Assembly (NCBI GenBank): GCA_903928685.1
Contig: CAIYRS010000070.1
Span: 1 to 52,862, forward strand
Reading direction: 5' to 3'
Source: an uncultured Methylococcaceae bacterium
GTDB taxonomy: Bacteria > Pseudomonadota > Gammaproteobacteria > Methylococcales > Methylomonadaceae
Length of the DNA: 52,862 bases
A program made the translations under genes and the position numbers. Positions within the stretch are counted from its first letter, which is position 1. Each line of letters opens with the position of its first letter. Below the pieces are notes generated by a model. It saw only the letters and a program-made list of their open reading frames with translations, was not told the DNA's origin and ran no database searches. Positions 1 through 52,862 of this stretch are shown here, one piece after another.

Positions 1-297
1 AGACGATACAACCGCATCATCAGTCGTTATCTCAACAGCCGCATTAAAAACAGCAGGCGTACTTTGCGGGTTAAAATTTAACTCAACTGACCGCCCAGAG
101 CGCAGCTCATAAAGCCGCGTAAACAGCAAATCTATATTAGCGACTGAATCAGTTGAAACAGCTACAGACGATACAACCGCATCATCAGTCGTTATCTCAA
201 CCGCCGCATTAAAAACAGCAGGCGTACTTTGCGGGTTAAAATTTAACTCAACTGACCGCCCAGAGCGCAGCTCATAAAGCCGCGTAAACAGCAAATC
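1..297. repeat. 165-bp direct tandem repeat inside tail gene
   Basis: Bases 1-132 recur at 166-297 with one mismatch I can see (near position 37 of the unit). The period is 165 bp, a multiple of three, so the reading frame of the host gene is kept. More copies may lie beyond the left edge. Confidence 0.95.
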
Positions 298-303
298 AGC
301 CAT
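1..303 (-). CDS. tail-fibre region protein with tandem 55-residue repeats (partial)
   Basis: Open from an ATG at 303-301 to the left edge with no stop, so the gene is incomplete. It starts MADLLFTRLYELRSGRS, and the segment from DLLFTRLYELRSGRS recurs 55 residues later, encoded by the 165-bp DNA repeat. A GGCAGG-like ribosome site lies just upstream, and the tail gene ending at 319 is 15 bases away. It is the last visible member of the leftward tail operon, which suggests a fibre or adhesion protein. I do not recognise a named family. Confidence 0.7.
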   Translation of the reverse strand, partial: MADLLFTRLYELRSGRSVELNFNPQSTPAVFNAAVEITTDDAVVSSVAVSTDSVANIDLLFTRLYELRSGRSVELNFNPQSTPAVFNAAVEITTDDAVVSS

Positions 304-318
304 AGAAACCTGCCTTTT

Positions 319-732
319 TTAAGCGTTACCCTCAGTGATAACAAAAGAGGAAACATGAATAATGCCGCCTTCATAAATACTCACTGACGCCATTTTTACC
401 GGCCCAGGCCCTGCATTGTCAGTCACGTCCATATCCATCACAAATACTCCGTCGCCACTTAAAACCCTACACCAAACCGCATCCCCTGACGCATCACCAG
501 CGTTATCATCAGTTATCAATGCAAATGTTGCAGAGCCATTATCTATCGTCGCCGCAGACTCACTAAAACCAACAGTACCCAGCAATGTTTGCGTTGTTAC
601 ACTTGCCCCAGCCGTAGGCCGTGGTGCGGTATAAAAACGCATAATGCCACTGCCAGTACCGTCATTAATAGCAGCGACAATCGCTGATAAACGGTCATTG
701 CGTAATGATGTTGAAAAACTCACAGCACCCAT
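319..732 (-). CDS. phage tail-associated protein, hypothetical
   Basis: 137 residues, starting MGAVSFSTSLRNDRLSAIV. It lies between the repeat-bearing fibre gene and the 736-1077 gene in the leftward tail operon, with gaps of only a few bases. The sequence is rich in Gly, Ala, Thr and Val with alternating hydrophobic residues, as in beta-structured tail-tip or fibre proteins. No enzyme motif is visible. A tail role rests on position only. Confidence 0.7.
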   Translation of the reverse strand: MGAVSFSTSLRNDRLSAIVAAINDGTGSGIMRFYTAPRPTAGASVTTQTLLGTVGFSESAATIDNGSATFALITDDNAGDASGDAVWCRVLSGDGVFVMDMDVTDNAGPGPVKMASVSIYEGGIIHVSSFVITEGNA

Positions 733-735
733 TAA

Positions 736-1077
736 TTACTCCGGTGTTAAGTTATCAGCGACGGCTGGTTCGTACGTCAACGTATTATCAATGGCTATCG
801 CCAGAAATTTTACTGAACGATTTAAGCTAGTAAATTGATAGCTGCCATCACTTGCAGAAATAATGCTTCTTACGACAGACATACTAGGTTTTTGAAGTAA
901 AAAAACCACACGGCTAACTGGCGATGCCCCAACTTTAACCTTGCCTGAAATAACCCCTGAACCATTAACACCAGCTACATAATTACCATAATTTTTGGCA
1001 TAGCAAACAGCTGATACAACACTTGGCTGGTTCAGTGGGATTAGCCGACCATAAGACTCAAAACCATTAGCTGACAT
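736..1077 (-). CDS. tail protein with carboxypeptidase regulatory-like (beta-sandwich) domain
   Basis: 113 residues. Residues about 40-90 (GVISGKVKVGASPVSRVVFL, then ASDGSYQFTSL) match the pattern of the carboxypeptidase regulatory-like domain, a small beta-sandwich often found on phage tail-tip proteins. Its start overlaps the end of the upstream 402-residue gene by 11 bases, so the two are probably translationally coupled. Likely a tail-tip or fibre accessory; the exact role is unknown. Confidence 0.75.
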   Translation of the reverse strand: MSANGFESYGRLIPLNQPSVVSAVCYAKNYGNYVAGVNGSGVISGKVKVGASPVSRVVFLLQKPSMSVVRSIISASDGSYQFTSLNRSVKFLAIAIDNTLTYEPAVADNLTPE

Positions 1078-2275
1078 GCCACGGCCCTGTCAAATCAATG
1101 GCAATACGACCTTCATATGCAAAATAGGCTGTACATGAAACTAACATAAACACCTTACCGTCATACCCGACCACGCCATCAACAATATCATTCGGCGACA
1201 TAGGTATAGCTTGCAATAACCAGTAAAGACCTGGCTTGATACCACGATAATTTCTATTAATTGCATTATTATCATATTTATCTAAATAAAATTGTCTCGA
1301 TCCAATAAGCAATGAATTATCTGTCGGATTTGGATAAGTAGATGCACCCTGAGCAGGGTCATTTGAACCAGAAATATACGGTATTCGATTGCCTATACCC
1401 CATAATTCGACCGCCCCGCCAAACTGGGTATAATTTCTGGGCGCATATGAATGGTTCCAGTCGCATGACAAACCTGTTTGTGGAGATCCATAATCATAAG
1501 AAGGGTAAGGCGTAGAATTTATAGTACTACCCGCAATCATACAATTAAAACTATCCGCTGGCTTAAAGCTTGGGAAATCCCCAAACCCATAAATCGGGGG
1601 CCACTGGTTGCCAGAATGACCACTGCCACTATTCGTGTTAAATGCGATCGCATGATAAAAACAACGGTCAGTGCCGAAAAACTCATATCGTTTAGCTTGT
1701 GTTGTGCTGCCACCGTAATATCGTTGCCAATAGTAATTGGCTTGCTGGCTAGATGACGGAAATGGGCCAGTGCCTGTATTAATGTCCGTTAAGTTTTCAT
1801 AACCGCGAACGATCGCATAGCCAGCATTGGTATCATCCACATATAAATAACACCCAGTCGCACCTGACGCCACAGATTTATAAGCAGCCTTATTTGTATC
1901 ATCAAATGTTTTCTCCCAGCCCAACGGCGCAACTTTAGCCGTAACCTCGCCCGCTGCCGTGCCAGGCAACGCACTATCAACAGGAAACGTGATGGTATTG
2001 GTCGTTGTTGATGCAATCATATACTGACTATTAAAGCCTGCCGAGCCGCCTGTACAGCCTGCAATCTCAACTACTTGATAAGGTCGGTAACCGTGGCTAG
2101 ATGCAAATGTCGCCGTCGCTACACCAGCTGTTTGCGTCAAGCTAATAACCGATTTTAAGTTAAAGCCCGTCACTAACAACGCATCAAGCAATGAAATCAT
2201 TGCCCCCGCTGTGCCAGTTAGCGCAGGTGCGCCTGTATCAGTTGATAAAAAGTTCTTTACTGGAAAAGTAGACAT
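1067..2275 (-). CDS. phage tail tip/fibre protein
   Basis: 402 residues, starting MSTFPVKNFLSTDTGAPALTG. The first 110 residues look like a small beta domain; the rest is rich in Tyr, Asn, Gly and Trp, as in receptor-facing virion proteins. It shares one base with the stop of the 1214-residue gene upstream (2275). Proteins of this kind sit downstream of the large tail protein in many B3-like Mu prophages (from memory). No catalytic residues are evident. Confidence 0.75.
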   Translation of the reverse strand: MSTFPVKNFLSTDTGAPALTGTAGAMISLLDALLVTGFNLKSVISLTQTAGVATATFASSHGYRPYQVVEIAGCTGGSAGFNSQYMIASTTTNTITFPVDSALPGTAAGEVTAKVAPLGWEKTFDDTNKAAYKSVASGATGCYLYVDDTNAGYAIVRGYENLTDINTGTGPFPSSSQQANYYWQRYYGGSTTQAKRYEFFGTDRCFYHAIAFNTNSGSGHSGNQWPPIYGFGDFPSFKPADSFNCMIAGSTINSTPYPSYDYGSPQTGLSCDWNHSYAPRNYTQFGGAVELWGIGNRIPYISGSNDPAQGASTYPNPTDNSLLIGSRQFYLDKYDNNAINRNYRGIKPGLYWLLQAIPMSPNDIVDGVVGYDGKVFMLVSCTAYFAYEGRIAIDLTGPWHVS

Positions 2276-5200
2276 TAGTTTGCATTCCCTAAAATTTCGA
2301 GTTTAAAGTTATCCGTTGTTACGGACTCCGCGCCTTGCTTGGTTGTACGGGCAATCCAAATCGGGTAATTAGCACCTGCTGTGTTAAACCTCAGCACATT
2401 GCCGGCACTCCACCCACCGCCCCAGCCTAGTGGGTTAAGGGTGAAATAAGGTGTATTGGTATTAGGGTTTAAAGGCGTAAAAGTGGTATTAACATCGCCA
2501 GAGCCAACAAGGCCAGAATACTCGCCATAGCAATTGAATACCGTCGCGCCGGAAAACACAATTGCCCAACGCTCTTGAATCGCACCCAGATTTGTCAGCA
2601 CCAACGGATAGACAACATCATTAAATGTCCCAGTAGCAATATCGCCAATACGCTCATCTGACCAAACATTTGTCCATGTGTACTGGTCGAAAAATAGCAA
2701 CACCCGCGCTTGCAAATCACCAACGATCAACGCTGAACTGACAAAGGTATCGTTAGCGGTAAATGCGTGGCTCAACCGTTTTAGCAAACTAAGGTCACCA
2801 GTCACTTGCACATCAGCAAGCAAACTACGGTCTAATATCCGATGCTCACAAACCAACGGCTGCACATAATCAGTCAAGTCCAAAGAATCAGCCATTGTCA
2901 CCGTGCCTGCATCTAAATTAGTGCTGTATAAAGCAGTAGGAATAAGCACATCATTGGCATCATAAAGCCGCGCGTAAGATAACCGCACACGCTCCATATC
3001 ATAAGTTGCACCCGCTACGACAGGGTTTTCTAGCGTCGAACGCTGGGTATTGTGTATCACCACCACATCCCCTTTCCTAAACGCCTGGACCCTACCATCA
3101 ATCGGCAACCTTACGTTATCAAGCCCCAGAATATCGGCATCGAGCGGGATGTAACTAATCAAAACAGTATTGAAAGTCATCGTTTCCGGCTTGACCAGGC
3201 GAGGTGAAAAAATCGTACCGTTTAGTTGAATATTCGCGGCATCGTACCAGCCGGAATTAGCCTTTACATCGGCGGGGATGGCTGAGTCGGCAACATACTT
3301 ACCAAAGCGGATATCGAATAAACCAGAGTCCCAATCCACCGAACCATGTACCCATTCGCTATTGATAATGCCATTCGTGTTTGCGGTAGCAATCAACTCT
3401 TCACCGTCTGCTGCCGTACATACAAATTGAAATTGTCCTGTAGATAATGGCGCACTTGGCGCACGACCGGACACCGTGGCGACATAGTTACTATTCAACG
3501 CAACGACCGCGCTTTGCAGTGTAAGTGAGTTGCTTGCGCCACCCGTCCAACTAGTCAGCGTGGCGATGCCGCTCTCATAGTTAATGCTGCCTGCCGCTAC
3601 GGCACTATCGTTAACTACAGTATGCTCTTTATACAACGTGCCATTACGGTCGATAAACGTATCGCCAGCGGCTGTAAAAAGTAAACTGCCAGCAATAATC
3701 GCGCGGCTATTAACCGTATTCAAATCAATCTGCAATGAAGATAACGTCGCAGTTTGCGTACGGGCAGTTGTCGCATCGCCCGTTACGGCATAATGGGCGG
3801 TGACGGTTGAATTAGCGGTAAATGACTCTGTGATAGTTGTGGTTAACGAGCCAACCCATGCGTAGTAAGGCAGATTAATGCTACCCTCGCCATCGGGTAA
3901 ACCAAAGCCAACAATTTTTGATATTTCGCGGTTTTTGATGGTCTTCAGGACAATAACGCCTGTGCTGTAATTGATTGTGCCGTCTGGGTCATAATCAAAA
4001 CCGCCTGCGCCATCGTCGCTAATGTTGATTGATATAGTTTCATTCGTCTGCGGAAACGCCGTTTGCCCATTTACCCAATATAAATCAGAGCGCGGTACCG
4101 ATATATTGAACTGTAAATTTACAGTGCCTGGCTTGATTGGCGTTTGCGCCAAGGTCACAGTAATAACGCCATTGCCATCAGCATTAACTGTGAACACATC
4201 ACTATAATTAGTCAGCTGGTTATAGCTGATAGTAAAGTCCGTACCCGACGTAGGTAGGGAATTCGGATAAATCACAACATTGCCGGACGCATTAGCAACA
4301 CTGCCCGTGGCATCACCGCTGATAACGCCATTGGCATCACTCGTGGCACTATGCCCACTCCAAGTAATCGAGACGCTATCAGGGTCAACAGGGGCATGTG
4401 CTAATGTTGCCCTAAGCGCGGGCTTTTGCGGCTGGGCGATAACTTCAGTCAGCTGCTGATAGCGGTTGGGTGTTGCCCAACTCACTACCACGGCGCTGCC
4501 AATATCTGGCAATGAGGAAAACGATACTAAGCCATTGCCTGTCGCATAATTGATAGAGCCACTGCCAACACCTGCAACATCGGCATTTATTTTGCCGCTG
4601 CCATCGTCAGTCATGCGATACCATTTTCCCAATGCCCGGAAATATAAAACTACTGCCCCCGGCGATGGGTTTGGCCTGCACACAAACACATAGCTGTTAC
4701 TGCGGTTGTTTGCTGTTATCGCAATCGATAATGATGAGGCATTATCAGCAATCACTGCTGCGGGTGTTGCTGCTGCAACAATATATGCAGACCAGGCGCT
4801 GGTGCGGACAAAACTCACCGCACCGCCCGCATAATCAACAACCCCAGTAAAGCTGCCGACCGCGCCGGAGCTTAATACCAGATTGCCAGCGCCATCATCT
4901 TTGTATGCCACACCATCAACAATCAACGCCAATGTACCGGGATAAATGCCGCGACCAAGATACAAACTTGCTGAATAATTGTTGCCTGAATTGCCGGATA
5001 AGCTGGCGCTAGCAGTCAAGCTGCCAGCGTCACCCGAAACCACATAATTGATGCCAGATAACCCTGCCGACTGCCCAACAATTGGGGTTTCGGCTTGTGC
5101 AGATGGCACGATCGGCGCATAAGGCGAACTGATCTTAATAGCGACGTCGTTAATTGACGCACTTGCAGACAAACGTTTAACAGCAAAAAACCGTGCAGCA

Positions 5201-5919
5201 TCAGCAACTGAAGTACGGCGCACAACGGTTGGGCTAGCATCTTGGCTATTGCGTGGCCAATATATGCGGGATGGGATAGCGCCGGGGAATGTGTAACGCA
5301 GTGCATTGCCAATTTGCAGAATAATCACATCTTTATAAAACGCCCCAGTCGTGTCAGTAAACTGCTGGGTTTCGCGGGATATTAATTTTGTCACGCGCAC
5401 GTATTGGTAATTAGCGGCGAAGCCTGCCTTTTCAACTGACAACATAAGCACGTCGCCGACATCGGGTGACACATCAGTTGTCGGCACGGTTTGGTTTAAT
5501 GAAGTCGCTACGCTATATAAGGACAATAGCGCTTGTCCGGCGATTTGGTCGCCGTAAATAACCCAGCGGCTTTCAGGGCCTGCATTGAGATAGTTCTCGA
5601 CATAATTACGGGCGGCATCACGTTCATCCGTCCAGCTTTTGGTTGTAAATAGGGTCACTTCGACATTGTCATCAGCTGGTGGATTTGTCAGTATCACATG
5701 GCTGCCAAGGTACACATCGTCCGCATCATTCTGCACAGCAACAAAAGCCTTGCGGGTGGATACCCTGCCATACGTCCTATCAAGGTCGCTGATGTCATTA
5801 AATAAATTATTGGCTGTGCCAGATGCAATGACATTACCTGTCATTTGCCCGCCGCCATTGCTTGCATCGGTTAAACGCTCGCTCTGCAAAAACACAATGT
5901 CTGTTGCTAAAATAGTCAT
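2275..5919 (-). CDS. large phage tail protein with internal beta repeats
   Basis: 1214 residues, the second large tail gene after the tape measure, so probably central tail-tip/baseplate or fibre. Residues 1-290 form a non-repetitive head domain. From about 325 to 870 a module of roughly 50 residues recurs with the pattern PG-hydrophobic-G...DDGxG...GxINYxTGxxxF (near 327-370, 419-468, 598-658, 742-790, 826-872). The first residues (MTILATDIVFLQSERLTD) resemble tail proteins of B3-like Mu prophages as I remember them. Its start overlaps the previous gene by 4 bases. Receptor binding is possible but not shown. Confidence 0.8.
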   Translation of the reverse strand: MTILATDIVFLQSERLTDASNGGGQMTGNVIASGTANNLFNDISDLDRTYGRVSTRKAFVAVQNDADDVYLGSHVILTNPPADDNVEVTLFTTKSWTDERDAARNYVENYLNAGPESRWVIYGDQIAGQALLSLYSVATSLNQTVPTTDVSPDVGDVLMLSVEKAGFAANYQYVRVTKLISRETQQFTDTTGAFYKDVIILQIGNALRYTFPGAIPSRIYWPRNSQDASPTVVRRTSVADAARFFAVKRLSASASINDVAIKISSPYAPIVPSAQAETPIVGQSAGLSGINYVVSGDAGSLTASASLSGNSGNNYSASLYLGRGIYPGTLALIVDGVAYKDDGAGNLVLSSGAVGSFTGVVDYAGGAVSFVRTSAWSAYIVAAATPAAVIADNASSLSIAITANNRSNSYVFVCRPNPSPGAVVLYFRALGKWYRMTDDGSGKINADVAGVGSGSINYATGNGLVSFSSLPDIGSAVVVSWATPNRYQQLTEVIAQPQKPALRATLAHAPVDPDSVSITWSGHSATSDANGVISGDATGSVANASGNVVIYPNSLPTSGTDFTISYNQLTNYSDVFTVNADGNGVITVTLAQTPIKPGTVNLQFNISVPRSDLYWVNGQTAFPQTNETISINISDDGAGGFDYDPDGTINYSTGVIVLKTIKNREISKIVGFGLPDGEGSINLPYYAWVGSLTTTITESFTANSTVTAHYAVTGDATTARTQTATLSSLQIDLNTVNSRAIIAGSLLFTAAGDTFIDRNGTLYKEHTVVNDSAVAAGSINYESGIATLTSWTGGASNSLTLQSAVVALNSNYVATVSGRAPSAPLSTGQFQFVCTAADGEELIATANTNGIINSEWVHGSVDWDSGLFDIRFGKYVADSAIPADVKANSGWYDAANIQLNGTIFSPRLVKPETMTFNTVLISYIPLDADILGLDNVRLPIDGRVQAFRKGDVVVIHNTQRSTLENPVVAGATYDMERVRLSYARLYDANDVLIPTALYSTNLDAGTVTMADSLDLTDYVQPLVCEHRILDRSLLADVQVTGDLSLLKRLSHAFTANDTFVSSALIVGDLQARVLLFFDQYTWTNVWSDERIGDIATGTFNDVVYPLVLTNLGAIQERWAIVFSGATVFNCYGEYSGLVGSGDVNTTFTPLNPNTNTPYFTLNPLGWGGGWSAGNVLRFNTAGANYPIWIARTTKQGAESVTTDNFKLEILGNAN

Positions 5920-6296
5920 CCAATCACCAAAAAACGCAGGGTTAACGTATAAAAATCTTCATCATCCGGCACGTTGTATTCTGTGACTGGACGGGCTTCG
6001 ACCGGGGTTTCGCTATGCCGGAATATCACTAAAAACGTCCGGCTATCATTGAGCGTCAACACCATTTGAGCGGTCGGCGATGCCGCTTTGGTTATCAATG
6101 CCGAAATGATAGAACGTGTCGCCCAGCCCGAATCAGTATCGCCAACTAATGTAATTGGTCGCCCCGCCTGCTTTACCGCATGTTCAATAATGGCTGCGCC
6201 TGTCAAAGAATATGCAACCGACTGCACCACGGGCGACCAATCAAACTCATCTTTCCAGATCAAATCCTCTGGCAGGGTAATATCATCCAATTGCAT
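5916..6296 (-). CDS. small phage tail protein
   Basis: 126 residues, starting MQLDDITLPEDLIWKDEFDW. It overlaps the genes on both sides by a few bases and sits between tape measure and tail-tip protein, where long-tailed phages usually encode distal-tail or minor tail proteins. The opening pattern (LPEDLxWxDE) followed by a compact alpha/beta domain is common in B3-like Mu prophages. Acidic residues dominate; no signal or membrane segment is seen. Confidence 0.8.
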   Translation of the reverse strand: MQLDDITLPEDLIWKDEFDWSPVVQSVAYSLTGAAIIEHAVKQAGRPITLVGDTDSGWATRSIISALITKAASPTAQMVLTLNDSRTFLVIFRHSETPVEARPVTEYNVPDDEDFYTLTLRFLVIG

Positions 6297-9200
6297 TAGT
6301 AATTGCTCCCAATACCCGCAATAGATAACCCTGCTGCATCTTTTAAAGATGACAGTAATTGGTCAACATCAGATGGTTGAAAATGCCCTGCGATCGGCGC
6401 GGCAGTATTAGGGAATTTAAACTCAACAGTTACACTGCGGTCGCTGCTGGATGATTGCAGTTTGCTGCTGGCTGGATTTGCGGCGACATTAAGTACAGAT
6501 TGGGGTAAATCAAACTTAAATGTTTTAAACTCCGGCTTTATATTTTTTGTTGATTTGCTTTCTGGATTAGCGGGATCAGTCACATGCTCTAACAACGCAT
6601 CGGCGAGCAGTTTTTTGCGGTCATAAAAATATGCTTCCGCCCCGCCAGCAGCGGCAGCACGATGCAAATCAAGTATCTTGTTGACACGGGACACTTCTAA
6701 ATCAGATGCTCCAAACCTGCGGAGTGGATTAGCGTTGTTCCACAAACCCCAGTTTTTAACCATTTCAGCAGCGACAGACTTAACCACTTCTCTGGATTTG
6801 TCATCGACCAATTGCTTTTCGTCGATACCTTTAAATAAAGGATCATCACTTAATGATCCTACTCCGCCACCAGATGACAACCGCAAAATATGGTTAACCC
6901 GCGCATCGCCGTTATTCAGGGCATGTATCGCTGATGCACCATTTTTAGCAACCGCCTCTTTATTTAAGACAAACTCGCCTTCTTCTAATAAAGCGGGGAT
7001 TCTGTCGCCACCTCCGTAGCCAGGCAGTAAACCGGACACACGCGGAAAGCCACCATCCTGCAAACCTTGCGGCGCATCATCTACGGGCTGGTAACCATAA
7101 CTGTAACTATTGCCTTCGCGCTTGATAATCCGCTTGGTTTTCCCATCATTCCAATTTGTGCCGCCAGTGCTTGCATTATCTTCAACGACATGAATGGTAT
7201 GGACGCTTTCAGTCGGTTGCTCAATACGGGCAATTGCCTGATCCACCGCCGATGTATCCGCGTTGATTTTCAGCAAAAACTTATCGCGCAGCGCGGTCGA
7301 TAATTCGTTGATTTTTGTCTTAGTGCTATCTAACTTGGTTTGTGATTCGCTAATGGATTTAGACAGCGCCGCTTGCTGCTCTTGATGCGCTGATTGCTCT
7401 TTTTCCAAAGCGTCGCCAATGCTTTTGCGGGCATCTTTAAACTTACTGATAAACCGTTCCGCTTCGGAGCTATAACCACGGCCTGCTTTATAAGCAGACT
7501 CCGCTTGCGTCGCTAGTTGTTGCGCCAGCTTTGCCGCTTCTTCGCCGTATTTTTTGGCATTATCGGTATCACCAGCAATTAAAGCTTGGCGGGATTTGGC
7601 AAGGTTTTCGTCAAGTTCTTTCTGCTGGTCTGCCAACAAATGCTGGTCATCCATACCCGCTTGGCGAATATGGCGGATAGCATCTTGCGTGTCTTGCTCA
7701 AGATTTTCGCGGTCATTCAATAATTGCTTAACCGCTTGCGCGTGGCGTTGCTCTTCAGAAATCAAGCCATCAATTACTTGCTGGTAATTTTTTTCTAAGC
7801 TGGTGTACAGCGCAATGCGCTCTTCAATGGATTGTTTTTCAACCGCCTTTTGCTCAATCGTGCCTGCTTTTAATTTAGCCAGCTCGGCATCATAAACGTT
7901 TGCAATCAGCTGAAGCTTTTTATCCGCCGCCTCTTGTATCGCCAACAGCCGTGCGGCATTGGCATCAGCAATCGCCTTGCTGATAGCCGCCTCTTTTTGG
8001 ATTTCAGGCAATGCCGAAGCGGCGATGGCGTTTTTTTGCTGCTCAAGGGCAGTTTTGATCGTGTTGGTTTGGCGGGTATATTCCGCGTCGACTTGGGTAG
8101 ATGTTTCTTTTAACTGGCTTTGAAGCGTCTTAAAATTTTCAGTGCGTTGGATTTCTTCTTGTTTGATTGCTTCTGTAACTTTGTTTGTACGTTCAGTTTC
8201 AGCTAATGCAGCATCAGTGCTTTCATTTTTAATTTTTCCATAGCGCAACTGAATTTCTTGTAGCTTATCTTCCAAAGATGGCCCATCATTTAAAAAATCC
8301 CCTTTTAATACATGTTTTAATACAGTGCCAAATTCTTCCGCATCTTGCTTTAAATCCAACATTTGCATTCTGATATATTCAAAATGCTGACCTAAAACAG
8401 ATAAGCCTTCATAGGCTAACAATGCCCACAATAATACGTTGACCGATTTGCTCAACAGGTTAGTTGCAGTTGCGGCTAATGTAGCTTCTGTTCTTGATGC
8501 GGCTACTGCCTCATTGTAAACCCTTGTTGCAGCAGTGGCTTCAATGTCGGCTATTCTTACGGCATGTATTGCAGCACCTAATAGGCGTTGTGCAATAGCT
8601 GCCTCGGCAGACGTTGATGCTAATGCCAATTGCGCCCTAGCTTGTTGCTCAGTTGCCCTTGCGGAGGCAAGTCGGGCGGCGGCAGTTTCAGATTCAATCC
8701 GCAGTAATTCAGTGTTACGGGTATTTCGATATGCCAAGCTTGCCGTGATAGCTGCTTCTTCAGCAATAGTGAGATTTCTTGTTGCCGCAGCGAGACGTTC
8801 TTGTGCAGCAGCTGCTTCTTGGGCAGTTGCAGCCAAAGCCCGTTGTAGCCTTTCTTCCTCATAAATGGCACGGGCAGCGCGGACGCGTATAGCGGTCACT
8901 TCAGCTTGAGTCCGCAACAACTCTAAATTAACGACTGCCTCATGCTCAGCTGCGGCAGCTGCGGCAGCAGATGCTGTAGTAGCAACTAACGTGCGATCTA
9001 TGTAAGCGGTTAGTCCGGCAGTTAATTTAATGCCGTAAATGCCAACTAACATCATCGATCCTTGAATAAGTTCAGGGATATGCTTAGAAATACCTTCCAA
9101 AGCATCAGCTACAGCATGGGTTACCCCTATAGTTTTATTAGCTTCACCAATATATTTAGTAAACTGGGTAACTACCAAACCCCAACCTTGCTCTACTGTT

Positions 9201-9889
9201 AAAGGTAATTTGCTGAACCGTTCGTCAACTTGGTCGCTGACCTTAAGCAAGGCGTTTATCAGATCAATACCTGTCAGCTTGCCTTGCTCACCTAATTCTT
9301 TCAGTTTGCCGCGCGGTACATCTAATCCGTCTGCCAGTGCTTGCGACAAGCCTACACTATTCTCTAAAATCGATCCTAATTCCTCGCCCTGTAAAGTACC
9401 TCTCCCTAATGCCTGAGAAAACTGGTTCATTGCCGCAGAATCTTGCATCAAACCCTGTGAAGTGCTTGCTACCGCCTTATTAAGCGTTTCAGTAACGGCT
9501 AATGCCTGCTCAGTGGAGCCTCCCATCCGTTTAATTGCGTCGGCGTTTTTAATGTAGTTTGATGTCGTATTTTCCAACGAAGTGCGCGAACGAATTGCCA
9601 TGTCAAACAACGCTTTTTGCACGGCAAGTTGTTCTTCGTAACTATCCGTAACCAAAGCTATCTTGGCATCTAGTGTCTGGTAATTATCGGCAGTCTTAAT
9701 TAAAGATGCTGCCCACTGCAACCCCACCTCAGCAATCTTAAAAGCAATAAACTGGTTGAATCGTTGCTCCAGCAAACCCATTTGGTCATCTAGCCCGCGC
9801 ACGTCATTGCGTACCGCACCAACCGCGCCGGAAGCGTTGTTTTGGGCATCAATAATCAGCTGGACGCGAAGATCAGACATAAAAGCCAC
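6296..9889 (-). CDS. tail tape measure protein
   Basis: 1197 residues. Residues about 70-250 match the tape-measure domain family TIGR02675 (GRGTLQGEELGSILENSVGL region). Residues 310-480 are an Ala/Glu-rich coiled coil. A hydrophobic stretch near 490-510 (VNVLLWALLAYEGLSVLG) could cross a membrane during DNA entry. Residues 560-870 are again coiled coil. Near 955-985 is the GGGDRIPALLEEGEFVLNKE motif common in phage tape measures. The length implies a long tail, and no contractile sheath gene is present. A terminator hairpin precedes the gene, so it may start its own transcript. Confidence 0.95.
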   Translation of the reverse strand: MAFMSDLRVQLIIDAQNNASGAVGAVRNDVRGLDDQMGLLEQRFNQFIAFKIAEVGLQWAASLIKTADNYQTLDAKIALVTDSYEEQLAVQKALFDMAIRSRTSLENTTSNYIKNADAIKRMGGSTEQALAVTETLNKAVASTSQGLMQDSAAMNQFSQALGRGTLQGEELGSILENSVGLSQALADGLDVPRGKLKELGEQGKLTGIDLINALLKVSDQVDERFSKLPLTVEQGWGLVVTQFTKYIGEANKTIGVTHAVADALEGISKHIPELIQGSMMLVGIYGIKLTAGLTAYIDRTLVATTASAAAAAAAEHEAVVNLELLRTQAEVTAIRVRAARAIYEEERLQRALAATAQEAAAAQERLAAATRNLTIAEEAAITASLAYRNTRNTELLRIESETAAARLASARATEQQARAQLALASTSAEAAIAQRLLGAAIHAVRIADIEATAATRVYNEAVAASRTEATLAATATNLLSKSVNVLLWALLAYEGLSVLGQHFEYIRMQMLDLKQDAEEFGTVLKHVLKGDFLNDGPSLEDKLQEIQLRYGKIKNESTDAALAETERTNKVTEAIKQEEIQRTENFKTLQSQLKETSTQVDAEYTRQTNTIKTALEQQKNAIAASALPEIQKEAAISKAIADANAARLLAIQEAADKKLQLIANVYDAELAKLKAGTIEQKAVEKQSIEERIALYTSLEKNYQQVIDGLISEEQRHAQAVKQLLNDRENLEQDTQDAIRHIRQAGMDDQHLLADQQKELDENLAKSRQALIAGDTDNAKKYGEEAAKLAQQLATQAESAYKAGRGYSSEAERFISKFKDARKSIGDALEKEQSAHQEQQAALSKSISESQTKLDSTKTKINELSTALRDKFLLKINADTSAVDQAIARIEQPTESVHTIHVVEDNASTGGTNWNDGKTKRIIKREGNSYSYGYQPVDDAPQGLQDGGFPRVSGLLPGYGGGDRIPALLEEGEFVLNKEAVAKNGASAIHALNNGDARVNHILRLSSGGGVGSLSDDPLFKGIDEKQLVDDKSREVVKSVAAEMVKNWGLWNNANPLRRFGASDLEVSRVNKILDLHRAAAAGGAEAYFYDRKKLLADALLEHVTDPANPESKSTKNIKPEFKTFKFDLPQSVLNVAANPASSKLQSSSSDRSVTVEFKFPNTAAPIAGHFQPSDVDQLLSSLKDAAGLSIAGIGSNY

Positions 9890-9933
9890 TGGCCAAGGAA
9901 TTTATCAGTGTCTATGATCGGTTTTTGATGATT

Positions 9934-9964
9934 AAAAAAAAAGGCGTGAAATGTTTCACGCCTT
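9934..9964 (-). terminator. intrinsic terminator, copy 1 of a triplicated hairpin
   Basis: On the minus strand a GGCGTGAAA / TTTCACGCC stem is followed by a run of nine T. It lies after the small genes at 10.0-11.1 kb and before the tape measure gene. Near-identical hairpins occur at 16374-16406 and 28834-28862. Confidence 0.85.
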
Positions 9965-10021
9965 CTTGGTTTGTAATAGCTTTTAATTTAATGGGGGACT
10001 TAAGGGGGGCATATCACTTAG

Positions 10022-10207
10022 TTATACATCATTTACATAATGACGAAGTGCCTCGACAAAATGCTCAGTTGGGTCATCATATCCCATGCCAAAATATGCG
10101 CTGACAACTTTATTTAAGGATGCCCAGTTTTTAGGGTTAGCATCGAGTCCTGACAGCAGTTGTTTTAATTTTGTTTTTTCAGCTTGTTGTTTTTGATCTA
10201 ATGTCAT
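10022..10207 (-). CDS. small hypothetical protein
   Basis: The likely product starts MTLDQKQQAEKTKLKQLL at 10207 and has 61 residues. The frame stays open further upstream, but that part is encoded by the inserted palindromic repeat at 10231-10301, so I chose the internal ATG. Helical and charged at the N-terminus, with GMGYDDPTEHFVEALRHYV near the end. It sits between the tail chaperone region and the tape measure. Function unknown. Confidence 0.6.
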   Translation of the reverse strand: MTLDQKQQAEKTKLKQLLSGLDANPKNWASLNKVVSAYFGMGYDDPTEHFVEALRHYVNDV

Positions 10208-10230
10208 AAGAATGTATAAGAAGTAGTCAT

Positions 10231-10301
10231 GTAGGGTGGGCAACGCTTTTCTGCCCACAAATTACGATTCATCGGTGGGCAAAACTGCCTGCCCACCCTA
10301 C
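10231..10301. repeat. palindromic repeat of host type inside the prophage
   Basis: GTAGGGTGGGCA at 10231-10242 is mirrored by TGCCCACCCTAC at 10290-10301, with a second GTGGGCA/TGCCCAC pair inside. The outer GTAGG...CCTAC layout is the same as that of repeats between the nif genes (for example 40615-40688 and 48815-48887). It separates two small phage genes and alters the ends of both. Confidence 0.85.
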
Positions 10302-10445
10302 GATACTTGGAAACCAGACATAAGAATCTAAAACAGGCAACCAACGGACATGAACGCCTTTTTTCCGAAGTTTCCGTTTACGTACTGGGCTTACCATCCG
10401 AAGCTTTTTTAACCGCACCATTTCCAAGGCTTGCGCTTCTGTCAT
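10269..10445 (-). CDS. small basic hypothetical protein, 3' end altered by repeat
   Basis: 58 residues, starting MTEAQALEMVRLKKLRMVSP and strongly basic (RKRKLRKKG near residue 23). The ATG lies 3 bases beyond the stop of the gene at 10449, as expected for coupled translation. The last 11 codons are encoded by the palindromic repeat, so the original C-terminus was probably replaced. Function unknown. Confidence 0.5.
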   Translation of the reverse strand: MTEAQALEMVRLKKLRMVSPVRKRKLRKKGVHVRWLPVLDSYVWFPSIVGWAGSFAHR

Positions 10446-10448
10446 TGC

Positions 10449-10664
10449 TTAGCCCCCCTCCGTCGCATAACGGTCACTGATTTTTTGACTTATTTCAGCT
10501 ACAAAAAACCATTGTTTAATTGATTTCACATCATTATTATCGATGTATAACCTAAATTTTTTGCCCGACGCATTTGTTAAAGATAATTCAACGCACATTT
10601 TTTCGACATCAAACCCAATGGTGTCAATCTCTAATAAATCGGGCAAACCAGATTTGGCATCCAT
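10449..10664 (-). CDS. small hypothetical phage protein
   Basis: 71 residues, starting MDAKSGLPDLLEIDTIGFDV. A mix of strand-like and helical segments (KKFRLYIDNNDVKSIKQWFF). It lies 14 bases after the gene at 10679-11074 and just before the 58-residue basic gene, all leftward. No family recognised. Confidence 0.6.
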   Translation of the reverse strand: MDAKSGLPDLLEIDTIGFDVEKMCVELSLTNASGKKFRLYIDNNDVKSIKQWFFVAEISQKISDRYATEGG

Positions 10665-10678
10665 CTTAATTAATCGAA

Positions 10679-11074
10679 TTACGCTTCAATTAATTCACAA
10701 CGGGCAAACGTGCGAACCATTACCACTTGTTCTTCTTCGACAAGCTTTAAATCATAAGCGTCATCCATCCATTCAATCGCTTCGGGTTCAGCGTGTTTGC
10801 CACCGCCATACCAGTACGTCCAGCCCACCCAAGAGCCATCCGGCATTTGGGCAGCAACCGCTTTGCTTTCGTAATGCCTGGACCATTCACAATCTAACCC
10901 TGTTTCAACTTCACCTTGCCGTATTTCATTCTTCGCATCCCAGTGATTACCAGCATCAACCAAGTTGTCATATAGCTCATCAATAGTATCAGCAGTTACG
11001 TTGCCCGGCACTTCTTTAGCTAAATCACAAGCTCTAGCTAAAATCGCCCATTTGAGTTTTTGTTGGGGTGTCAT
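10679..11074 (-). CDS. hypothetical phage protein
   Basis: 131 residues when started at MTPQQKLKWAILARACDLAK (11074), which has GTGAGAGAC just upstream; an in-frame ATG at 11149 would overlap the tail-chaperone extension and is less likely. The C-terminal half carries the Trp/Gly-rich stretch DGSWVGWTYWYGGGKHAEPE. It lies between the tail chaperone and the tape measure, where accessory genes are common. Function unknown. Confidence 0.65.
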   Translation of the reverse strand: MTPQQKLKWAILARACDLAKEVPGNVTADTIDELYDNLVDAGNHWDAKNEIRQGEVETGLDCEWSRHYESKAVAAQMPDGSWVGWTYWYGGGKHAEPEAIEWMDDAYDLKLVEEEQVVMVRTFARCELIEA

Positions 11075-11088
11075 AATGTCTCTCACGT

Positions 11089-11561
11089 TTAAGTTGATTG
11101 CTCCAAAAACTCCATAGCCCTCAAAAACACTGACCACGGATAATCCCAAACCCCGGTATGCCCACGCTCAATCAGTGTGAAAGCGGCTCGGTAGAGCGGG
11201 GTTATGTTGTCGGGTTTTCGTCGCCGGATTGCTCGATGTTTTCCTTGGCCTTTTGCCTTGCCTTCTCCTTGGCTTGGCGTGCGAAAAAACCACTGTTGTA
11301 CTGGATAAACGCTGCACCAATATCATCCCAATCCGAAGCGGTGAGCACGTCAGGGCTGACAAACTGCTTATCCGGGTGACTGAGTTTGATTGCATTGGGC
11401 AAAAAACTAATCAGCTTGTCCGTTTTTTCAAAAACGATTTCATCTAGTCCGCTGTAATTACGCTCCGCTTCTTCAAGCAGCAATAACCCTTCGGCGAATG
11501 TAAATTCGATAAAGGTGGCAATATAGCCACCACTGAGTTCGATAACTTTATCCGGCTTCAT
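11089..11561 (-). CDS. tail assembly chaperone, -1 frameshifted (GT-like) form
   Basis: Predicted 157-residue fusion: 117 codons of the short form, a -1 slip at 11211-11217, then 40 codons ending at the TAA at 11089-11091. The extension begins DNITPLYRAAFTLIERGH and continues through VWDYPWSVFLRAMEFLEQ. It has no start codon of its own at its 5' end and looks protein-like. Frameshifted chaperone pairs before the tape measure are well known in long-tailed phages. The shift itself is inferred from sequence. Confidence 0.75.
11202..11561 (-). CDS. tail assembly chaperone, short (G-like) form
   Basis: 119 residues, starting MKPDKVIELSGGYIATFIEF. It lies directly after the tail tube gene (one-base overlap at 11561) and before the tape measure, the place of the lambda G/GT-type chaperones that bind tape measure during tail assembly. 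The C-terminal third is charged and helical (ARQAKEKARQKAKENIEQSG). Four codons before its stop is a slippery heptamer that would let some ribosomes continue in the -1 frame. Confidence 0.8.
   Translation of the reverse strand: MKPDKVIELSGGYIATFIEFTFAEGLLLLEEAERNYSGLDEIVFEKTDKLISFLPNAIKLSHPDKQFVSPDVLTASDWDDIGAAFIQYNSGFFARQAKEKARQKAKENIEQSGDENPTT
11211..11217 (-). other. -1 ribosomal slippery heptamer
   Basis: Reads A AAC CCG on the minus strand, in the zero frame of the chaperone gene; it fits X XXY YYZ. A slip to AAA CCC enters the 40-codon extension frame. Confidence 0.8.
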
Positions 11562-12310
11562 TAGTCGTACTCAGCGTAAATCACATCAGTGTCAAACGTA
11601 AAGCCAGCGCGACCAGGCATGATGATTTCTGTGCCGTCAAATTCAACCGTGACAAAATCGTCTGCTAACAAATTGATGTCGGTTTTAGGCACCAAGATCA
11701 TTTTGTGGACTACGCCAAACGCATCGGAATTGTCTTCCAAATTCAAGCCGTCAAACTGCAATTCAACTTCAATTTTAGACACTTCACCGCCCGCAATGCG
11801 GGTGCCTGAGATAGCGCCGTATGAAAAGTTGATGGAAGTGGCAGCATTATCGGCAATAGAACCCGTCGACAACGACCGCACCAAACCCATACGGCTATTG
11901 ACTTCAAAATCCGTACCCAAGGTTTTGCCAGTAATGGTCACCGCTGATACATTGCGTTGCGACAATTTCACCCATTGGTCATGCGGCAGATCATGCGATT
12001 CGGCAGATACCGTACCCTGCGCTACATCCAAGACCGAGGTTGTGCCAAAAAACAGCAACGCCAACAATTCAGGATCGACCGCATTCATGCCAATACCAAA
12101 CATGGTTGGCTTATTGACAGATGATGACCCGACCACCTGCCCATGCGTACCACGTTGCTTGGATTTGCGGGTTTTTAAATCCACATCCGTTTTAATGGTA
12201 AATTTAGTGCCTTCGATAGGGCCGATCACCGTATCAGGCAGGGTAACGCCATCGGGCGCATAGCGGCGCAGGATAATATCACCTGCGTATTGAATACCTT
12301 TCAAAGCCAT
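11561..12310 (-). CDS. phage tail tube protein
   Basis: 249 residues, starting MALKGIQYAGDIILRRYAPD. Beta-rich throughout with typical tail-tube features: an N-terminal strand-rich part, a long loop with Ser/Thr/Gly, and a C-terminal strand set (VTVEFDGTEIIMPGRAGFTF). It follows the connector genes and precedes the tail chaperone. With no sheath gene beside it, the tail is probably of the siphovirus type. Assignment rests on order and size together. Confidence 0.8.
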   Translation of the reverse strand: MALKGIQYAGDIILRRYAPDGVTLPDTVIGPIEGTKFTIKTDVDLKTRKSKQRGTHGQVVGSSSVNKPTMFGIGMNAVDPELLALLFFGTTSVLDVAQGTVSAESHDLPHDQWVKLSQRNVSAVTITGKTLGTDFEVNSRMGLVRSLSTGSIADNAATSINFSYGAISGTRIAGGEVSKIEVELQFDGLNLEDNSDAFGVVHKMILVPKTDINLLADDFVTVEFDGTEIIMPGRAGFTFDTDVIYAEYD

Positions 12311-12311
12311 T

Positions 12312-12509
12312 TTAAACCTCGATTAAATTATGTTTTAAAAGCCAGTCGCGCTCGCTTGGCGTGACGGTGATTTTGTCGCCTTTATTCACTGTTTGCCCGG
12401 CGTGTTTGTGGTTTTCAACGGCGATAACCACGGGGATTTTACTGTCTTTCCTACGCGGTGGCTTTTCGATAACCGGGGCATCGCCGCCTTCTGGATTTTC
12501 TTCGCTCAT
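12312..12509 (-). CDS. DUF7210-type small phage protein
   Basis: 65 residues from the ATG at 12509, which overlaps the upstream stop by one base (TAATG). Starts MSEENPEGGDAPVIEKPP. The C-terminal 40 residues (VENHKHAGQTVNKGDKITVT, then ERDWLLKHNLI) match a short phage domain seen in Mu gp35-like proteins. A sibling with related sequence is encoded at 13970-14224. Structural role assumed. Confidence 0.7.
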   Translation of the reverse strand: MSEENPEGGDAPVIEKPPRRKDSKIPVVIAVENHKHAGQTVNKGDKITVTPSERDWLLKHNLIEV

Positions 12510-12958
12510 TAACTCACTCCGGTGGTGATGATTTTGGTGGCGTACATCAATGGCAGATGCACATAGCCATCTTTTTCGGTTTTTCGGTAAGGGCATGGGA
12601 TACGGTGCAGTGGGTTCAATTGCTTGCGTATCTCGTAACCCTGCAACGCCGCAATAACCTCAGACAAAATCACCCCCGCATCGGCTTCAGCGGCAACCCC
12701 CGCATCCGAGCTATTTTGCACGGTAACTAAAATCAACCAGACTTGATACACTGTTTGGGTTTTTCCCCGCTGGTTGTTGCCAGCCTCATCGACTTCGACT
12801 TTATCATCGTGATAGATGATATTGACCGACGGGTCTAACGCATTGGCCACTACCCATTCCAAACTGATGCTTTGACGGATGTTCAAGGGCGGCACGCTGG
12901 TGAGCTTGTCAGCCAGACGGGCTTGGATGAGGTTGCCAGCGGCGAGGTAGCTATCCAT
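12509..12958 (-). CDS. tail terminator-like protein (Mu gp37-like)
   Basis: 149 residues, starting MDSYLAAGNLIQARLADKLT. The pattern of an N-terminal helix followed by beta strands around YQVWLILVTVQNSSD matches small tail-terminator proteins that cap the tail tube. Its place between the gp36-like protein and the tail tube agrees with the order 36-37-tail in Mu-like phages. It overlaps the small membrane protein upstream by 8 bases. Confidence 0.7.
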   Translation of the reverse strand: MDSYLAAGNLIQARLADKLTSVPPLNIRQSISLEWVVANALDPSVNIIYHDDKVEVDEAGNNQRGKTQTVYQVWLILVTVQNSSDAGVAAEADAGVILSEVIAALQGYEIRKQLNPLHRIPCPYRKTEKDGYVHLPLMYATKIITTGVS

Positions 12959-13172
12959 TGTTTATTGCACTCCGAACTTGGCATTTATTCCACTTAGTCT
13001 CCGGCACAATGTAGTAAAAATTGCCATCAACCAGTTTTTCGCAAGTGCCGTTTTTCGCTATCTGAAGTAGCGTTAACTTATAGCTTCGCATGGACAACAA
13101 CCAACAACCGCCCATAAATAAACAGCCAGCAATAACGCCCAAATAGAATATTTCTGTCGCCGTTATTTGCAT
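12951..13172 (-). CDS. small membrane protein of unknown function
   Basis: 73 residues when started at MQITATEIFYLGVIAGCLFM (13172), 1 base after the stop of the DUF1320 gene. One clear transmembrane helix near residues 9-28 (YLGVIAGCLFMGGCWLLSM), then a soluble tail with two Cys. A membrane protein inside a head-tail connector operon is unusual; superinfection exclusion is one guess with no direct support. Confidence 0.65.
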   Translation of the reverse strand: MQITATEIFYLGVIAGCLFMGGCWLLSMRSYKLTLLQIAKNGTCEKLVDGNFYYIVPETKWNKCQVRSAINNG

Positions 13173-13173
13173 G

Positions 13174-13590
13174 TCAGTAAGTTTTCCAATCAGTTCCAGA
13201 AACACCCTGCCGGACGCGCATCGTCCCCGTCTGGGCAACCGTGGCATCGGTAGGGCCAAGGGTGATGTCTTTACGCTGCACCCTGACCAACCACGACACC
13301 GCCTTTTCATAGCGTTCGGTCACGTCCTCGTTTTTTACACCTTTATATAGGTGGTAACGGACGATAGCCCCGCAGATTTCCGGCAAGGCACTGCCCGCTA
13401 TCAACTCATCACTCAACGGCAACGGGTACACATTACGCAAATACCCGTCTATCTCGCGGCTTGCCGCTCCGATGGCCTCATCCAGCACCGCTTGATCCAT
13501 CGCCCCTGTTTTGGGTTTGCTCCGGTCGGTGCGTTGGATCATCTCGGTTTCGCCAAATTGGGCGATGAGTTGGTTAGTGGTGACGTACAT
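13174..13590 (-). CDS. Mu gp36-like head-tail connector (DUF1320)
   Basis: 138 residues, starting MYVTTNQLIAQFGETEMIQ. The family signature is clear: N-terminal YxTxxxLxxxFGExEMIQ, then LxEAIxxASxEIDGYLxxxYPLPL, and a central helix pair ending RYEKAVSWL. DUF1320 proteins (Mu gp36) are small connector proteins near the head-tail joint. It lies after the decoration protein and before the tail terminator, matching Mu order. Confidence 0.9.
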   Translation of the reverse strand: MYVTTNQLIAQFGETEMIQRTDRSKPKTGAMDQAVLDEAIGAASREIDGYLRNVYPLPLSDELIAGSALPEICGAIVRYHLYKGVKNEDVTERYEKAVSWLVRVQRKDITLGPTDATVAQTGTMRVRQGVSGTDWKTY

Positions 13591-13595
13591 GGTTT

Positions 13596-13973
13596 TTAGC
13601 CTTGCATCACGCCAGGGGCAAGTAACATCCAGACGATGTCATTAGCAACGCCTGATACTTCGGCAATACCAATAATCTGCACATTAGCTCCGGCTGATGG
13701 CGCAGCTTCGACCACTTTGCCAGCACTGTTGGCTGTCAGCTTTTTGCCCCGCGCGATAGTCCCGCCATACTGCACCTCTGCCATGCCGCTACGCACCATA
13801 TCCACCCGCTCGCCATCCGCAGCGCCGCCTGGCTGGCAACAGACACCAATGGACAAATCCGTTGCGGCTGATGACTGGGCGACCGTTCCGTCTGCTGATG
13901 CAAATTTGCCGACCAAATACTGGCCTATAGCACCGGAAGCCACATAATTTTTAATGATTGACGCATCCATCAC
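13596..13973 (-). CDS. DUF2190-like capsid decoration protein
   Basis: 125 residues, starting MMDASIIKNYVASGAIGQYL. Gly/Ala-rich beta protein with VQYGGTIARGKKLTANSAGK in the middle, as in DUF2190 proteins that sit next to the capsid gene and are thought to cement or decorate the shell. It overlaps the gp35-like gene upstream by 4 bases. Capsid cement is a family-based inference. Confidence 0.75.
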   Translation of the reverse strand: MMDASIIKNYVASGAIGQYLVGKFASADGTVAQSSAATDLSIGVCCQPGGAADGERVDMVRSGMAEVQYGGTIARGKKLTANSAGKVVEAAPSAGANVQIIGIAEVSGVANDIVWMLLAPGVMQG

Positions 13974-14224
13974 TCATCTCCTTCAGGTTTTTTGTTAGGG
14001 TCATCGCCTTTGCCACCTTCACCGTCATCGGTTTTACTATCCGTTTTAGCTGCTTTAATAAGCGTGACGGCATTAACCCCCAATAACGGTGCGGCTTGTT
14101 TTTCAGTCAGCTCAACCGTTTCATCCACGGCATAATTGTCGCCATCATGCCGCAAGGGTGATAACACCTTATAACGACCAACAGACGTATCATCCTGAAC
14201 TTTAGCTTTGTTTACTTTAGCCAT
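13970..14224 (-). CDS. Mu gp35-like protein
   Basis: 84 residues from MAKVNKAKVQDDTSVGRYKV (14224), directly after the capsid gene stop. Central part LRHDGDNYAVDETVELTEKQ is a small gp35-type domain; the C-terminal 25 residues are acidic and Gly-rich (GEGGKGDDPNKKPEGDE), probably disordered. Small proteins of this kind follow the capsid gene in many Mu-like phages. Role unknown. Confidence 0.7.
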   Translation of the reverse strand: MAKVNKAKVQDDTSVGRYKVLSPLRHDGDNYAVDETVELTEKQAAPLLGVNAVTLIKAAKTDSKTDDGEGGKGDDPNKKPEGDE

Positions 14225-14225
14225 G

Positions 14226-15152
14226 TTAAGCCACCGCGTTTTGTACAAAGTACGCCAAGTCATTGGCGCAGATAATTTCTTTCACCGACTCGCCAACCCG
14301 AACAACTTGTCCGCCGCGTAGACCAATATTGGTATCAGGAATACTACCTGCCACCCGTGTTCCAAATTGTGGAGTCAACATATAGGTTAAGCCCCGCTGA
14401 ACATCCGCCGTCATGTCACGGTAAACAAAGGATATATGCTTACCCCACGCCCGTGCCAAGTTAGCAGCTTGGCCTTTACGGGCAGTGTTGACAAACGCCT
14501 CGCCGACCAGAATGTCATCCAACTCAAACAGCTCCATCAGATATTCTTTGCTGGCTTTACCTTTTGTGCCTGCATTGCGGTTAAAACCGCTGACAATATC
14601 AGGATGGCGCACTAACTGGCTGTACGCTGGACGGCCTACGACCATAATATTGCCGCGCATGACCATGCCATCCAAAACATCGGTAAACATACCAATAGGA
14701 TCGGATGTCGGATCACTGATTTGGTCAGAACCCGATAATGTCATTTTGTTGTTGCTGCCGTAATTATCGGCATTGAAAACCTTATTAGCGACCCGTACTT
14801 CACGATCAAGCTCGATCAAGTTGGATGTAAACAATACCGATTTACCCAGCGGATCATAATTGGGTGGCGCATTCAAAATGTCCGATTGGGGGATGGGATC
14901 ATCCAAACCAAAATCTTCTGTTGAGTCCGTCACTTCAGAGGCGTTAAATTCCACCCGGTTAGGCGCGGATTTCCGGCCTACTTTGGTATCCGGTACAGTG
15001 AAACCTTCTGCCATATCATGCTTTAGGTACTTAAACACTTCTTTGCCAACTGGCACACGCGGGGCGACCTGGTCGGCGATCATTTTTTTATTGCTGTACA
15101 TCACCGCAATGGCGGTAAGTTCCGGCTGGATGGGAAAGGGGGCCTTACTCAT
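14226..15152 (-). CDS. major capsid protein
   Basis: 308 residues from MSKAPFPIQPELTAIAVMYS (15152); the ATG lies inside the last codons of the protease gene, giving tight coupling. The opening (FPIQPELTAIAV then MIADQVAPRVPVG) and the central VVGRPAYSQLVRHPDI are typical of the B3/D3112-type major capsid protein with the HK97 fold. Length fits the family. Mu's T gene holds the same position after the protease. A slightly earlier ATG at 15173 is possible but less likely. Confidence 0.9.
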   Translation of the reverse strand: MSKAPFPIQPELTAIAVMYSNKKMIADQVAPRVPVGKEVFKYLKHDMAEGFTVPDTKVGRKSAPNRVEFNASEVTDSTEDFGLDDPIPQSDILNAPPNYDPLGKSVLFTSNLIELDREVRVANKVFNADNYGSNNKMTLSGSDQISDPTSDPIGMFTDVLDGMVMRGNIMVVGRPAYSQLVRHPDIVSGFNRNAGTKGKASKEYLMELFELDDILVGEAFVNTARKGQAANLARAWGKHISFVYRDMTADVQRGLTYMLTPQFGTRVAGSIPDTNIGLRGGQVVRVGESVKEIICANDLAYFVQNAVA

Positions 15153-16323
15153 GTGATGCTCCTTTAGTAACATGGGCTACCGCAGTCGCTACATCAATGA
15201 CGCGGCCTGCTTGGGCTTCTGAAAATTGATATTCCGTGGCGGCCTTAACAATCGCCTCGGTGCTATTCGGGTCAGCAGGATCAAAACCACTAAAATCCAC
15301 AGGCCCCAACTTGACCGCCGCAGGCAACGCCGCCAGCAAGCCTTTGACAAAATCCACACGCTTAGCCGTTTTCTTGGCATCACCGACGCTGAACTCAAAC
15401 ACCGCCGTTTCGGCATCGTCCTGTTGCAGCATAAAATCAACAGCGCCTTCCAACAACGCAGGTTTTACGCCCCGTTGAATATGCCCATCAACAATGCCTT
15501 GGTACTGCGTCCGGAGGCGGGCATTACGCTCATCTGCCAACTGCTGTTCCAGTGAATTGTTGCGCGCGGCAAAGTCCTGCGCTTCCTGTTGAGCTTTGGC
15601 CGATTTTGCTTTCTCGGCTTCCAGCTCTTCTTTTGTGACTGACATAGCACCACCTTGTTGTTGCTGTTGTGAAAATGAAGACATTCCAGACTCATCCTGC
15701 TCCGCGCTCTGCTCGGCAATCTCGTCTTGAAATTGTTGTTCGGACAATCGGTTTAATTCGTCAATGTCGTAATTCGGCAAAACAGCATCGGTTTTTTCTT
15801 GCCCATACTGCGAGATAAAAAACTCCCGCAAATTACGCATCATTTTTGCAATGATGCTGGTCGACAGCCATTCGGAGCTGAAATCAAACACCTCATCACC
15901 GCTAGAAAAATCAACTGGCTTTAAACCCTCAATCGCTGGCGGCGACGCACCAAGGAAACCGACATGCCCTAAACGCAGCCCGTTTGCGCCTTTTAAAATA
16001 CGGATTGAACGGTTTGGGAACTGCTTTTTTTCCACCATCGTTGCAAATTGCGGCTCTACATCGGTGAACTGCGCCAGCAAGGTGTTGCCTTCACGTTTCA
16101 ACGCAGCTTTCCAGCCGTAAGCAGGCGAACTGGCATCATCTTTGGGATGACCGATCACAATAGGCACGGGGCCGGTGGAGTTGGCGATCATTTCGTCGAT
16201 GTCCGCATTCGTCCAAGTGCGGGAATTGCCCGCATGGTCGGTGTGCGTGCCGGACTTAAACACTTCGATGTAATCATCAAAGCCTTTGAAATCGGCAATC
16301 GGAATAGTGGGGTTATTTTTCAT
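15145..16323 (-). CDS. Mu I-like head maturation protease with scaffold domain
   Basis: 392 residues. The N-terminal 140 residues carry the Mu I-type features: TWTNADIDEMIANS, then VPIVIGHPKDD with the catalytic-region GHP motif, GWKAAL and IRILKGANGLRLGHVGFLG. A Gln-rich linker near 220-230 (FSQQQQQGG) leads into a helical coiled coil (TKEELEAEKAKSAKAQQEAQ) that resembles an internal scaffold. In Mu, I is protease and Z is its scaffold part. It is the first gene of the leftward structural block, with a terminator copy upstream. Confidence 0.9.
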   Translation of the reverse strand: MKNNPTIPIADFKGFDDYIEVFKSGTHTDHAGNSRTWTNADIDEMIANSTGPVPIVIGHPKDDASSPAYGWKAALKREGNTLLAQFTDVEPQFATMVEKKQFPNRSIRILKGANGLRLGHVGFLGASPPAIEGLKPVDFSSGDEVFDFSSEWLSTSIIAKMMRNLREFFISQYGQEKTDAVLPNYDIDELNRLSEQQFQDEIAEQSAEQDESGMSSFSQQQQQGGAMSVTKEELEAEKAKSAKAQQEAQDFAARNNSLEQQLADERNARLRTQYQGIVDGHIQRGVKPALLEGAVDFMLQQDDAETAVFEFSVGDAKKTAKRVDFVKGLLAALPAAVKLGPVDFSGFDPADPNSTEAIVKAATEYQFSEAQAGRVIDVATAVAHVTKGASHE

Positions 16324-16373
16324 GGCGTCTGAATTTGTGCATTGGCTTGGACAAAATCATACGCAGGGGGGCA

Positions 16374-16406
16374 AAAACAAAAAAGGCGTGAAATATTTCA
16401 CGCCTT
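16374..16406 (-). terminator. intrinsic terminator, copy 2 of a triplicated hairpin
   Basis: On the minus strand GGCGTGAAA, TA, TTTCACGCC is followed by a T-rich tract. It lies 50 bases upstream of the protease gene, so it would stop any leftward transcript entering from the early region. Confidence 0.8.
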
Positions 16407-16640
16407 ACAGGGAGGGACTTGCTTTTTTAGACTATGCCAAAACCAAACAAAGAACAAGAGGGGGAGCTAATGCGTATTTTTCTAGCAACGAAAAGTTAAC
16501 TACCAACAAAACAACTAACAACCCCTTTCAAAAGTATTTTAAAAACGCCTGACAGCGGCGATAACAAAAAACAAGTACATCACAATACCTGAACCCCATA
16601 ACGCGCCGCTACAGCGCGATTTTTACTTTAAGCACAGGCA
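16407..16640. promoter_or_regulatory. central divergent intergenic region of the prophage
   Basis: About 230 bases with no convincing gene, between the leftward structural block and the rightward early genes. A hairpin at 16602-16618 (CGCGC, 7-base loop, GCGCG) followed by ATTTTTA could act as a rightward terminator or attenuator before the 48-residue gene. The rest is A-rich. No clear -35/-10 pair was identified by eye. Confidence 0.45.
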
Positions 16641-16787
16641 ATGAAAATAGGCATCTTATTTCGGTTCGCCAGCTTTTGGATAGGGGCGCATTGGTCGCCT
16701 TACAACCAACGGCTATGCGTTAACTTTATCCCTTGCGTGACGGTTTGGATTACCACCAAACACGGCAAAACACCTGAGACCCACTGA
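16641..16787 (+). CDS. small conserved-looking phage protein
   Basis: 48 residues, MKIGILFRFASFWIGAHWSP onward, with NQRLCVNFIPCVTVWITTK. The stop is one base before the next ATG (16789). Rich in aromatic residues with paired Cys; the layout (FWIGAHxSP...RxCxNxxPCxTxWI) recalls small proteins of other phages as I remember them. Expected to be the first gene of the rightward early operon. Function unknown. Confidence 0.65.
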   Translation: MKIGILFRFASFWIGAHWSPYNQRLCVNFIPCVTVWITTKHGKTPETH

Positions 16788-16788
16788 C

Positions 16789-17478
16789 ATGACTGACAAC
16801 GAACTCAAAAAAATAGCCGAGAAAATCGGCAAGCTACTCGCGATGGCGGCATCCGACAACCCGACTGAAGCCGAAACCGCCCAACGCCAAGCCAATGCGC
16901 TGATGGCGAAATACAACCTAACCAGTGGCGACGTTGCCGCAGCGAAGGTGCATGACAAAGCTAGCCTGACAGGCGGTAAGCATAAACCGCCTGTTTACCT
17001 ATGTGATTTGGCAACTATCATCGCCAAGGCATTTGGCTGTGGAATCATCATCCAGCCAGGCGGCGGCTGGGCTGAAAGCGACATCTTGTTTTTAGGCGTC
17101 GGCATTAAACCGGAACTGGCGGGTTATACGTTCGACGTATTGCGCCGACAAATCAACCGAGACCGCGCCGCCTACACCCAATCGTTAAGCAAGCGCATGA
17201 AGCGTGAGAACAAAAGCAGGAAGGCTGACGTATTTTGTGATGCCTGGCTATCAAGGATACACAGGCAAGTGGGGGAATTTGCAGGGACGGAACACGAAAA
17301 GACCGCCATTGCCGCCTATAAAGAACAGCGCTGGGGCAACACCTTAGAAACGGACAAACGCAAAAGCCGGGAAGCCAAACGAAATGATATTGATGCCCTC
17401 GTCGCCGGAGCTACAGCAGCTAAAGGTGTATCCATCCATAAGCCTGTGCAAGCTAGGCGTGGGGCGTTGTTGACTTAA
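16789..17478 (+). CDS. DUF2786 domain protein
   Basis: 229 residues. The first 50 residues (KIAEKIGKLLAMAASDNPTE then ETAQRQANALMAKYNL) match DUF2786, a domain common in phage and plasmid early genes. The remaining part (residues 65-190) looks like the DUF7168-type partner domain with ILFLGVGIKPELAGYTFDVL. The C-terminus is basic. First larger gene of the rightward operon. Biochemical role not established. Confidence 0.85.
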   Translation: MTDNELKKIAEKIGKLLAMAASDNPTEAETAQRQANALMAKYNLTSGDVAAAKVHDKASLTGGKHKPPVYLCDLATIIAKAFGCGIIIQPGGGWAESDILFLGVGIKPELAGYTFDVLRRQINRDRAAYTQSLSKRMKRENKSRKADVFCDAWLSRIHRQVGEFAGTEHEKTAIAAYKEQRWGNTLETDKRKSREAKRNDIDALVAGATAAKGVSIHKPVQARRGALLT

Positions 17479-17535
17479 CCCGAACTTTACCTTTAAACCG
17501 TCATTTTTACCTATTTTTACACGAGAGGACAAATC

Positions 17536-17721
17536 ATGGAAACAAGCCAATGCAGCAGCATGACCGAACACCAAAAACTGGAGCTTGCCAAACAGCTCTG
17601 CCAATTGGCAAAGGCGTATTGCGACGACAATCATCTGATACCGTCGCCTGACCCCTTCGCCATCGCCTTCCATGCCAAAGTGGGGACATGGGATTTAAAG
17701 CGGTTTATCGGCAACCAATAA
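17536..17721 (+). CDS. small hypothetical protein
   Basis: 61 residues, starting METSQCSSMTEHQKLELAKQ. AGAGGAC-type ribosome site 8 bases upstream. Helical N-terminal half; ends DLKRFIGNQ. The 3' end overlaps the opposing gene 17695-17904 by 27 bases. Unknown function. Confidence 0.6.
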   Translation: METSQCSSMTEHQKLELAKQLCQLAKAYCDDNHLIPSPDPFAIAFHAKVGTWDLKRFIGNQ

Positions 17722-17904
17722 AGTGCGTAGGTATTCAAACAGATAACTGAACAATGCCTCATAACCCAATGCGGCCCCACCTTCAATGGCAGCGGCTTCG
17801 GCCTTATTTTCTATGGCTGGTAATCGGCTACTTTGGTTGCGCTCCAAGTCAGTGATGATTTGGGCAGTCAACTTCAATAGTTCAACTTGTGTTTCTTCTT
17901 TCAC
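17695..17904 (-). CDS. small hypothetical protein, leftward in early region
   Basis: 69 residues from a GTG at 17904-17902, preceded by AAGGGG. Starts with KEETQVELLKLTAQIITDLE, followed by an Ala/Glu-rich helix. It points against the early operon, in the same direction as the two repressor genes, so it may belong to a lysogenic transcript. Alternatively a chance frame; the good ribosome site favours a gene. Confidence 0.5.
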   Translation of the reverse strand: MKEETQVELLKLTAQIITDLERNQSSRLPAIENKAEAAAIEGGAALGYEALFSYLFEYLRTLLVADKPL

Positions 17905-17948
17905 TTTAACCCCTTAGCCTTAGGCTAACTATTATAGATAGGTACGCC

Positions 17949-18164
17949 ATGCCAACCACCCCGGAAATAAACCCCACTTTTTCACAAATGGCGCAAGCCT
18001 TACATGACAAAGCCTTTACTGTGAAGAATTCGGTACCGCCACCGTATTTGACCAAGCTAGGAAACTTGATGATGGCGTTACTGGAAACGGGAGCGTCCAT
18101 TGATGAAGCACGAACAGCATTACAGCACCTTGATAATGAATGGCGGCAAGCTCCAGCGGAATAG
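17949..18164 (+). CDS. small hypothetical protein
   Basis: 71 residues, starting MPTTPEINPTFSQMAQALHD. Mostly helical (YLTKLGNLMMALLETGASID then EARTALQHLDNEW). Precedes the non-coding stretch that holds the 18-bp palindrome. Unknown function. Confidence 0.6.
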   Translation: MPTTPEINPTFSQMAQALHDKAFTVKNSVPPPYLTKLGNLMMALLETGASIDEARTALQHLDNEWRQAPAE

Positions 18165-18222
18165 GCACAAACGGCTCATTTGCCATTAACTGGAAAAACA
18201 TTAGTTGCCTGCATCTGAACCC

Positions 18223-18243
18223 AAACCGCCGATTTGGCGGTTT
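18223..18243 (+). terminator. possible rightward terminator hairpin
   Basis: AAACCGCC, loop GATTT, GGCGGTTT, then GACTTTTC. It would end the rightward transcript of 16641-18164 in front of the opposing repressor genes. The T tract is short, so this is tentative. The surrounding gap 18165-18382 otherwise holds only the palindrome at 18286. Confidence 0.5.
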
Positions 18244-18285
18244 GACTTTTCGTCATCATCAATGATGGTTTTACCTCCTACCAGC

Positions 18286-18326
18286 GGGTGACCCAAAACC
18301 TACGATATGTAGGTTTTGGGTCACCC
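18286..18326. repeat. perfect 18-bp palindrome echoing the antirepressor gene
   Basis: Left arm GGGTGACCCAAAACCTAC, loop GATAT, right arm GTAGGTTTTGGGTCACCC. The T tract is on the wrong side for a terminator in either direction. The right arm equals 19725-19742 inside the antirepressor gene except for one base, so a leftward transcript through it would be complementary to that mRNA. Confidence 0.9.
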
Positions 18327-18382
18327 CTAAAAAAAAACCAACAACTTTTTACAAGCCCGTGAGGCTAGGCATGGGGCATTAT

Positions 18383-18751
18383 TTAACCCCCAGTGATTGA
18401 TTTCAATAAATCTACCCTGTTTTTACTGGCTTCTGCCTCAATCTCATCTGCCGTCCGTGTCTTTTGCGACACCAATTCGCAGATGGTCTGCTTGTCGCTA
18501 TCCCGGCAGCGCAGGTAGTTTGTAAGCATTTTCCGATCATCCTGGCTACATGGCCCCGCTTCCCCCGTCAAAATGTATTGCACGTCCACGCCGTTTTTAG
18601 CCAACAATGCTAGCGTTAATAGTTCGGGATAACGCTGGCCTTTTTCCCATGCTACTACCGCCGCCTTCGTTTGCCCGCAACATTCGCCAAAGTCAATTTC
18701 CGACTTTTTCAGGCGCTGTCTTTCTTCATTAAACCGTTTGTTGATGCTCAT
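18383..18751 (-). CDS. XRE-type helix-turn-helix regulator
   Basis: 122 residues. Residues 1-70 form an XRE-type HTH: RFNEERQRLKKSEIDFGECC, QTKAAVVAWEKGQRYPELLT and ALLAKNGVDVQYILTGE, the last being the usual end of phage CI/C2-like N-domains. The short C-terminal part is helical. It lies 3 bases after the other XRE gene, so the two are one transcript. Probably a second repressor or co-regulator of lysogeny. Confidence 0.85.
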   Translation of the reverse strand: MSINKRFNEERQRLKKSEIDFGECCGQTKAAVVAWEKGQRYPELLTLALLAKNGVDVQYILTGEAGPCSQDDRKMLTNYLRCRDSDKQTICELVSQKTRTADEIEAEASKNRVDLLKSITGG

Positions 18752-18754
18752 GAT

Positions 18755-19258
18755 TTATCCTCCTATGGTTGTTTTTGGGCTGCCAAGCTGATTTGCGGTT
18801 GGTAAATCTTTGGCCAACAAAAAGACGGTGTCCACAAACGCCTTGAGGGCTTGCTTGGTTGTGCCGTAGGTATGGGCATAACTCATCAGTGTCTGAAGAT
18901 TATCGGCAGAAAATTCTACTCCCCTTTCTTCCTGTACTTCCTCTATTACCGCAAGGGACATATCCAGTACCGCCTTCATACGCTCAGTGTTGCTAAGGCC
19001 TGCAAAGGGGGCGGCCTTACGCTCGCCCGTCAGTATATAAGCCGTGTCAAATCCCGCTTCTTCCAGTTTAGCTAAATAGGCGATATCCGGGGTTCGTTTA
19101 CCGCTTTCATAACTTCGTTGAGATTGCACAGTAATTTCCGCCAACTTCGCCAACTGCTCCTGTGTTAACCCCCGTTGTTTCCTTTCCTCTTTAATTCTTT
19201 CGCAAAACAGCAACATTATTTTCTCTTTTTTATTGACAGTAGAAACGTTTGTTTCCAT
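18755..19258 (-). CDS. XRE-family phage repressor
   Basis: 167 residues from 19258; an internal ATG at 19216 (MLLFCERIKEERKQRGLTQE) gives 153 residues and leaves the putative operator free, so it may be the real start. HTH at about residues 20-75 (GLTQEQLAKLAEITVQSQRS, YESGKRTPDIAYLAKLEEAG, ending YILTGER). C-terminal part helical without a LexA-type protease motif. It faces the Ner-like gene across 57 bases, the usual repressor/early switch. Confidence 0.85.
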   Translation of the reverse strand: METNVSTVNKKEKIMLLFCERIKEERKQRGLTQEQLAKLAEITVQSQRSYESGKRTPDIAYLAKLEEAGFDTAYILTGERKAAPFAGLSNTERMKAVLDMSLAVIEEVQEERGVEFSADNLQTLMSYAHTYGTTKQALKAFVDTVFLLAKDLPTANQLGSPKTTIGG

Positions 19259-19290
19259 AATTACCTCGCATTAAAACAGTTTGTAATTAT
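19257..19290. promoter_or_regulatory. candidate operator of the lysis-lysogeny switch
   Basis: Inverted repeat ATAATTAC at 19257-19264 and GTAATTAT at 19283-19290, 18 bases apart, in the divergent gap between repressor and the BcepMu gp16-like gene. Placement suits a repressor or Ner-type binding site. No footprint exists; inference only. Confidence 0.45.
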
Positions 19291-19314
19291 TACCAACCCC
19301 AACCGGAGCTAACC

Positions 19315-19530
19315 ATGAATACCCAAACCAAAGTTAAAACCCCAGAACAAGCCAAGCAGGATCTGTGGGCTAGCGGCATGACCGTCACCCAGTGGGCGCG
19401 TGACCACAATTATACGCAACGCGAAGTATCAATGGTACTTAACGGGCAATACAAAGGCAAAAGCGGCAAAGCCCATGACATTGCTGTTGCCCTAGGCATT
19501 AAAGCTAAGCCCCAACAAGAAGCGGCTTAA
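19315..19530 (+). CDS. BcepMu gp16-family DNA-binding protein
   Basis: 71 residues: KTPEQAKQDLWASGMTVTQW, ARDHNYTQREVSMVLNGQYK, GKSGKAHDIAVALGIK. This is the pattern of the BcepMu gp16 family (TIGR04111), a small HTH protein found next to transposable-phage switches, in the position of Mu ner. It is the first rightward gene beyond the repressors with a CCGGAG ribosome site. Likely negative regulator of early transcription. Confidence 0.85.
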   Translation: MNTQTKVKTPEQAKQDLWASGMTVTQWARDHNYTQREVSMVLNGQYKGKSGKAHDIAVALGIKAKPQQEAA

Positions 19531-19541
19531 GGAGTAACACC

Positions 19542-20150
19542 ATGAATCCAACTAACACCGATTTACAATCCTACACTTTCCAAAACCATATCTTACGCAC
19601 ATTTATTGATGAGCAGGGTATGCCGTGGCTCATCGCTAAGGAAGTCGCCGACATCCTTGAATACAGCGATGCTTTCAAAATGACCAATAAGCTAGATGAT
19701 GACGAAAAGTCAAACCTACAAATCGTAGGTTTGGGGTCACCCACTGGCGGACGAGGCACAACCATCATTAACGAGTCCGGTTTATATGCCGCCATCATCA
19801 CCAGCCAAAAACCCGCCGCCAAACGGTTCAAAAAATGGGTGACATCTGAAGTGCTGCCTAGCATCCGTAAAACAGGCAGTTATCACCTTGCTGATGAACC
19901 TGTTTACAAAGAAACCATCACCATCAGTAAAGACAGCTACATCCACTTGCTGGAAACCATACAAGAACTGCACGAGGAAGTGGACCGCCGCAAACAAAAG
20001 CGCAAGCCATGGACAGCCACCGATGAAGCCCGCCTACGCGCCCGCCATGCCGAAGGCTTAAGCACTGCTGAAATAGCCAAACTGCTAGGCCGTTCGGTAC
20101 AAAGTGTTGAAACGCGCTTTTATCATTTAAAAATCAAGGTGGCAATATGA
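19542..20150 (+). CDS. Bro-N antirepressor with C-terminal HTH
   Basis: 202 residues. Residues 10-115 are a BRO-N domain: FIDEQGMPWLIAKEVADILE, DDEKSNLQIVGLGSPTGGRG, IINESGLYAAIITSQKPAAK and FKKWVTSEVLPSIRKTG. The C-terminal 45 residues (WTATDEARLRARHAEGLSTA, EIAKLLGRSVQSVETR) form a second helix-turn-helix. Such proteins often counter phage repressors. Its codons for QIVGLGSP contain a hairpin and a near-copy of the palindrome at 18286, a possible antisense target. Confidence 0.85.
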   Translation: MNPTNTDLQSYTFQNHILRTFIDEQGMPWLIAKEVADILEYSDAFKMTNKLDDDEKSNLQIVGLGSPTGGRGTTIINESGLYAAIITSQKPAAKRFKKWVTSEVLPSIRKTGSYHLADEPVYKETITISKDSYIHLLETIQELHEEVDRRKQKRKPWTATDEARLRARHAEGLSTAEIAKLLGRSVQSVETRFYHLKIKVAI

Positions 20151-20269
20151 AAACCATCTTAAAAGCCATTGGCCTGCTGATACTCGCCGCGTTCATCTTC
20201 CAAGCGGGTGTCCGTTTTATCACCAACACCGCCAACAATTTACAACCGATTGGGGTGAATTATGAGTAG
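20147..20269 (+). CDS. small single-pass membrane protein
   Basis: 40 residues, starting MKTILKAIGLLILAAFIFQA, with one transmembrane helix at about 5-22. The ATG overlaps the antirepressor stop (ATGA), so translation is coupled. Unknown function. Confidence 0.6.
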   Translation: MKTILKAIGLLILAAFIFQAGVRFITNTANNLQPIGVNYE

Positions 20270-20975
20270 TGATCTTGTTGATATTTATATCAAACACCCG
20301 GTTACAGATGAACTATACCGCCCTAGCGCAATAGATTTCACCGACCCTCTTTCTTTAGCGGATAGCTTAGATTGTGGCTGGGAAGATACCCGCCTTACTC
20401 ATCCATCGGCATGTTTAACGGATTCTCCAGAGGCGGCTCATCAAAAGGCCACTCAACAATACCTTCAAGAAATAGCCGATACGCTTCCAGGCATATCTCG
20501 CCACGGGCTGAATGACGAAGACGTGAATCTTTCTTTTCAGCAACGGCAGGATGTTCAAACGATACCTGCGAGGCAAGTTGCGACATCCAGATTGCACCAA
20601 ATTGAAGAAATCCGTGCTCGTCGGGGTTTGGGTGCTTTCCCCGCATCTTCTGGCGACCCTTATCGGTACCGCCCGAGTATGCCGCCACCTGTCCGATATT
20701 GGCCCTCAGCCATGCAGTCCATCCAGAATAGCCAAGCCTACGCAAGTTGGTATGTAAAGCGAGTATGTCGTCATTACTTAAGCTATCCATCAGCTCTTTT
20801 ATATGTGCGTTCGTGTACATGTTGTAAGCGTGTGGTTGCATCTTGGATTGCCTCTGTTTATGAAAAATTAATGAATTGCCCTTATCCGCTAGTTGATAAG
20901 TCTTGGGAGAAAGACCCCGATCTGTGGATAGGCAAACACAGTGTAGCCATTTGGCGGATGTTAGTCAGTGGCTAA
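20262..20975 (+). CDS. hypothetical early protein with transposase-like N-terminal motif
   Basis: 237 codons open, overlapping the upstream gene by 8 bases and the downstream GTG by 8 (GTGGCTAA), which supports translation. Residues 5-20 (LVDIYIKHPVTDELYRP) closely resemble residues around 220-235 of the transposase encoded at 22841 (TVDVYVAHPVTGNLYRP). The middle part, which faces the opposite-strand frame 20395-20841, is Pro/Arg/Ser-rich and looks less protein-like. It may be a real gene, a hybrid, or partly a shadow of that opposing gene. Confidence 0.4.
   Translation: MSSDLVDIYIKHPVTDELYRPSAIDFTDPLSLADSLDCGWEDTRLTHPSACLTDSPEAAHQKATQQYLQEIADTLPGISRHGLNDEDVNLSFQQRQDVQTIPARQVATSRLHQIEEIRARRGLGAFPASSGDPYRYRPSMPPPVRYWPSAMQSIQNSQAYASWYVKRVCRHYLSYPSALLYVRSCTCCKRVVASWIASVYEKLMNCPYPLVDKSWEKDPDLWIGKHSVAIWRMLVSG
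20395..20841 (-). CDS. hypothetical protein, antisense within the early operon
   Basis: 148 residues; M1 has AGAGG upstream. Contains NDDILALHTNLRRLGYSGWT, DKGRQKMRGKHPNPDEHGFL, QFGAIWMSQLASQVSFEHPA and CLEAYRLFLEGIVEWPFDEP, all with a normal soluble-protein look. Codon use (AGG, ATA, GAG) differs from the neighbours, suggesting a separately acquired gene. It lies wholly inside the rightward frame 20262-20975. I favour it as the real gene of the pair for the overlapped part. Confidence 0.55.
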   Translation of the reverse strand: MQPHAYNMYTNAHIKELMDSLSNDDILALHTNLRRLGYSGWTAWLRANIGQVAAYSGGTDKGRQKMRGKHPNPDEHGFLQFGAIWMSQLASQVSFEHPAVAEKKDSRLRHSARGEICLEAYRLFLEGIVEWPFDEPPLENPLNMPMDE

Positions 20976-21441
20976 CGACGGCAAATCTTTTACCAGCAAT
21001 CAGGTGGATATTTTCCACCGATTAGCGGAAGAGAATGCGATGGAAGCCGCCACTGCCAGTGATTTGGACATAGGCACTGAATTGCAAGGCGCGATAAGCC
21101 ATTCCATCCGTCAGGCTAAAAAGCTCGGCATGTCGCGCGAACGCATTATTGAGCGGATGAACTTGTGCTTGCCGGAACTAAAAAATCCGCTGACGCTTCG
21201 GCAACTGAATGCCTGGACTGCCAACAGCAAAGAGTTTAGCGAATTTCCCGCGCGGTACTTGCCCGCGTTTTGCTGGGCAACGGGCTGCACGGTAACGATA
21301 CAAGTACTGGCGCAAGCCATTGAACATGAACTGATGGATACCCGCGAGCGCGTGGCCTTGGAATTAGGCCAGACGTTAGCACAAAAAACCTTAATCGACC
21401 GCAAAACGCGGCAACTGACCCGACAATTGACTGGAGATTGA
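20968..21441 (+). CDS. Mu-like early protein, hypothetical
   Basis: 157 residues from a GTG at 20968. The centre reads AISHSIRQAKKLGMSRERII, PLTLRQLNAWTANSKEFSEF and PARYLPAFCWATGC, a layout I associate with DNA-binding-like proteins in the early region of transposable phages. Helical C-terminus rich in Arg/Gln. Between antirepressor and transposase, stop 1 base before the next ATG. Confidence 0.7.
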   Translation: MANDGKSFTSNQVDIFHRLAEENAMEAATASDLDIGTELQGAISHSIRQAKKLGMSRERIIERMNLCLPELKNPLTLRQLNAWTANSKEFSEFPARYLPAFCWATGCTVTIQVLAQAIEHELMDTRERVALELGQTLAQKTLIDRKTRQLTRQLTGD

Positions 21442-21442
21442 T

Positions 21443-21787
21443 ATGAGCCAAATAGACCGCCCCAACGCATTAAGCGAAGCCATACACTTGGCGCATGAGG
21501 ATGCGGCAGTTTTAACCCAGCTCCGAGCCGACATACAAGACCTGCTTGACTTGTCGGCAGGATGCGAAGGCATAAGCATAATGGCGCACGATATATTTAT
21601 AAATACAGACCCTTTAATGCTGACTGACCCTAATGCCCATAAAAAAGTGATTGAACGTTTTCTGGCTATGCACGAACGAATTTCATACACCCTAGAAATC
21701 CTACAGGTCTTTTATAAAACCATATGCCTTGAAGAAGACTGGTTGGATGATGCTTTTTTTGATGCTGATGACCAGCTAAACGATTAA
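21443..21787 (+). CDS. hypothetical acidic early protein
   Basis: 114 residues, starting MSQIDRPNALSEAIHLAHED. Almost entirely helical and acidic, ending EEDWLDDAFFDADDQLND. Part of the early operon, 1 base after the previous stop. No family recognised. Confidence 0.65.
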   Translation: MSQIDRPNALSEAIHLAHEDAAVLTQLRADIQDLLDLSAGCEGISIMAHDIFINTDPLMLTDPNAHKKVIERFLAMHERISYTLEILQVFYKTICLEEDWLDDAFFDADDQLND

Positions 21788-21797
21788 GGGTGATGAC

Positions 21798-22844
21798 ATG
21801 AAAGGCAAGCTACTGATCCCCCAACCCCAAGACCCACACGCCGAATCTAAAGCAATTGTTGAGCGGCTGGTCGCGTCGGGAAAACGCATTGACATCAACC
21901 TGCCCACGACGCTGGTAGAGCAACAGCAATGGGCATTAGACCAGTACCAACAGCATATCCATTTTGGTGTGCAGTTTGGTTATGGCTTGGTAGTGATTAA
22001 GCAGCAGCTTGAGCATGGGGAGTTTATGGCATGGCTGCAATCTAGTGGCATTAATGCTCGGCCAGCACAGCAATATATGAAAGTAGCAAAGTTTTTGGCA
22101 TCAATGGATGGGAAAAACCAAATACGAAACGGCGTTTCGCTTTTGGACGACACCAACCCGCATCTCGACATAGAGCGTGAAGAGGAACTGGAAGTTGATG
22201 CTGTCCTGGCCAAAATCATCAAACTGCCCTTGCGTAAGCAAATAGTTCTAGCTAAAGAAACGCCCGACCGCATCCGTGAGTACATGCAGTCCGACCTGTT
22301 TGATGAGATCGACAAGATGCCGCCGAGTGAAATCCGCGCCATCATCCGCCAACAGAAGGAAATCGAAAGCCTGCGTACCAAGGGCGATTCCGCCAGCCAT
22401 CAGCTGTATCTGAAGCACACTGAGTTGGAAGCCTTAAAGAAAATACCCAGACAACACCTGCAAATGGATATTTTGCGTAAACAGATTTTGCAGGATTGCG
22501 AGTTGGTAAGCGGAGCCATGCAAAGGCTGCGTAAGGTATTTGATGAGGCCAAGCATTTTAGCCATGAACACGAGGAGGATGCCCGTAATTTGCTGGCGTT
22601 CCCTGCGCTGCATACGCTGGATGCGATACAAGGCCATGCTTATGAAATCAGTAAAAATTACCGTGACCGCTTTGGTGTGTTGGCGCACTTGCCAATCAGT
22701 GCGCCGAACCTTGACCAATTGACCGAGGATGAGCTGTTTTTGATAACCGAGTCCGTCAAAAGCCAACAGGCCGCCACCCGCCAATATGAAATGGAATTAG
22801 AACGGATGGAGAAGGCCATTAAAAAATCACGGGGTAAAGTGTGA
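21798..22844 (+). CDS. DUF3102-like early protein
   Basis: 348 residues with a good ribosome site (AAGGGTG). Residues 40-100 (WALDQYQQHIHFGVQFGYGL then LEHGEFMAWLQSSGINARPA) resemble DUF3102, found in phage and plasmid proteins with ParB-like architecture. Residues 180-240 are a coiled coil. It overlaps the transposase start by 4 bases, so it is made together with it. Role in replication or transposition is possible but unproven. Confidence 0.75.
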   Translation: MKGKLLIPQPQDPHAESKAIVERLVASGKRIDINLPTTLVEQQQWALDQYQQHIHFGVQFGYGLVVIKQQLEHGEFMAWLQSSGINARPAQQYMKVAKFLASMDGKNQIRNGVSLLDDTNPHLDIEREEELEVDAVLAKIIKLPLRKQIVLAKETPDRIREYMQSDLFDEIDKMPPSEIRAIIRQQKEIESLRTKGDSASHQLYLKHTELEALKKIPRQHLQMDILRKQILQDCELVSGAMQRLRKVFDEAKHFSHEHEEDARNLLAFPALHTLDAIQGHAYEISKNYRDRFGVLAHLPISAPNLDQLTEDELFLITESVKSQQAATRQYEMELERMEKAIKKSRGKV

Positions 22845-24562
22845 TGTCTACTGAATTGCAATCTGTTGTCACGCTGCAACCCATTCCCGCCATAAAAGGC
22901 ATGGCGCTGACAAACCGACGTATTGTTGATTCGGTTACGCCTGGAAACCGCCAGCAGACTGCTGCTTTTAAGACCGTGCTGTCCTATTTATTGGGGTTGC
23001 CTGTGGCAAAGGAGGCCACTTCCCACAGGATTGCTGAATTCCAACGCCTGTTTGGTTTAGGTAAGCTGCCCAACGATGTGGCGGCGGCATTAGCCCTTGT
23101 TAGGGGCAAGAAAGCGTCCGTATGCCCCAACCAAGCCACCCTGTACCGTTGGGTGGACGATCTTGAACGCTATGCCAACGGCAACCTTACCGCCTTGACT
23201 AAAAAACATACCGGACGTATCCGCACAGTTTGGGGTTGGGAGCAAAAGGCAGTGGAGTTGTTCAATTTACCAACTAAGCCAGGGTATGCCGACGTGGCCT
23301 TTTGGCTACGCACAGATTATGGTTTTGAGACGGCTACCAAGAGCCGCGTAACCCGTTATTTGCAAACTATGCCTGCAACCTTAGGTAAGCAATCACCTGG
23401 ACGGATGGGTAAGACGTTTTACAAGCATAACCTATCCCCTTACAAAATCCGCGATAACGACGTGTTGCCTGTCGGGTTTGGCTATGAGGGTGATGGGCAT
23501 ACGGTTGACGTGTATGTCGCCCATCCAGTGACAGGCAACCTGTACCGCCCTGAACTGACGCTGTGGATTGATGTGCGCTCACGCTTTGTGGTTGGCTGGT
23601 ATCTGGACAATGACGAATCCGCCATCACGACCTTATTTGCGATTTCAGAAGCATTGACTGCCCATGACCATGTCCCTGCCGTCTTATTCCTTGATAACGG
23701 CAGTGGCTTTAAAAGCCGGATGATGACTGATGAGGTCAGCGGCTTTTTTAGTCGCCTATCGATCACCCCTAGTTTTTCATTGCCCGGAAATTCAAAGGGC
23801 AAAGGGCTAGTGGAAGGATTTTTTAAGCTATTTAGAAACCGCCATGACAAAAAAGAGGCGTTTAAAGGCAGTTATTGCGGGCATGACATGGCCCCTGAAA
23901 TTATCCGCCGTTTACCGGATTTGGTTAAGCGTGGTAAACGCCAATTGCCTAGCTTAGCTGAATACGCTGCCTCGGTTGGTAAGTTTATTGATGACTATAA
24001 CCGTGAGCCAAAACCTGTATTAGAAGGTAAATGTCCTTTAGACGTCTGGGGAAAAGAACTATTACGCGTACCTGTACATATTCCAGCGGATGCGTTGGTA
24101 TGGCCTAGAGCAGTGCGTACGGTTACAAAATGGCGTATTCGTTTGGATAACCGTTTTTATGAAGCGGCGGAGCTGGCGCAGTACAACGGTTCTGAGGTGC
24201 TGGTGGAGTATAGCTTGCACCATGACCATGAAATCAGGGTATTGGATGATAAGGAGCGGTTAGTTTGTATTGCACAGCTAGTTGGGAAAGTGGGCAGAAA
24301 ACCTGAATCCAGATTGGATGAACTAACACAAAAACGGGAAGCAGGGCAAATCCGCCGGAAAGAAAACCAAATTGCTGAAATACAGCAACGCAACAAACCT
24401 GTGGTTACCATCGAAGATCGGCGCAATGCCCTAAGCGACATTATTGAATACACCCGTGTTGAAGACATGGGTACAGGTTTCAACCCCAAGGACTGTTTGT
24501 TTATTGGTGCTGAAACAGAGGAAGAAGTAATCCCTGCCTTTAATTACAAGGATTTCTTTTAA
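22841..24562 (+). CDS. DDE transposase of a Mu-like phage (MuA functional homologue)
   Basis: 573 residues. Acts on phage ends to insert and replicate by transposition. N-terminal 180 residues hold helical DNA-binding domains; the integrase core (rve) follows. Catalytic residues visible: Asp218 (EGDGHTVD), Asp285 (LFLDNGSG) and Glu325 (GLVEGFFK), a D-66-D-39-E spacing. C-terminal MuA-type domain at about 400-500, and a basic tail (KREAGQIRRKENQIAEIQQ). Similar in type to BcepMu transposase. It is followed by a small gene and the MuB-like ATPase, its usual partner. Confidence 0.95.
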   Translation: MMSTELQSVVTLQPIPAIKGMALTNRRIVDSVTPGNRQQTAAFKTVLSYLLGLPVAKEATSHRIAEFQRLFGLGKLPNDVAAALALVRGKKASVCPNQATLYRWVDDLERYANGNLTALTKKHTGRIRTVWGWEQKAVELFNLPTKPGYADVAFWLRTDYGFETATKSRVTRYLQTMPATLGKQSPGRMGKTFYKHNLSPYKIRDNDVLPVGFGYEGDGHTVDVYVAHPVTGNLYRPELTLWIDVRSRFVVGWYLDNDESAITTLFAISEALTAHDHVPAVLFLDNGSGFKSRMMTDEVSGFFSRLSITPSFSLPGNSKGKGLVEGFFKLFRNRHDKKEAFKGSYCGHDMAPEIIRRLPDLVKRGKRQLPSLAEYAASVGKFIDDYNREPKPVLEGKCPLDVWGKELLRVPVHIPADALVWPRAVRTVTKWRIRLDNRFYEAAELAQYNGSEVLVEYSLHHDHEIRVLDDKERLVCIAQLVGKVGRKPESRLDELTQKREAGQIRRKENQIAEIQQRNKPVVTIEDRRNALSDIIEYTRVEDMGTGFNPKDCLFIGAETEEEVIPAFNYKDFF

Positions 24563-24629
24563 TTAACCGCCCGTAATGGTTGTGGCGACCGTTACGGGTA
24601 AAACAAAAATACCAGCCGGAATTATAACC

Positions 24630-25016
24630 ATGACTGATAAAAATACCAAAATTACTGAACGCCTTGTGATTGACGGCGCTATCCGGTTTGCCGGACGGAA
24701 GTTTAACCCACCGGAAATCGCCCCTTATAACAACAACTTTGTGCAGGTGGCATACATCACCTTTGTTGATGAATATATCCATATCCTTGATGCCGATAGC
24801 AACTTGATTGTTACTTGTAGTAACCGTGTTGATGCACCTGTTACTGCTGCGCTTCGGCCTGTAAAAGACGCTTGGGAAGATGAGGCGGTCAGGTTGCACA
24901 ATGCACCGCAAAAATTCTCTTTAGGTGGCATTGTCAATATTCTTCGGGATATTTATGGCGACAGTATTACTAAACGCCATGTTTATCAGCTATTCAGCGA
25001 TCGGGGGGTGATATGA
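24630..25016 (+). CDS. hypothetical protein between transposase and ATPase
   Basis: 128 residues from MTDKNTKITERLVIDGAIRF (24630); an earlier in-frame ATG at 24576 lacks a ribosome site. Beta-rich first half, then DAWEDEAVRLHNAPQKFSLG and a final helix pair. It overlaps the ATPase start by 4 bases. No family recognised; the position suggests a transposition accessory. Confidence 0.65.
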   Translation: MTDKNTKITERLVIDGAIRFAGRKFNPPEIAPYNNNFVQVAYITFVDEYIHILDADSNLIVTCSNRVDAPVTAALRPVKDAWEDEAVRLHNAPQKFSLGGIVNILRDIYGDSITKRHVYQLFSDRGVI

Positions 25017-25990
25017 GTATTGTCTTCACCTCCGCCTACAGCCCGGCTGATAAGGAAATGGTTGCCTATATTAATGCCTGGTTGGATAGCAACCCTGATT
25101 ACTCTAAAGCGGAGTTGTCACGGGTAACGACTATCAACGAAGGTACTCGCAGTTCTGTCTTAGGCGGTAAATACCCCAGTCCACCAACCGAATTCCTAGA
25201 GCGGATGAAGGCTGCGCTGGACATGATTGATGAGCGCAAAAATACGGTTATCCGCACTGAAATACCTTTTGTTAATACCAGCGTGACTGAAGATATTATC
25301 GGTTTGGCTGACCGTGCGCGGCTAGATAAAGATTTTGGTATGTATGTCGGGCGGGTGGGTATTGGCAAAACCGAGGGTTTACGCAATTACGTCAGGACCA
25401 ACAAGCGCTCAGCATTACTGATAGAAACCTTCGGCGGCATTGACCACCTGACCTTTTTACAGTTGCTGGCAAAGTCCGCAAAATTACTGACTAGCGAGAA
25501 AAAGGCATCGCCCTTGCTTTTGCAGTTGATCGAAAAGTTTCAAGGCACCGACCACATTTTGCTGATTGATGAGGCCGAAAACCTGAAAAAGGACAGCTTT
25601 GAAGCCTTGCGGCGTATTTCGGATAAGGCGGGTATTGGCGTGATGCTGGTCGGTACACTGAAATTATTGCCCTTGCTGCAAGACCCAGACGGCAAATTTG
25701 GGCAAGTCAGCAGCCGGATTGGTTTTTGGGGCGACCCTGTCTTTCAGATAACACCAGCCGATTGCAATGTATTGGTTAACAGTTACTTCGGAAAAAAAGT
25801 AAGTGACGATCTATTGACCGCATTTTACCAATGCAGCGAGGGCAGTGCCCGGACGCTAAAGTCGTTGATGAAAAAAACAGCACGGACAACTAACAAAAAG
25901 CAGCTTCAAATTACCGCTGAGCTGATTTATTCCATCAACGCCAGCACTTCAGCGGGGCGTAGTTACCGTGTTGTACCGGGAGGTATGTAA
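25013..25990 (+). CDS. MuB/TnsC-like AAA ATPase
   Basis: 325 residues. N-terminal 60 residues resemble a small HTH segment (SKAELSRVTTINEGTRSSVL). Walker A is GRVGIGKT at 113-120, Walker B HILLIDEAENL from 181, and a sensor-like LVGTLKLLP follows. MuB-type ATPases choose target DNA, stimulate the transposase and give target immunity. Immediate downstream placement relative to the transposase supports this. Confidence 0.92.
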   Translation: MSIVFTSAYSPADKEMVAYINAWLDSNPDYSKAELSRVTTINEGTRSSVLGGKYPSPPTEFLERMKAALDMIDERKNTVIRTEIPFVNTSVTEDIIGLADRARLDKDFGMYVGRVGIGKTEGLRNYVRTNKRSALLIETFGGIDHLTFLQLLAKSAKLLTSEKKASPLLLQLIEKFQGTDHILLIDEAENLKKDSFEALRRISDKAGIGVMLVGTLKLLPLLQDPDGKFGQVSSRIGFWGDPVFQITPADCNVLVNSYFGKKVSDDLLTAFYQCSEGSARTLKSLMKKTARTTNKKQLQITAELIYSINASTSAGRSYRVVPGGM

Positions 25991-26193
25991 TGGCTATGCC
26001 TGTTTATATAACACTATCTGAGCTTACGCGGGAGATTGGCTGCAATAGCCCGTTGTATGTCAAACGTTTTGTGATGTCAGACCCTAGTTTTCCAGAGCCT
26101 GCTCTGGTTGATGTTATCCGGCCTGAAAACACCAAATGGCGGCGCGAAGATGTTTTGCAGTTTAAAAAACTATGGCAACGGAGGGCGGCATGA
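25990..26193 (+). CDS. small AlpA/excisionase-like HTH protein
   Basis: 67 residues: MAMPVYITLSELTREIGCNS, RFVMSDPSFPEPALVDVIRP, KWRREDVLQFKKLWQRR. The pattern (FPxP...WRxxDVxxF) is that of small winged HTH proteins of the AlpA/excisionase kind. It shares its first base with the last base of the ATPase stop. A regulator or DNA-bending role is likely. Confidence 0.65.
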   Translation: MAMPVYITLSELTREIGCNSPLYVKRFVMSDPSFPEPALVDVIRPENTKWRREDVLQFKKLWQRRAA

Positions 26194-26495
26194 CTACGGA
26201 ATCTGACATTTACGCTTATTTGGATGCTAAGCATGATTTGGCAGTTGGGCATCGGTTTTCGTTTTCGGCGTTTATCCAAAACCCTATCCATAACCACCGC
26301 TGGATTTGCATTTACTTTGCCAACCCGATTTGGTTTTGCCACCGCCCTGATAACGGCGCGGTAACGTTACAGACGTTTTTGCAACAGCCTGAGTTAATTA
26401 TTTCGGCGTTATTTAATGGCAATAATGCCATCGCGACTAAACCCAAACCCTTGTTTATCCGCATTGCACCAAGCGAGGTGGCCCATGAGTATTGA
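26190..26495 (+). CDS. hypothetical early protein
   Basis: 101 residues from MTTESDIYAYLDAKHDLAVG (26190), overlapping the previous stop (ATGA). Aromatic-rich middle (HRWICIYFANPIWFCHRP). No family recognised. Confidence 0.6.
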   Translation: MTTESDIYAYLDAKHDLAVGHRFSFSAFIQNPIHNHRWICIYFANPIWFCHRPDNGAVTLQTFLQQPELIISALFNGNNAIATKPKPLFIRIAPSEVAHEY

Positions 26496-26592
26496 ACTGT
26501 TTGTATTGCTCTACTTTATATTTTCAGGGGCATGTTTTTGGTTATTTATCACGTTTCGCCGGGCGTGGATTCGCTCATTTTATGAGCAATAA
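26485..26592 (+). CDS. very small membrane protein
   Basis: 35 residues, MSIELFVLLYFIFSGACFWL then FITFRRAWIRSFYEQ. One transmembrane helix with a basic cytoplasmic tail. It overlaps both neighbours, with the next ATG at 26582. Unknown function. Confidence 0.5.
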   Translation: MSIELFVLLYFIFSGACFWLFITFRRAWIRSFYEQ

Positions 26593-27187
26593 CTGCTGCA
26601 TACAATGCCCGTATTGCGGCAAAGACGTGGATGTTATCCAAGGCATGGAGATGTTGGCGGGTAATGAGTGGACAGCATTACTGCAAGGTTTGCCGAATTC
26701 CATGATTGGCGTATTGCTGCGGTATTTGGAGCTGTTCAAACCAGCCAAGCAGGATTTGCGCTGGTCCAGGCGCTTAAGTTTATCCCAAGAGATCGTGCCA
26801 ATGATGAAGGCTGCTCAAGTTAAGCGCAAAGGCATTGTCTACGCCGCGCCGATGCCTGCTTGGGAAGGCGAAATGCTTAAGCTGGTGGCACGGCCTGATT
26901 GGATGACATTGCCCTTAAAAGGTAATGGCTTGCTGATAAAAATACTCGCCGACAAAGGGGAGCAACAAGCCGCACAAACCGAAAAGCAGATGGTAGACAA
27001 CTACCGCAACCGTGGGCAGGTTGGTGTAGATAAGGGCTTAAAGCCTGTTGGTGCGCTGCTGCCATCACCTGATGTTAAAGAACTGTCCTTTGCTGAACTA
27101 ACTGTTATGGCTAAACAACATGAGCCAGCAACGGCGCAAAAACCCAAAAGACCGCCGAAAGGTTGGCGGGATAACTTACCTAAATGA
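26582..27187 (+). CDS. hypothetical protein with CxxC zinc-like motif
   Basis: 201 residues from MSNNCCIQCPYCGKDVDVIQ (26582). The N-terminal CCIQCPYC suggests a small metal-binding knuckle. The middle (LRWSRRLSLSQEIVPMMKAA, PMPAWEGEMLKLVARPDWMT) and basic C-terminus (QKPKRPPKGWRDNLPK) suggest nucleic-acid contact. Located between MuB and Gam genes, where transposable phages keep replication-related genes. Function unknown. Confidence 0.65.
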   Translation: MSNNCCIQCPYCGKDVDVIQGMEMLAGNEWTALLQGLPNSMIGVLLRYLELFKPAKQDLRWSRRLSLSQEIVPMMKAAQVKRKGIVYAAPMPAWEGEMLKLVARPDWMTLPLKGNGLLIKILADKGEQQAAQTEKQMVDNYRNRGQVGVDKGLKPVGALLPSPDVKELSFAELTVMAKQHEPATAQKPKRPPKGWRDNLPK

Positions 27188-27220
27188 GCTTTTAAACTAT
27201 TTTTTAAAGAGGATTGAATT

Positions 27221-27742
27221 ATGGCCGCGACACGAATTAAACAACCCGCTGCAAACCATCTTGTACCATCATGCAGAGATGCTTGCTCGGCTGATATTAA
27301 CAAAATTGGGGTTATATCCCGCCAGATTGCTGTTTTACAGGCTGCGATGAATGATGAAATTGCTATCATCACCGACCGCTATACAGGGCAATTTACACCG
27401 CTTCAAGATCAAATTAAGACATTGCAACAAGGTGTACAAATCTTTTGTGAAGCTAACCGTGATGAGTTAACGCAAAACGGAAAATCAAAATCGGCCTCAT
27501 TTTTAACGGGCATTGTGCAATGGCGTCAACGCCCACCTAGTGTACAGGTGCGTGGTATTGACTCGGTAATTGAAGCATTAAAGCAATTTAACTTAGACCG
27601 ATTTATACGCACTAAAGAAGAAATTAACAAAGAGGCTATTTTAAATGAGCCAAAAACTATTGCTGGCATTGCTGGCATCACTATTAAATCAGGTGTTGAA
27701 GATTTTGTTATACAACCATTTGAGGTTGAGGAGGTTGCGTGA
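27221..27742 (+). CDS. gam: Mu Gam host-nuclease inhibitor
   Basis: 173 residues, a clear Mu Gam homologue: ISRQIAVLQAAMNDEIAIIT, FCEANRDELTQNGKSKSASF, WRQRPPSVQVRGIDSVIEAL, RFIRTKEEINKEAILNEPKT and IAGITIKSGVEDFVIQPFE. Gam binds DNA ends and shields them from RecBCD-type exonuclease; it is related to Ku. Length matches Mu Gam (about 174). Ribosome site AAAGAGG upstream. Confidence 0.95.
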   Translation: MAATRIKQPAANHLVPSCRDACSADINKIGVISRQIAVLQAAMNDEIAIITDRYTGQFTPLQDQIKTLQQGVQIFCEANRDELTQNGKSKSASFLTGIVQWRQRPPSVQVRGIDSVIEALKQFNLDRFIRTKEEINKEAILNEPKTIAGIAGITIKSGVEDFVIQPFEVEEVA

Positions 27743-27918
27743 GTGATAAACAACAACTTCAACAATCAGCAGAGCATTTATTGCTGTTAGCACAAAATGC
27801 TAGTGAATCTGCTCAATATGCCCAAGGACAATGTTATTGGGAAGAGAAAAGAAAGGCTGATTCTTTATGGGCTGAATATTATGAAGCGGTGAGGATAGCA
27901 AATGAATGCCCAGCCTAA
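27739..27918 (+). CDS. small hypothetical protein
   Basis: 59 residues from a GTG overlapping the Gam stop (GTGA). SDKQQLQQSAEHLLLLAQNA then WEEKRKADSLWAEYYEAVRI; helical, possibly coiled coil. It overlaps the GemA start by 17 bases. Unknown function. Confidence 0.55.
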   Translation: MSDKQQLQQSAEHLLLLAQNASESAQYAQGQCYWEEKRKADSLWAEYYEAVRIANECPA

Positions 27919-28375
27919 AAACCCCCAGCGTGACAACCGAGCGCACTATTACACACTACTGGCAATCGGCAAGGCTGAGCTGCAATGGGATGATGAGTTC
28001 TATTATGGCATTTGGTTGCCCATGCAAGGGGCGACATTAAAAGAGGGTCGGTATTCGGCATCGACTATGTCCATTGGGCAATTGTTGGCAGCAGTTGAAC
28101 GGATGCGCGAATCAGGTTTTAAGCCGAAGAGCAAAAAAACCAAGTTCACCCATGATAAAGATTGGCGCAAACCACGCATTGCCAAGCTGAACGCGATGTG
28201 GATAAAGATAGCGGATGCAGGTGTAGTGTCTGATTGTTCGCAAGATGCCTTGGAAACATGGTGCAAGCGGTACCATAAAAAAGACCGCTTGCAATGGGTT
28301 AGTGCAGAAGAGCTTAACACCTGTATTGAAATGCTCAAGCAATGGGCAGGCCGCGAGGGGGTAAAAGTACAATGA
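27902..28375 (+). CDS. gemA: GemA-like regulatory protein (Mu gp16, DUF1018)
   Basis: 157 residues. RAHYYTLLAIGKAELQWDDE near the start, then SASTMSIGQLLAAVERMRES and GFKPKSK, and near the end SQDALETWCKRYHKKDRLQW. These are DUF1018 landmarks. In Mu, GemA alters host gene expression and is encoded just before mor, as here. The stop overlaps the mor start by 4 bases. Confidence 0.9.
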   Translation: MNAQPKNPQRDNRAHYYTLLAIGKAELQWDDEFYYGIWLPMQGATLKEGRYSASTMSIGQLLAAVERMRESGFKPKSKKTKFTHDKDWRKPRIAKLNAMWIKIADAGVVSDCSQDALETWCKRYHKKDRLQWVSAEELNTCIEMLKQWAGREGVKVQ

Positions 28376-28770
28376 CTAACTACGATGGGCTGATTAATGA
28401 ATCGTTACTGCCAACGCAGATGCGCTTGTTAATTAAGTGCATCGGCTTACCAGAAACGATTGCGCTGCTGAAAGCAAAAGGCGGTACCACTATCCGCATC
28501 CCCTTAAGCGCTGATAACTGCATCCAGTTTGATGATATTTTACAGCCTGAATCTATCGTGAAATTGACGGCAAATTTAGGCGGTAAAGTGATGGAGCTGC
28601 CTAAATACGACAAAATTGGCACCCAGTTGCGTGACATCGCTATCCGCGCTGCGCGTAACAATACACCTGCTAATAAACTCGCTCAAGATTTTGGCCTAAG
28701 CCGCCGGATGATTATTTATATTTGCGGTGATACAACTGTTGATAAAAGGCAAACGCGGTTGTTTGATTAA
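28372..28770 (+). CDS. mor: Mor-type transcription activator
   Basis: 132 residues from MTNYDGLINESLLPTQMRLL (28372). The N-terminal IGLPETIALLKAKGGTTIRI matches the Mor dimerisation part; the C-terminal helix-turn-helix is AARNNTPANKLAQDFGLSRR, MIIYIC. Mor switches on middle transcription in Mu. No separate C gene is seen, so Mor may control the late blocks here; that is an inference. A terminator copy follows 60 bases later. Confidence 0.88.
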   Translation: MTNYDGLINESLLPTQMRLLIKCIGLPETIALLKAKGGTTIRIPLSADNCIQFDDILQPESIVKLTANLGGKVMELPKYDKIGTQLRDIAIRAARNNTPANKLAQDFGLSRRMIIYICGDTTVDKRQTRLFD

Positions 28771-28833
28771 TCATATTGAAATTAAATGGCAATAGGGTTA
28801 CATTGCCGCTGTAAAATCCTACTAAAAACAAAG

Positions 28834-28862
28834 GGCGTGAAACATTTCACGCCTTTTTTTTT
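28834..28862 (+). terminator. intrinsic terminator, copy 3 of a triplicated hairpin
   Basis: GGCGTGAAA, CA, TTTCACGCC and nine T, on the plus strand. It closes the early/mor transcript before the lysis genes. Same stem as copies 1 and 2, here in the opposite orientation. Confidence 0.92.
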
Positions 28863-28930
28863 ACCTGCCAAAAACGCATCCTAACCACTCATTAAGCTGA
28901 ATTAATTGCAATCAGTCTGGAGGTGGTTAT

Positions 28931-29146
28931 GTGAGCACCCTATCTAAATGGCCTCGCCATTACGCTACTGAAATTATTGCCCTACCCACTAAAGAATTAC
29001 GCATTGCCGCATTAAACCAAGTGCCGGAGCAATGGCGTGATTGGGTTAGGGATTACGTTAAAGACTATTTCGCCAAACGTCATTATTTGAAGGTGCATTA
29101 TGCCACTGCAAAATCCGCTACCACGTCACATCGCCGCTTTCGATGA
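28931..29146 (+). CDS. small hypothetical protein at start of late operon
   Basis: 71 residues from a GTG with GGAGGTGG upstream. SKWPRHYATEIIALPTKELR then IAALNQVPEQWRDWVRDYVK, a pattern found ahead of lysis genes in Mu-like prophages (from memory). Its 3' end overlaps the transglycosylase by 47 bases. Unknown function. Confidence 0.75.
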   Translation: MSTLSKWPRHYATEIIALPTKELRIAALNQVPEQWRDWVRDYVKDYFAKRHYLKVHYATAKSATTSHRRFR

Positions 29147-29633
29147 GCAGATTAAACGTTACCACGCCCAGTTTAGTTTGCCTTATGACTGGCGGCTGCT
29201 TAAAGCGCAGTTGGTGGCGGAGTCTGGCTTAAACCCGGCGGCTACTTCGCCAGTAGGCGCAAAAGGCCTTGCCCAGTTTATGCCAGGCACTTGGGCGGAA
29301 ATGCTAAAAGCCTTAAAGCTGCCTGCCGATACATCCCCTTATAACACCGATGCCAGTATTCAGTGCTGTGCTTATTACATGTCAGTGCTGCTGAATAAAT
29401 GGACGGCAAAACGCGAGGATATTGACCGTTATTGCTTGGCTTTAGCCAGTTATAACGGGGGTACAGGCAATTTATTGAAGGCGCAAAAAGCGTCAAAAGG
29501 TGGTAAGGCGTTGGGTTATGGCGAGATTATCCCTGCTTTGCCGTTGATAACCGGAAAAAGTAATGCCAAGCAAACCACTGATTACGTGCAGAAAATTTTA
29601 ACTGAATATTTACAGATGGTTTTTGGTTTATAG
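29100..29633 (+). CDS. lytic transglycosylase (phage endolysin)
   Basis: 177 residues. SLT-fold lysozyme that cleaves peptidoglycan: catalytic Glu41 in LVAESGLNPAATS, then GAKGLAQFMPGTW, and LASYNGGTGN near residue 120. No signal peptide is apparent, so a holin or similar is needed for release. It heads the lysis cassette and is followed by membrane proteins. Confidence 0.92.
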   Translation: MPLQNPLPRHIAAFDEQIKRYHAQFSLPYDWRLLKAQLVAESGLNPAATSPVGAKGLAQFMPGTWAEMLKALKLPADTSPYNTDASIQCCAYYMSVLLNKWTAKREDIDRYCLALASYNGGTGNLLKAQKASKGGKALGYGEIIPALPLITGKSNAKQTTDYVQKILTEYLQMVFGL

Positions 29634-29665
29634 GTTTTAAGGACTCGTTGGGTCGGGTGTCAGTC

Positions 29666-29683
29666 AGGGCGAAAGCCCTTTTT
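29666..29683 (+). terminator. terminator-like hairpin 1 after endolysin
   Basis: AGGGC, GAAA tetraloop, GCCCT, then TTTT. Lies 33 bases past the endolysin stop. Confidence 0.7.
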
Positions 29684-29685
29684 AT

Positions 29686-29718
29686 GCGGTGCAGTAATGA
29701 TGGCTGCACCGCCTTTTT
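29686..29718 (+). terminator. terminator-like hairpin 2 after endolysin
   Basis: GCGGTGCAG, 9-base loop, CTGCACCGC, then CTTTTT. Only 2 bases after hairpin 1; together they sit inside the lysis cassette. Confidence 0.8.
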
Positions 29719-29739
29719 ATTAGAAGCGAGGGGATGGTA

Positions 29740-29901
29740 ATGAAAGGCTGGAAGACATGGACTGCCGCGATTTTATGGGCGCTGTATGGGGTAGCGGTTA
29801 CTGCTGGTTGGATTGAAGCCAATTCTGCTATAGAAAATGGCATAAAGGCATTGGGATTAGTTGGCTTGGGGCATAAGTTGGAAAAGGCAGGGGCAAAATG
29901 A
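29740..29901 (+). CDS. small membrane protein, holin candidate
   Basis: 53 residues with GAGGGG upstream. One helix from about 6-24 (TWTAAILWALYGVAVTAGW) and a second weak one (GIKALGLVGLGHKLEKAG). Size, membrane character and place after the endolysin fit a holin or a lysis accessory. It overlaps the next gene by 4 bases. Confidence 0.65.
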   Translation: MKGWKTWTAAILWALYGVAVTAGWIEANSAIENGIKALGLVGLGHKLEKAGAK

Positions 29902-30080
29902 ATATCAAGGTTGCCATTAATTTAACGGACTTAAGCCGTGATGATATTCGTGAGGTTGGCGCTGCTGAAAACCAGATTATTGCGGCTTCTTTAGAAGCGG
30001 CAGGCCATGCCATTTTGAAACTAGAAGCGTTGCGTTGGCAGCGGTTTATCCGTTATTGCCACACTGGCAAATTTGATTAA
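29898..30080 (+). CDS. small hypothetical protein
   Basis: 60 residues, starting MNIKVAINLTDLSRDDIREV. Soluble, with a helical C-terminal half (AAGHAILKLEALRWQRFIRY). Coupled to the membrane protein upstream. No family recognised. Confidence 0.6.
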   Translation: MNIKVAINLTDLSRDDIREVGAAENQIIAASLEAAGHAILKLEALRWQRFIRYCHTGKFD

Positions 30081-30089
30081 GGGGGCGGT

Positions 30090-30299
30090 ATGTCATCAAC
30101 TGAAATACATTTATTGCTGGGCGAAATTAAGGGAAAGCTGGAGATGGTGATCGATGGGCAAGCTGAAATCAAACAGGACATATCCCAAATTAAGACCCGT
30201 GTCAGTAAAACTGAACGGATCAATGCACAGTATGGTGTTGGCGCTGGTGCAATAGCCGCTGTTGGCATTGAATTAATTAAGAAACAAATGGGGATGTAA
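30090..30299 (+). CDS. small coiled-coil protein with C-terminal membrane helix
   Basis: 69 residues. Residues 5-45 form a coiled coil (LGEIKGKLEMVIDGQAEIKQ, then DISQIKTRVSKTE); residues 48-65 are hydrophobic (YGVGAGAIAAVGIELI). This resembles XhlA-type or spanin-like lysis accessories; Mu gp26-type proteins are an alternative. The stop overlaps the next ATG by one base (TAATGG). Confidence 0.6.
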   Translation: MSSTEIHLLLGEIKGKLEMVIDGQAEIKQDISQIKTRVSKTERINAQYGVGAGAIAAVGIELIKKQMGM

Positions 30300-30799
30300 T
30301 GGCCCATTCGCCCGAAACTGTCCAAGCTGTACGCGGCTCTTACGTTTTTGAACGGTTGCCGCTACCTGTTGCTGCCATAAAACATGGGGTGAGCCAAGGC
30401 TCGGCTCAGGCGTGGAAAAAAAAGGCGTTGGACGCAGGTGATGACTGGGATCGGGCGCGGTCGGCGGCCTTAATGGCAGCAGGTGGTCTTGGGGATGCGA
30501 CTAACCAAATTTTAGAAGGCTTTACTCTACTTTTTCAAACGGCTATTCAAAAAGTACATGATGACAAAAAATTAAGCGCAGAAGACATGGTTGCATCATT
30601 GGCCAGGCTGTCTGATTCTTACGCAAAAATGCTGACATCAGCCGGGAAATCCAATCCAAAAATATCCAAATTAGCCATTGCAATGGAAGTGCTGAATGAA
30701 GAAGCCGTATTGATTAAAGCCGAGTTTCCTGATGATGTTGAGCGGTTTGCCAAAATACTTGACAGCCTTGGCCCACGGATTTGTGAGGTTTTCGGCTAA
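30299..30799 (+). CDS. DUF1804 protein (small terminase candidate)
   Basis: 166 residues: SPETVQAVRGSYVFERLPLP, VAAIKHGVSQGSAQAWKKKA (a helix-turn-helix-like segment), then a helical domain with AEDMVASLARLSDSYAKMLT. DUF1804 proteins (Mu gp27-like) directly precede the large terminase in Mu-like phages and probably recognise packaging DNA. It shares one base with the terminase start. Confidence 0.88.
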   Translation: MAHSPETVQAVRGSYVFERLPLPVAAIKHGVSQGSAQAWKKKALDAGDDWDRARSAALMAAGGLGDATNQILEGFTLLFQTAIQKVHDDKKLSAEDMVASLARLSDSYAKMLTSAGKSNPKISKLAIAMEVLNEEAVLIKAEFPDDVERFAKILDSLGPRICEVFG

Positions 30800-32502
30800 T
30801 GGCAACGCTATCTGAAAAGGAATTTTTAAAGGAGTTAAAAGCCCTTTCATCCGGCCTTCAAAAGGAGATTGATGCCTATAGCCTGGGCATCGACGCATCA
30901 CCTGCTGCCATTGCTGAACGCCGCAAGCGGGTGTTAATGGGCGATTTCAAATTCTTTGCTTACACCTATTTCCCGCACCACATCCGTGGTGAGCCTTCCT
31001 TCTTCCAAGCGCATTTTTGTGAACGTTTCCCCAAGCTGCTTAAGTTAAAAGGCTCACGCGACTGGTGGGTGGCCCCGCGTGGCGAAGCTAAATCTTCCTT
31101 ACTCACTAAGATTGGCCCGGTATGGTGTGCCGTACAAGGCTTGCTGGAAAAGCCGGATGTCCGCGCTGAAATTGGCTGGCAAGGTAATCCACCGCCATTT
31201 ATTGATTACATCATCTTACTGGGTGCTGAAACCAAGCTGCCGACTAAGCTGCTGGAAGTCATCAAGACCGAGCTGACAGTCAATGCCTCGCTTGCGCTGG
31301 ATTTTCCAGACGTGTGCGGCAAAACATCAAACTGGAAGGTCGGTGAGTTCATCACCAAAACCAATGTGAAAGTTGAACCGTTCGGGGCAGAACAGGCAAT
31401 CCGGGGGACATTCCACGGTTCGTCACGGCCTAAGCTGCTACTGGGCGATGACCTGATCACCGATGCCGAGGCGAAAAGCCCAACCGAGCGCGAAAACCGC
31501 TGGAACTGGCTGGAAAAGTCCATTGATTATCTAGGGCCGCCGGATGGCTCTGTCATTTATATGGGTGTTGGTACAGTGCTGAATAAGGATGATCCGATTT
31601 CCCGCGCTAAAAAGACTATTGGTCATCTAGTACATCACTTCAAGGCAATTGTCGAATTCCCCGTCAATTCTGACCTATGGGCGGAATGCGAAGAGCTGAT
31701 GCACAACAATGACCGCCGTGTTGAGCTGAAATATGCTGAAAAAGGCGAAGTGGCGGATATGGAAAAGCTGCCGTCGTATAAGTTTTACAAGAAAAATAAG
31801 AAGGCGATGGACAAGGGGGCGGTGGTGTCGTGGCCTTCGGTTCGGTCGCTGTTTGTGTTGATGAAAGCCAGGGCGAAAAGCCGCACGGCGTTTGCTACGG
31901 AAATGCAGGGCGACGCGCGGTCGGACGAGGACAAGGTGTTTACAGGTTTTCAAATCTGGGTGCAGAAACTGCCGCTGTGGCTGTATTTCGGGGCATGTGA
32001 CCCATCAATGGGCAAGGGCGAAAAATCCGACCCTAGCGCGATTGTCGCCGGGGGCTACAACACCGATACCCTTGAGCTGAATATTATGGTCGCTGAGCGC
32101 AAGCGCCGGACACCGAGCAAGCTAGTGGCTGATTTAATCAAAGTTCAACAGCTACTGAACTGCATGGCATGGGGCTTTGAGAACAACGGCGCGTTTGAGT
32201 TTATGCGGATGTCGTTCATCAACGAGGCCGCCCGTGCGGGTGTCATATTGCCCTTGGTGGGCGTGACTACCAGCCAGCCGCAAGAAGTTTTAATCCCGTC
32301 GCTTGAACCGATTATTTGTTCCAACCCGCCCAAAATATTGCTGGCTGCTAGTTTGACGCAATTGACGGACGAGCTGGATACCTTCCCTGAAAAACAGACC
32401 CACCACCATTACGACCTACTGTGTGCGCTGCATATTTTGTATGCCGTTGCTGTGTCTAGGGCGGGCGGGATTCCTAAGATTGTTACTCGGAAGCGAGGTT
32501 AA
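30799..32502 (+). CDS. terminase large subunit (Mu gp28-like)
   Basis: 567 residues. Packaging motor ATPase plus nuclease. ATPase region: WWVAPRGEAKSSLLTK at about 90-104 in place of a classical Walker A, LLLGDDLITDAEAKSPTERE near 213 (Walker B region). The nuclease domain begins near 393 (FGACDPSMGKGEKSDPSAIV), with the acidic residues expected in an RNase H fold. Length fits the family. Mu-type headful packaging into host DNA is expected. Confidence 0.95.
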   Translation: MATLSEKEFLKELKALSSGLQKEIDAYSLGIDASPAAIAERRKRVLMGDFKFFAYTYFPHHIRGEPSFFQAHFCERFPKLLKLKGSRDWWVAPRGEAKSSLLTKIGPVWCAVQGLLEKPDVRAEIGWQGNPPPFIDYIILLGAETKLPTKLLEVIKTELTVNASLALDFPDVCGKTSNWKVGEFITKTNVKVEPFGAEQAIRGTFHGSSRPKLLLGDDLITDAEAKSPTERENRWNWLEKSIDYLGPPDGSVIYMGVGTVLNKDDPISRAKKTIGHLVHHFKAIVEFPVNSDLWAECEELMHNNDRRVELKYAEKGEVADMEKLPSYKFYKKNKKAMDKGAVVSWPSVRSLFVLMKARAKSRTAFATEMQGDARSDEDKVFTGFQIWVQKLPLWLYFGACDPSMGKGEKSDPSAIVAGGYNTDTLELNIMVAERKRRTPSKLVADLIKVQQLLNCMAWGFENNGAFEFMRMSFINEAARAGVILPLVGVTTSQPQEVLIPSLEPIICSNPPKILLAASLTQLTDELDTFPEKQTHHHYDLLCALHILYAVAVSRAGGIPKIVTRKRG

Positions 32503-32505
32503 AAG

Positions 32506-32895
32506 ATGCCAGCCATAAACTTTACAGTCTTCGTTGATAAAGTCGAAAGCGGGGAGAAATGCCAGACCATCAGACAACCGCGATTAAATCCCATTAAAAA
32601 AGGGGATACAGTTTATTTGTATACAGGGATGAGGACTAAAAATGCCAGAAAGTTAGGTACTGGAGTTGTGAAAGAGGTGACTTTCATCAAGATTGATGCC
32701 GTTCTCAGTGATGATGGCAAGCCTATAGAAGACACGATAACCATCTATCTTGAAGGTATTAGCATAATCCCAATTGCCGCTAAAAATCTGGCAATGAATG
32801 ATGGTTTTGCTAACTTAATAGAGTTTGCCGAATTTTTTAATAAAAAATACGGCTTACCATTTTTTGGGTATTTAATTGAATGGCGGCTTAAATAA
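32506..32895 (+). CDS. ASCH/PUA-like small protein
   Basis: 129 residues. VDKVESGEKCQTIRQPRLNP, IKKGDTVYLYTGMRTKNARK then LGTGVVKEVTFIKI. The SGxKxQTIR...KKGDxxYLY pattern recalls ASCH/YqfB-type PUA-fold proteins that bind RNA or nucleosides. It is wedged between terminase and portal with 3- and 2-base gaps, where Mu has no such gene, so it may be an accessory (moron-like) gene. Confidence 0.6.
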   Translation: MPAINFTVFVDKVESGEKCQTIRQPRLNPIKKGDTVYLYTGMRTKNARKLGTGVVKEVTFIKIDAVLSDDGKPIEDTITIYLEGISIIPIAAKNLAMNDGFANLIEFAEFFNKKYGLPFFGYLIEWRLK

Positions 32896-32897
32896 TT

Positions 32898-34442
32898 ATG
32901 ATTGATCAATTTAAAAAAGGCGTTAATAGCGTTAAAAAATTGTTATTAGGCAACCAGATTGCCACGCGCCATAACGACCCGAATTTTTATGCCGCCCTGC
33001 AAATGCTGCCGAATCCTGATGTGATTCTGCGGAAAATGGGTAAAAGCCAAGAAGTGTACGATGCCATTATTTTGGACGCGCATGTCATCGGCGAATTGCG
33101 ACCCATGCGGGCCAACATCATCACCAAGTCGTGGCGCATCACACCAGGCGGCGACAAGCCGGAAGACATCAAAGCGTTTGAGTTGGCACAAAAGATTTTT
33201 AGCCGCCCTCCCGTACCGACAACGCAGTCTTCGCCTGGGATGGGTTGGCCTGATGTATTTTGGAATATCCACGAGGCGATTTTACGCGGGCAACGTATCC
33301 ACGAAGTGGTATGGAACGTGGAAGATGGTTTGATGATACCGTCGCTATTGTTAGACCGTCCAAACCGCCGTTTTATTTATGGCTTGGAAAACGAACTGCG
33401 CTTGTTGACCCGCGACAATATGATCGAAGGGATTCCGGTCGACAATTACAAGTTTTTGGTCTCACGGCATATGCCGTCCTTTGATAACCCGTATGGCGTG
33501 GCGTTGTTGTCGGCCTGTTTTTGGCCTCATACCTTCAAGCATAACGGCTTTCGTTTTTTCGTTAAATTTTGTGAGAAGTACGGCATTCCGTGGGCAATCG
33601 GCAAGTATCCGGCAGGCACGGGCCAGGCGCAGATTGATGAGCTGGCGGACGGTTTGGCGGCTATGGTGGAAGATGCGATTGCTGCCATCCCTGACGCAGG
33701 GCAAGTGGAGCTGCTGGAGGCGGGATCAGCTGGTAGCCAGTTGCCGCAAGAAAGATTGATTCAAATCTGCAACTCGGAAATGAGCAAGGCCATTAACTCG
33801 CAGACGCTGGCTACTGAGATTAATGGGCAAGGCAGTCGGGCGGCAGCGGAAACGCATCGTGGACGCGAGCAGAATAATGGCGATGCAGACTGTAAGCTGG
33901 TCGAATCTACCATGTGCCAGATGTTGATTTGGACAACGGAGCTGAATTTTGCCGGAGCTGCCCCACCTAAGTTTGAGTTTTATGACGAGGCTGAGGCGCG
34001 GAAAGATTGGGTGGAGGTTTTTTCTGTTGCCCGTGATTTTATGGGGATACCAGAAAGTTTTGCCCATCAGCAAATGCAGATTCCACAAGCGAAGGATGGC
34101 GAGGCTGTATTACCCAAATCAACCGCGCCCGCTGCGCCTAAACCTGCTGCGCCGATGACCTTTAGCCGTGTTGATTTTTCGGCAGGGGCTGACCCATCGC
34201 CAGTATCTGATTATAGCCAGCAATTGGCAGTAATCGGTGATCCGCTGGTATCACAATGGATCGACATCCTGCGTAAAAAACTGGATGACGCGATTGCGCG
34301 GGGCGATAGTCTGGCTGATTTTCAAGCTGAACTTATTAAATCCTACGGTGATTTGCCGACTGATGAGCTGGTAACGATGATGGAGCTGGCTTTCTCTACG
34401 GCGGATTTGAAGGGGATTGTGGATGTGGAGCAGGGTAACTAA
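32898..34442 (+). CDS. portal protein (Mu gp29-like, DUF935)
   Basis: 514 residues. Landmarks of DUF935: DPNFYAALQMLPNPDVILRK, DAHVIGELRPMRANIITKSW, RGQRIHEVVWNVEDGLMIPS, PYGVALLSACFWPHTFKHNG and KYGIPWAIGKYPAGTGQ. The portal forms the dodecameric DNA gate at the head vertex. A Pro/Ala-rich stretch at about 393-415 separates the C-terminal region. Shares one base with the next gene. Confidence 0.95.
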   Translation: MIDQFKKGVNSVKKLLLGNQIATRHNDPNFYAALQMLPNPDVILRKMGKSQEVYDAIILDAHVIGELRPMRANIITKSWRITPGGDKPEDIKAFELAQKIFSRPPVPTTQSSPGMGWPDVFWNIHEAILRGQRIHEVVWNVEDGLMIPSLLLDRPNRRFIYGLENELRLLTRDNMIEGIPVDNYKFLVSRHMPSFDNPYGVALLSACFWPHTFKHNGFRFFVKFCEKYGIPWAIGKYPAGTGQAQIDELADGLAAMVEDAIAAIPDAGQVELLEAGSAGSQLPQERLIQICNSEMSKAINSQTLATEINGQGSRAAAETHRGREQNNGDADCKLVESTMCQMLIWTTELNFAGAAPPKFEFYDEAEARKDWVEVFSVARDFMGIPESFAHQQMQIPQAKDGEAVLPKSTAPAAPKPAAPMTFSRVDFSAGADPSPVSDYSQQLAVIGDPLVSQWIDILRKKLDDAIARGDSLADFQAELIKSYGDLPTDELVTMMELAFSTADLKGIVDVEQGN

Positions 34443-35692
34443 TGGGCGTTACCGTTTCCCAAGGCAGCATCACCAATCCGAATGATCGGTCGGGTTTTGT
34501 TGTCGCTTTTAAAGAACAGCAGGATTTTTTCTTACAAAAGGTCAATATCCCGACCGCGCGTTGGGATGACGTTAAGCTCGCTGCCCATGATAGGGGGTTT
34601 ATGGTGGCGGGGGCTGCCAAGGCTGATTTGCTGACCGATTTACGGGACGCCGTGGAAAAGGCAGTCATCAATGGCGACGGGCTGGATAAGTTTCGGGCGC
34701 GGTTTGATGAGATCGTGGCAAAACATGGCTGGGAGTATAAGGGCGGGCGGAATTGGCGGACGAATATCATTTACCAGACCAATATTTTGTCCAGCTATGC
34801 TGCGGGGCGTTATTCGCAGTTAACTGACCCTGATCTTCTGAAAAAGCGGCCTCTTTGGGTTTATCACCATAATGATTCAGTTCGCTATCCGCGACCTATC
34901 CACAAATCATGGGGAATGAAACCTGTGGTTTTGCGGTATGACCATCCTTGGTGGCAGACGCATTTTCCCCCTAATGGTTGGTTGTGCCATTGCTGGGTGT
35001 CGGCGGCGCGGGTGGGGCAATATCAGGAAACCGCCGCGCCGGATGATGGCACGTATGAGCATATCGACAAGCAAGGCAATGTGACGGTTTTGCCGAATGG
35101 TATTGATTACGGCTGGAATTACACGCCGGGGCGGACGTGGTCGCCGCAGGTGGATAAGTATCCGAACCCTATTGCCAAGGCCTTGGTGTCAGATTATGTG
35201 CAGGATGGCGTTTTGGTACGCTGGCATAACCGTTTGGCACGGCAGCTGGATGGCTGGAAGGCTTTACCGGAGTTTGCGGGTTTAAAAGGGGACGATTTGA
35301 TTGATGCGTTGCGTAAAGCAGGTGTTATCCCATTTGAGCAGCTGGTGGTAGGGGTTATTGCTGAGGAAATTAAGGCGTTGCTGGCCTCCAATAGCCAGGC
35401 GTTGATTTTGTCGGCGGATACGGTGGTCAAGCAGCTGGTGAAGCGTGAAGGCCAACCGATTGATGCCCAGACGTATGTTAATTTGCAGGCGGTGTTGGAC
35501 AGTGCTCAAGTCATTAAGCAGGTGGCTGATACCAAGGTGGCTTATTGGTATAAGGATGGCAAAATCTGGTATGCGGTGATAAAGACGACCGCAAATGGAG
35601 CGGAAAACTATTTGCTTTCGTTGCGACTGACAAGGCCAGCAGATTTAAAAAACACTTTATCCGCAGAGGAAAAAAGAAAACTAGGTATTTAA
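34442..35692 (+). CDS. Mu F-like head morphogenesis protein (gp30)
   Basis: 416 residues. N-terminal MuF domain at about 70-200: RWDDVKLAAHDRGFMVAGAA, RTNIIYQTNILSSYAAGRYS, ending CHCWVSAARVGQY with the PPNGWLCHC cysteine motif. MuF proteins are minor head proteins, often injected. The C-terminal 100 residues (QTYVNLQAVLDSAQVIKQVA then VAYWYKDGKIWYAVIKTTAN) resemble toxin-like domains of the PBECR group sometimes fused to MuF; this part is tentative. Confidence 0.9.
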   Translation: MGVTVSQGSITNPNDRSGFVVAFKEQQDFFLQKVNIPTARWDDVKLAAHDRGFMVAGAAKADLLTDLRDAVEKAVINGDGLDKFRARFDEIVAKHGWEYKGGRNWRTNIIYQTNILSSYAAGRYSQLTDPDLLKKRPLWVYHHNDSVRYPRPIHKSWGMKPVVLRYDHPWWQTHFPPNGWLCHCWVSAARVGQYQETAAPDDGTYEHIDKQGNVTVLPNGIDYGWNYTPGRTWSPQVDKYPNPIAKALVSDYVQDGVLVRWHNRLARQLDGWKALPEFAGLKGDDLIDALRKAGVIPFEQLVVGVIAEEIKALLASNSQALILSADTVVKQLVKREGQPIDAQTYVNLQAVLDSAQVIKQVADTKVAYWYKDGKIWYAVIKTTANGAENYLLSLRLTRPADLKNTLSAEEKRKLGI

Positions 35693-35696
35693 AAGG

Positions 35697-35825
35697 TAGG
35701 CGTCGCCCGATTCGCCTATGGTTTTTGCGTAGCGGGTTCCAACACTCCGCTAACGGGACTCTCACCGCATCGGGAAGCGGTCACCAGGCTTGGTACTGGC
35801 GGCGAACGCTGGGAATATTTGCCGC
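35697..35825 (+). ncRNA. candidate structured RNA between MuF and MuG genes
   Basis: Five consecutive stem-loops: TAGGCG/CGCCTA (35697-35718), TAGCGG/CCGCTA (35730-35752), ACCGC/GCGGT (35764-35781), CCAG/CTGG (35784-35799) and GCGGC/GCCGC (35799-35825). The same stretch is an open frame continuing past the MuF stop. No start codon with a ribosome site was found for it. Structure by eye only; function unknown. Confidence 0.45.
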
Positions 35826-35856
35826 AAAAACTGGGTGTATTTTAACGTAACAAGCG

Positions 35857-36315
35857 ATGTTTCTCATGTTAAATCTTTCAATTATCCGTAACACCGGACA
35901 AATCACGCGGCGGCTTCAGGAAGTCTTGGACAGGACGGAGGATTTGCGGCCTTTGTTATTGGATATTGGGGAAGATTTGGCGTTATCGACCAAGCAACGG
36001 TTTACGACACTGAAAGACCCGGATGGCTTTGAGTGGCAAGCAAATAGCGAGTTGGTGATTCAGCGAAAAGGCCATGATATTCCGTTGACGGGTAAAACTC
36101 GCGACCTGCAACACACTATCGTATCTCAGTTACGTGGCAGTACGGGGGTTGAGATAGGTAGCCCGCTGGCATATAGCGTGGTGCAGCAGTTTGGTGGTTT
36201 GTCTTACTGGCAAGAATATCAGGAATGGTGGCGTGTACCACCCCGTAATTTTGTGGGGATGTCGGATGATGATGCCCGTCATATCTTGCATTTGACGGAA
36301 GTTTATTTGATTTAA
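35857..36315 (+). CDS. phage virion morphogenesis protein (Mu G-like)
   Basis: 152 residues. LDRTEDLRPLLLDIGEDLAL, PDGFEWQANSELVIQRKGHD, PLTGKTRDLQHTIVSQLRGS and VVQQFGG match the Mu G-type tail completion/virion morphogenesis family. In Mu it follows F and is needed for tail joining. The start could be 35857 or the nearby ATG at 35866 (MLNLSIIRNTG). It is the last structural gene before the right end here. Confidence 0.85.
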   Translation: MFLMLNLSIIRNTGQITRRLQEVLDRTEDLRPLLLDIGEDLALSTKQRFTTLKDPDGFEWQANSELVIQRKGHDIPLTGKTRDLQHTIVSQLRGSTGVEIGSPLAYSVVQQFGGLSYWQEYQEWWRVPPRNFVGMSDDDARHILHLTEVYLI

Positions 36316-36513
36316 ACGGTTTTCTAAAGGGCTTAAAAACAGGTTTTAAGGGTGTTTTTAAGTGTTGGAAAAGAGAGCGACTTGGCTATGCGGGAACATA
36401 ACCAAGACCTTAAAACGCAGTGCCTAAACACTGTGAGTCAAGCAAGGCTCCCTGCTGTGCACACAGCGCAGAGAGCTTATCATCTATTATTGTTGTAAGT
36501 ATAGGCGGCTCAC
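36316..36513 (+). promoter_or_regulatory. structured leader before the adenine methylase gene
   Basis: No convincing gene. Hairpins: CTTAAAA/TTTTAAG at 36332-36350, CAGTG/CACTG at 36418-36433, and a long imperfect one at 36447-36476 centred on GCTGTGCACACAGC. A 36-codon frame from ATG 36388 has no family match. In Mu, the DNA-modification gene mom is controlled at translation by leader structure and Com; the same type of control is possible here, but no Com gene is seen. Confidence 0.4.
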
Positions 36514-37287
36514 ATGATTAAAAGTCCATTGTCCGGCTGGGTAGGCGGCAAGTTTCAGTTATCTAAGCAGATTGTTTCGATGATTCCAGAGCATGAGTGT
36601 TATTGCGAACCATTTTCTGGGGCAGCTTGGGTGTTTTTTAGAAAACCACGTTCAAAAGTGGAGGTTTTGAACGATATTAATACCGATATCATTACTTTGT
36701 ATCGCGTGATTCAGCATCATTTTGAAGAGTTCATGCGGTATTTTAAGTGGGCGTTGGTCAGCCGGGATGAGTTTGAACGGCAACTCAAAACAAAACCGGA
36801 AACATTGACGGATATCCAGCGGGCAGTCAGGTTTTTTTATCTGCAAAAAAGCTCGTTTGGTGGGCATATCGATCATCCGACGTTTGGCTATGCGCCATCC
36901 GCAACGCCCAGACTGAATTTGTTGAGGATTGAAGAGGATTTGTCGATGGCGCATTTAAGGCTATCACAGGTCTATGTGGAAAACTTAGGGTATTCGGATT
37001 TAATCAGGCGATATGACCGTGATTACGCTTTTTTCTATATTGATCCGCCGTATTGGAATTGTGAGGATTATTACGGTGACGGTATTTTTTCTAAGGCGGA
37101 TTTTGATGCGTTGGCAGTGCAACTAGGGGCTATAAAAGGGAAGTTTTTGCTAAGCTTGAACGATACGCCGGAAGTTAGGGCTATTTTTTCGGGGTTTATT
37201 ATTGATCCTGTTTCGGTTACCTATTCTTGTGGCAAAACAAAGTCTAAAGCTAAAGAGGTTTTAATAAGAAATTACGAATTAGCTTAA
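36514..37287 (+). CDS. D12-class adenine-N6 DNA methyltransferase
   Basis: 257 residues. SAM-binding motif region SGWVGGKFQLSKQIVSMIPE (residues 7-26) and YCEPFSGAAWVFF, catalytic DPPY at 177-180 (YIDPPYWNCEDYYG). Such enzymes methylate adenine, often in GATC-like sites. The gene is the last of the phage, at the right end where Mu keeps mom, so it probably protects phage DNA from host restriction. Confidence 0.92.
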   Translation: MIKSPLSGWVGGKFQLSKQIVSMIPEHECYCEPFSGAAWVFFRKPRSKVEVLNDINTDIITLYRVIQHHFEEFMRYFKWALVSRDEFERQLKTKPETLTDIQRAVRFFYLQKSSFGGHIDHPTFGYAPSATPRLNLLRIEEDLSMAHLRLSQVYVENLGYSDLIRRYDRDYAFFYIDPPYWNCEDYYGDGIFSKADFDALAVQLGAIKGKFLLSLNDTPEVRAIFSGFIIDPVSVTYSCGKTKSKAKEVLIRNYELA

Positions 37288-37300
37288 AATCAATATCACG

Positions 37301-37336
37301 AATGGTGGTAGGAATTTTTTATTTTTTACCACCATT
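37301..37336 (+). terminator. terminator-like hairpin at right end of phage
   Basis: AATGGTGGTA, 16-base AT-rich loop, TACCACCATT, then a T-rich stretch. It follows the methylase stop by 13 bases. Confidence 0.65.
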
Positions 37337-37394
37337 TCACCTATTTTTTACTGGTAAAAAGTATTTTTTTGTTAATTCTTTCGCAAATTAAACA

Positions 37395-37457
37395 GTTTTA
37401 TATTTTGGTTTTATTTCTGTAAATAACTGATTATTAAAATCAATTTAGTTTATCTTG
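37395..37457. repeat. short direct repeats near the phage right terminus
   Basis: GTTTTATATTTTG (37395-37407) and GTTTTATTTCTG (37408-37419) lie back to back, with GTTTATCTTG at 37448-37457. Repeated transposase-binding sites near the ends are expected in Mu-like phages; these are candidates only. Confidence 0.4.
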
Positions 37458-37955
37458 TTTCTTATATCTAATGTCTCCCCACAGGAAAATCGTTCCGGTT
37501 TCGTTGTTTGCCCACATCACCGAAACGATGGCGACTTGGTCGGACAGCAATTTTTTATAAGCTTCGATATTTAAACGACCAATCTTGTCCACGGGCATCC
37601 GGTGGACGGTGTAGCCGTCTTTTTCTAAAGAGTCGCACAGGCTTAAAATGGCCGGATGCTCAACCGTTGTAGTAATGATTTCTTTACGGTTGGGTTGGGT
37701 TTTCAACGCCGACAGAATCGCTGTGGAATTGGATTCCGTACCGCAAGAGGTGAAAATAATTTCCGAATCGTGTTCTGCACCGATCAAGTTTTGCACTTGT
37801 TGGCGGGCTTGTTTGATGCCGCGCGCCACACCGTCGGCAAATTTGTGGATGGACGACGGATTGCCGTATTGTTCGAGGAAATACGGAATCATGGTATCAA
37901 CCACGGCACGGTCAACTTTGGTGGTGGCGTTGTTGTCGAGATAAATGTCGGTCAT
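37440..37955 (-). pseudogene. nifS: nifS cysteine desulfurase, interrupted by the prophage
   Basis: Starts MTDIYLDNNATTKVDRAVVD and runs as a normal NifS through WANNETGTIF (157 codons). It then changes to 14 phage-coded residues (LWGDIRYKKQDKLN) and a TGA at 37440. NifS normally has about 400 residues. The missing part would carry the PLP-binding lysine and catalytic cysteine that supply sulfur for NifU. NNxTGT, a conserved early motif, is intact. The remainder should lie left of the prophage. Another desulfurase (IscS) may replace it. Confidence 0.93.
37482..37488. other. phage right terminus and one target-site copy
   Basis: CA at 37482-37483 is the terminal dinucleotide. GGAAA at 37484-37488 (plus strand) is host sequence and, for a Mu-type 5-bp duplication, should be repeated just outside the left end. 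Confidence 0.7.
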
Positions 37956-37975
37956 GGCTGAGTCCTGTAAAAAAT

Positions 37976-38110
37976 GTAGGATGGGCTGACGTAAGGAAGC
38001 CCATCATTTGGCTGTTGTCGCCGTAGGATGTACCCAAGGTCATAAAGGCTGTCGTAAAAAAACATCGCGCTACAAATATTGATGGGCTTCCTATCGTCAG
38101 CCCATCCTAC
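37976..38110. repeat. palindromic intergenic repeat (GTAGGATGGGCT type)
   Basis: GTAGGATGGGCTGACG at 37976 is mirrored by a CGTCAGCCCATCCTAC at 38095-38110, between nifU and nifS. The same arms occur at 40615-40688. The inner part is longer here. Confidence 0.85.
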
Positions 38111-39016
38111 TTAAGCAGCGGCGATATTGACCAATTTGGACATTTCCGAAGCGGGTACGACTTTTATAAACTCGCCCATCACTTCCATCAGCCGTTGTTG
38201 GATACCGGCAATCGTCATCGCCGCCATTTGGCAGCCGTTACACGCGCCGGACATATTCACATAAGCGGTGTTGCCGATCACTTCGACCAACTCGACATCA
38301 CCTCCGTCCGCCATTAATGCAGGCCGTAACGATTCCAAGACTTCTTCAATTTTTTTGATGCGTTGTAAATTGGTCAACGGGCCTTTCACTTCGGCGACTG
38401 CCGCTTTTTTAGTGACTGCTGGCGCTTCGGGATCAAATTTCTCGCCTTTTTCCGCCAAAACTTTTTCCAAAATCGCTTCAATGTCTTCATGGCAAGATGC
38501 GCAACCGCCGCCCGCTTTGGTGAAGTTAGTGACGTCTTCAACGGTACGCAGCTTATTCGCCCAGACCATTTCCTCGATCATCACCGCATCAATCGCAAAA
38601 CATTTACAGATCAACGCGCCTTCTTCGTGGTCGTCGACCCATTCTTCGCCGCGATAATTGGCAATCGCCGCTTGCAAAGCTTCGCGCCCCATCACCGAAC
38701 AGTGCATTTTTTCCGGTGGCAAACCTTCCAAATGATCGGCAATGTCTTGGTTGGTGACTTTTAAGGCTTCGTCGATGGTCATGCCTTTGATGATTTCGGT
38801 CAGTACCGAAGACGAGGCAATCGCTGAACCGCAACCGAAGGTTTGGAAGCCAGCATCTAAAATCACTTCGCTGTCGTCATCGACTTTTAAGGTCAAGCGC
38901 AAGGCATCGCCGCAACTGATCGAACCCACTTCGCCGATGGCATTGGCATCCGCCACTGCACCCGCGTTTTTGGGATTAAAAAAATGTTCTTTTACTTTGT
39001 CTGAATAGTCCCACAT
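38111..39016 (-). CDS. nifU: NifU iron-sulfur cluster scaffold
   Basis: 301 residues from [20 protein letters not shown] (39016). Three domains as in diazotroph NifU: N-terminal scaffold with Cys in [28 protein letters not shown] and MHCSVMG; central [2Fe-2S] domain with ICKCFAIDA and [13 protein letters not shown]-terminal Nfu domain with [14 protein letters not shown]. It builds clusters for nitrogenase from NifS sulfur. It follows the A-type carrier and precedes nifS. Confidence 0.96.
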
Positions 39017-39044
39017 GGTGGTGTCCTCGAAATTGGCTATATTT

Positions 39045-39118
39045 GTAGGTTGGGTTAAGCGATAGCCGCAACCCAACAAATTCGTGCGGTCAATGTTGGG
39101 TTACGCTATCGCTAACCA
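39045..39118. repeat. palindromic intergenic repeat (GTAGGTTGGGTTA type)
   Basis: GTAGGTTGGGTTAAGCGATAGC is mirrored by GCTATCGCTAACC near 39106-39118, with CAACCCAAC/ATGTTGGGTT inside. Same family as 45440-45510. Confidence 0.8.
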
Positions 39119-39126
39119 AAACTACC

Positions 39127-39483
39127 TTAAGAGCAGGTTTTTGTGCCTGTACCGCTAGGATTCGGATTAAACGACGAACCACACGCGCAACTTTTCGCCG
39201 CGTTGGGGTTGCTGAATTTAAATCCTGAGCCGTCAATGCTGTCGAGAAAATCAATCGACATGCCATCCAGCATCGGCATGGAAACCGGATCAACAAACAC
39301 TTTCACCGTGCCGCAATCAATCACGGTATCGTCGGCGGTATTTTCGGCCTCCAATTTCAGGCCGTATTGGTAGCCGGAACAGCCGCCATCGGTGACTTCA
39401 ATACGAAGCCCGGCGTTAGGCGTTTCTGAACCAGCGATAAAGCGACCGACCGCGCTAATGGCTTTTTCTGTCAAGGTAATCAT
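39127..39483 (-). CDS. A-type Fe-S carrier (nif-associated IscA)
   Basis: 118 residues. Conserved cysteines in GGCSGYQYGLKLE and SCACGSSFN, the two motifs of the IscA/HesB family that passes clusters or iron to apo-proteins. First gene of the operon with nifU and nifS, 43 bases from a -24/-12 promoter. GGAG-type ribosome site upstream. The C-terminal tail PNPSGTGTKTCS has an extra Cys. Confidence 0.93.
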   Translation of the reverse strand: MITLTEKAISAVGRFIAGSETPNAGLRIEVTDGGCSGYQYGLKLEAENTADDTVIDCGTVKVFVDPVSMPMLDGMSIDFLDSIDGSGFKFSNPNAAKSCACGSSFNPNPSGTGTKTCS

Positions 39484-39524
39484 GGGAGGCTCCTAAAAGT
39501 GGCATTGTTCTTGTAACCCAATAA

Positions 39525-39541
39525 TGCAACCAGTGTGCCAG
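39525..39541 (-). promoter_or_regulatory. sigma-54 promoter for iscA-nifU-nifS
   Basis: Minus strand reads CTGGCACACTGGTTGCA: GG and GC at the 12-base spacing of -24/-12 promoters. The iscA start is 42 bases downstream. Confidence 0.85.
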
Positions 39542-39635
39542 TGCGTTTATTTTTATTTAAGTGATTGAATTAAAGATACTATTTATTATTTTTTGTCATG
39601 ATTTACAGCGAAGAAAGCAACAATTACCTAGGTTT

Positions 39636-39651
39636 TGTCGGTTTCCCTACA
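39636..39651. promoter_or_regulatory. candidate NifA upstream activator site
   Basis: TGT-N10-ACA (TGTCGGTTTCCCTACA), about 95 bases upstream of the iscA -24 element, a usual distance. It also lies just before the rightward nifZ-like gene. Confidence 0.6.
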
Positions 39652-39678
39652 AAACTAAATTCCAACAAGGAGATGAAA

Positions 39679-39948
39679 ATGAGAGTAGAAGATTTGGATA
39701 TTGGCGATACCGTTTACGCGGCAAAAACCATCGCAGACGATGGCTCGATACCTGGCGGTGTTGAAGGCGACATCTTGGCGGAAGCGGGTACGCGCGGTGT
39801 TATCACTATGATTGGGCATATTGAAGAACAACCAGAACGCAGCGTGTTTTTGGTACGGTTTGAAGATAAAGCCTTGAATTTAGGTAATCCAATAGGCTGT
39901 TGGCTGGAAGATTTGATGGTTGAACCGCGATTGGTGATGGATGCGTGA
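39679..39948 (+). CDS. NifZ-like protein
   Basis: 89 residues from the ATG at 39679, chosen because AAGGAG lies 6 bases upstream; the ATG at 39673 is too close. VEDLDIGDTVYAAKTIADDG, SIPGGVEGDILAEAGTRGVI, then VRFEDKALNLGNPIGCWLED follow the small beta-barrel layout of NifZ (GDxVxxxxxIxxDGxxPG...RGxVxxIG). NifZ helps P-cluster maturation of the MoFe protein. The match is by pattern, so the family call is moderate. No -24/-12 site was seen in front. Confidence 0.65.
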   Translation: MRVEDLDIGDTVYAAKTIADDGSIPGGVEGDILAEAGTRGVITMIGHIEEQPERSVFLVRFEDKALNLGNPIGCWLEDLMVEPRLVMDA

Positions 39949-39986
39949 GGCGTAAAAACGCCCTACAGCACTGCGTAACGTAAGGT

Positions 39987-40012
39987 GGAGTCCAAAACAT
40001 GTTTTGGATTCC
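39987..40012. repeat. palindrome GGAGTCCAAAACATG type, copy 1
   Basis: 26-base near-perfect palindrome between the nifZ-like gene and nifQ; a perfect copy lies at 45539-45564. May also act as a terminator between the convergent genes. Confidence 0.85.
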
Positions 40013-40017
40013 AAATT

Positions 40018-40596
40018 TTATTCTTCCGCCCCGAAACACTTCGGGTAATCAATACAAACCTCGCAAGACGGCGCACGGCAAACGTAAATACCTTCGGCTT
40101 CGCACAATTGTTTGTAGATAAATTTTTTCCATTTCATGTCCTTGTCGTTTTTAACGGCGAGGGCAGGGAAGTTGTGGTTTAGCATGGCGCTGAGTTGCGC
40201 GCGAGACCATAAACCCAAATCTTGCCAAAGATGATCGCTCCCTAAACAACCCGCAACGATGATGGCGATCATCCAGTCGGTTTCCTGCACGTCTGGGTTG
40301 GCGTGGTTTTGCAGCAACCTGACCAAATCCTCTTTTTCTAACATGCGGCTGTAGTCTAATTGGCTGCCGGAAACCGCTAAAGTGGGTAAGTCGGCATGGG
40401 GAAATAAACGGGCTTGTAGTTGGCTAAATTGAGCAGGTTCTAAGCCGAGAAAATCAGGTAAAACACCTTCGCCGACTTGCCAACTGGCGAGCATACAGGC
40501 CAACCATTCATGATTGGGTGAGCGGATGCCGGGCGCGCTAAGCCGTTCATAAACTGCCGAACGCGAGTCTTGCTGAAATTTTGGCAATGCGGACAT
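40018..40596 (-). CDS. nifQ: NifQ, molybdenum donor for FeMo-co
   Basis: 192 residues from MSALPKFQQDSRSAVYERLS (40596). The C-terminal cysteine motif C-x4-C-x2-C-x5-C (CRAPSCEVCIDYPKC) and LDYSRMLEKEDLVRLL-type helical domain identify NifQ, an Fe-S protein that supplies molybdenum. Last gene of the nifB operon, 190 bases after the ferredoxin, with a palindromic repeat between. Confidence 0.9.
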   Translation of the reverse strand: MSALPKFQQDSRSAVYERLSAPGIRSPNHEWLACMLASWQVGEGVLPDFLGLEPAQFSQLQARLFPHADLPTLAVSGSQLDYSRMLEKEDLVRLLQNHANPDVQETDWMIAIIVAGCLGSDHLWQDLGLWSRAQLSAMLNHNFPALAVKNDKDMKWKKFIYKQLCEAEGIYVCRAPSCEVCIDYPKCFGAEE

Positions 40597-40614
40597 GAGC
40601 AACCTCACAGCACG

Positions 40615-40688
40615 GTAGGATGGGCTGACGATAGGAAGCCCATCAAACTAATTAACCCGATGGGCTTCCTATCGTCAGCCCATCCTAC
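40615..40688. repeat. palindromic intergenic repeat (GTAGGATGGGCT type)
   Basis: GTAGGATGGGCTGACGATAG is mirrored by CTATCGTCAGCCCATCCTAC, with GAAGCCCATC/GATGGGCTTC between. Located between nifQ and the upstream ferredoxin. Confidence 0.9.
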
Positions 40689-40783
40689 ATTTTGGTGTCG
40701 TAATGTGAAACACAACCTCTAATCGATTCCGTTCGTGCTGAGCACGTCGAAGCATGATCGGAATCGATTAGTTCAGCACTTTC

Positions 40784-41134
40784 TTAATATTCAACCAAAA
40801 TATCTTCATCACGGACGATCATTTGGCAAGCCAAGCGCCAGGGTGGCGGTAAATCGTCAACAATCACTTGTTCCATTTCTTCTTTGCTGATTTTTCCGCA
40901 TTGGCGCAGCACGGCTTTTTCTTTTTCCGTCAAGGTGCCGCCCATACGTTCGAGTTTTTTATCAACGCTGCTGACTTTCACCAAGCACGTGCCGCATTCG
41001 CCGTCTTCGCATTCAAAATTGATGGGAATTTTGTTTTCGCGGGCGAGTTTCAGTAAGGTTTGCGTGTGGCTGCCTGCGACAGCGTAAACAGTTTTGTCTT
41101 TGTATTCGGGGTTTGAAAAGGTGACTAAGGCCAT
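40784..41134 (-). CDS. [2Fe-2S] plant-type ferredoxin
   Basis: 116 residues. Cluster-binding CEDGECGTCLVKV (C-x4-C-x2-C) and the distal WRLACQMIV cysteine. Soluble electron carrier; the nif setting suggests a role near nitrogenase or NifB. AGGAGCC ribosome site upstream. It follows a second ferredoxin gene by 23 bases. Confidence 0.93.
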   Translation of the reverse strand: MALVTFSNPEYKDKTVYAVAGSHTQTLLKLARENKIPINFECEDGECGTCLVKVSSVDKKLERMGGTLTEKEKAVLRQCGKISKEEMEQVIVDDLPPPWRLACQMIVRDEDILVEY

Positions 41135-41156
41135 GATTGGCTCCTGTTAATTATTA

Positions 41157-41584
<428 letters not shown>

Positions 41585-41599
41585 TAGCGTAAATCCGAA

Positions 41600-42904
41600 C
41601 TACGCCAAATCCGCCATATCAATAACCTTGCTTTGCCGCAAGCCGACCAATTCCTGCGCCAGTTCAAGACCAAAATCATGGCACAAAGCAATCTCTTCTT
41701 CCGTCGGAATCAGCTTAATCCGCAAACCCTGCACGGGCACGCGCAGCTTTAAGCCGCGCAGACGGTCTTCCACCATCCGCACGGCTTCGCCCGTCCAGCC
41801 GTAAGAGCCGAAAACGCCGCCGACTTTGGATTTGAGATTAATCACCGCCAAGGACGACAACAAATCCCACACGGGTTTGACGGCATCGCCATTAATCGTC
41901 GGTGTACCAAACACAATACCGTCCGCGCCTTCAATCAAATCCACAAACGGCTCTAACTCGCTGCCTTCCAAGTCGTACAGCGACACGCGCACTTGCTCGA
42001 CCGCCATTGCGCCTTCGTAAATCGCCTCCGCCATGCGCCGGGTGTTGCCGTAAGAGCTGATGTAAAAAATCAGCAGGGTTTTCTCGTCATCGTCCTTGTC
42101 GTTGTGCAAGGCCGCGCGCGACAATTCGCGGTAGCGGCGCACGTAACGATGTGGACGGTCGCGTAATAGCGGCCCGTGCGCTGGGGCGATGTTTTCCAGC
42201 GGCAATAACGGCTCTATCAAATCCAACGCACGGTTCACGTAGTCCTTAAACGGACGCATGATGTGCGCGTAGTAGTATTCAAACGAAAACCTAAAATCGC
42301 CGACTTGGTCGTTAAACAAGCGGCTATCGCAAAAATGACAGCCGAACACGTCGCCAGAAAACAACGTGTGTTCTTCCGGTAAATAAGTGCATTGGGTATC
42401 CGGCCAGTGCAGATACGGCGTGTGTAAAAATTGCAGCGTCCTATCGCCTAGCGATACGCTGTCGCCCGTCAGTACGGGGGTAAATGCCAAATCTTCTTGC
42501 TTAAGCAAAGCTTTCAGCATGGTTTGCGCTTTTTGCGAAATATACAGCCGCGCTTGTGGCGCTCGGCGCATCAACTCCGGCAACGCGCCCGTGTGGTCGG
42601 GTTCGAGATGGTTCAGGACGATGACGCTGATTTCGTCGTAACGCGCCACGGTTTCCAAACGCGCGAAAAAATCGCCGGCGAAACTTTCTTTCACCGTGTC
42701 GATTACCGCTACGCCTGCACTGCCACGTACCAGATACGCGTTATAACTGGTGCCGTTGGCGGTTTTTAAAATGATGTCGAACGTCCGCAGGTTAGGGTCG
42801 AGTGCGCCTATCCAATGCACCCGCTCCGACAAGGCTACGGCCTGCGGGATGCCTTCGTTAATTAATAGCGGCGGCTTAACCATGACCGCAGCTTGCTTGG
42901 GCAA
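41600..42904 (-). CDS. flavodiiron protein (A-type flavoprotein)
   Basis: 434 residues. N-terminal metallo-beta-lactamase-fold domain with diiron ligands visible in NHLEPDHTGALPEL, SGDVFGCHFCDSR and APAHGPLL; C-terminal flavodoxin domain from about residue 270 (TLLIFYISSYGNTRRMAEAI, FGTPTINGDAVKPVWDLL). Such enzymes reduce O2 or NO to harmless products, which would protect nitrogenase. It overlaps the ArsC-like gene by 29 bases, inside the nifB operon. Confidence 0.93.
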   Translation of the reverse strand: MPKQAAVMVKPPLLINEGIPQAVALSERVHWIGALDPNLRTFDIILKTANGTSYNAYLVRGSAGVAVIDTVKESFAGDFFARLETVARYDEISVIVLNHLEPDHTGALPELMRRAPQARLYISQKAQTMLKALLKQEDLAFTPVLTGDSVSLGDRTLQFLHTPYLHWPDTQCTYLPEEHTLFSGDVFGCHFCDSRLFNDQVGDFRFSFEYYYAHIMRPFKDYVNRALDLIEPLLPLENIAPAHGPLLRDRPHRYVRRYRELSRAALHNDKDDDEKTLLIFYISSYGNTRRMAEAIYEGAMAVEQVRVSLYDLEGSELEPFVDLIEGADGIVFGTPTINGDAVKPVWDLLSSLAVINLKSKVGGVFGSYGWTGEAVRMVEDRLRGLKLRVPVQGLRIKLIPTEEEIALCHDFGLELAQELVGLRQSKVIDMADLA

Positions 42905-43295
42905 GCGTCTTCGGACAGCTTTCCAAATCGGCGGCAGTTTGCTCCGTTAAGCCTATCCATTCATCCAATATCAACGGATCGAAACCCACGCGTTTTTCCT
43001 CGCCGACTTGCAGCAGCGGGCGGCGGATCAGCAAGGGGTTTTCCAGCATTAAATCCAAGGCGCGTTCTTCGTCTAAAATTTCTGGTCTGATCTGACCGAT
43101 TTTTATCGCTGGGGCGCTGTAGTTAAACCAATTCTGTACAGGTAGCGAACCAAAAAAGGCACGCAAGCGTTCTGCGCGCCAAGCTTCGGAGAGTAAATTT
43201 TTGGCAATCACCTGATGCCCCGCCGCCAGCAGCATGGCTTTTTGCCGCTGATTACTGACGCAGCCTGGTTTCTCGTAAAACACCACGGTAGCCAT
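42876..43295 (-). CDS. ArsC-like nitrogenase-associated protein
   Basis: 139 residues. ArsC/thioredoxin-like fold: MATVVFYEKPGCVSNQRQKA, SLPVQNWFNYSAPAIKIGQI and NPLLIRRPLLQVGEEKRVGF. This is the nitrogenase-associated protein family (TIGR01616, sometimes called NifO). The single Cys in KPGCVSNQ is where arsenate reductases have theirs. Function in nitrogen fixation is unclear. Follows the ferredoxin by 13 bases. Confidence 0.88.
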   Translation of the reverse strand: MATVVFYEKPGCVSNQRQKAMLLAAGHQVIAKNLLSEAWRAERLRAFFGSLPVQNWFNYSAPAIKIGQIRPEILDEERALDLMLENPLLIRRPLLQVGEEKRVGFDPLILDEWIGLTEQTAADLESCPKTLAQASCGHG

Positions 43296-43308
43296 TGGTT
43301 TGTCCTGT

Positions 43309-43587
43309 TTAATGAGATTGCAGCTCAGCCATCGCTTCCGCCATGCGTTCCGGCGGAATGCCCGTTAACGATCCCGGCGGATTAATGGCTTCGCCTAATG
43401 AATTCAAAATTGCCCCTTCAATCGGGCAGATGCTGGCGCACTGGAACACCGGATAATCGCCTTCGCACTCCGTGCATTTGTTGGGGTTAACCTTAAAATG
43501 CGGCTTGCTTTCGAAAATCGCTTTGCTAGGGCAAACGGGTTCGCAGGCGAAGCAGTTAACACATAATTCGTTGATGGATACAGCCAT
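43309..43587 (-). CDS. 4Fe-4S ferredoxin next to nifB
   Basis: 92 residues. Two cluster motifs: CVNCFACEPVCPSKAI and CTECEGDYPVFQCASICPIE; the second has the longer insertion usual in nif-linked bacterial-type ferredoxins. It follows nifB and probably passes electrons to NifB or nitrogenase. A compound palindromic repeat separates it from nifB. Confidence 0.92.
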   Translation of the reverse strand: MAVSINELCVNCFACEPVCPSKAIFESKPHFKVNPNKCTECEGDYPVFQCASICPIEGAILNSLGEAINPPGSLTGIPPERMAEAMAELQSH

Positions 43588-43615
43588 GTCGGACTCCTTT
43601 AGTGCCGTTTATATA

Positions 43616-43728
43616 GTTCCCACGCTCTGCGTGGGAATTCATCCTGCAACGCTCCGGCGTTGCGTGACACGAAACATTACGCAACGCTGGAGCGTTGCTT
43701 ACGGCATTCCCACGCAGAGCATGGGAAC
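43616..43728. repeat. compound palindromic repeat (CCCACGCTCTGCGTGGG type)
   Basis: TTCCCACGCTCTGCGTGGGAA and TTCCCACGCAGAGCATGGGAA flank CAACGCTCCGGCGTTGCGT and ACGCAACGCTGGAGCGTTGC. Same family as 47656-47751. Confidence 0.9.
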
Positions 43729-43787
43729 GATGAAAACGATAAAATTTTTCGTGTTTTTTCGTGCCTTTCGTGGACAAAATTTAGCTG

Positions 43788-45278
43788 TTAAGCACTCGCC
43801 CGCATCGCTTCAGGCTTAGCATCCAACTTGCCCGCTGACGCCATTTCCTTGTAAACCGCCATGACTGCTTCTTCGATAGGCTCCATCGCATGTTCGCCAT
43901 TCGGAATGATGCTCGCCGCTTCCAGCAAGTCCCAAGGCTCGTAGCCAATTTTCGAACACAACACCGCTTCACAACCTGCCAAAGCGCGGACAGTTTGTTG
44001 CAACACGCTTTCGCCATCGCCGCAAGTGCTGTCACCGCCACAATATTGGTCGGCTTTACGGTGGCTGATGAAACGCACGCCGTCTGGTGAAGCTTCGTAA
44101 ATCAAAAATTCTTTGGCGTGACCGAAGTGGACGTTGATTAAGCCTTGGCCTAAAGTCGCCACCGCCATCAACACCGGGCGGGTTGTCAATTTGGCTTCCG
44201 CTTTAAATTGTTCAGCCTTTTGCGCTTTTTCCAAACGCTTGCTATCCATCTCGGCTTGAATAGCGGTGTGGATCACTTTGCGTTTTTCCATCGCCGCTTG
44301 GTAATCAATTTCCATTTCTTCGATTTTATCGATGGTGAATTCATCACCACGATCTTCACCGAGCAAGCCCACCGCATCGGCACGGCATTGGCGGCAATGG
44401 CGCATCATGTTCATGTCGCCGGAGCAAGCGTCTTGCAAATCTTGCAATTCATCCGGCGTTGGCCCGCGTTGTCCCATCACACCGAAGAAGGTACCGTGTT
44501 CGGCTTCAGCAATTAGCGGCATCACATTGTGCAAAAACGCGCCTTTGGATTTGACCACGCGGCTAACTTCCGCCAAATGTTGGTCGTTAATGCCCGGAAT
44601 CATCACCGAGTTGACTTTGACCAAAATGCCCTTGGCAATCAGCATTTCCAAGCCTTTTTGTTGCTGTTCAATCAAAATCTTGGCGGCTTTTTTGCCTTTA
44701 ATGCGTTTGTTGTTCCAGAAAATCCACGGATAAATCTTCGCGCCGATTTCGGGGTCAACACAGTTGATGGTGATGGTGACGTGGTCTATGTTATGTTTCG
44801 ACAACTCTTCGACCGCATCCGGCAAAGCCAAACCATTGGTGGAAACGCACAGTTTGATGTCCGGTGCTTCCTCACTTAAACGGCGGAAAGTTTCGAAAGT
44901 ACGTTCAGGATTGGCTAACGGATCGCCTGGGCCGGCGATGCCTAATACCGTCATTTGCGGAATGGTCGCTGCGACTGCCATGGTTTTTTTAACCGCTTGA
45001 TCGGGCGTCAATAATTCGGAAACCACGCCAGGGCGAGATTCATTAGAACAATCGTATTTGCGGTTGCAATAATGGCATTGGATGTTACACGCAGGAGCGA
45101 CAGCGACGTGCATACGCGCGAAGTAGTGATGCGCGTCTTCCGAGTAACAGGGATGGTTCTGGACTTTTTCCCGAATCGAATCGGGTAAAGCATCCATTTG
45201 ATTTTCGGTGGAACCGCAGGAGCTGGTAGAGCAGCCACTTTTTGCCGCAGGGGCTTCGTTTAAGACGGGCAGTTGCAT
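43788..45278 (-). CDS. nifB: NifB, radical SAM FeMo-co core synthase
   Basis: 496 residues. Makes NifB-co, the 8Fe-9S-carbide precursor. Radical SAM motif C64-x3-C68-x2-C71 (ACNIQCHYC), then NRKYDCSNESRPGV, GIAGPGDPLANPE and NPSI-like downstream motifs; extra cluster cysteines in MRHCRQCRADAVGLLGED. Residues about 375-480 form a fused NifX-like domain (VNVHFGHAKEFLIY-type pattern, GGDSTCGDGES). First gene of the leftward operon, 39 bases from a -24/-12 element. Confidence 0.97.
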   Translation of the reverse strand: MQLPVLNEAPAAKSGCSTSSCGSTENQMDALPDSIREKVQNHPCYSEDAHHYFARMHVAVAPACNIQCHYCNRKYDCSNESRPGVVSELLTPDQAVKKTMAVAATIPQMTVLGIAGPGDPLANPERTFETFRRLSEEAPDIKLCVSTNGLALPDAVEELSKHNIDHVTITINCVDPEIGAKIYPWIFWNNKRIKGKKAAKILIEQQQKGLEMLIAKGILVKVNSVMIPGINDQHLAEVSRVVKSKGAFLHNVMPLIAEAEHGTFFGVMGQRGPTPDELQDLQDACSGDMNMMRHCRQCRADAVGLLGEDRGDEFTIDKIEEMEIDYQAAMEKRKVIHTAIQAEMDSKRLEKAQKAEQFKAEAKLTTRPVLMAVATLGQGLINVHFGHAKEFLIYEASPDGVRFISHRKADQYCGGDSTCGDGESVLQQTVRALAGCEAVLCSKIGYEPWDLLEAASIIPNGEHAMEPIEEAVMAVYKEMASAGKLDAKPEAMRASA

Positions 45279-45316
45279 GGGATTGACCTCTCGCTGGTGT
45301 GTTTGAGATAGGTCAA

Positions 45317-45333
45317 AGCAACCATTGTGCCAT
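45317..45333 (-). promoter_or_regulatory. sigma-54 promoter for nifB operon
   Basis: Minus strand reads ATGGCACAATGGTTGCT: TGGCAC-N5-TTGCT, full -24/-12 consensus. The nifB ATG follows 39 bases downstream. Confidence 0.88.
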
Positions 45334-45408
45334 GATTGGTTTTATTTTTAAGGTAATGATTTAAAATGATTTTTATTTTAAAAATCGGCTAATTTTGAGG
45401 AAATTTTT

Positions 45409-45424
45409 TGTAGTAAAGAAGACA
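45409..45424. promoter_or_regulatory. candidate NifA site for nifB
   Basis: TGT-N10-ACA (TGTAGTAAAGAAGACA), about 76 bases upstream of the nifB -24 element. Confidence 0.65.
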
Positions 45425-45439
45425 ACTTTCTGAAAGTTT

Positions 45440-45510
45440 GTAGGTTGGGTTAGGCGATAGCCGTAACCCAACGTTTGCCGCTTCGATATGTTGGGTTGCA
45501 ACGATCGCCT
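45440..45510. repeat. palindromic intergenic repeat (GTAGGTTGGGTTA type)
   Basis: GTAGGTTGGGTTAGGCGATAGC with inner AACCCAAC/TGTTGGGTT; copy of the family at 39045-39118, in the divergent nifB-nifN gap. Confidence 0.8.
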
Positions 45511-45538
45511 TTTATGTCTTATAGGGAAATCCACAAAT

Positions 45539-45564
45539 GGAGTCCAAAACATGTTTTGGACTCC
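45539..45564. repeat. perfect palindrome GGAGTCCAAAACATG type, copy 2
   Basis: A 26-base perfect palindrome between the nifB and nifN control regions. It could insulate the two divergent promoters. Confidence 0.9.
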
Positions 45565-45644
45565 TATAAACCCATTATTTTTAGCGGATTGTATGCCGCC
45601 AATGTAGCCAGCAATTCAACAATCACTCAGCATCGTTAAGCTTT

Positions 45645-45660
45645 TGTAAGGTTTGCGACA
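45645..45660. promoter_or_regulatory. candidate NifA site for nifN operon
   Basis: TGT-N10-ACA (TGTAAGGTTTGCGACA), 44 bases before the -24/-12 element at 45704; somewhat closer than the usual 80-150. Confidence 0.6.
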
Positions 45661-45703
45661 TTACAAAAACCGATAAAACCAATTAAATTCAATAGCCTAT
45701 ATT

Positions 45704-45720
45704 TTGGCATCATGTTTGCT
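45704..45720 (+). promoter_or_regulatory. sigma-54 promoter for nifN operon
   Basis: TTGGCATCATGTTTGCT: GG and GC at -24/-12 spacing. The nifN ATG is 65 bases downstream. Confidence 0.82.
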
Positions 45721-45784
45721 TTAGTGACAATAAGCCCTGTTTAGCAGGAATTGTTGACTCACGCCCACGCCGCTAGGTGGCAAC

Positions 45785-47173
45785 ATGACCGAAATTCTCA
45801 AACGCAATAAAGCCTTATCGGTAAACCCGCTCAAAGCCAGCCAACCCACAGGCGGTACTTTGGCGACGCTAGGCTTCAACCGCGCCATGCCCATGTTGCA
45901 CGGCTCTCAAGGCTGCACGGCGTTTGCGAAAGTTTTCTTCGTCCGTCATTTCCGCGAACCGATTCCGTTGCAAAGTACCGCGATGGATCAGGCGAGTTCG
46001 GTGTTGGGTGCGGATGAAAATGTCCGCGAAGGCATCCGCGTCATCGCTGAAAAATCCCGCCCTGCCTTGATTACCATTTTGACCACAGGACTTGCCGAAA
46101 CCCAAGGCGCAGACGTGCATCGCAATGTGCGTGAATTCCGCGAAGCCAATCCTGAATATGCCGATGTCGCCGTCGTTGCTGTCAACACGCCGGATTTTAC
46201 CGGCAGTGTCGAAACAGGTTATGCCGCGACTTTGACCGAAATTATCCGCGCCTTAGTGCCAGATGCCAAAGAAGCGGGGACGTTTCCAGGCAAACGGAAA
46301 AGGCAAGTCAATGTGCTGGTGAGTTACATGCTTACTCCCGGCGATTTGGAAGCTTTGCGCGATTTATTCGAACAATTCCAACTTCGCCCTGTGTTCGTTC
46401 CGGATTTGTCGGATTCCTTAGACGGTTGTTTGACGGATGACGATTTCAGTCCGGTCACCATCGGCGGTACGCTCATTTCCGAAATGGCGACTTTGGGTGA
46501 CTCCTTAGCCACTGTGGTTATCGGCTCTTCGCTACAAAAACCCGCCGAATTGCTGGAGCAAAAAACGGGCGTAAAAACCTATTCCCTAGACCATCTTTAT
46601 GGCTTGAAAGCCAACGATGCTTTGATTTGCGCCTTGGCGGAAATCAGCGGCAACGACGTGCCAGAACGCATCGAACGCCAGCGTCGGCAATTGCAAGATG
46701 CCATGCTCGACACCCATTTTATGCTCGGACAGTTGCGTGTCGCCATCGCCGCCGATGCGGATTTGCTCGCTGCCTTTGTTGCCTTGTTGCAAGAAATGGG
46801 CGCAGACATTGTCGCGGCGGTCACTTCCTGCAACACGCCATCACTTGCCAATATTCCCGTCGCCAGCATCAAAATCGGTGATTTGGAAGACATGGAAAAC
46901 ATCGGTCGCGCTAACAAAGTCCAATTGGTGATCGGGAATTCCCATGCCGTCGATACCGCTGAACGTTTTGGTACGCCAATTTTGCGGGCGGGTTTTCCTT
47001 TGTACGACATCATCGGCGGCTACCAAAAAACTTGGATTGGTTATCGCGGTACACGCCAAACGCTGTTCGATTTGGCGAATCTGGTCATCAATTATTCGCA
47101 CGAAGAAATCCCCGTTTACCATTCGATTTACGGGCAAAAACCCGCCAACGAACAGGCCAAATCATGTCATTGA
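45785..47173 (+). CDS. nifN: NifN, FeMo-co assembly scaffold subunit
   Basis: 462 residues. NifK-like fold: KALSVNPLKASQPTGGTLAT, MPMLHGSQGCTAFAKVFFVR, TTGLAETQGADV and VNTPDFTGSVETGYAATLTE are NifN landmarks, including the cluster-binding Cys in GSQGC. It pairs with NifE to form the scaffold on which NifB-co matures. Here nifE is not next to it but lies 2.5 kb away on the other strand. AGGTGG ribosome site; overlaps nifX by 10 bases. Confidence 0.96.
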   Translation: MTEILKRNKALSVNPLKASQPTGGTLATLGFNRAMPMLHGSQGCTAFAKVFFVRHFREPIPLQSTAMDQASSVLGADENVREGIRVIAEKSRPALITILTTGLAETQGADVHRNVREFREANPEYADVAVVAVNTPDFTGSVETGYAATLTEIIRALVPDAKEAGTFPGKRKRQVNVLVSYMLTPGDLEALRDLFEQFQLRPVFVPDLSDSLDGCLTDDDFSPVTIGGTLISEMATLGDSLATVVIGSSLQKPAELLEQKTGVKTYSLDHLYGLKANDALICALAEISGNDVPERIERQRRQLQDAMLDTHFMLGQLRVAIAADADLLAAFVALLQEMGADIVAAVTSCNTPSLANIPVASIKIGDLEDMENIGRANKVQLVIGNSHAVDTAERFGTPILRAGFPLYDIIGGYQKTWIGYRGTRQTLFDLANLVINYSHEEIPVYHSIYGQKPANEQAKSCH

Positions 47174-47649
47174 CCCGCCGCCTAAACCTCGTACCCGATT
47201 CCGATGAGGAAAAATTTATGCAAACCGCCTTAAAAATTGCCTTTGCCACCACCGATATGGAAACCGTCAACCAGCATTTTGGCTCGGCGAAATCGTTCGC
47301 GGTCTATGCCGTCGATATGGAAGAAGCGCACATGCTGGAAGCGGCTGAATTTGGTGTGCTAAATCAAGACGGCAATGAAGATAAATTATCGGTGAAGATG
47401 GATTTGCTCGACGGCTGCGCGGCAGTGTATTGCCAAGCTGTCGGTGGATCGGCGATTAACCAATTGATTGCGCGTGGTATTCAGCCCGTAAAAGTCCATG
47501 AAGGCAGCAAGATCAAGGATTTGATCTTCGATTTGCAAAACGAAATGAAAGCCGGGCCATCCAGTTGGTTGGCAAAGGCGATCAACCAAAACAAAGGCCC
47601 AGACCCTGAGCGATTTAACAAAATGGCGGATGAGGGTTGGGATGAGTAA
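47164..47649 (+). CDS. nifX: NifX, FeMo-co precursor carrier
   Basis: 161 residues from MSLTRRLNLVPDSDEEKFMQ (47164), a start that matches the N-terminus of other NifX proteins; it overlaps nifN. TALKIAFATTDMETVNQHFG, SAKSFAVYAVDMEEA and CAAVYCQAVGGSAINQLIAR form the dinitrogenase cofactor-binding domain. NifX binds NifB-co and passes it to NifEN. Directly downstream of nifN, as is common. Confidence 0.95.
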   Translation: MSLTRRLNLVPDSDEEKFMQTALKIAFATTDMETVNQHFGSAKSFAVYAVDMEEAHMLEAAEFGVLNQDGNEDKLSVKMDLLDGCAAVYCQAVGGSAINQLIARGIQPVKVHEGSKIKDLIFDLQNEMKAGPSSWLAKAINQNKGPDPERFNKMADEGWDE

Positions 47650-47655
47650 GCCCAT

Positions 47656-47751
47656 AGTTCCCACGCTCTGCGTGGGAATTCATCTTGCAACGCTCCGGCG
47701 TTGCGTGACGCAGAGCGTCACAGGCGGCATTCCCACGCAGAGCGTGGGAAC
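47656..47751. repeat. compound palindromic repeat (CCCACGCTCTGCGTGGG type)
   Basis: Second copy of the family at 43616-43728, between nifX and the DUF269 gene; the inner hairpin is shorter. Confidence 0.9.
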
Positions 47752-47785
47752 GATAAAACATTAAAAAATTTAAACGGAGAAACCC

Positions 47786-48259
47786 ATGACCACAGCCACC
47801 CTAGTCGTACCCGAAAACGATGCCAATTTATCAACCGACATCGTCAAAGATTACATCAAACAATTACGTGCCATCGACACTTACGACACCTACGCGGGTT
47901 GGTCGGAAGCGAAAATCATCGACCCTGTCGTATTAACCAAAGAGCGCAAACAGAAAATCCCTGTGGTCGGCGACCCTGATGAAATCACCATCGCCCGCCT
48001 GAAAGCTTATTACAACTCCGTCGCCACCTTGCTGGAGAAAAAAACCGGACTGATGGCTGCACCGATTGTGCATTTAAGCCACGAAGGTTTCGGACGCGCT
48101 TTAATCATGGTTGGCAGGCTCGTGGTGGTCGATAAAATTTTACGCGACACCCATCGCTTCGGATTTTCTAGCTTAGAAGACTTGGTCGAAAAAACCGACA
48201 AAGTCATCGAAAAAGCCGTGGGCTTGATTGAAAAATATAACGCTGCTGCAACCGATTGA
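47786..48259 (+). CDS. NifX-associated protein (DUF269)
   Basis: 157 residues. DIVKDYIKQLRAIDTYDTYA, GWSEAKIIDPVVLTKERKQK, IPVVGDPDEITIARLKAYYN and FGRALIMVGRLVVVDKILRD identify DUF269, almost always next to nifX. Exact role unknown; linked to cofactor synthesis or electron supply by context. GGAGAAACCC ribosome site. Confidence 0.95.
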   Translation: MTTATLVVPENDANLSTDIVKDYIKQLRAIDTYDTYAGWSEAKIIDPVVLTKERKQKIPVVGDPDEITIARLKAYYNSVATLLEKKTGLMAAPIVHLSHEGFGRALIMVGRLVVVDKILRDTHRFGFSSLEDLVEKTDKVIEKAVGLIEKYNAAATD

Positions 48260-48270
48260 GGAGTGCCGTC

Positions 48271-48486
48271 ATGACTGAAGTAGACATCAGACAATTGGAA
48301 AAAGAAGTCAAAAAAACCAAACGCTTAGCGAGTGAGCAAGCAATGGAATTGCACGATTTGATTGAAGATCGCTTGCCAGATGCTTATGGGGAATTACTCG
48401 GTATTGCCAACGCGACTTACGTCGCTTGCAAAAACTGGGACGAGGCCAACAAAAAACTGCAAGCCGCACAAGCGGCAGCCGCTTAA
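48271..48486 (+). CDS. CCE_0567-type small nif protein (DUF683)
   Basis: 71 residues from MTEVDIRQLEKEVKKTKRLA (48271). Two-helix protein with SEQAMELHDLIEDRLPDAYG. CCE_0567-family members are found beside DUF269 and fdxB in many diazotrophs and bind metal in one studied case. Role unknown. Confidence 0.88.
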   Translation: MTEVDIRQLEKEVKKTKRLASEQAMELHDLIEDRLPDAYGELLGIANATYVACKNWDEANKKLQAAQAAAA

Positions 48487-48496
48487 GGAGCGTGTC

Positions 48497-48811
48497 ATGG
48501 CTGATTTTGTCACTGGCGTTACCTACGGCGGCTCGGTGTGGACACCGTCTTACGTCACCGACATCAACGCCAAAACCTGCATAGGCTGCGGACGCTGCTA
48601 TAAAGTTTGCCCGCGCGATGTGTTTGATTTGGTGGAAAAATCGTCAATTATGGAAGACGACCATTTTGATGATGATTACGGCGATTTTGAAGACGATGAC
48701 GAGAATATGGTCATGACCATAAAAAATGCTATGGACTGCATTGGTTGTGAAGCCTGCTCGAAAGTGTGCCCAAAAGATTGCTTCACCCACGAACATAAAG
48801 TCGCTGCGTAA
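48497..48811 (+). CDS. fdxB: nif-specific ferredoxin III (FdxB)
   Basis: 104 residues from 48497, with AAGGAG upstream. Motifs CIGCGRCYKVCPRDVFDL and CIGCEACSKVCPKDCFTH bind two [4Fe-4S] clusters. Between them is an acidic insert (MEDDHFDDDYGDFEDDDENM), typical in kind but strongly acidic here. It probably donates electrons in cofactor assembly. Confidence 0.93.
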   Translation: MADFVTGVTYGGSVWTPSYVTDINAKTCIGCGRCYKVCPRDVFDLVEKSSIMEDDHFDDDYGDFEDDDENMVMTIKNAMDCIGCEACSKVCPKDCFTHEHKVAA

Positions 48812-48814
48812 ATT

Positions 48815-48887
48815 GTAGGTTGGGGTGAGGAACGAACCCCAACAATATTGCTTAAATGTTGGGGTTCCTATCGTCACCCCAACCTAC
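48815..48887. repeat. palindromic intergenic repeat (GTAGGTTGGGGTGA type)
   Basis: GTAGGTTGGGGTGAGGAACG is mirrored by TCACCCCAACCTAC, with AACCCCAAC/GTTGGGGTT inside. Between fdxB and the thioredoxin-like ferredoxin. Confidence 0.88.
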
Positions 48888-48907
48888 ATTAGTTAGAGGA
48901 ATTCACC

Positions 48908-49231
48908 ATGCCCAGACCCGAAAAACACGTTTTTGTCTGTACCCAAAACCGTCCGCAAGGCCATCCGCGTGGTTCTTGCGCCAGTTCGGGTTGTGCGGAA
49001 GTCATGAATGAATTCATGAACGAAATCCAAGCCCGTAACTTGTTTGAAACCATTGCCCTGACCAATACCGGTTGCATGGGGCCGTGCAATATGGGGCCAA
49101 CGGTGTTGGTTTACCCAGAAGGCGTGATGTACGGTGGATTGAAAAAGGACGATGTGAAAACCATCATCGAGCAGCATTTGATTGGCGGAACTCCGGTTGC
49201 TGATTTACAAATGCCAGCGGAAGTTTGGTAA
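48908..49231 (+). CDS. thioredoxin-fold [2Fe-2S] (Shethna-type) ferredoxin
   Basis: 107 residues. KHVFVCTQNRPQGHPRGSCA, GCAEVMNEFMN, NTGCMGPCNMGPTVLVYPEG. Cysteines match the thioredoxin-like [2Fe-2S] ferredoxins, of which the Azotobacter Shethna proteins are examples. One such protein protects nitrogenase from oxygen by forming a complex; whether this one does so is an inference. Confidence 0.88.
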   Translation: MPRPEKHVFVCTQNRPQGHPRGSCASSGCAEVMNEFMNEIQARNLFETIALTNTGCMGPCNMGPTVLVYPEGVMYGGLKKDDVKTIIEQHLIGGTPVADLQMPAEVW

Positions 49232-49240
49232 TCGGTTGAT

Positions 49241-49612
49241 ATGGATTTATCAAACCACATCAACCAACATCGCCCGCTTGCCGATACCATCTGCCAACGT
49301 TTGCGGGCAGAAATCGACAAATTGGGTTTTGCTGAAGGTGAAATAAAGCATTTTCCGGACTATGACCAAGCTCGATTTGAGCTAGTCAAAGACCCTTACA
49401 CAGGCGCGGAAAATTTGGCTTGTCATTGGTTTAACGCTAGCAACAACCAACGCTTAGGCCGTTTGCAATTTAATAGTGATGGCAGTTTTTACGCCGAATA
49501 TGATGTGGTCAAACCGCATCCTATTAAAAAGCAATGGTTTGTTGATGGGGTAAGTGCGTGGGGTAGGGCTGATGCGATTAAAGCGGAGGCGAAGTTATTG
49601 CCGCAGTTGTAA
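49241..49612 (+). CDS. hypothetical protein at end of nifN operon
   Basis: 123 residues. INQHRPLADTICQRLRAEID, GEIKHFPDYDQARFELVKDP, HWFNASNNQRLGRLQFNSDG, SFYAEYDVVKPHPIKKQWFV. A compact alpha/beta protein with no Cys except one; no family recognised. It starts 9 bases after the ferredoxin stop, so it should be co-induced with nitrogen fixation. Confidence 0.8.
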   Translation: MDLSNHINQHRPLADTICQRLRAEIDKLGFAEGEIKHFPDYDQARFELVKDPYTGAENLACHWFNASNNQRLGRLQFNSDGSFYAEYDVVKPHPIKKQWFVDGVSAWGRADAIKAEAKLLPQL

Positions 49613-49619
49613 GTTTGTT

Positions 49620-49666
49620 GGAGCGCGTTCATCTTGACCGCATGGCGGGCAGGATGCCCGCGCTCC
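49620..49666. repeat. palindromic repeat between convergent genes
   Basis: GGAGCGCG and CGCGCTCC enclose GGCGGGCAGGATGCCCGC. Sits between the last nifN-operon gene and nifE, and may terminate both transcripts. Confidence 0.8.
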
Positions 49667-49673
49667 GTTACTT

Positions 49674-51050
49674 TTAAGCCGCTACTTTCCAAGGCGCAGG
49701 CGCTCGTACCGCTTCCCACACCGGACTCTCAATCGTCAAAGCCAATTGCCTGACCAATTCCAGCATCCCTTGATAACCTTCATAACCAAATTCGCGTTCT
49801 TGGTTAATGTCCAAAAACGGGATTTTCGCTTTCAAAGCCGTGTACATATTGCGGCCTCCGGCGATCAAAATATCGGCTTTATAATCGTGGACGACTTTTA
49901 GCAAAGCTTTCGGGCTGCCGTCGTTAATCATCAGGGTATCTTCGCCCATCAGTTCGCGTATACGGGCTTTGTCTTCCTCGGTGGATTTATTCGTACCCGT
50001 GGCGACCACCACCATACCTAAATCCTGCAACGCAGAAATCACCGACCAGCTTTTTACCCCGCCTGTGAACAACAACACGCGCTTGCCTTTCAGTCGAGCT
50101 TTCCAAGGTTCCAAAGCGGCGCGGATGCGGGCTTCTTCGCGGGCAACCAGGGCTTCGGTACGGGCGGTCAAATCGTCATCATTTAAGGCTTTGGCGAAAT
50201 CGCGCAAGGCCAAGCTGGTGTCGGTGATGCCGTAAAAACTGCCTTCAAACCACGGGGTTTTGTATTTTTGCTGCAATTTGCGGGCGACATTCACCATCGC
50301 TTTCGAACAAACCATCATATTCACTTCGGCTTTGTGCATGGTCTGCACTTCGCGGAAACGCGCGTCGCCGGATAAAGTGCATAACACTCGCAAACCCAAT
50401 TCATCCAGCAACGGCAAGACATGCCAAAATTCGCCTGCGATGTTGTATTCGCCGACTAAGTTCACATCGTGGATTTTGATCGGGCTGTTTTCGGGAAGCG
50501 GATCAGGATCGCGTGTACCAATCACATGATTGACCATCGCTTCGCCAGCAATGCGGTTGCCCAAGTTTTTTGTGCCATAAAATCCGGCACAATCAATCGG
50601 CACAACGGGTACGCCCCAATGTTCCTCAGCAGATTTGCACACAGCGTTGATGTCGTCGCCAATCAAGGCTGGAACGCAGGTGTTGTAGACAAATACGGCA
50701 GGTGGAGAGTAGGTTTCGATAGCTTGTTTGATGGCATGGAACAAGCGTTTTTCGGCACGGCCCATGACAATGTCTTGCTCGGTCAAATCGGTGGTCATGC
50801 CGATGCGGTATAAATCCGCGCCGGACGAGCGAGTGCCTCGGTTGTCCCAAGAACTGCCTGCACAAGCGATAGGCCCGTGGACGATATGCGCGACATCGGC
50901 TATCGGCAATAAGGCAATCTGTGCGCCATCAAACGCGCAACCACCCGCCGCCGAACCGGGTTTAGGTTTAGCGCAACCGGATTTTTCCTTTTTGTTATGC
51001 TCGCAAGCAGGTTCGTCGAGCAAAGCGGCAATGTCTTTGGTGGTTTTCAT
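49674..51050 (-). CDS. nifE: NifE, FeMo-co assembly scaffold subunit
   Basis: 458 residues from [20 protein letters not shown] (51050); an upstream ATG at 51092 overlaps the promoter and is rejected. [55 protein letters not shown] and [20 protein letters not shown] are NifE landmarks, with cluster cysteines in CAFDG and GPIACAG. It forms the NifEN scaffold with NifN. Alone on this strand, which is unusual because nifE and nifN normally form one operon. Confidence 0.96.
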
Positions 51051-51087
51051 GGCGTTGATCCATTGACTGTGACTGTAAAAAATCATC

Positions 51088-51104
51088 AGCAAATATTACG
51101 CCAA
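51088..51104 (-). promoter_or_regulatory. sigma-54 promoter for nifE
   Basis: Minus strand reads TTGGCGTAATATTTGCT: -24/-12 spacing kept; the -24 box has CG in place of CA. The nifE ATG is 38 bases downstream. Confidence 0.8.
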
Positions 51105-51148
51105 ACAAATAAGTCTATGTATTTAAATAGATTATTGATTTTACACTG

Positions 51149-51164
51149 TGTAGTAAAACCGACA
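51149..51164. promoter_or_regulatory. candidate NifA site for nifE
   Basis: TGT-N10-ACA (TGTAGTAAAACCGACA), 45 bases from the nifE -24 element. Similar bases to the site before nifB (both TGTAGTAAA...GACA). Confidence 0.62.
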
Positions 51165-51202
51165 ATTTAGACAACATCACAATTTGTGATTCAAGCGAAT
51201 AT

Positions 51203-51901
51203 CTATAATTTGGTAATTTCAAACACCAAGCCGTAGTTGTTATTGCTAGTGGGGGAGGGCAATTGTGCGCCTAGGGAGAGTTGCCAGTCATGCGGTAAAA
51301 ACAGCACAAATCCCAGTACGGACACACTAATATCACTGCTGCCGCTGATAATATCGCCCATAAGATGCAATTTGTTTTCTATCAGTGGGTAATCGACACC
51401 TGCCATAAAGCCGAATTGTTCTTTGCTGGCGTAGGCTTTATTGACGAAATAACCGCCTAGATAGTATTTGCCATATTCCTTTAAATCCAATGCGTTATCG
51501 ATGTAAGAAAAGCTGGGTAATTCGGTGACGTTGCTGTGTATGGCTGGCGTAATGCCGGATTGGCTGCCAAAACTGATCTTGTAATTGTCTGAAAGCGTGT
51601 AGCCTTTTTGGAAATTCAATAACACATGCGGGTTTTGGAATACGCCATTGGTTTCCTGAAAATCGACATTAAACAGATTAACGCCGATTTCCCATTCATG
51701 GCCTAAGCCATAATCTAAAGTGGTATTGCTAGAGCCGATATAGCTGGTTAAAAAGTTAAATTGTTGTTGGAAGAAGAACTGTCCTTGTTCGGTTATGTCT
51801 GCTGAAGGGACATTAAATAGGTTTTGTTGGGCTTGGCTGATGATGGGCAACAGGGTTATTGCCAAAGCCAGCCATTTCGCCGAAGCGGTTGGTGTTCTCA
51901 T
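51203..51901 (-). CDS. probable outer-membrane beta-barrel protein
   Basis: 232 residues from MRTPTASAKWLALAITLLPI (51901), which gives a good signal peptide ending SQAQQ. The mature part alternates polar and hydrophobic residues with strand-turn pattern (TLDYGLGHEWEIGVNLFNVD; NYKISFGSQSG; YYLGGYFVNKAYASKEQFGF) and ends NYGLVFEITKL with an aromatic/hydrophobic C-terminal strand. Function unknown. It belongs to the chromosomal flank, since no nif-type promoter is seen. Confidence 0.7.
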   Translation of the reverse strand: MRTPTASAKWLALAITLLPIISQAQQNLFNVPSADITEQGQFFFQQQFNFLTSYIGSSNTTLDYGLGHEWEIGVNLFNVDFQETNGVFQNPHVLLNFQKGYTLSDNYKISFGSQSGITPAIHSNVTELPSFSYIDNALDLKEYGKYYLGGYFVNKAYASKEQFGFMAGVDYPLIENKLHLMGDIISGSSDISVSVLGFVLFLPHDWQLSLGAQLPSPTSNNNYGLVFEITKL

Positions 51902-51960
51902 AAATACAGTTAGTTGTTTGATGGTTAGGCAGAATCTATGTTGTGGTAAATTTTGGTGCA

Positions 51961-52680
51961 TTATTGCCAGTTACGCATCAAAATAGCGCCATGTTTCTTT
52001 AGCCACTGCCGTTGTTGTTGGTAGTCGGGCAAATGCTGGGCGACTAAGTTCCAAAAATCACTAGAATGGTTGCGTACTTTCAGATGGCAAAGTTCATGGA
52101 CAACCACATATTCCAGCACGGATGGCGGTGCGGACATCAGCAGCCAATTGATGTGAATATCGTCGTGGATGCCACAGCTGCCCCAGCGGCTTTTTTGGCG
52201 TTTGATAGTCAATGAACGCGGCAGTAAGCCATAACGCGGGCTATGTTGTTTGATGATTTCTTCAACCTGTTGTTTGGCCTGTTTTTTTAGCCAGACAATC
52301 AAGGCGTTTTTAAGGGCATTGGGCTGTTCTTCTGCGGATAAAGTTTGAGGAATATGGGCTATAAATTGCTTATCAAAAGTAATTTTTATCCGTTTTAAGT
52401 TAGTTGTTTGCATACTTAAAGGATAGTTGTAACCTTGGTAGGGAATAACAACGCCATCGGTAAAAATTAACGGTGGTATTTCGGTGGCTTGATTTTTTAA
52501 AGCCATTTTCGCCAGCGCTGCCAGTACCCAATCTTGCTTGCTTTGCACAAAGCGAAGGATGCGGCTTTCGCTAACTTGTAATGGCGCAACCACTTCTACT
52601 TTATTGAAAGTAACGACCAGCCGCACATTTTTTGTGCGTGTGCTGCGGCGTATACTGTAAGAGAAAGGTAGATTTGGCAT
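51961..52680 (-). CDS. YgjP/M48-like zinc metallopeptidase
   Basis: 239 residues. Zinc motif HELCHLKVRNHS (HExxH) near residue 184, preceded by KRQKSRWGSCG and NWLLMSAPPSVLEYVVVHEL, then HLPDYQQQRQWLKKHGAILM. These are features of the YgjP (DUF45, WLM-type) family. Cytosolic, no signal peptide. Physiological substrate unknown. Confidence 0.92.
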   Translation of the reverse strand: MPNLPFSYSIRRSTRTKNVRLVVTFNKVEVVAPLQVSESRILRFVQSKQDWVLAALAKMALKNQATEIPPLIFTDGVVIPYQGYNYPLSMQTTNLKRIKITFDKQFIAHIPQTLSAEEQPNALKNALIVWLKKQAKQQVEEIIKQHSPRYGLLPRSLTIKRQKSRWGSCGIHDDIHINWLLMSAPPSVLEYVVVHELCHLKVRNHSSDFWNLVAQHLPDYQQQRQWLKKHGAILMRNWQ

Positions 52681-52735
52681 GGCGTTATCATCGGTAAAGT
52701 AGGCGGCATTATAGGCGTTTGCCTAGGGGGTGTTC

Positions 52736-52862
52736 TCAATTGAGCCATATTACCGTGGAAACCAAGCAGAGCATGGCCAGATAATTCCTTGCCAAGCGTT
52801 CATAGCGTGTGGCCACACGCCTGAAATGCTTTAACTTCTGGAATAACCGCTCAACCAGGTTA
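52736..52862 (-). mobile_element. C-terminal end of an IS5-type transposase (partial)
   Basis: The minus-strand frame from the right edge reads NLVERLFQKLKHFRRVATRY, ERLARNYLAMLCLVSTVIWL and stops at 52736. The pattern VERxFxKLKxFRRxATRYxxLARNxLA is the C-terminus of IS5-family transposases. Most of the element lies beyond the window. The other end could not be defined. Confidence 0.88.

Follow-up and report, generated by a model that had tools for sequence, protein, structure and literature searches.

The nifS gene of this genome is cut after 157 codons by the right end of a Mu-like prophage of about 39.5 kb, and the DNA flanking the prophage suggests that a single copy probably bridges two non-adjacent chromosomal places at a rearrangement junction, formed either by an adjacent deletion or by an inversion followed by loss. 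The window, i.e. the whole stretch of 52,862 nucleotides analyzed, is the entire contig C70 of the assembly (G000), which comprises 3.38 Mb in 117 contigs and is 99.1% complete. Coordinates without a contig name refer to the window.

Truncation of nifS

Starting at 37955 on the minus strand, the NifS reading frame is normal through codon 157, up to NNETGTIF, and then enters phage DNA. The 5′ part of the gene spans 37484–37955 (minus strand; 157 codons plus one base), the junction with the prophage end lies at 37483/37484, and the truncated, fused open reading frame (37440–37955, minus strand) encodes 171 amino acids, 157 of NifS and 14 derived from phage DNA. The first-pass annotation had described a NifS that is normal to this motif and then meets a phage terminus at 37483, and both the reading of the ORF and a phage end shared with a viral contig (L048, see below) bear this out. 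NCBIfam model TIGR03402 (NifS) covers residues 4–157 only, corresponding to profile positions 1–153 of 379.

Of 40 relatives compared, 18 (among them 15 of the 19 congeners) have a nifS that is 83–92% identical over all 157 codons; its frame is open for at least 405 codons in 17 of these 18 and reaches a contig edge in the other. Identity is 73% in a more distant relative (G034); one congener (G015) has a fragmentary match that contains a stop, and three others (G002, G012 and G013) have distant desulfurases only. We also compared named GTDB loci: a relative is encoded at 583 of them, and the 80 best were used. Among these 80, 75 are full length and have both the SGHK (K202) and S(G/S)SAC (C325) motifs, at exactly positions 202 and 325 in 64 of the 75; five reach a sequence edge, and a nifS cut by a stop is found in none.

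The roles of the PLP lysine and the active cysteine are well established for the NifS family, and the truncated ORF ends before both K202 and C325, as had been noted at first pass. Because these two residues are missing, no desulfurase activity is possible, and we predict that the truncated product cannot act as a desulfurase and that no functional NifS is made. The truncated allele would appear to dominate in the population, because the contig is unbroken at 37483 and many cells with an intact nifS should break it there.

The right end of the prophage

The right end is defined by comparison with IMG/VR contig L048, which encodes a portal protein 68% identical to that of the prophage and whose ORF order fits portal, MuF, MuG and dam, as judged by size and position. 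L048 matches the window up to a terminal AATGTCTCCCCACA, with unrelated DNA beyond, and because the similarity stops there we place the terminus at 37483 (37466–37483; TGTGGGGAGACATTAGAT on the minus strand). Of seven motif loci, one, on the L048 contig, is a phage terminus and the other six look like chance occurrences. Contig G011:C129, with a portal that is 74% identical, does not show this phage end. A putative transposase site, TTAATTTGCGAA, lies near the right end at 37380–37391 (minus strand), and this sequence occurs three times in the 3.38 Mb, all at the two phage ends, twice at the left and once at the right. It is the placement of these copies and not their number that carries weight, since a control search with the 12-base motif reversed gives two matches in the genome as well.

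The left end and the contig join

The window opens inside a phage tail gene (phrog_6079) that contains an in-frame 165-base tandem repeat (1–297), and the contig breaks here. Within this repeat, positions 1–139 overlap the right end of contig C93, the terminal 139 bases of which are identical letter for letter. When the genome is searched with positions 1–1100, the last 0.2 kb of C93 is the sole other strong match, all others having E values of at least 0.27, and the tail-gene frames on the two contigs are in register, 58 codons apart by arithmetic. The join of C93 and C70 at the tandem repeat is made through this one overlap and not from reads. Joined in this way, the prophage totals 39,496 bases, its right and main part occupying 1–37483 and its left 2.15 kb lying at C93:41907–44058.

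Beyond the overlap, C93 carries the remainder of the tail gene as well as, beside the left end, a phrog_5076 gene of 85 aa. The probable left end, at C93:41907, reads TGTTGCGGAACGC and then TTAATTTGCGAAAAAATAA; 22 bases further along lies a second TTAATTTGCGAA. It begins with TG and has TTAATTTGCGAAAAAATAA at a 13-base offset, and the L048 terminus has TTAATATGCGAAGAAATAA at an equal offset; the prophage termini are of the form TG...CA, the right end being common to L048 and the left being placed by the motif offset. Putative transposase sites are at offsets 13 and 35 on the left, and the one on the right is inverted and at offset 92; at offset 13 of the right end no putative site matching 12 or more of 19 positions was found. 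Tail-protein searches for relatives of the left end returned 0, 1 and 7 loci. A phrog_5076 look-alike follows the tail gene in five of seven IMG/VR relatives, and in L180 only a dam gene lies between it and the last 0.4 kb of the contig; in three of the five (L175, L176 and L178) further genes follow, so that it is not always the last gene. The gap at offset 13 of the right end and the extra genes in these three relatives count against C93:41907 as the left end, which is nonetheless well supported.

A second candidate end at C93:40482, suggested by a tandem GTGAGATATTTGGCGG repeat, is not borne out: the 12 other loci with this motif look like chance matches in coding sequence, and a host gene possibly extends into the repeat. 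Even a terminus at C93:40482 would leave the conclusion unchanged, as it would again be flanked by a pentamer other than GGAAA and would again lie at queC/tRNA-Lys.

To the left of the phage there is a stretch of about 1.4 kb (C93, about 40480–41906) that resembles mobile-element DNA and has a 404-aa ORF, followed by tRNA-Lys and a gene that we take from its sequence to be queC-like. The 404-aa ORF has a weak match to phage head-decoration proteins and matches four phage records over 13% of its length, and no relative was found in viral contigs. In 10 tRNA-Lys loci of relatives, similarity ends at about C93:40475, and the 1.4 kb stretch is unmatched. The tRNA-Lys gene looks like an insertion hotspot, because in several relatives it is followed by foreign-looking ORFs, some of them presumably integrase-like. 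Integrase-like ORFs are found beside tRNA-Lys on G011:C80 and G010:C267, and in G011 a second copy of the tRNA end lies about 10 kb away, likely marking an integrated element.

Gene content and organization of the prophage

The initial assignment of the element as Mu-like agrees with PHROG matches to transposase A (22841–24562, plus strand; phrog_310, E 2e-86), the DNA transposition protein B (25013–25990, plus strand; phrog_296) and a Mu-type set of head genes. The latter comprises the terminase large subunit (30799–32502; phrog_38), portal protein (32898–34442; phrog_113), MuF-like minor head protein (34442–35692; phrog_220) and a MuG-like tail completion or Neck1 protein (35857–36315; phrog_26), all on the plus strand, together with the head maturation protease (15145–16323; phrog_976) and major head protein (14226–15173; phrog_1005) on the minus strand. 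Also on the minus strand are the tail tape measure protein gene (6296–9889; phrog_339) and an HTH repressor-type regulator (18755–19258; phrog_8), and a DNA adenine methyltransferase gene identified by a profile match (36514–37287, plus strand) adjoins the right end. The major tail protein matches phrog_807, and there is no tail sheath among the prophage proteins scanned.

The protease, head and tail genes run leftward from 16.3 kb, the repressor is central, and the transposase, terminase, portal and MuF genes run rightward to the nifS end. This split of the head module need not be an assembly fault, because Burkholderia phage KS10 and Curvibacter phage TJ1 show the same split. Three similar hairpins (GGCGTGAAANNTTTCACGCC) lie between phage gene blocks at 9934–9984, 16376–16426 and 28825–28875, and are possibly terminators or a phage regulatory repeat.

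The missing 3′ half of nifS and the number of prophage copies

If the prophage had simply inserted into nifS, the 3′ part of the gene, preceded by GGAAA, should adjoin the phage left end, as the first-pass annotation had anticipated. GGAAA is the pentamer outside the right terminus (37484–37488, plus strand), but outside the left terminus C93 has ATTCA instead, with the tRNA-Lys/queC locus farther out. The flanking pentamers are thus unlike, with no matching 5-base target duplication, and in this assembly no nifS 3′ part lies to the left of the prophage, which speaks against simple insertion. Nor was the 3′ half (245 codons) found elsewhere in the assembly using the C-terminal part of a relative's NifS at E values up to 10; this 245-aa query finds only the IscS-like (40%) and SufS (32%) genes described below. 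A 191-aa gene adjoins the 3′ side of nifS in two relatives (G018 and G009), and no ortholog of the G018 gene was found in the genome by a search run without a positive control. G018 is the one relative seen to be colinear with the nif side through nifN, the stretches available from several other relatives being too short.

No second copy of the phage was found in the genome by portal, transposase or end motif. The portal has one match, and the Mu-type transposase has one strong match and three weak ones (E 3e-7 to 7e-5), which by eye sit among IS-like ORFs.

Origin of the junction

A single prophage is taken to bridge two loci because its flanks differ, one copy is seen and no 3′ half of nifS was found. 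Intrachromosomal transposition of a Mu-type element produces either an adjacent deletion or an inversion, and a deletion leaves one copy with the old flank on one side and the new flank on the other. The phage would initially have inserted near tRNA-Lys. Later, by replicative transposition, one of its ends would have attacked nifS elsewhere in that chromosome, giving an adjacent deletion, or else an inversion from which the second copy of the phage was subsequently lost together with the 3′ half of nifS. C70 and C93 extend 15 kb and 42 kb beyond the phage ends, lengths of host DNA that seem too great to have been packaged in virions. More weight falls on the unlike loci than on the unlike pentamers, because no direct repeats were found around integrated KS10 either (PMC2628397).

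Some observations sit less easily with this reading. In a congener assembled as one contig (G019), the minus strand carries queC–tRNA-Lys at 3.9 kb and, far from it, nifS at 865 kb. With this gene order, which is the congener's and may not be that of the present species, the junction is an inversion-type one and no deletion of a plausible size could have formed it, which argues against a plain deletion; an inversion followed by loss may have occurred instead. Furthermore, nifV is beside nifS in some relatives, yet has been kept on contig C50 here, which counts against the proposed rearrangement. In an assembly of 117 contigs, a short contig carrying the nifS 3′ part could have been dropped.

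The gene order of G019, and the inversions that intramolecular transposition of Mu-type elements yields, would also suit an inversion that left two phage copies, the other copy, joined to the nifS 3′ half, having gone missing during assembly or binning. We consider this unlikely: with two identical 39 kb copies, contigs should end at each phage terminus, yet neither terminus is broken, while there is a single set of end motifs and the 3′ part of nifS was not found. An artifact is a more improbable source of the pattern. C70 ends within a 165-base tandem repeat, a typical place for an assembly to break, and a false join there could conceal a simple insertion in nifS whose true left flank, with the nifS 3′ part, is unassembled; however, C93 is the only contig found to match the left end of the window strongly, the frames match, C93 itself bears a phage left end, and the searches gave neither another portal nor another strong Mu-type transposase that could belong to a second prophage.

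If related prophages had occupied both nifS and the tRNA-Lys region, homologous recombination between them would likewise fuse the outer flanks around one hybrid copy, and the hotspot-like appearance of tRNA-Lys in relatives favors this route; but it requires two insertions, the second copy has left no trace, and we give it only a very small chance. Least credible, to the point of near implausibility, is a developmentally excised element, a notion raised at first pass by analogy with the nif elements of cyanobacteria, in which nitrogen fixation would depend on loss of the prophage from some cells. A gene interrupted by a mobile element does fit that picture, but the 3′ half of nifS is missing at the other end, the flanks and their pentamers are unlike, and among the ORFs scanned the genes for transposition are of the Mu A and B type, which is not known for programmed precise excision. 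Since the 3′ half of nifS is absent from the other side of the phage, excision of the prophage would not rebuild the gene. We favor one prophage at a rearrangement junction as the probable explanation.

Nitrogen fixation genes and alternative desulfurases

Just upstream of the truncated nifS, nifU is full length (38111–39079, minus strand; TIGR02000, 470 bits), as are nifB (43788–45278, minus strand; TIGR01290), nifN (45785–47173, plus strand; TIGR01285) and nifE (49674–51092, minus strand; TIGR01283). Contig C50 has full-length nifD and nifK ORFs that match the whole PF00148 profile, adjoined by a nifH-like ORF of 294 aa that we take to be nifH, and also a nifV homologue with cysE- and nifW-like neighbors, which shows 87% identity over the 70 aa compared and has an open frame spanning 482 codons. 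An open frame is present for each of the core nif genes examined (H, D, K, E, N, B, U and V), and the view that the remaining nif genes are intact holds for those checked, which sit in full-length frames. Two families of REP-like palindromic repeats (GTAGGATGGGCTGACG... and TTCCCACGCTCTGCGTGGGAA) are located between nif genes, at 37976–38110, 40615–40693, 43606–43738 and 47654–47771.

The genome encodes further desulfurases, IscS-like and SufS, in line with the suggestion that iscS or a second nifS be sought; an intact second nifS was not found by a search with the NifS C-terminal part, nor among the four of seven class-V aminotransferase matches in the genome that were examined. These seven include the nifS fragment, the IscS-like protein and SufS. 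The IscS-like protein (369 aa, with the active-site motifs) is encoded on C56 between IscR- and IscA-like genes, and SufS is encoded on C47. The best NCBIfam match of the IscS-like protein is NifS, with 403 bits against a cut-off of 531; IscR (203 of 208 bits) and IscA (147 of 151) are just below their cut-offs, and SufS (615, cut-off 475) is above. The iscR-iscS-iscA-like group lies at C56:2059–4011, and neither of the genome's two PF01592 matches is a separate IscU, the only NifU_N-type scaffolds found being NifU and a 167-aa protein that is presumably SufU-like. The fourth of the aminotransferase matches, C53:21828, was considered as a second nifS and rejected, since its sequence looks like that of a phosphoserine aminotransferase, as which we provisionally regard it.

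The default expectation is that nitrogen fixation is lost or strongly reduced. Judging from the genes present, any remaining nitrogenase activity would have to rely on the IscS-like enzyme or on SufS as the desulfurase that serves NifU. That a free-living diazotroph population without NifS still fixes nitrogen, with the IscS-like enzyme of the iscR-iscS-iscA-like group serving NifU, is a tentative and rather doubtful proposal.

Comparison with known systems

The excisable nif elements of cyanobacteria are likewise mobile elements that interrupt a nif gene. They keep both gene halves, direct repeats and a site-specific recombinase, and in contrast the other half of nifS and matching repeats are not found here. 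A further parallel is gene disruption by Mu with an adjacent deletion or inversion, which also leaves one element with an old and a new flank and no matching target duplication, although the event at nifS is deduced from one assembly and not observed.

Among phages, the portal proteins of KS10 and TJ1 are 37–38% identical to that of this prophage. All three have terminase, portal and MuF at one genome end, apart from the protease, head and tail genes, with regulatory and transposition genes separating the two head blocks. There are also differences: the transposase genes are co-directional with terminase in this prophage and run in the opposite direction in KS10 and TJ1, and those phages possess a tail sheath, in place of which the prophage scan gave the major tail protein already noted. 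The published description of KS10 gives two putative transposase sites at each end, and TG...CA termini such as those of this prophage are absent from KS10 (PMC2628397).

No title or abstract opening among the literature matches listed concerns a prophage inside nifS. Truncation of nifS by this prophage is a further example of a process already known, with a Mu-like phage of KS10-like layout located at a probable chromosomal rearrangement junction, and it cautions that a prophage-interrupted gene need not be restorable. With core nif genes that otherwise look complete, this methanotroph relative is a naturally occurring nifS knockout in which one can ask whether a housekeeping desulfurase is able to feed NifU.
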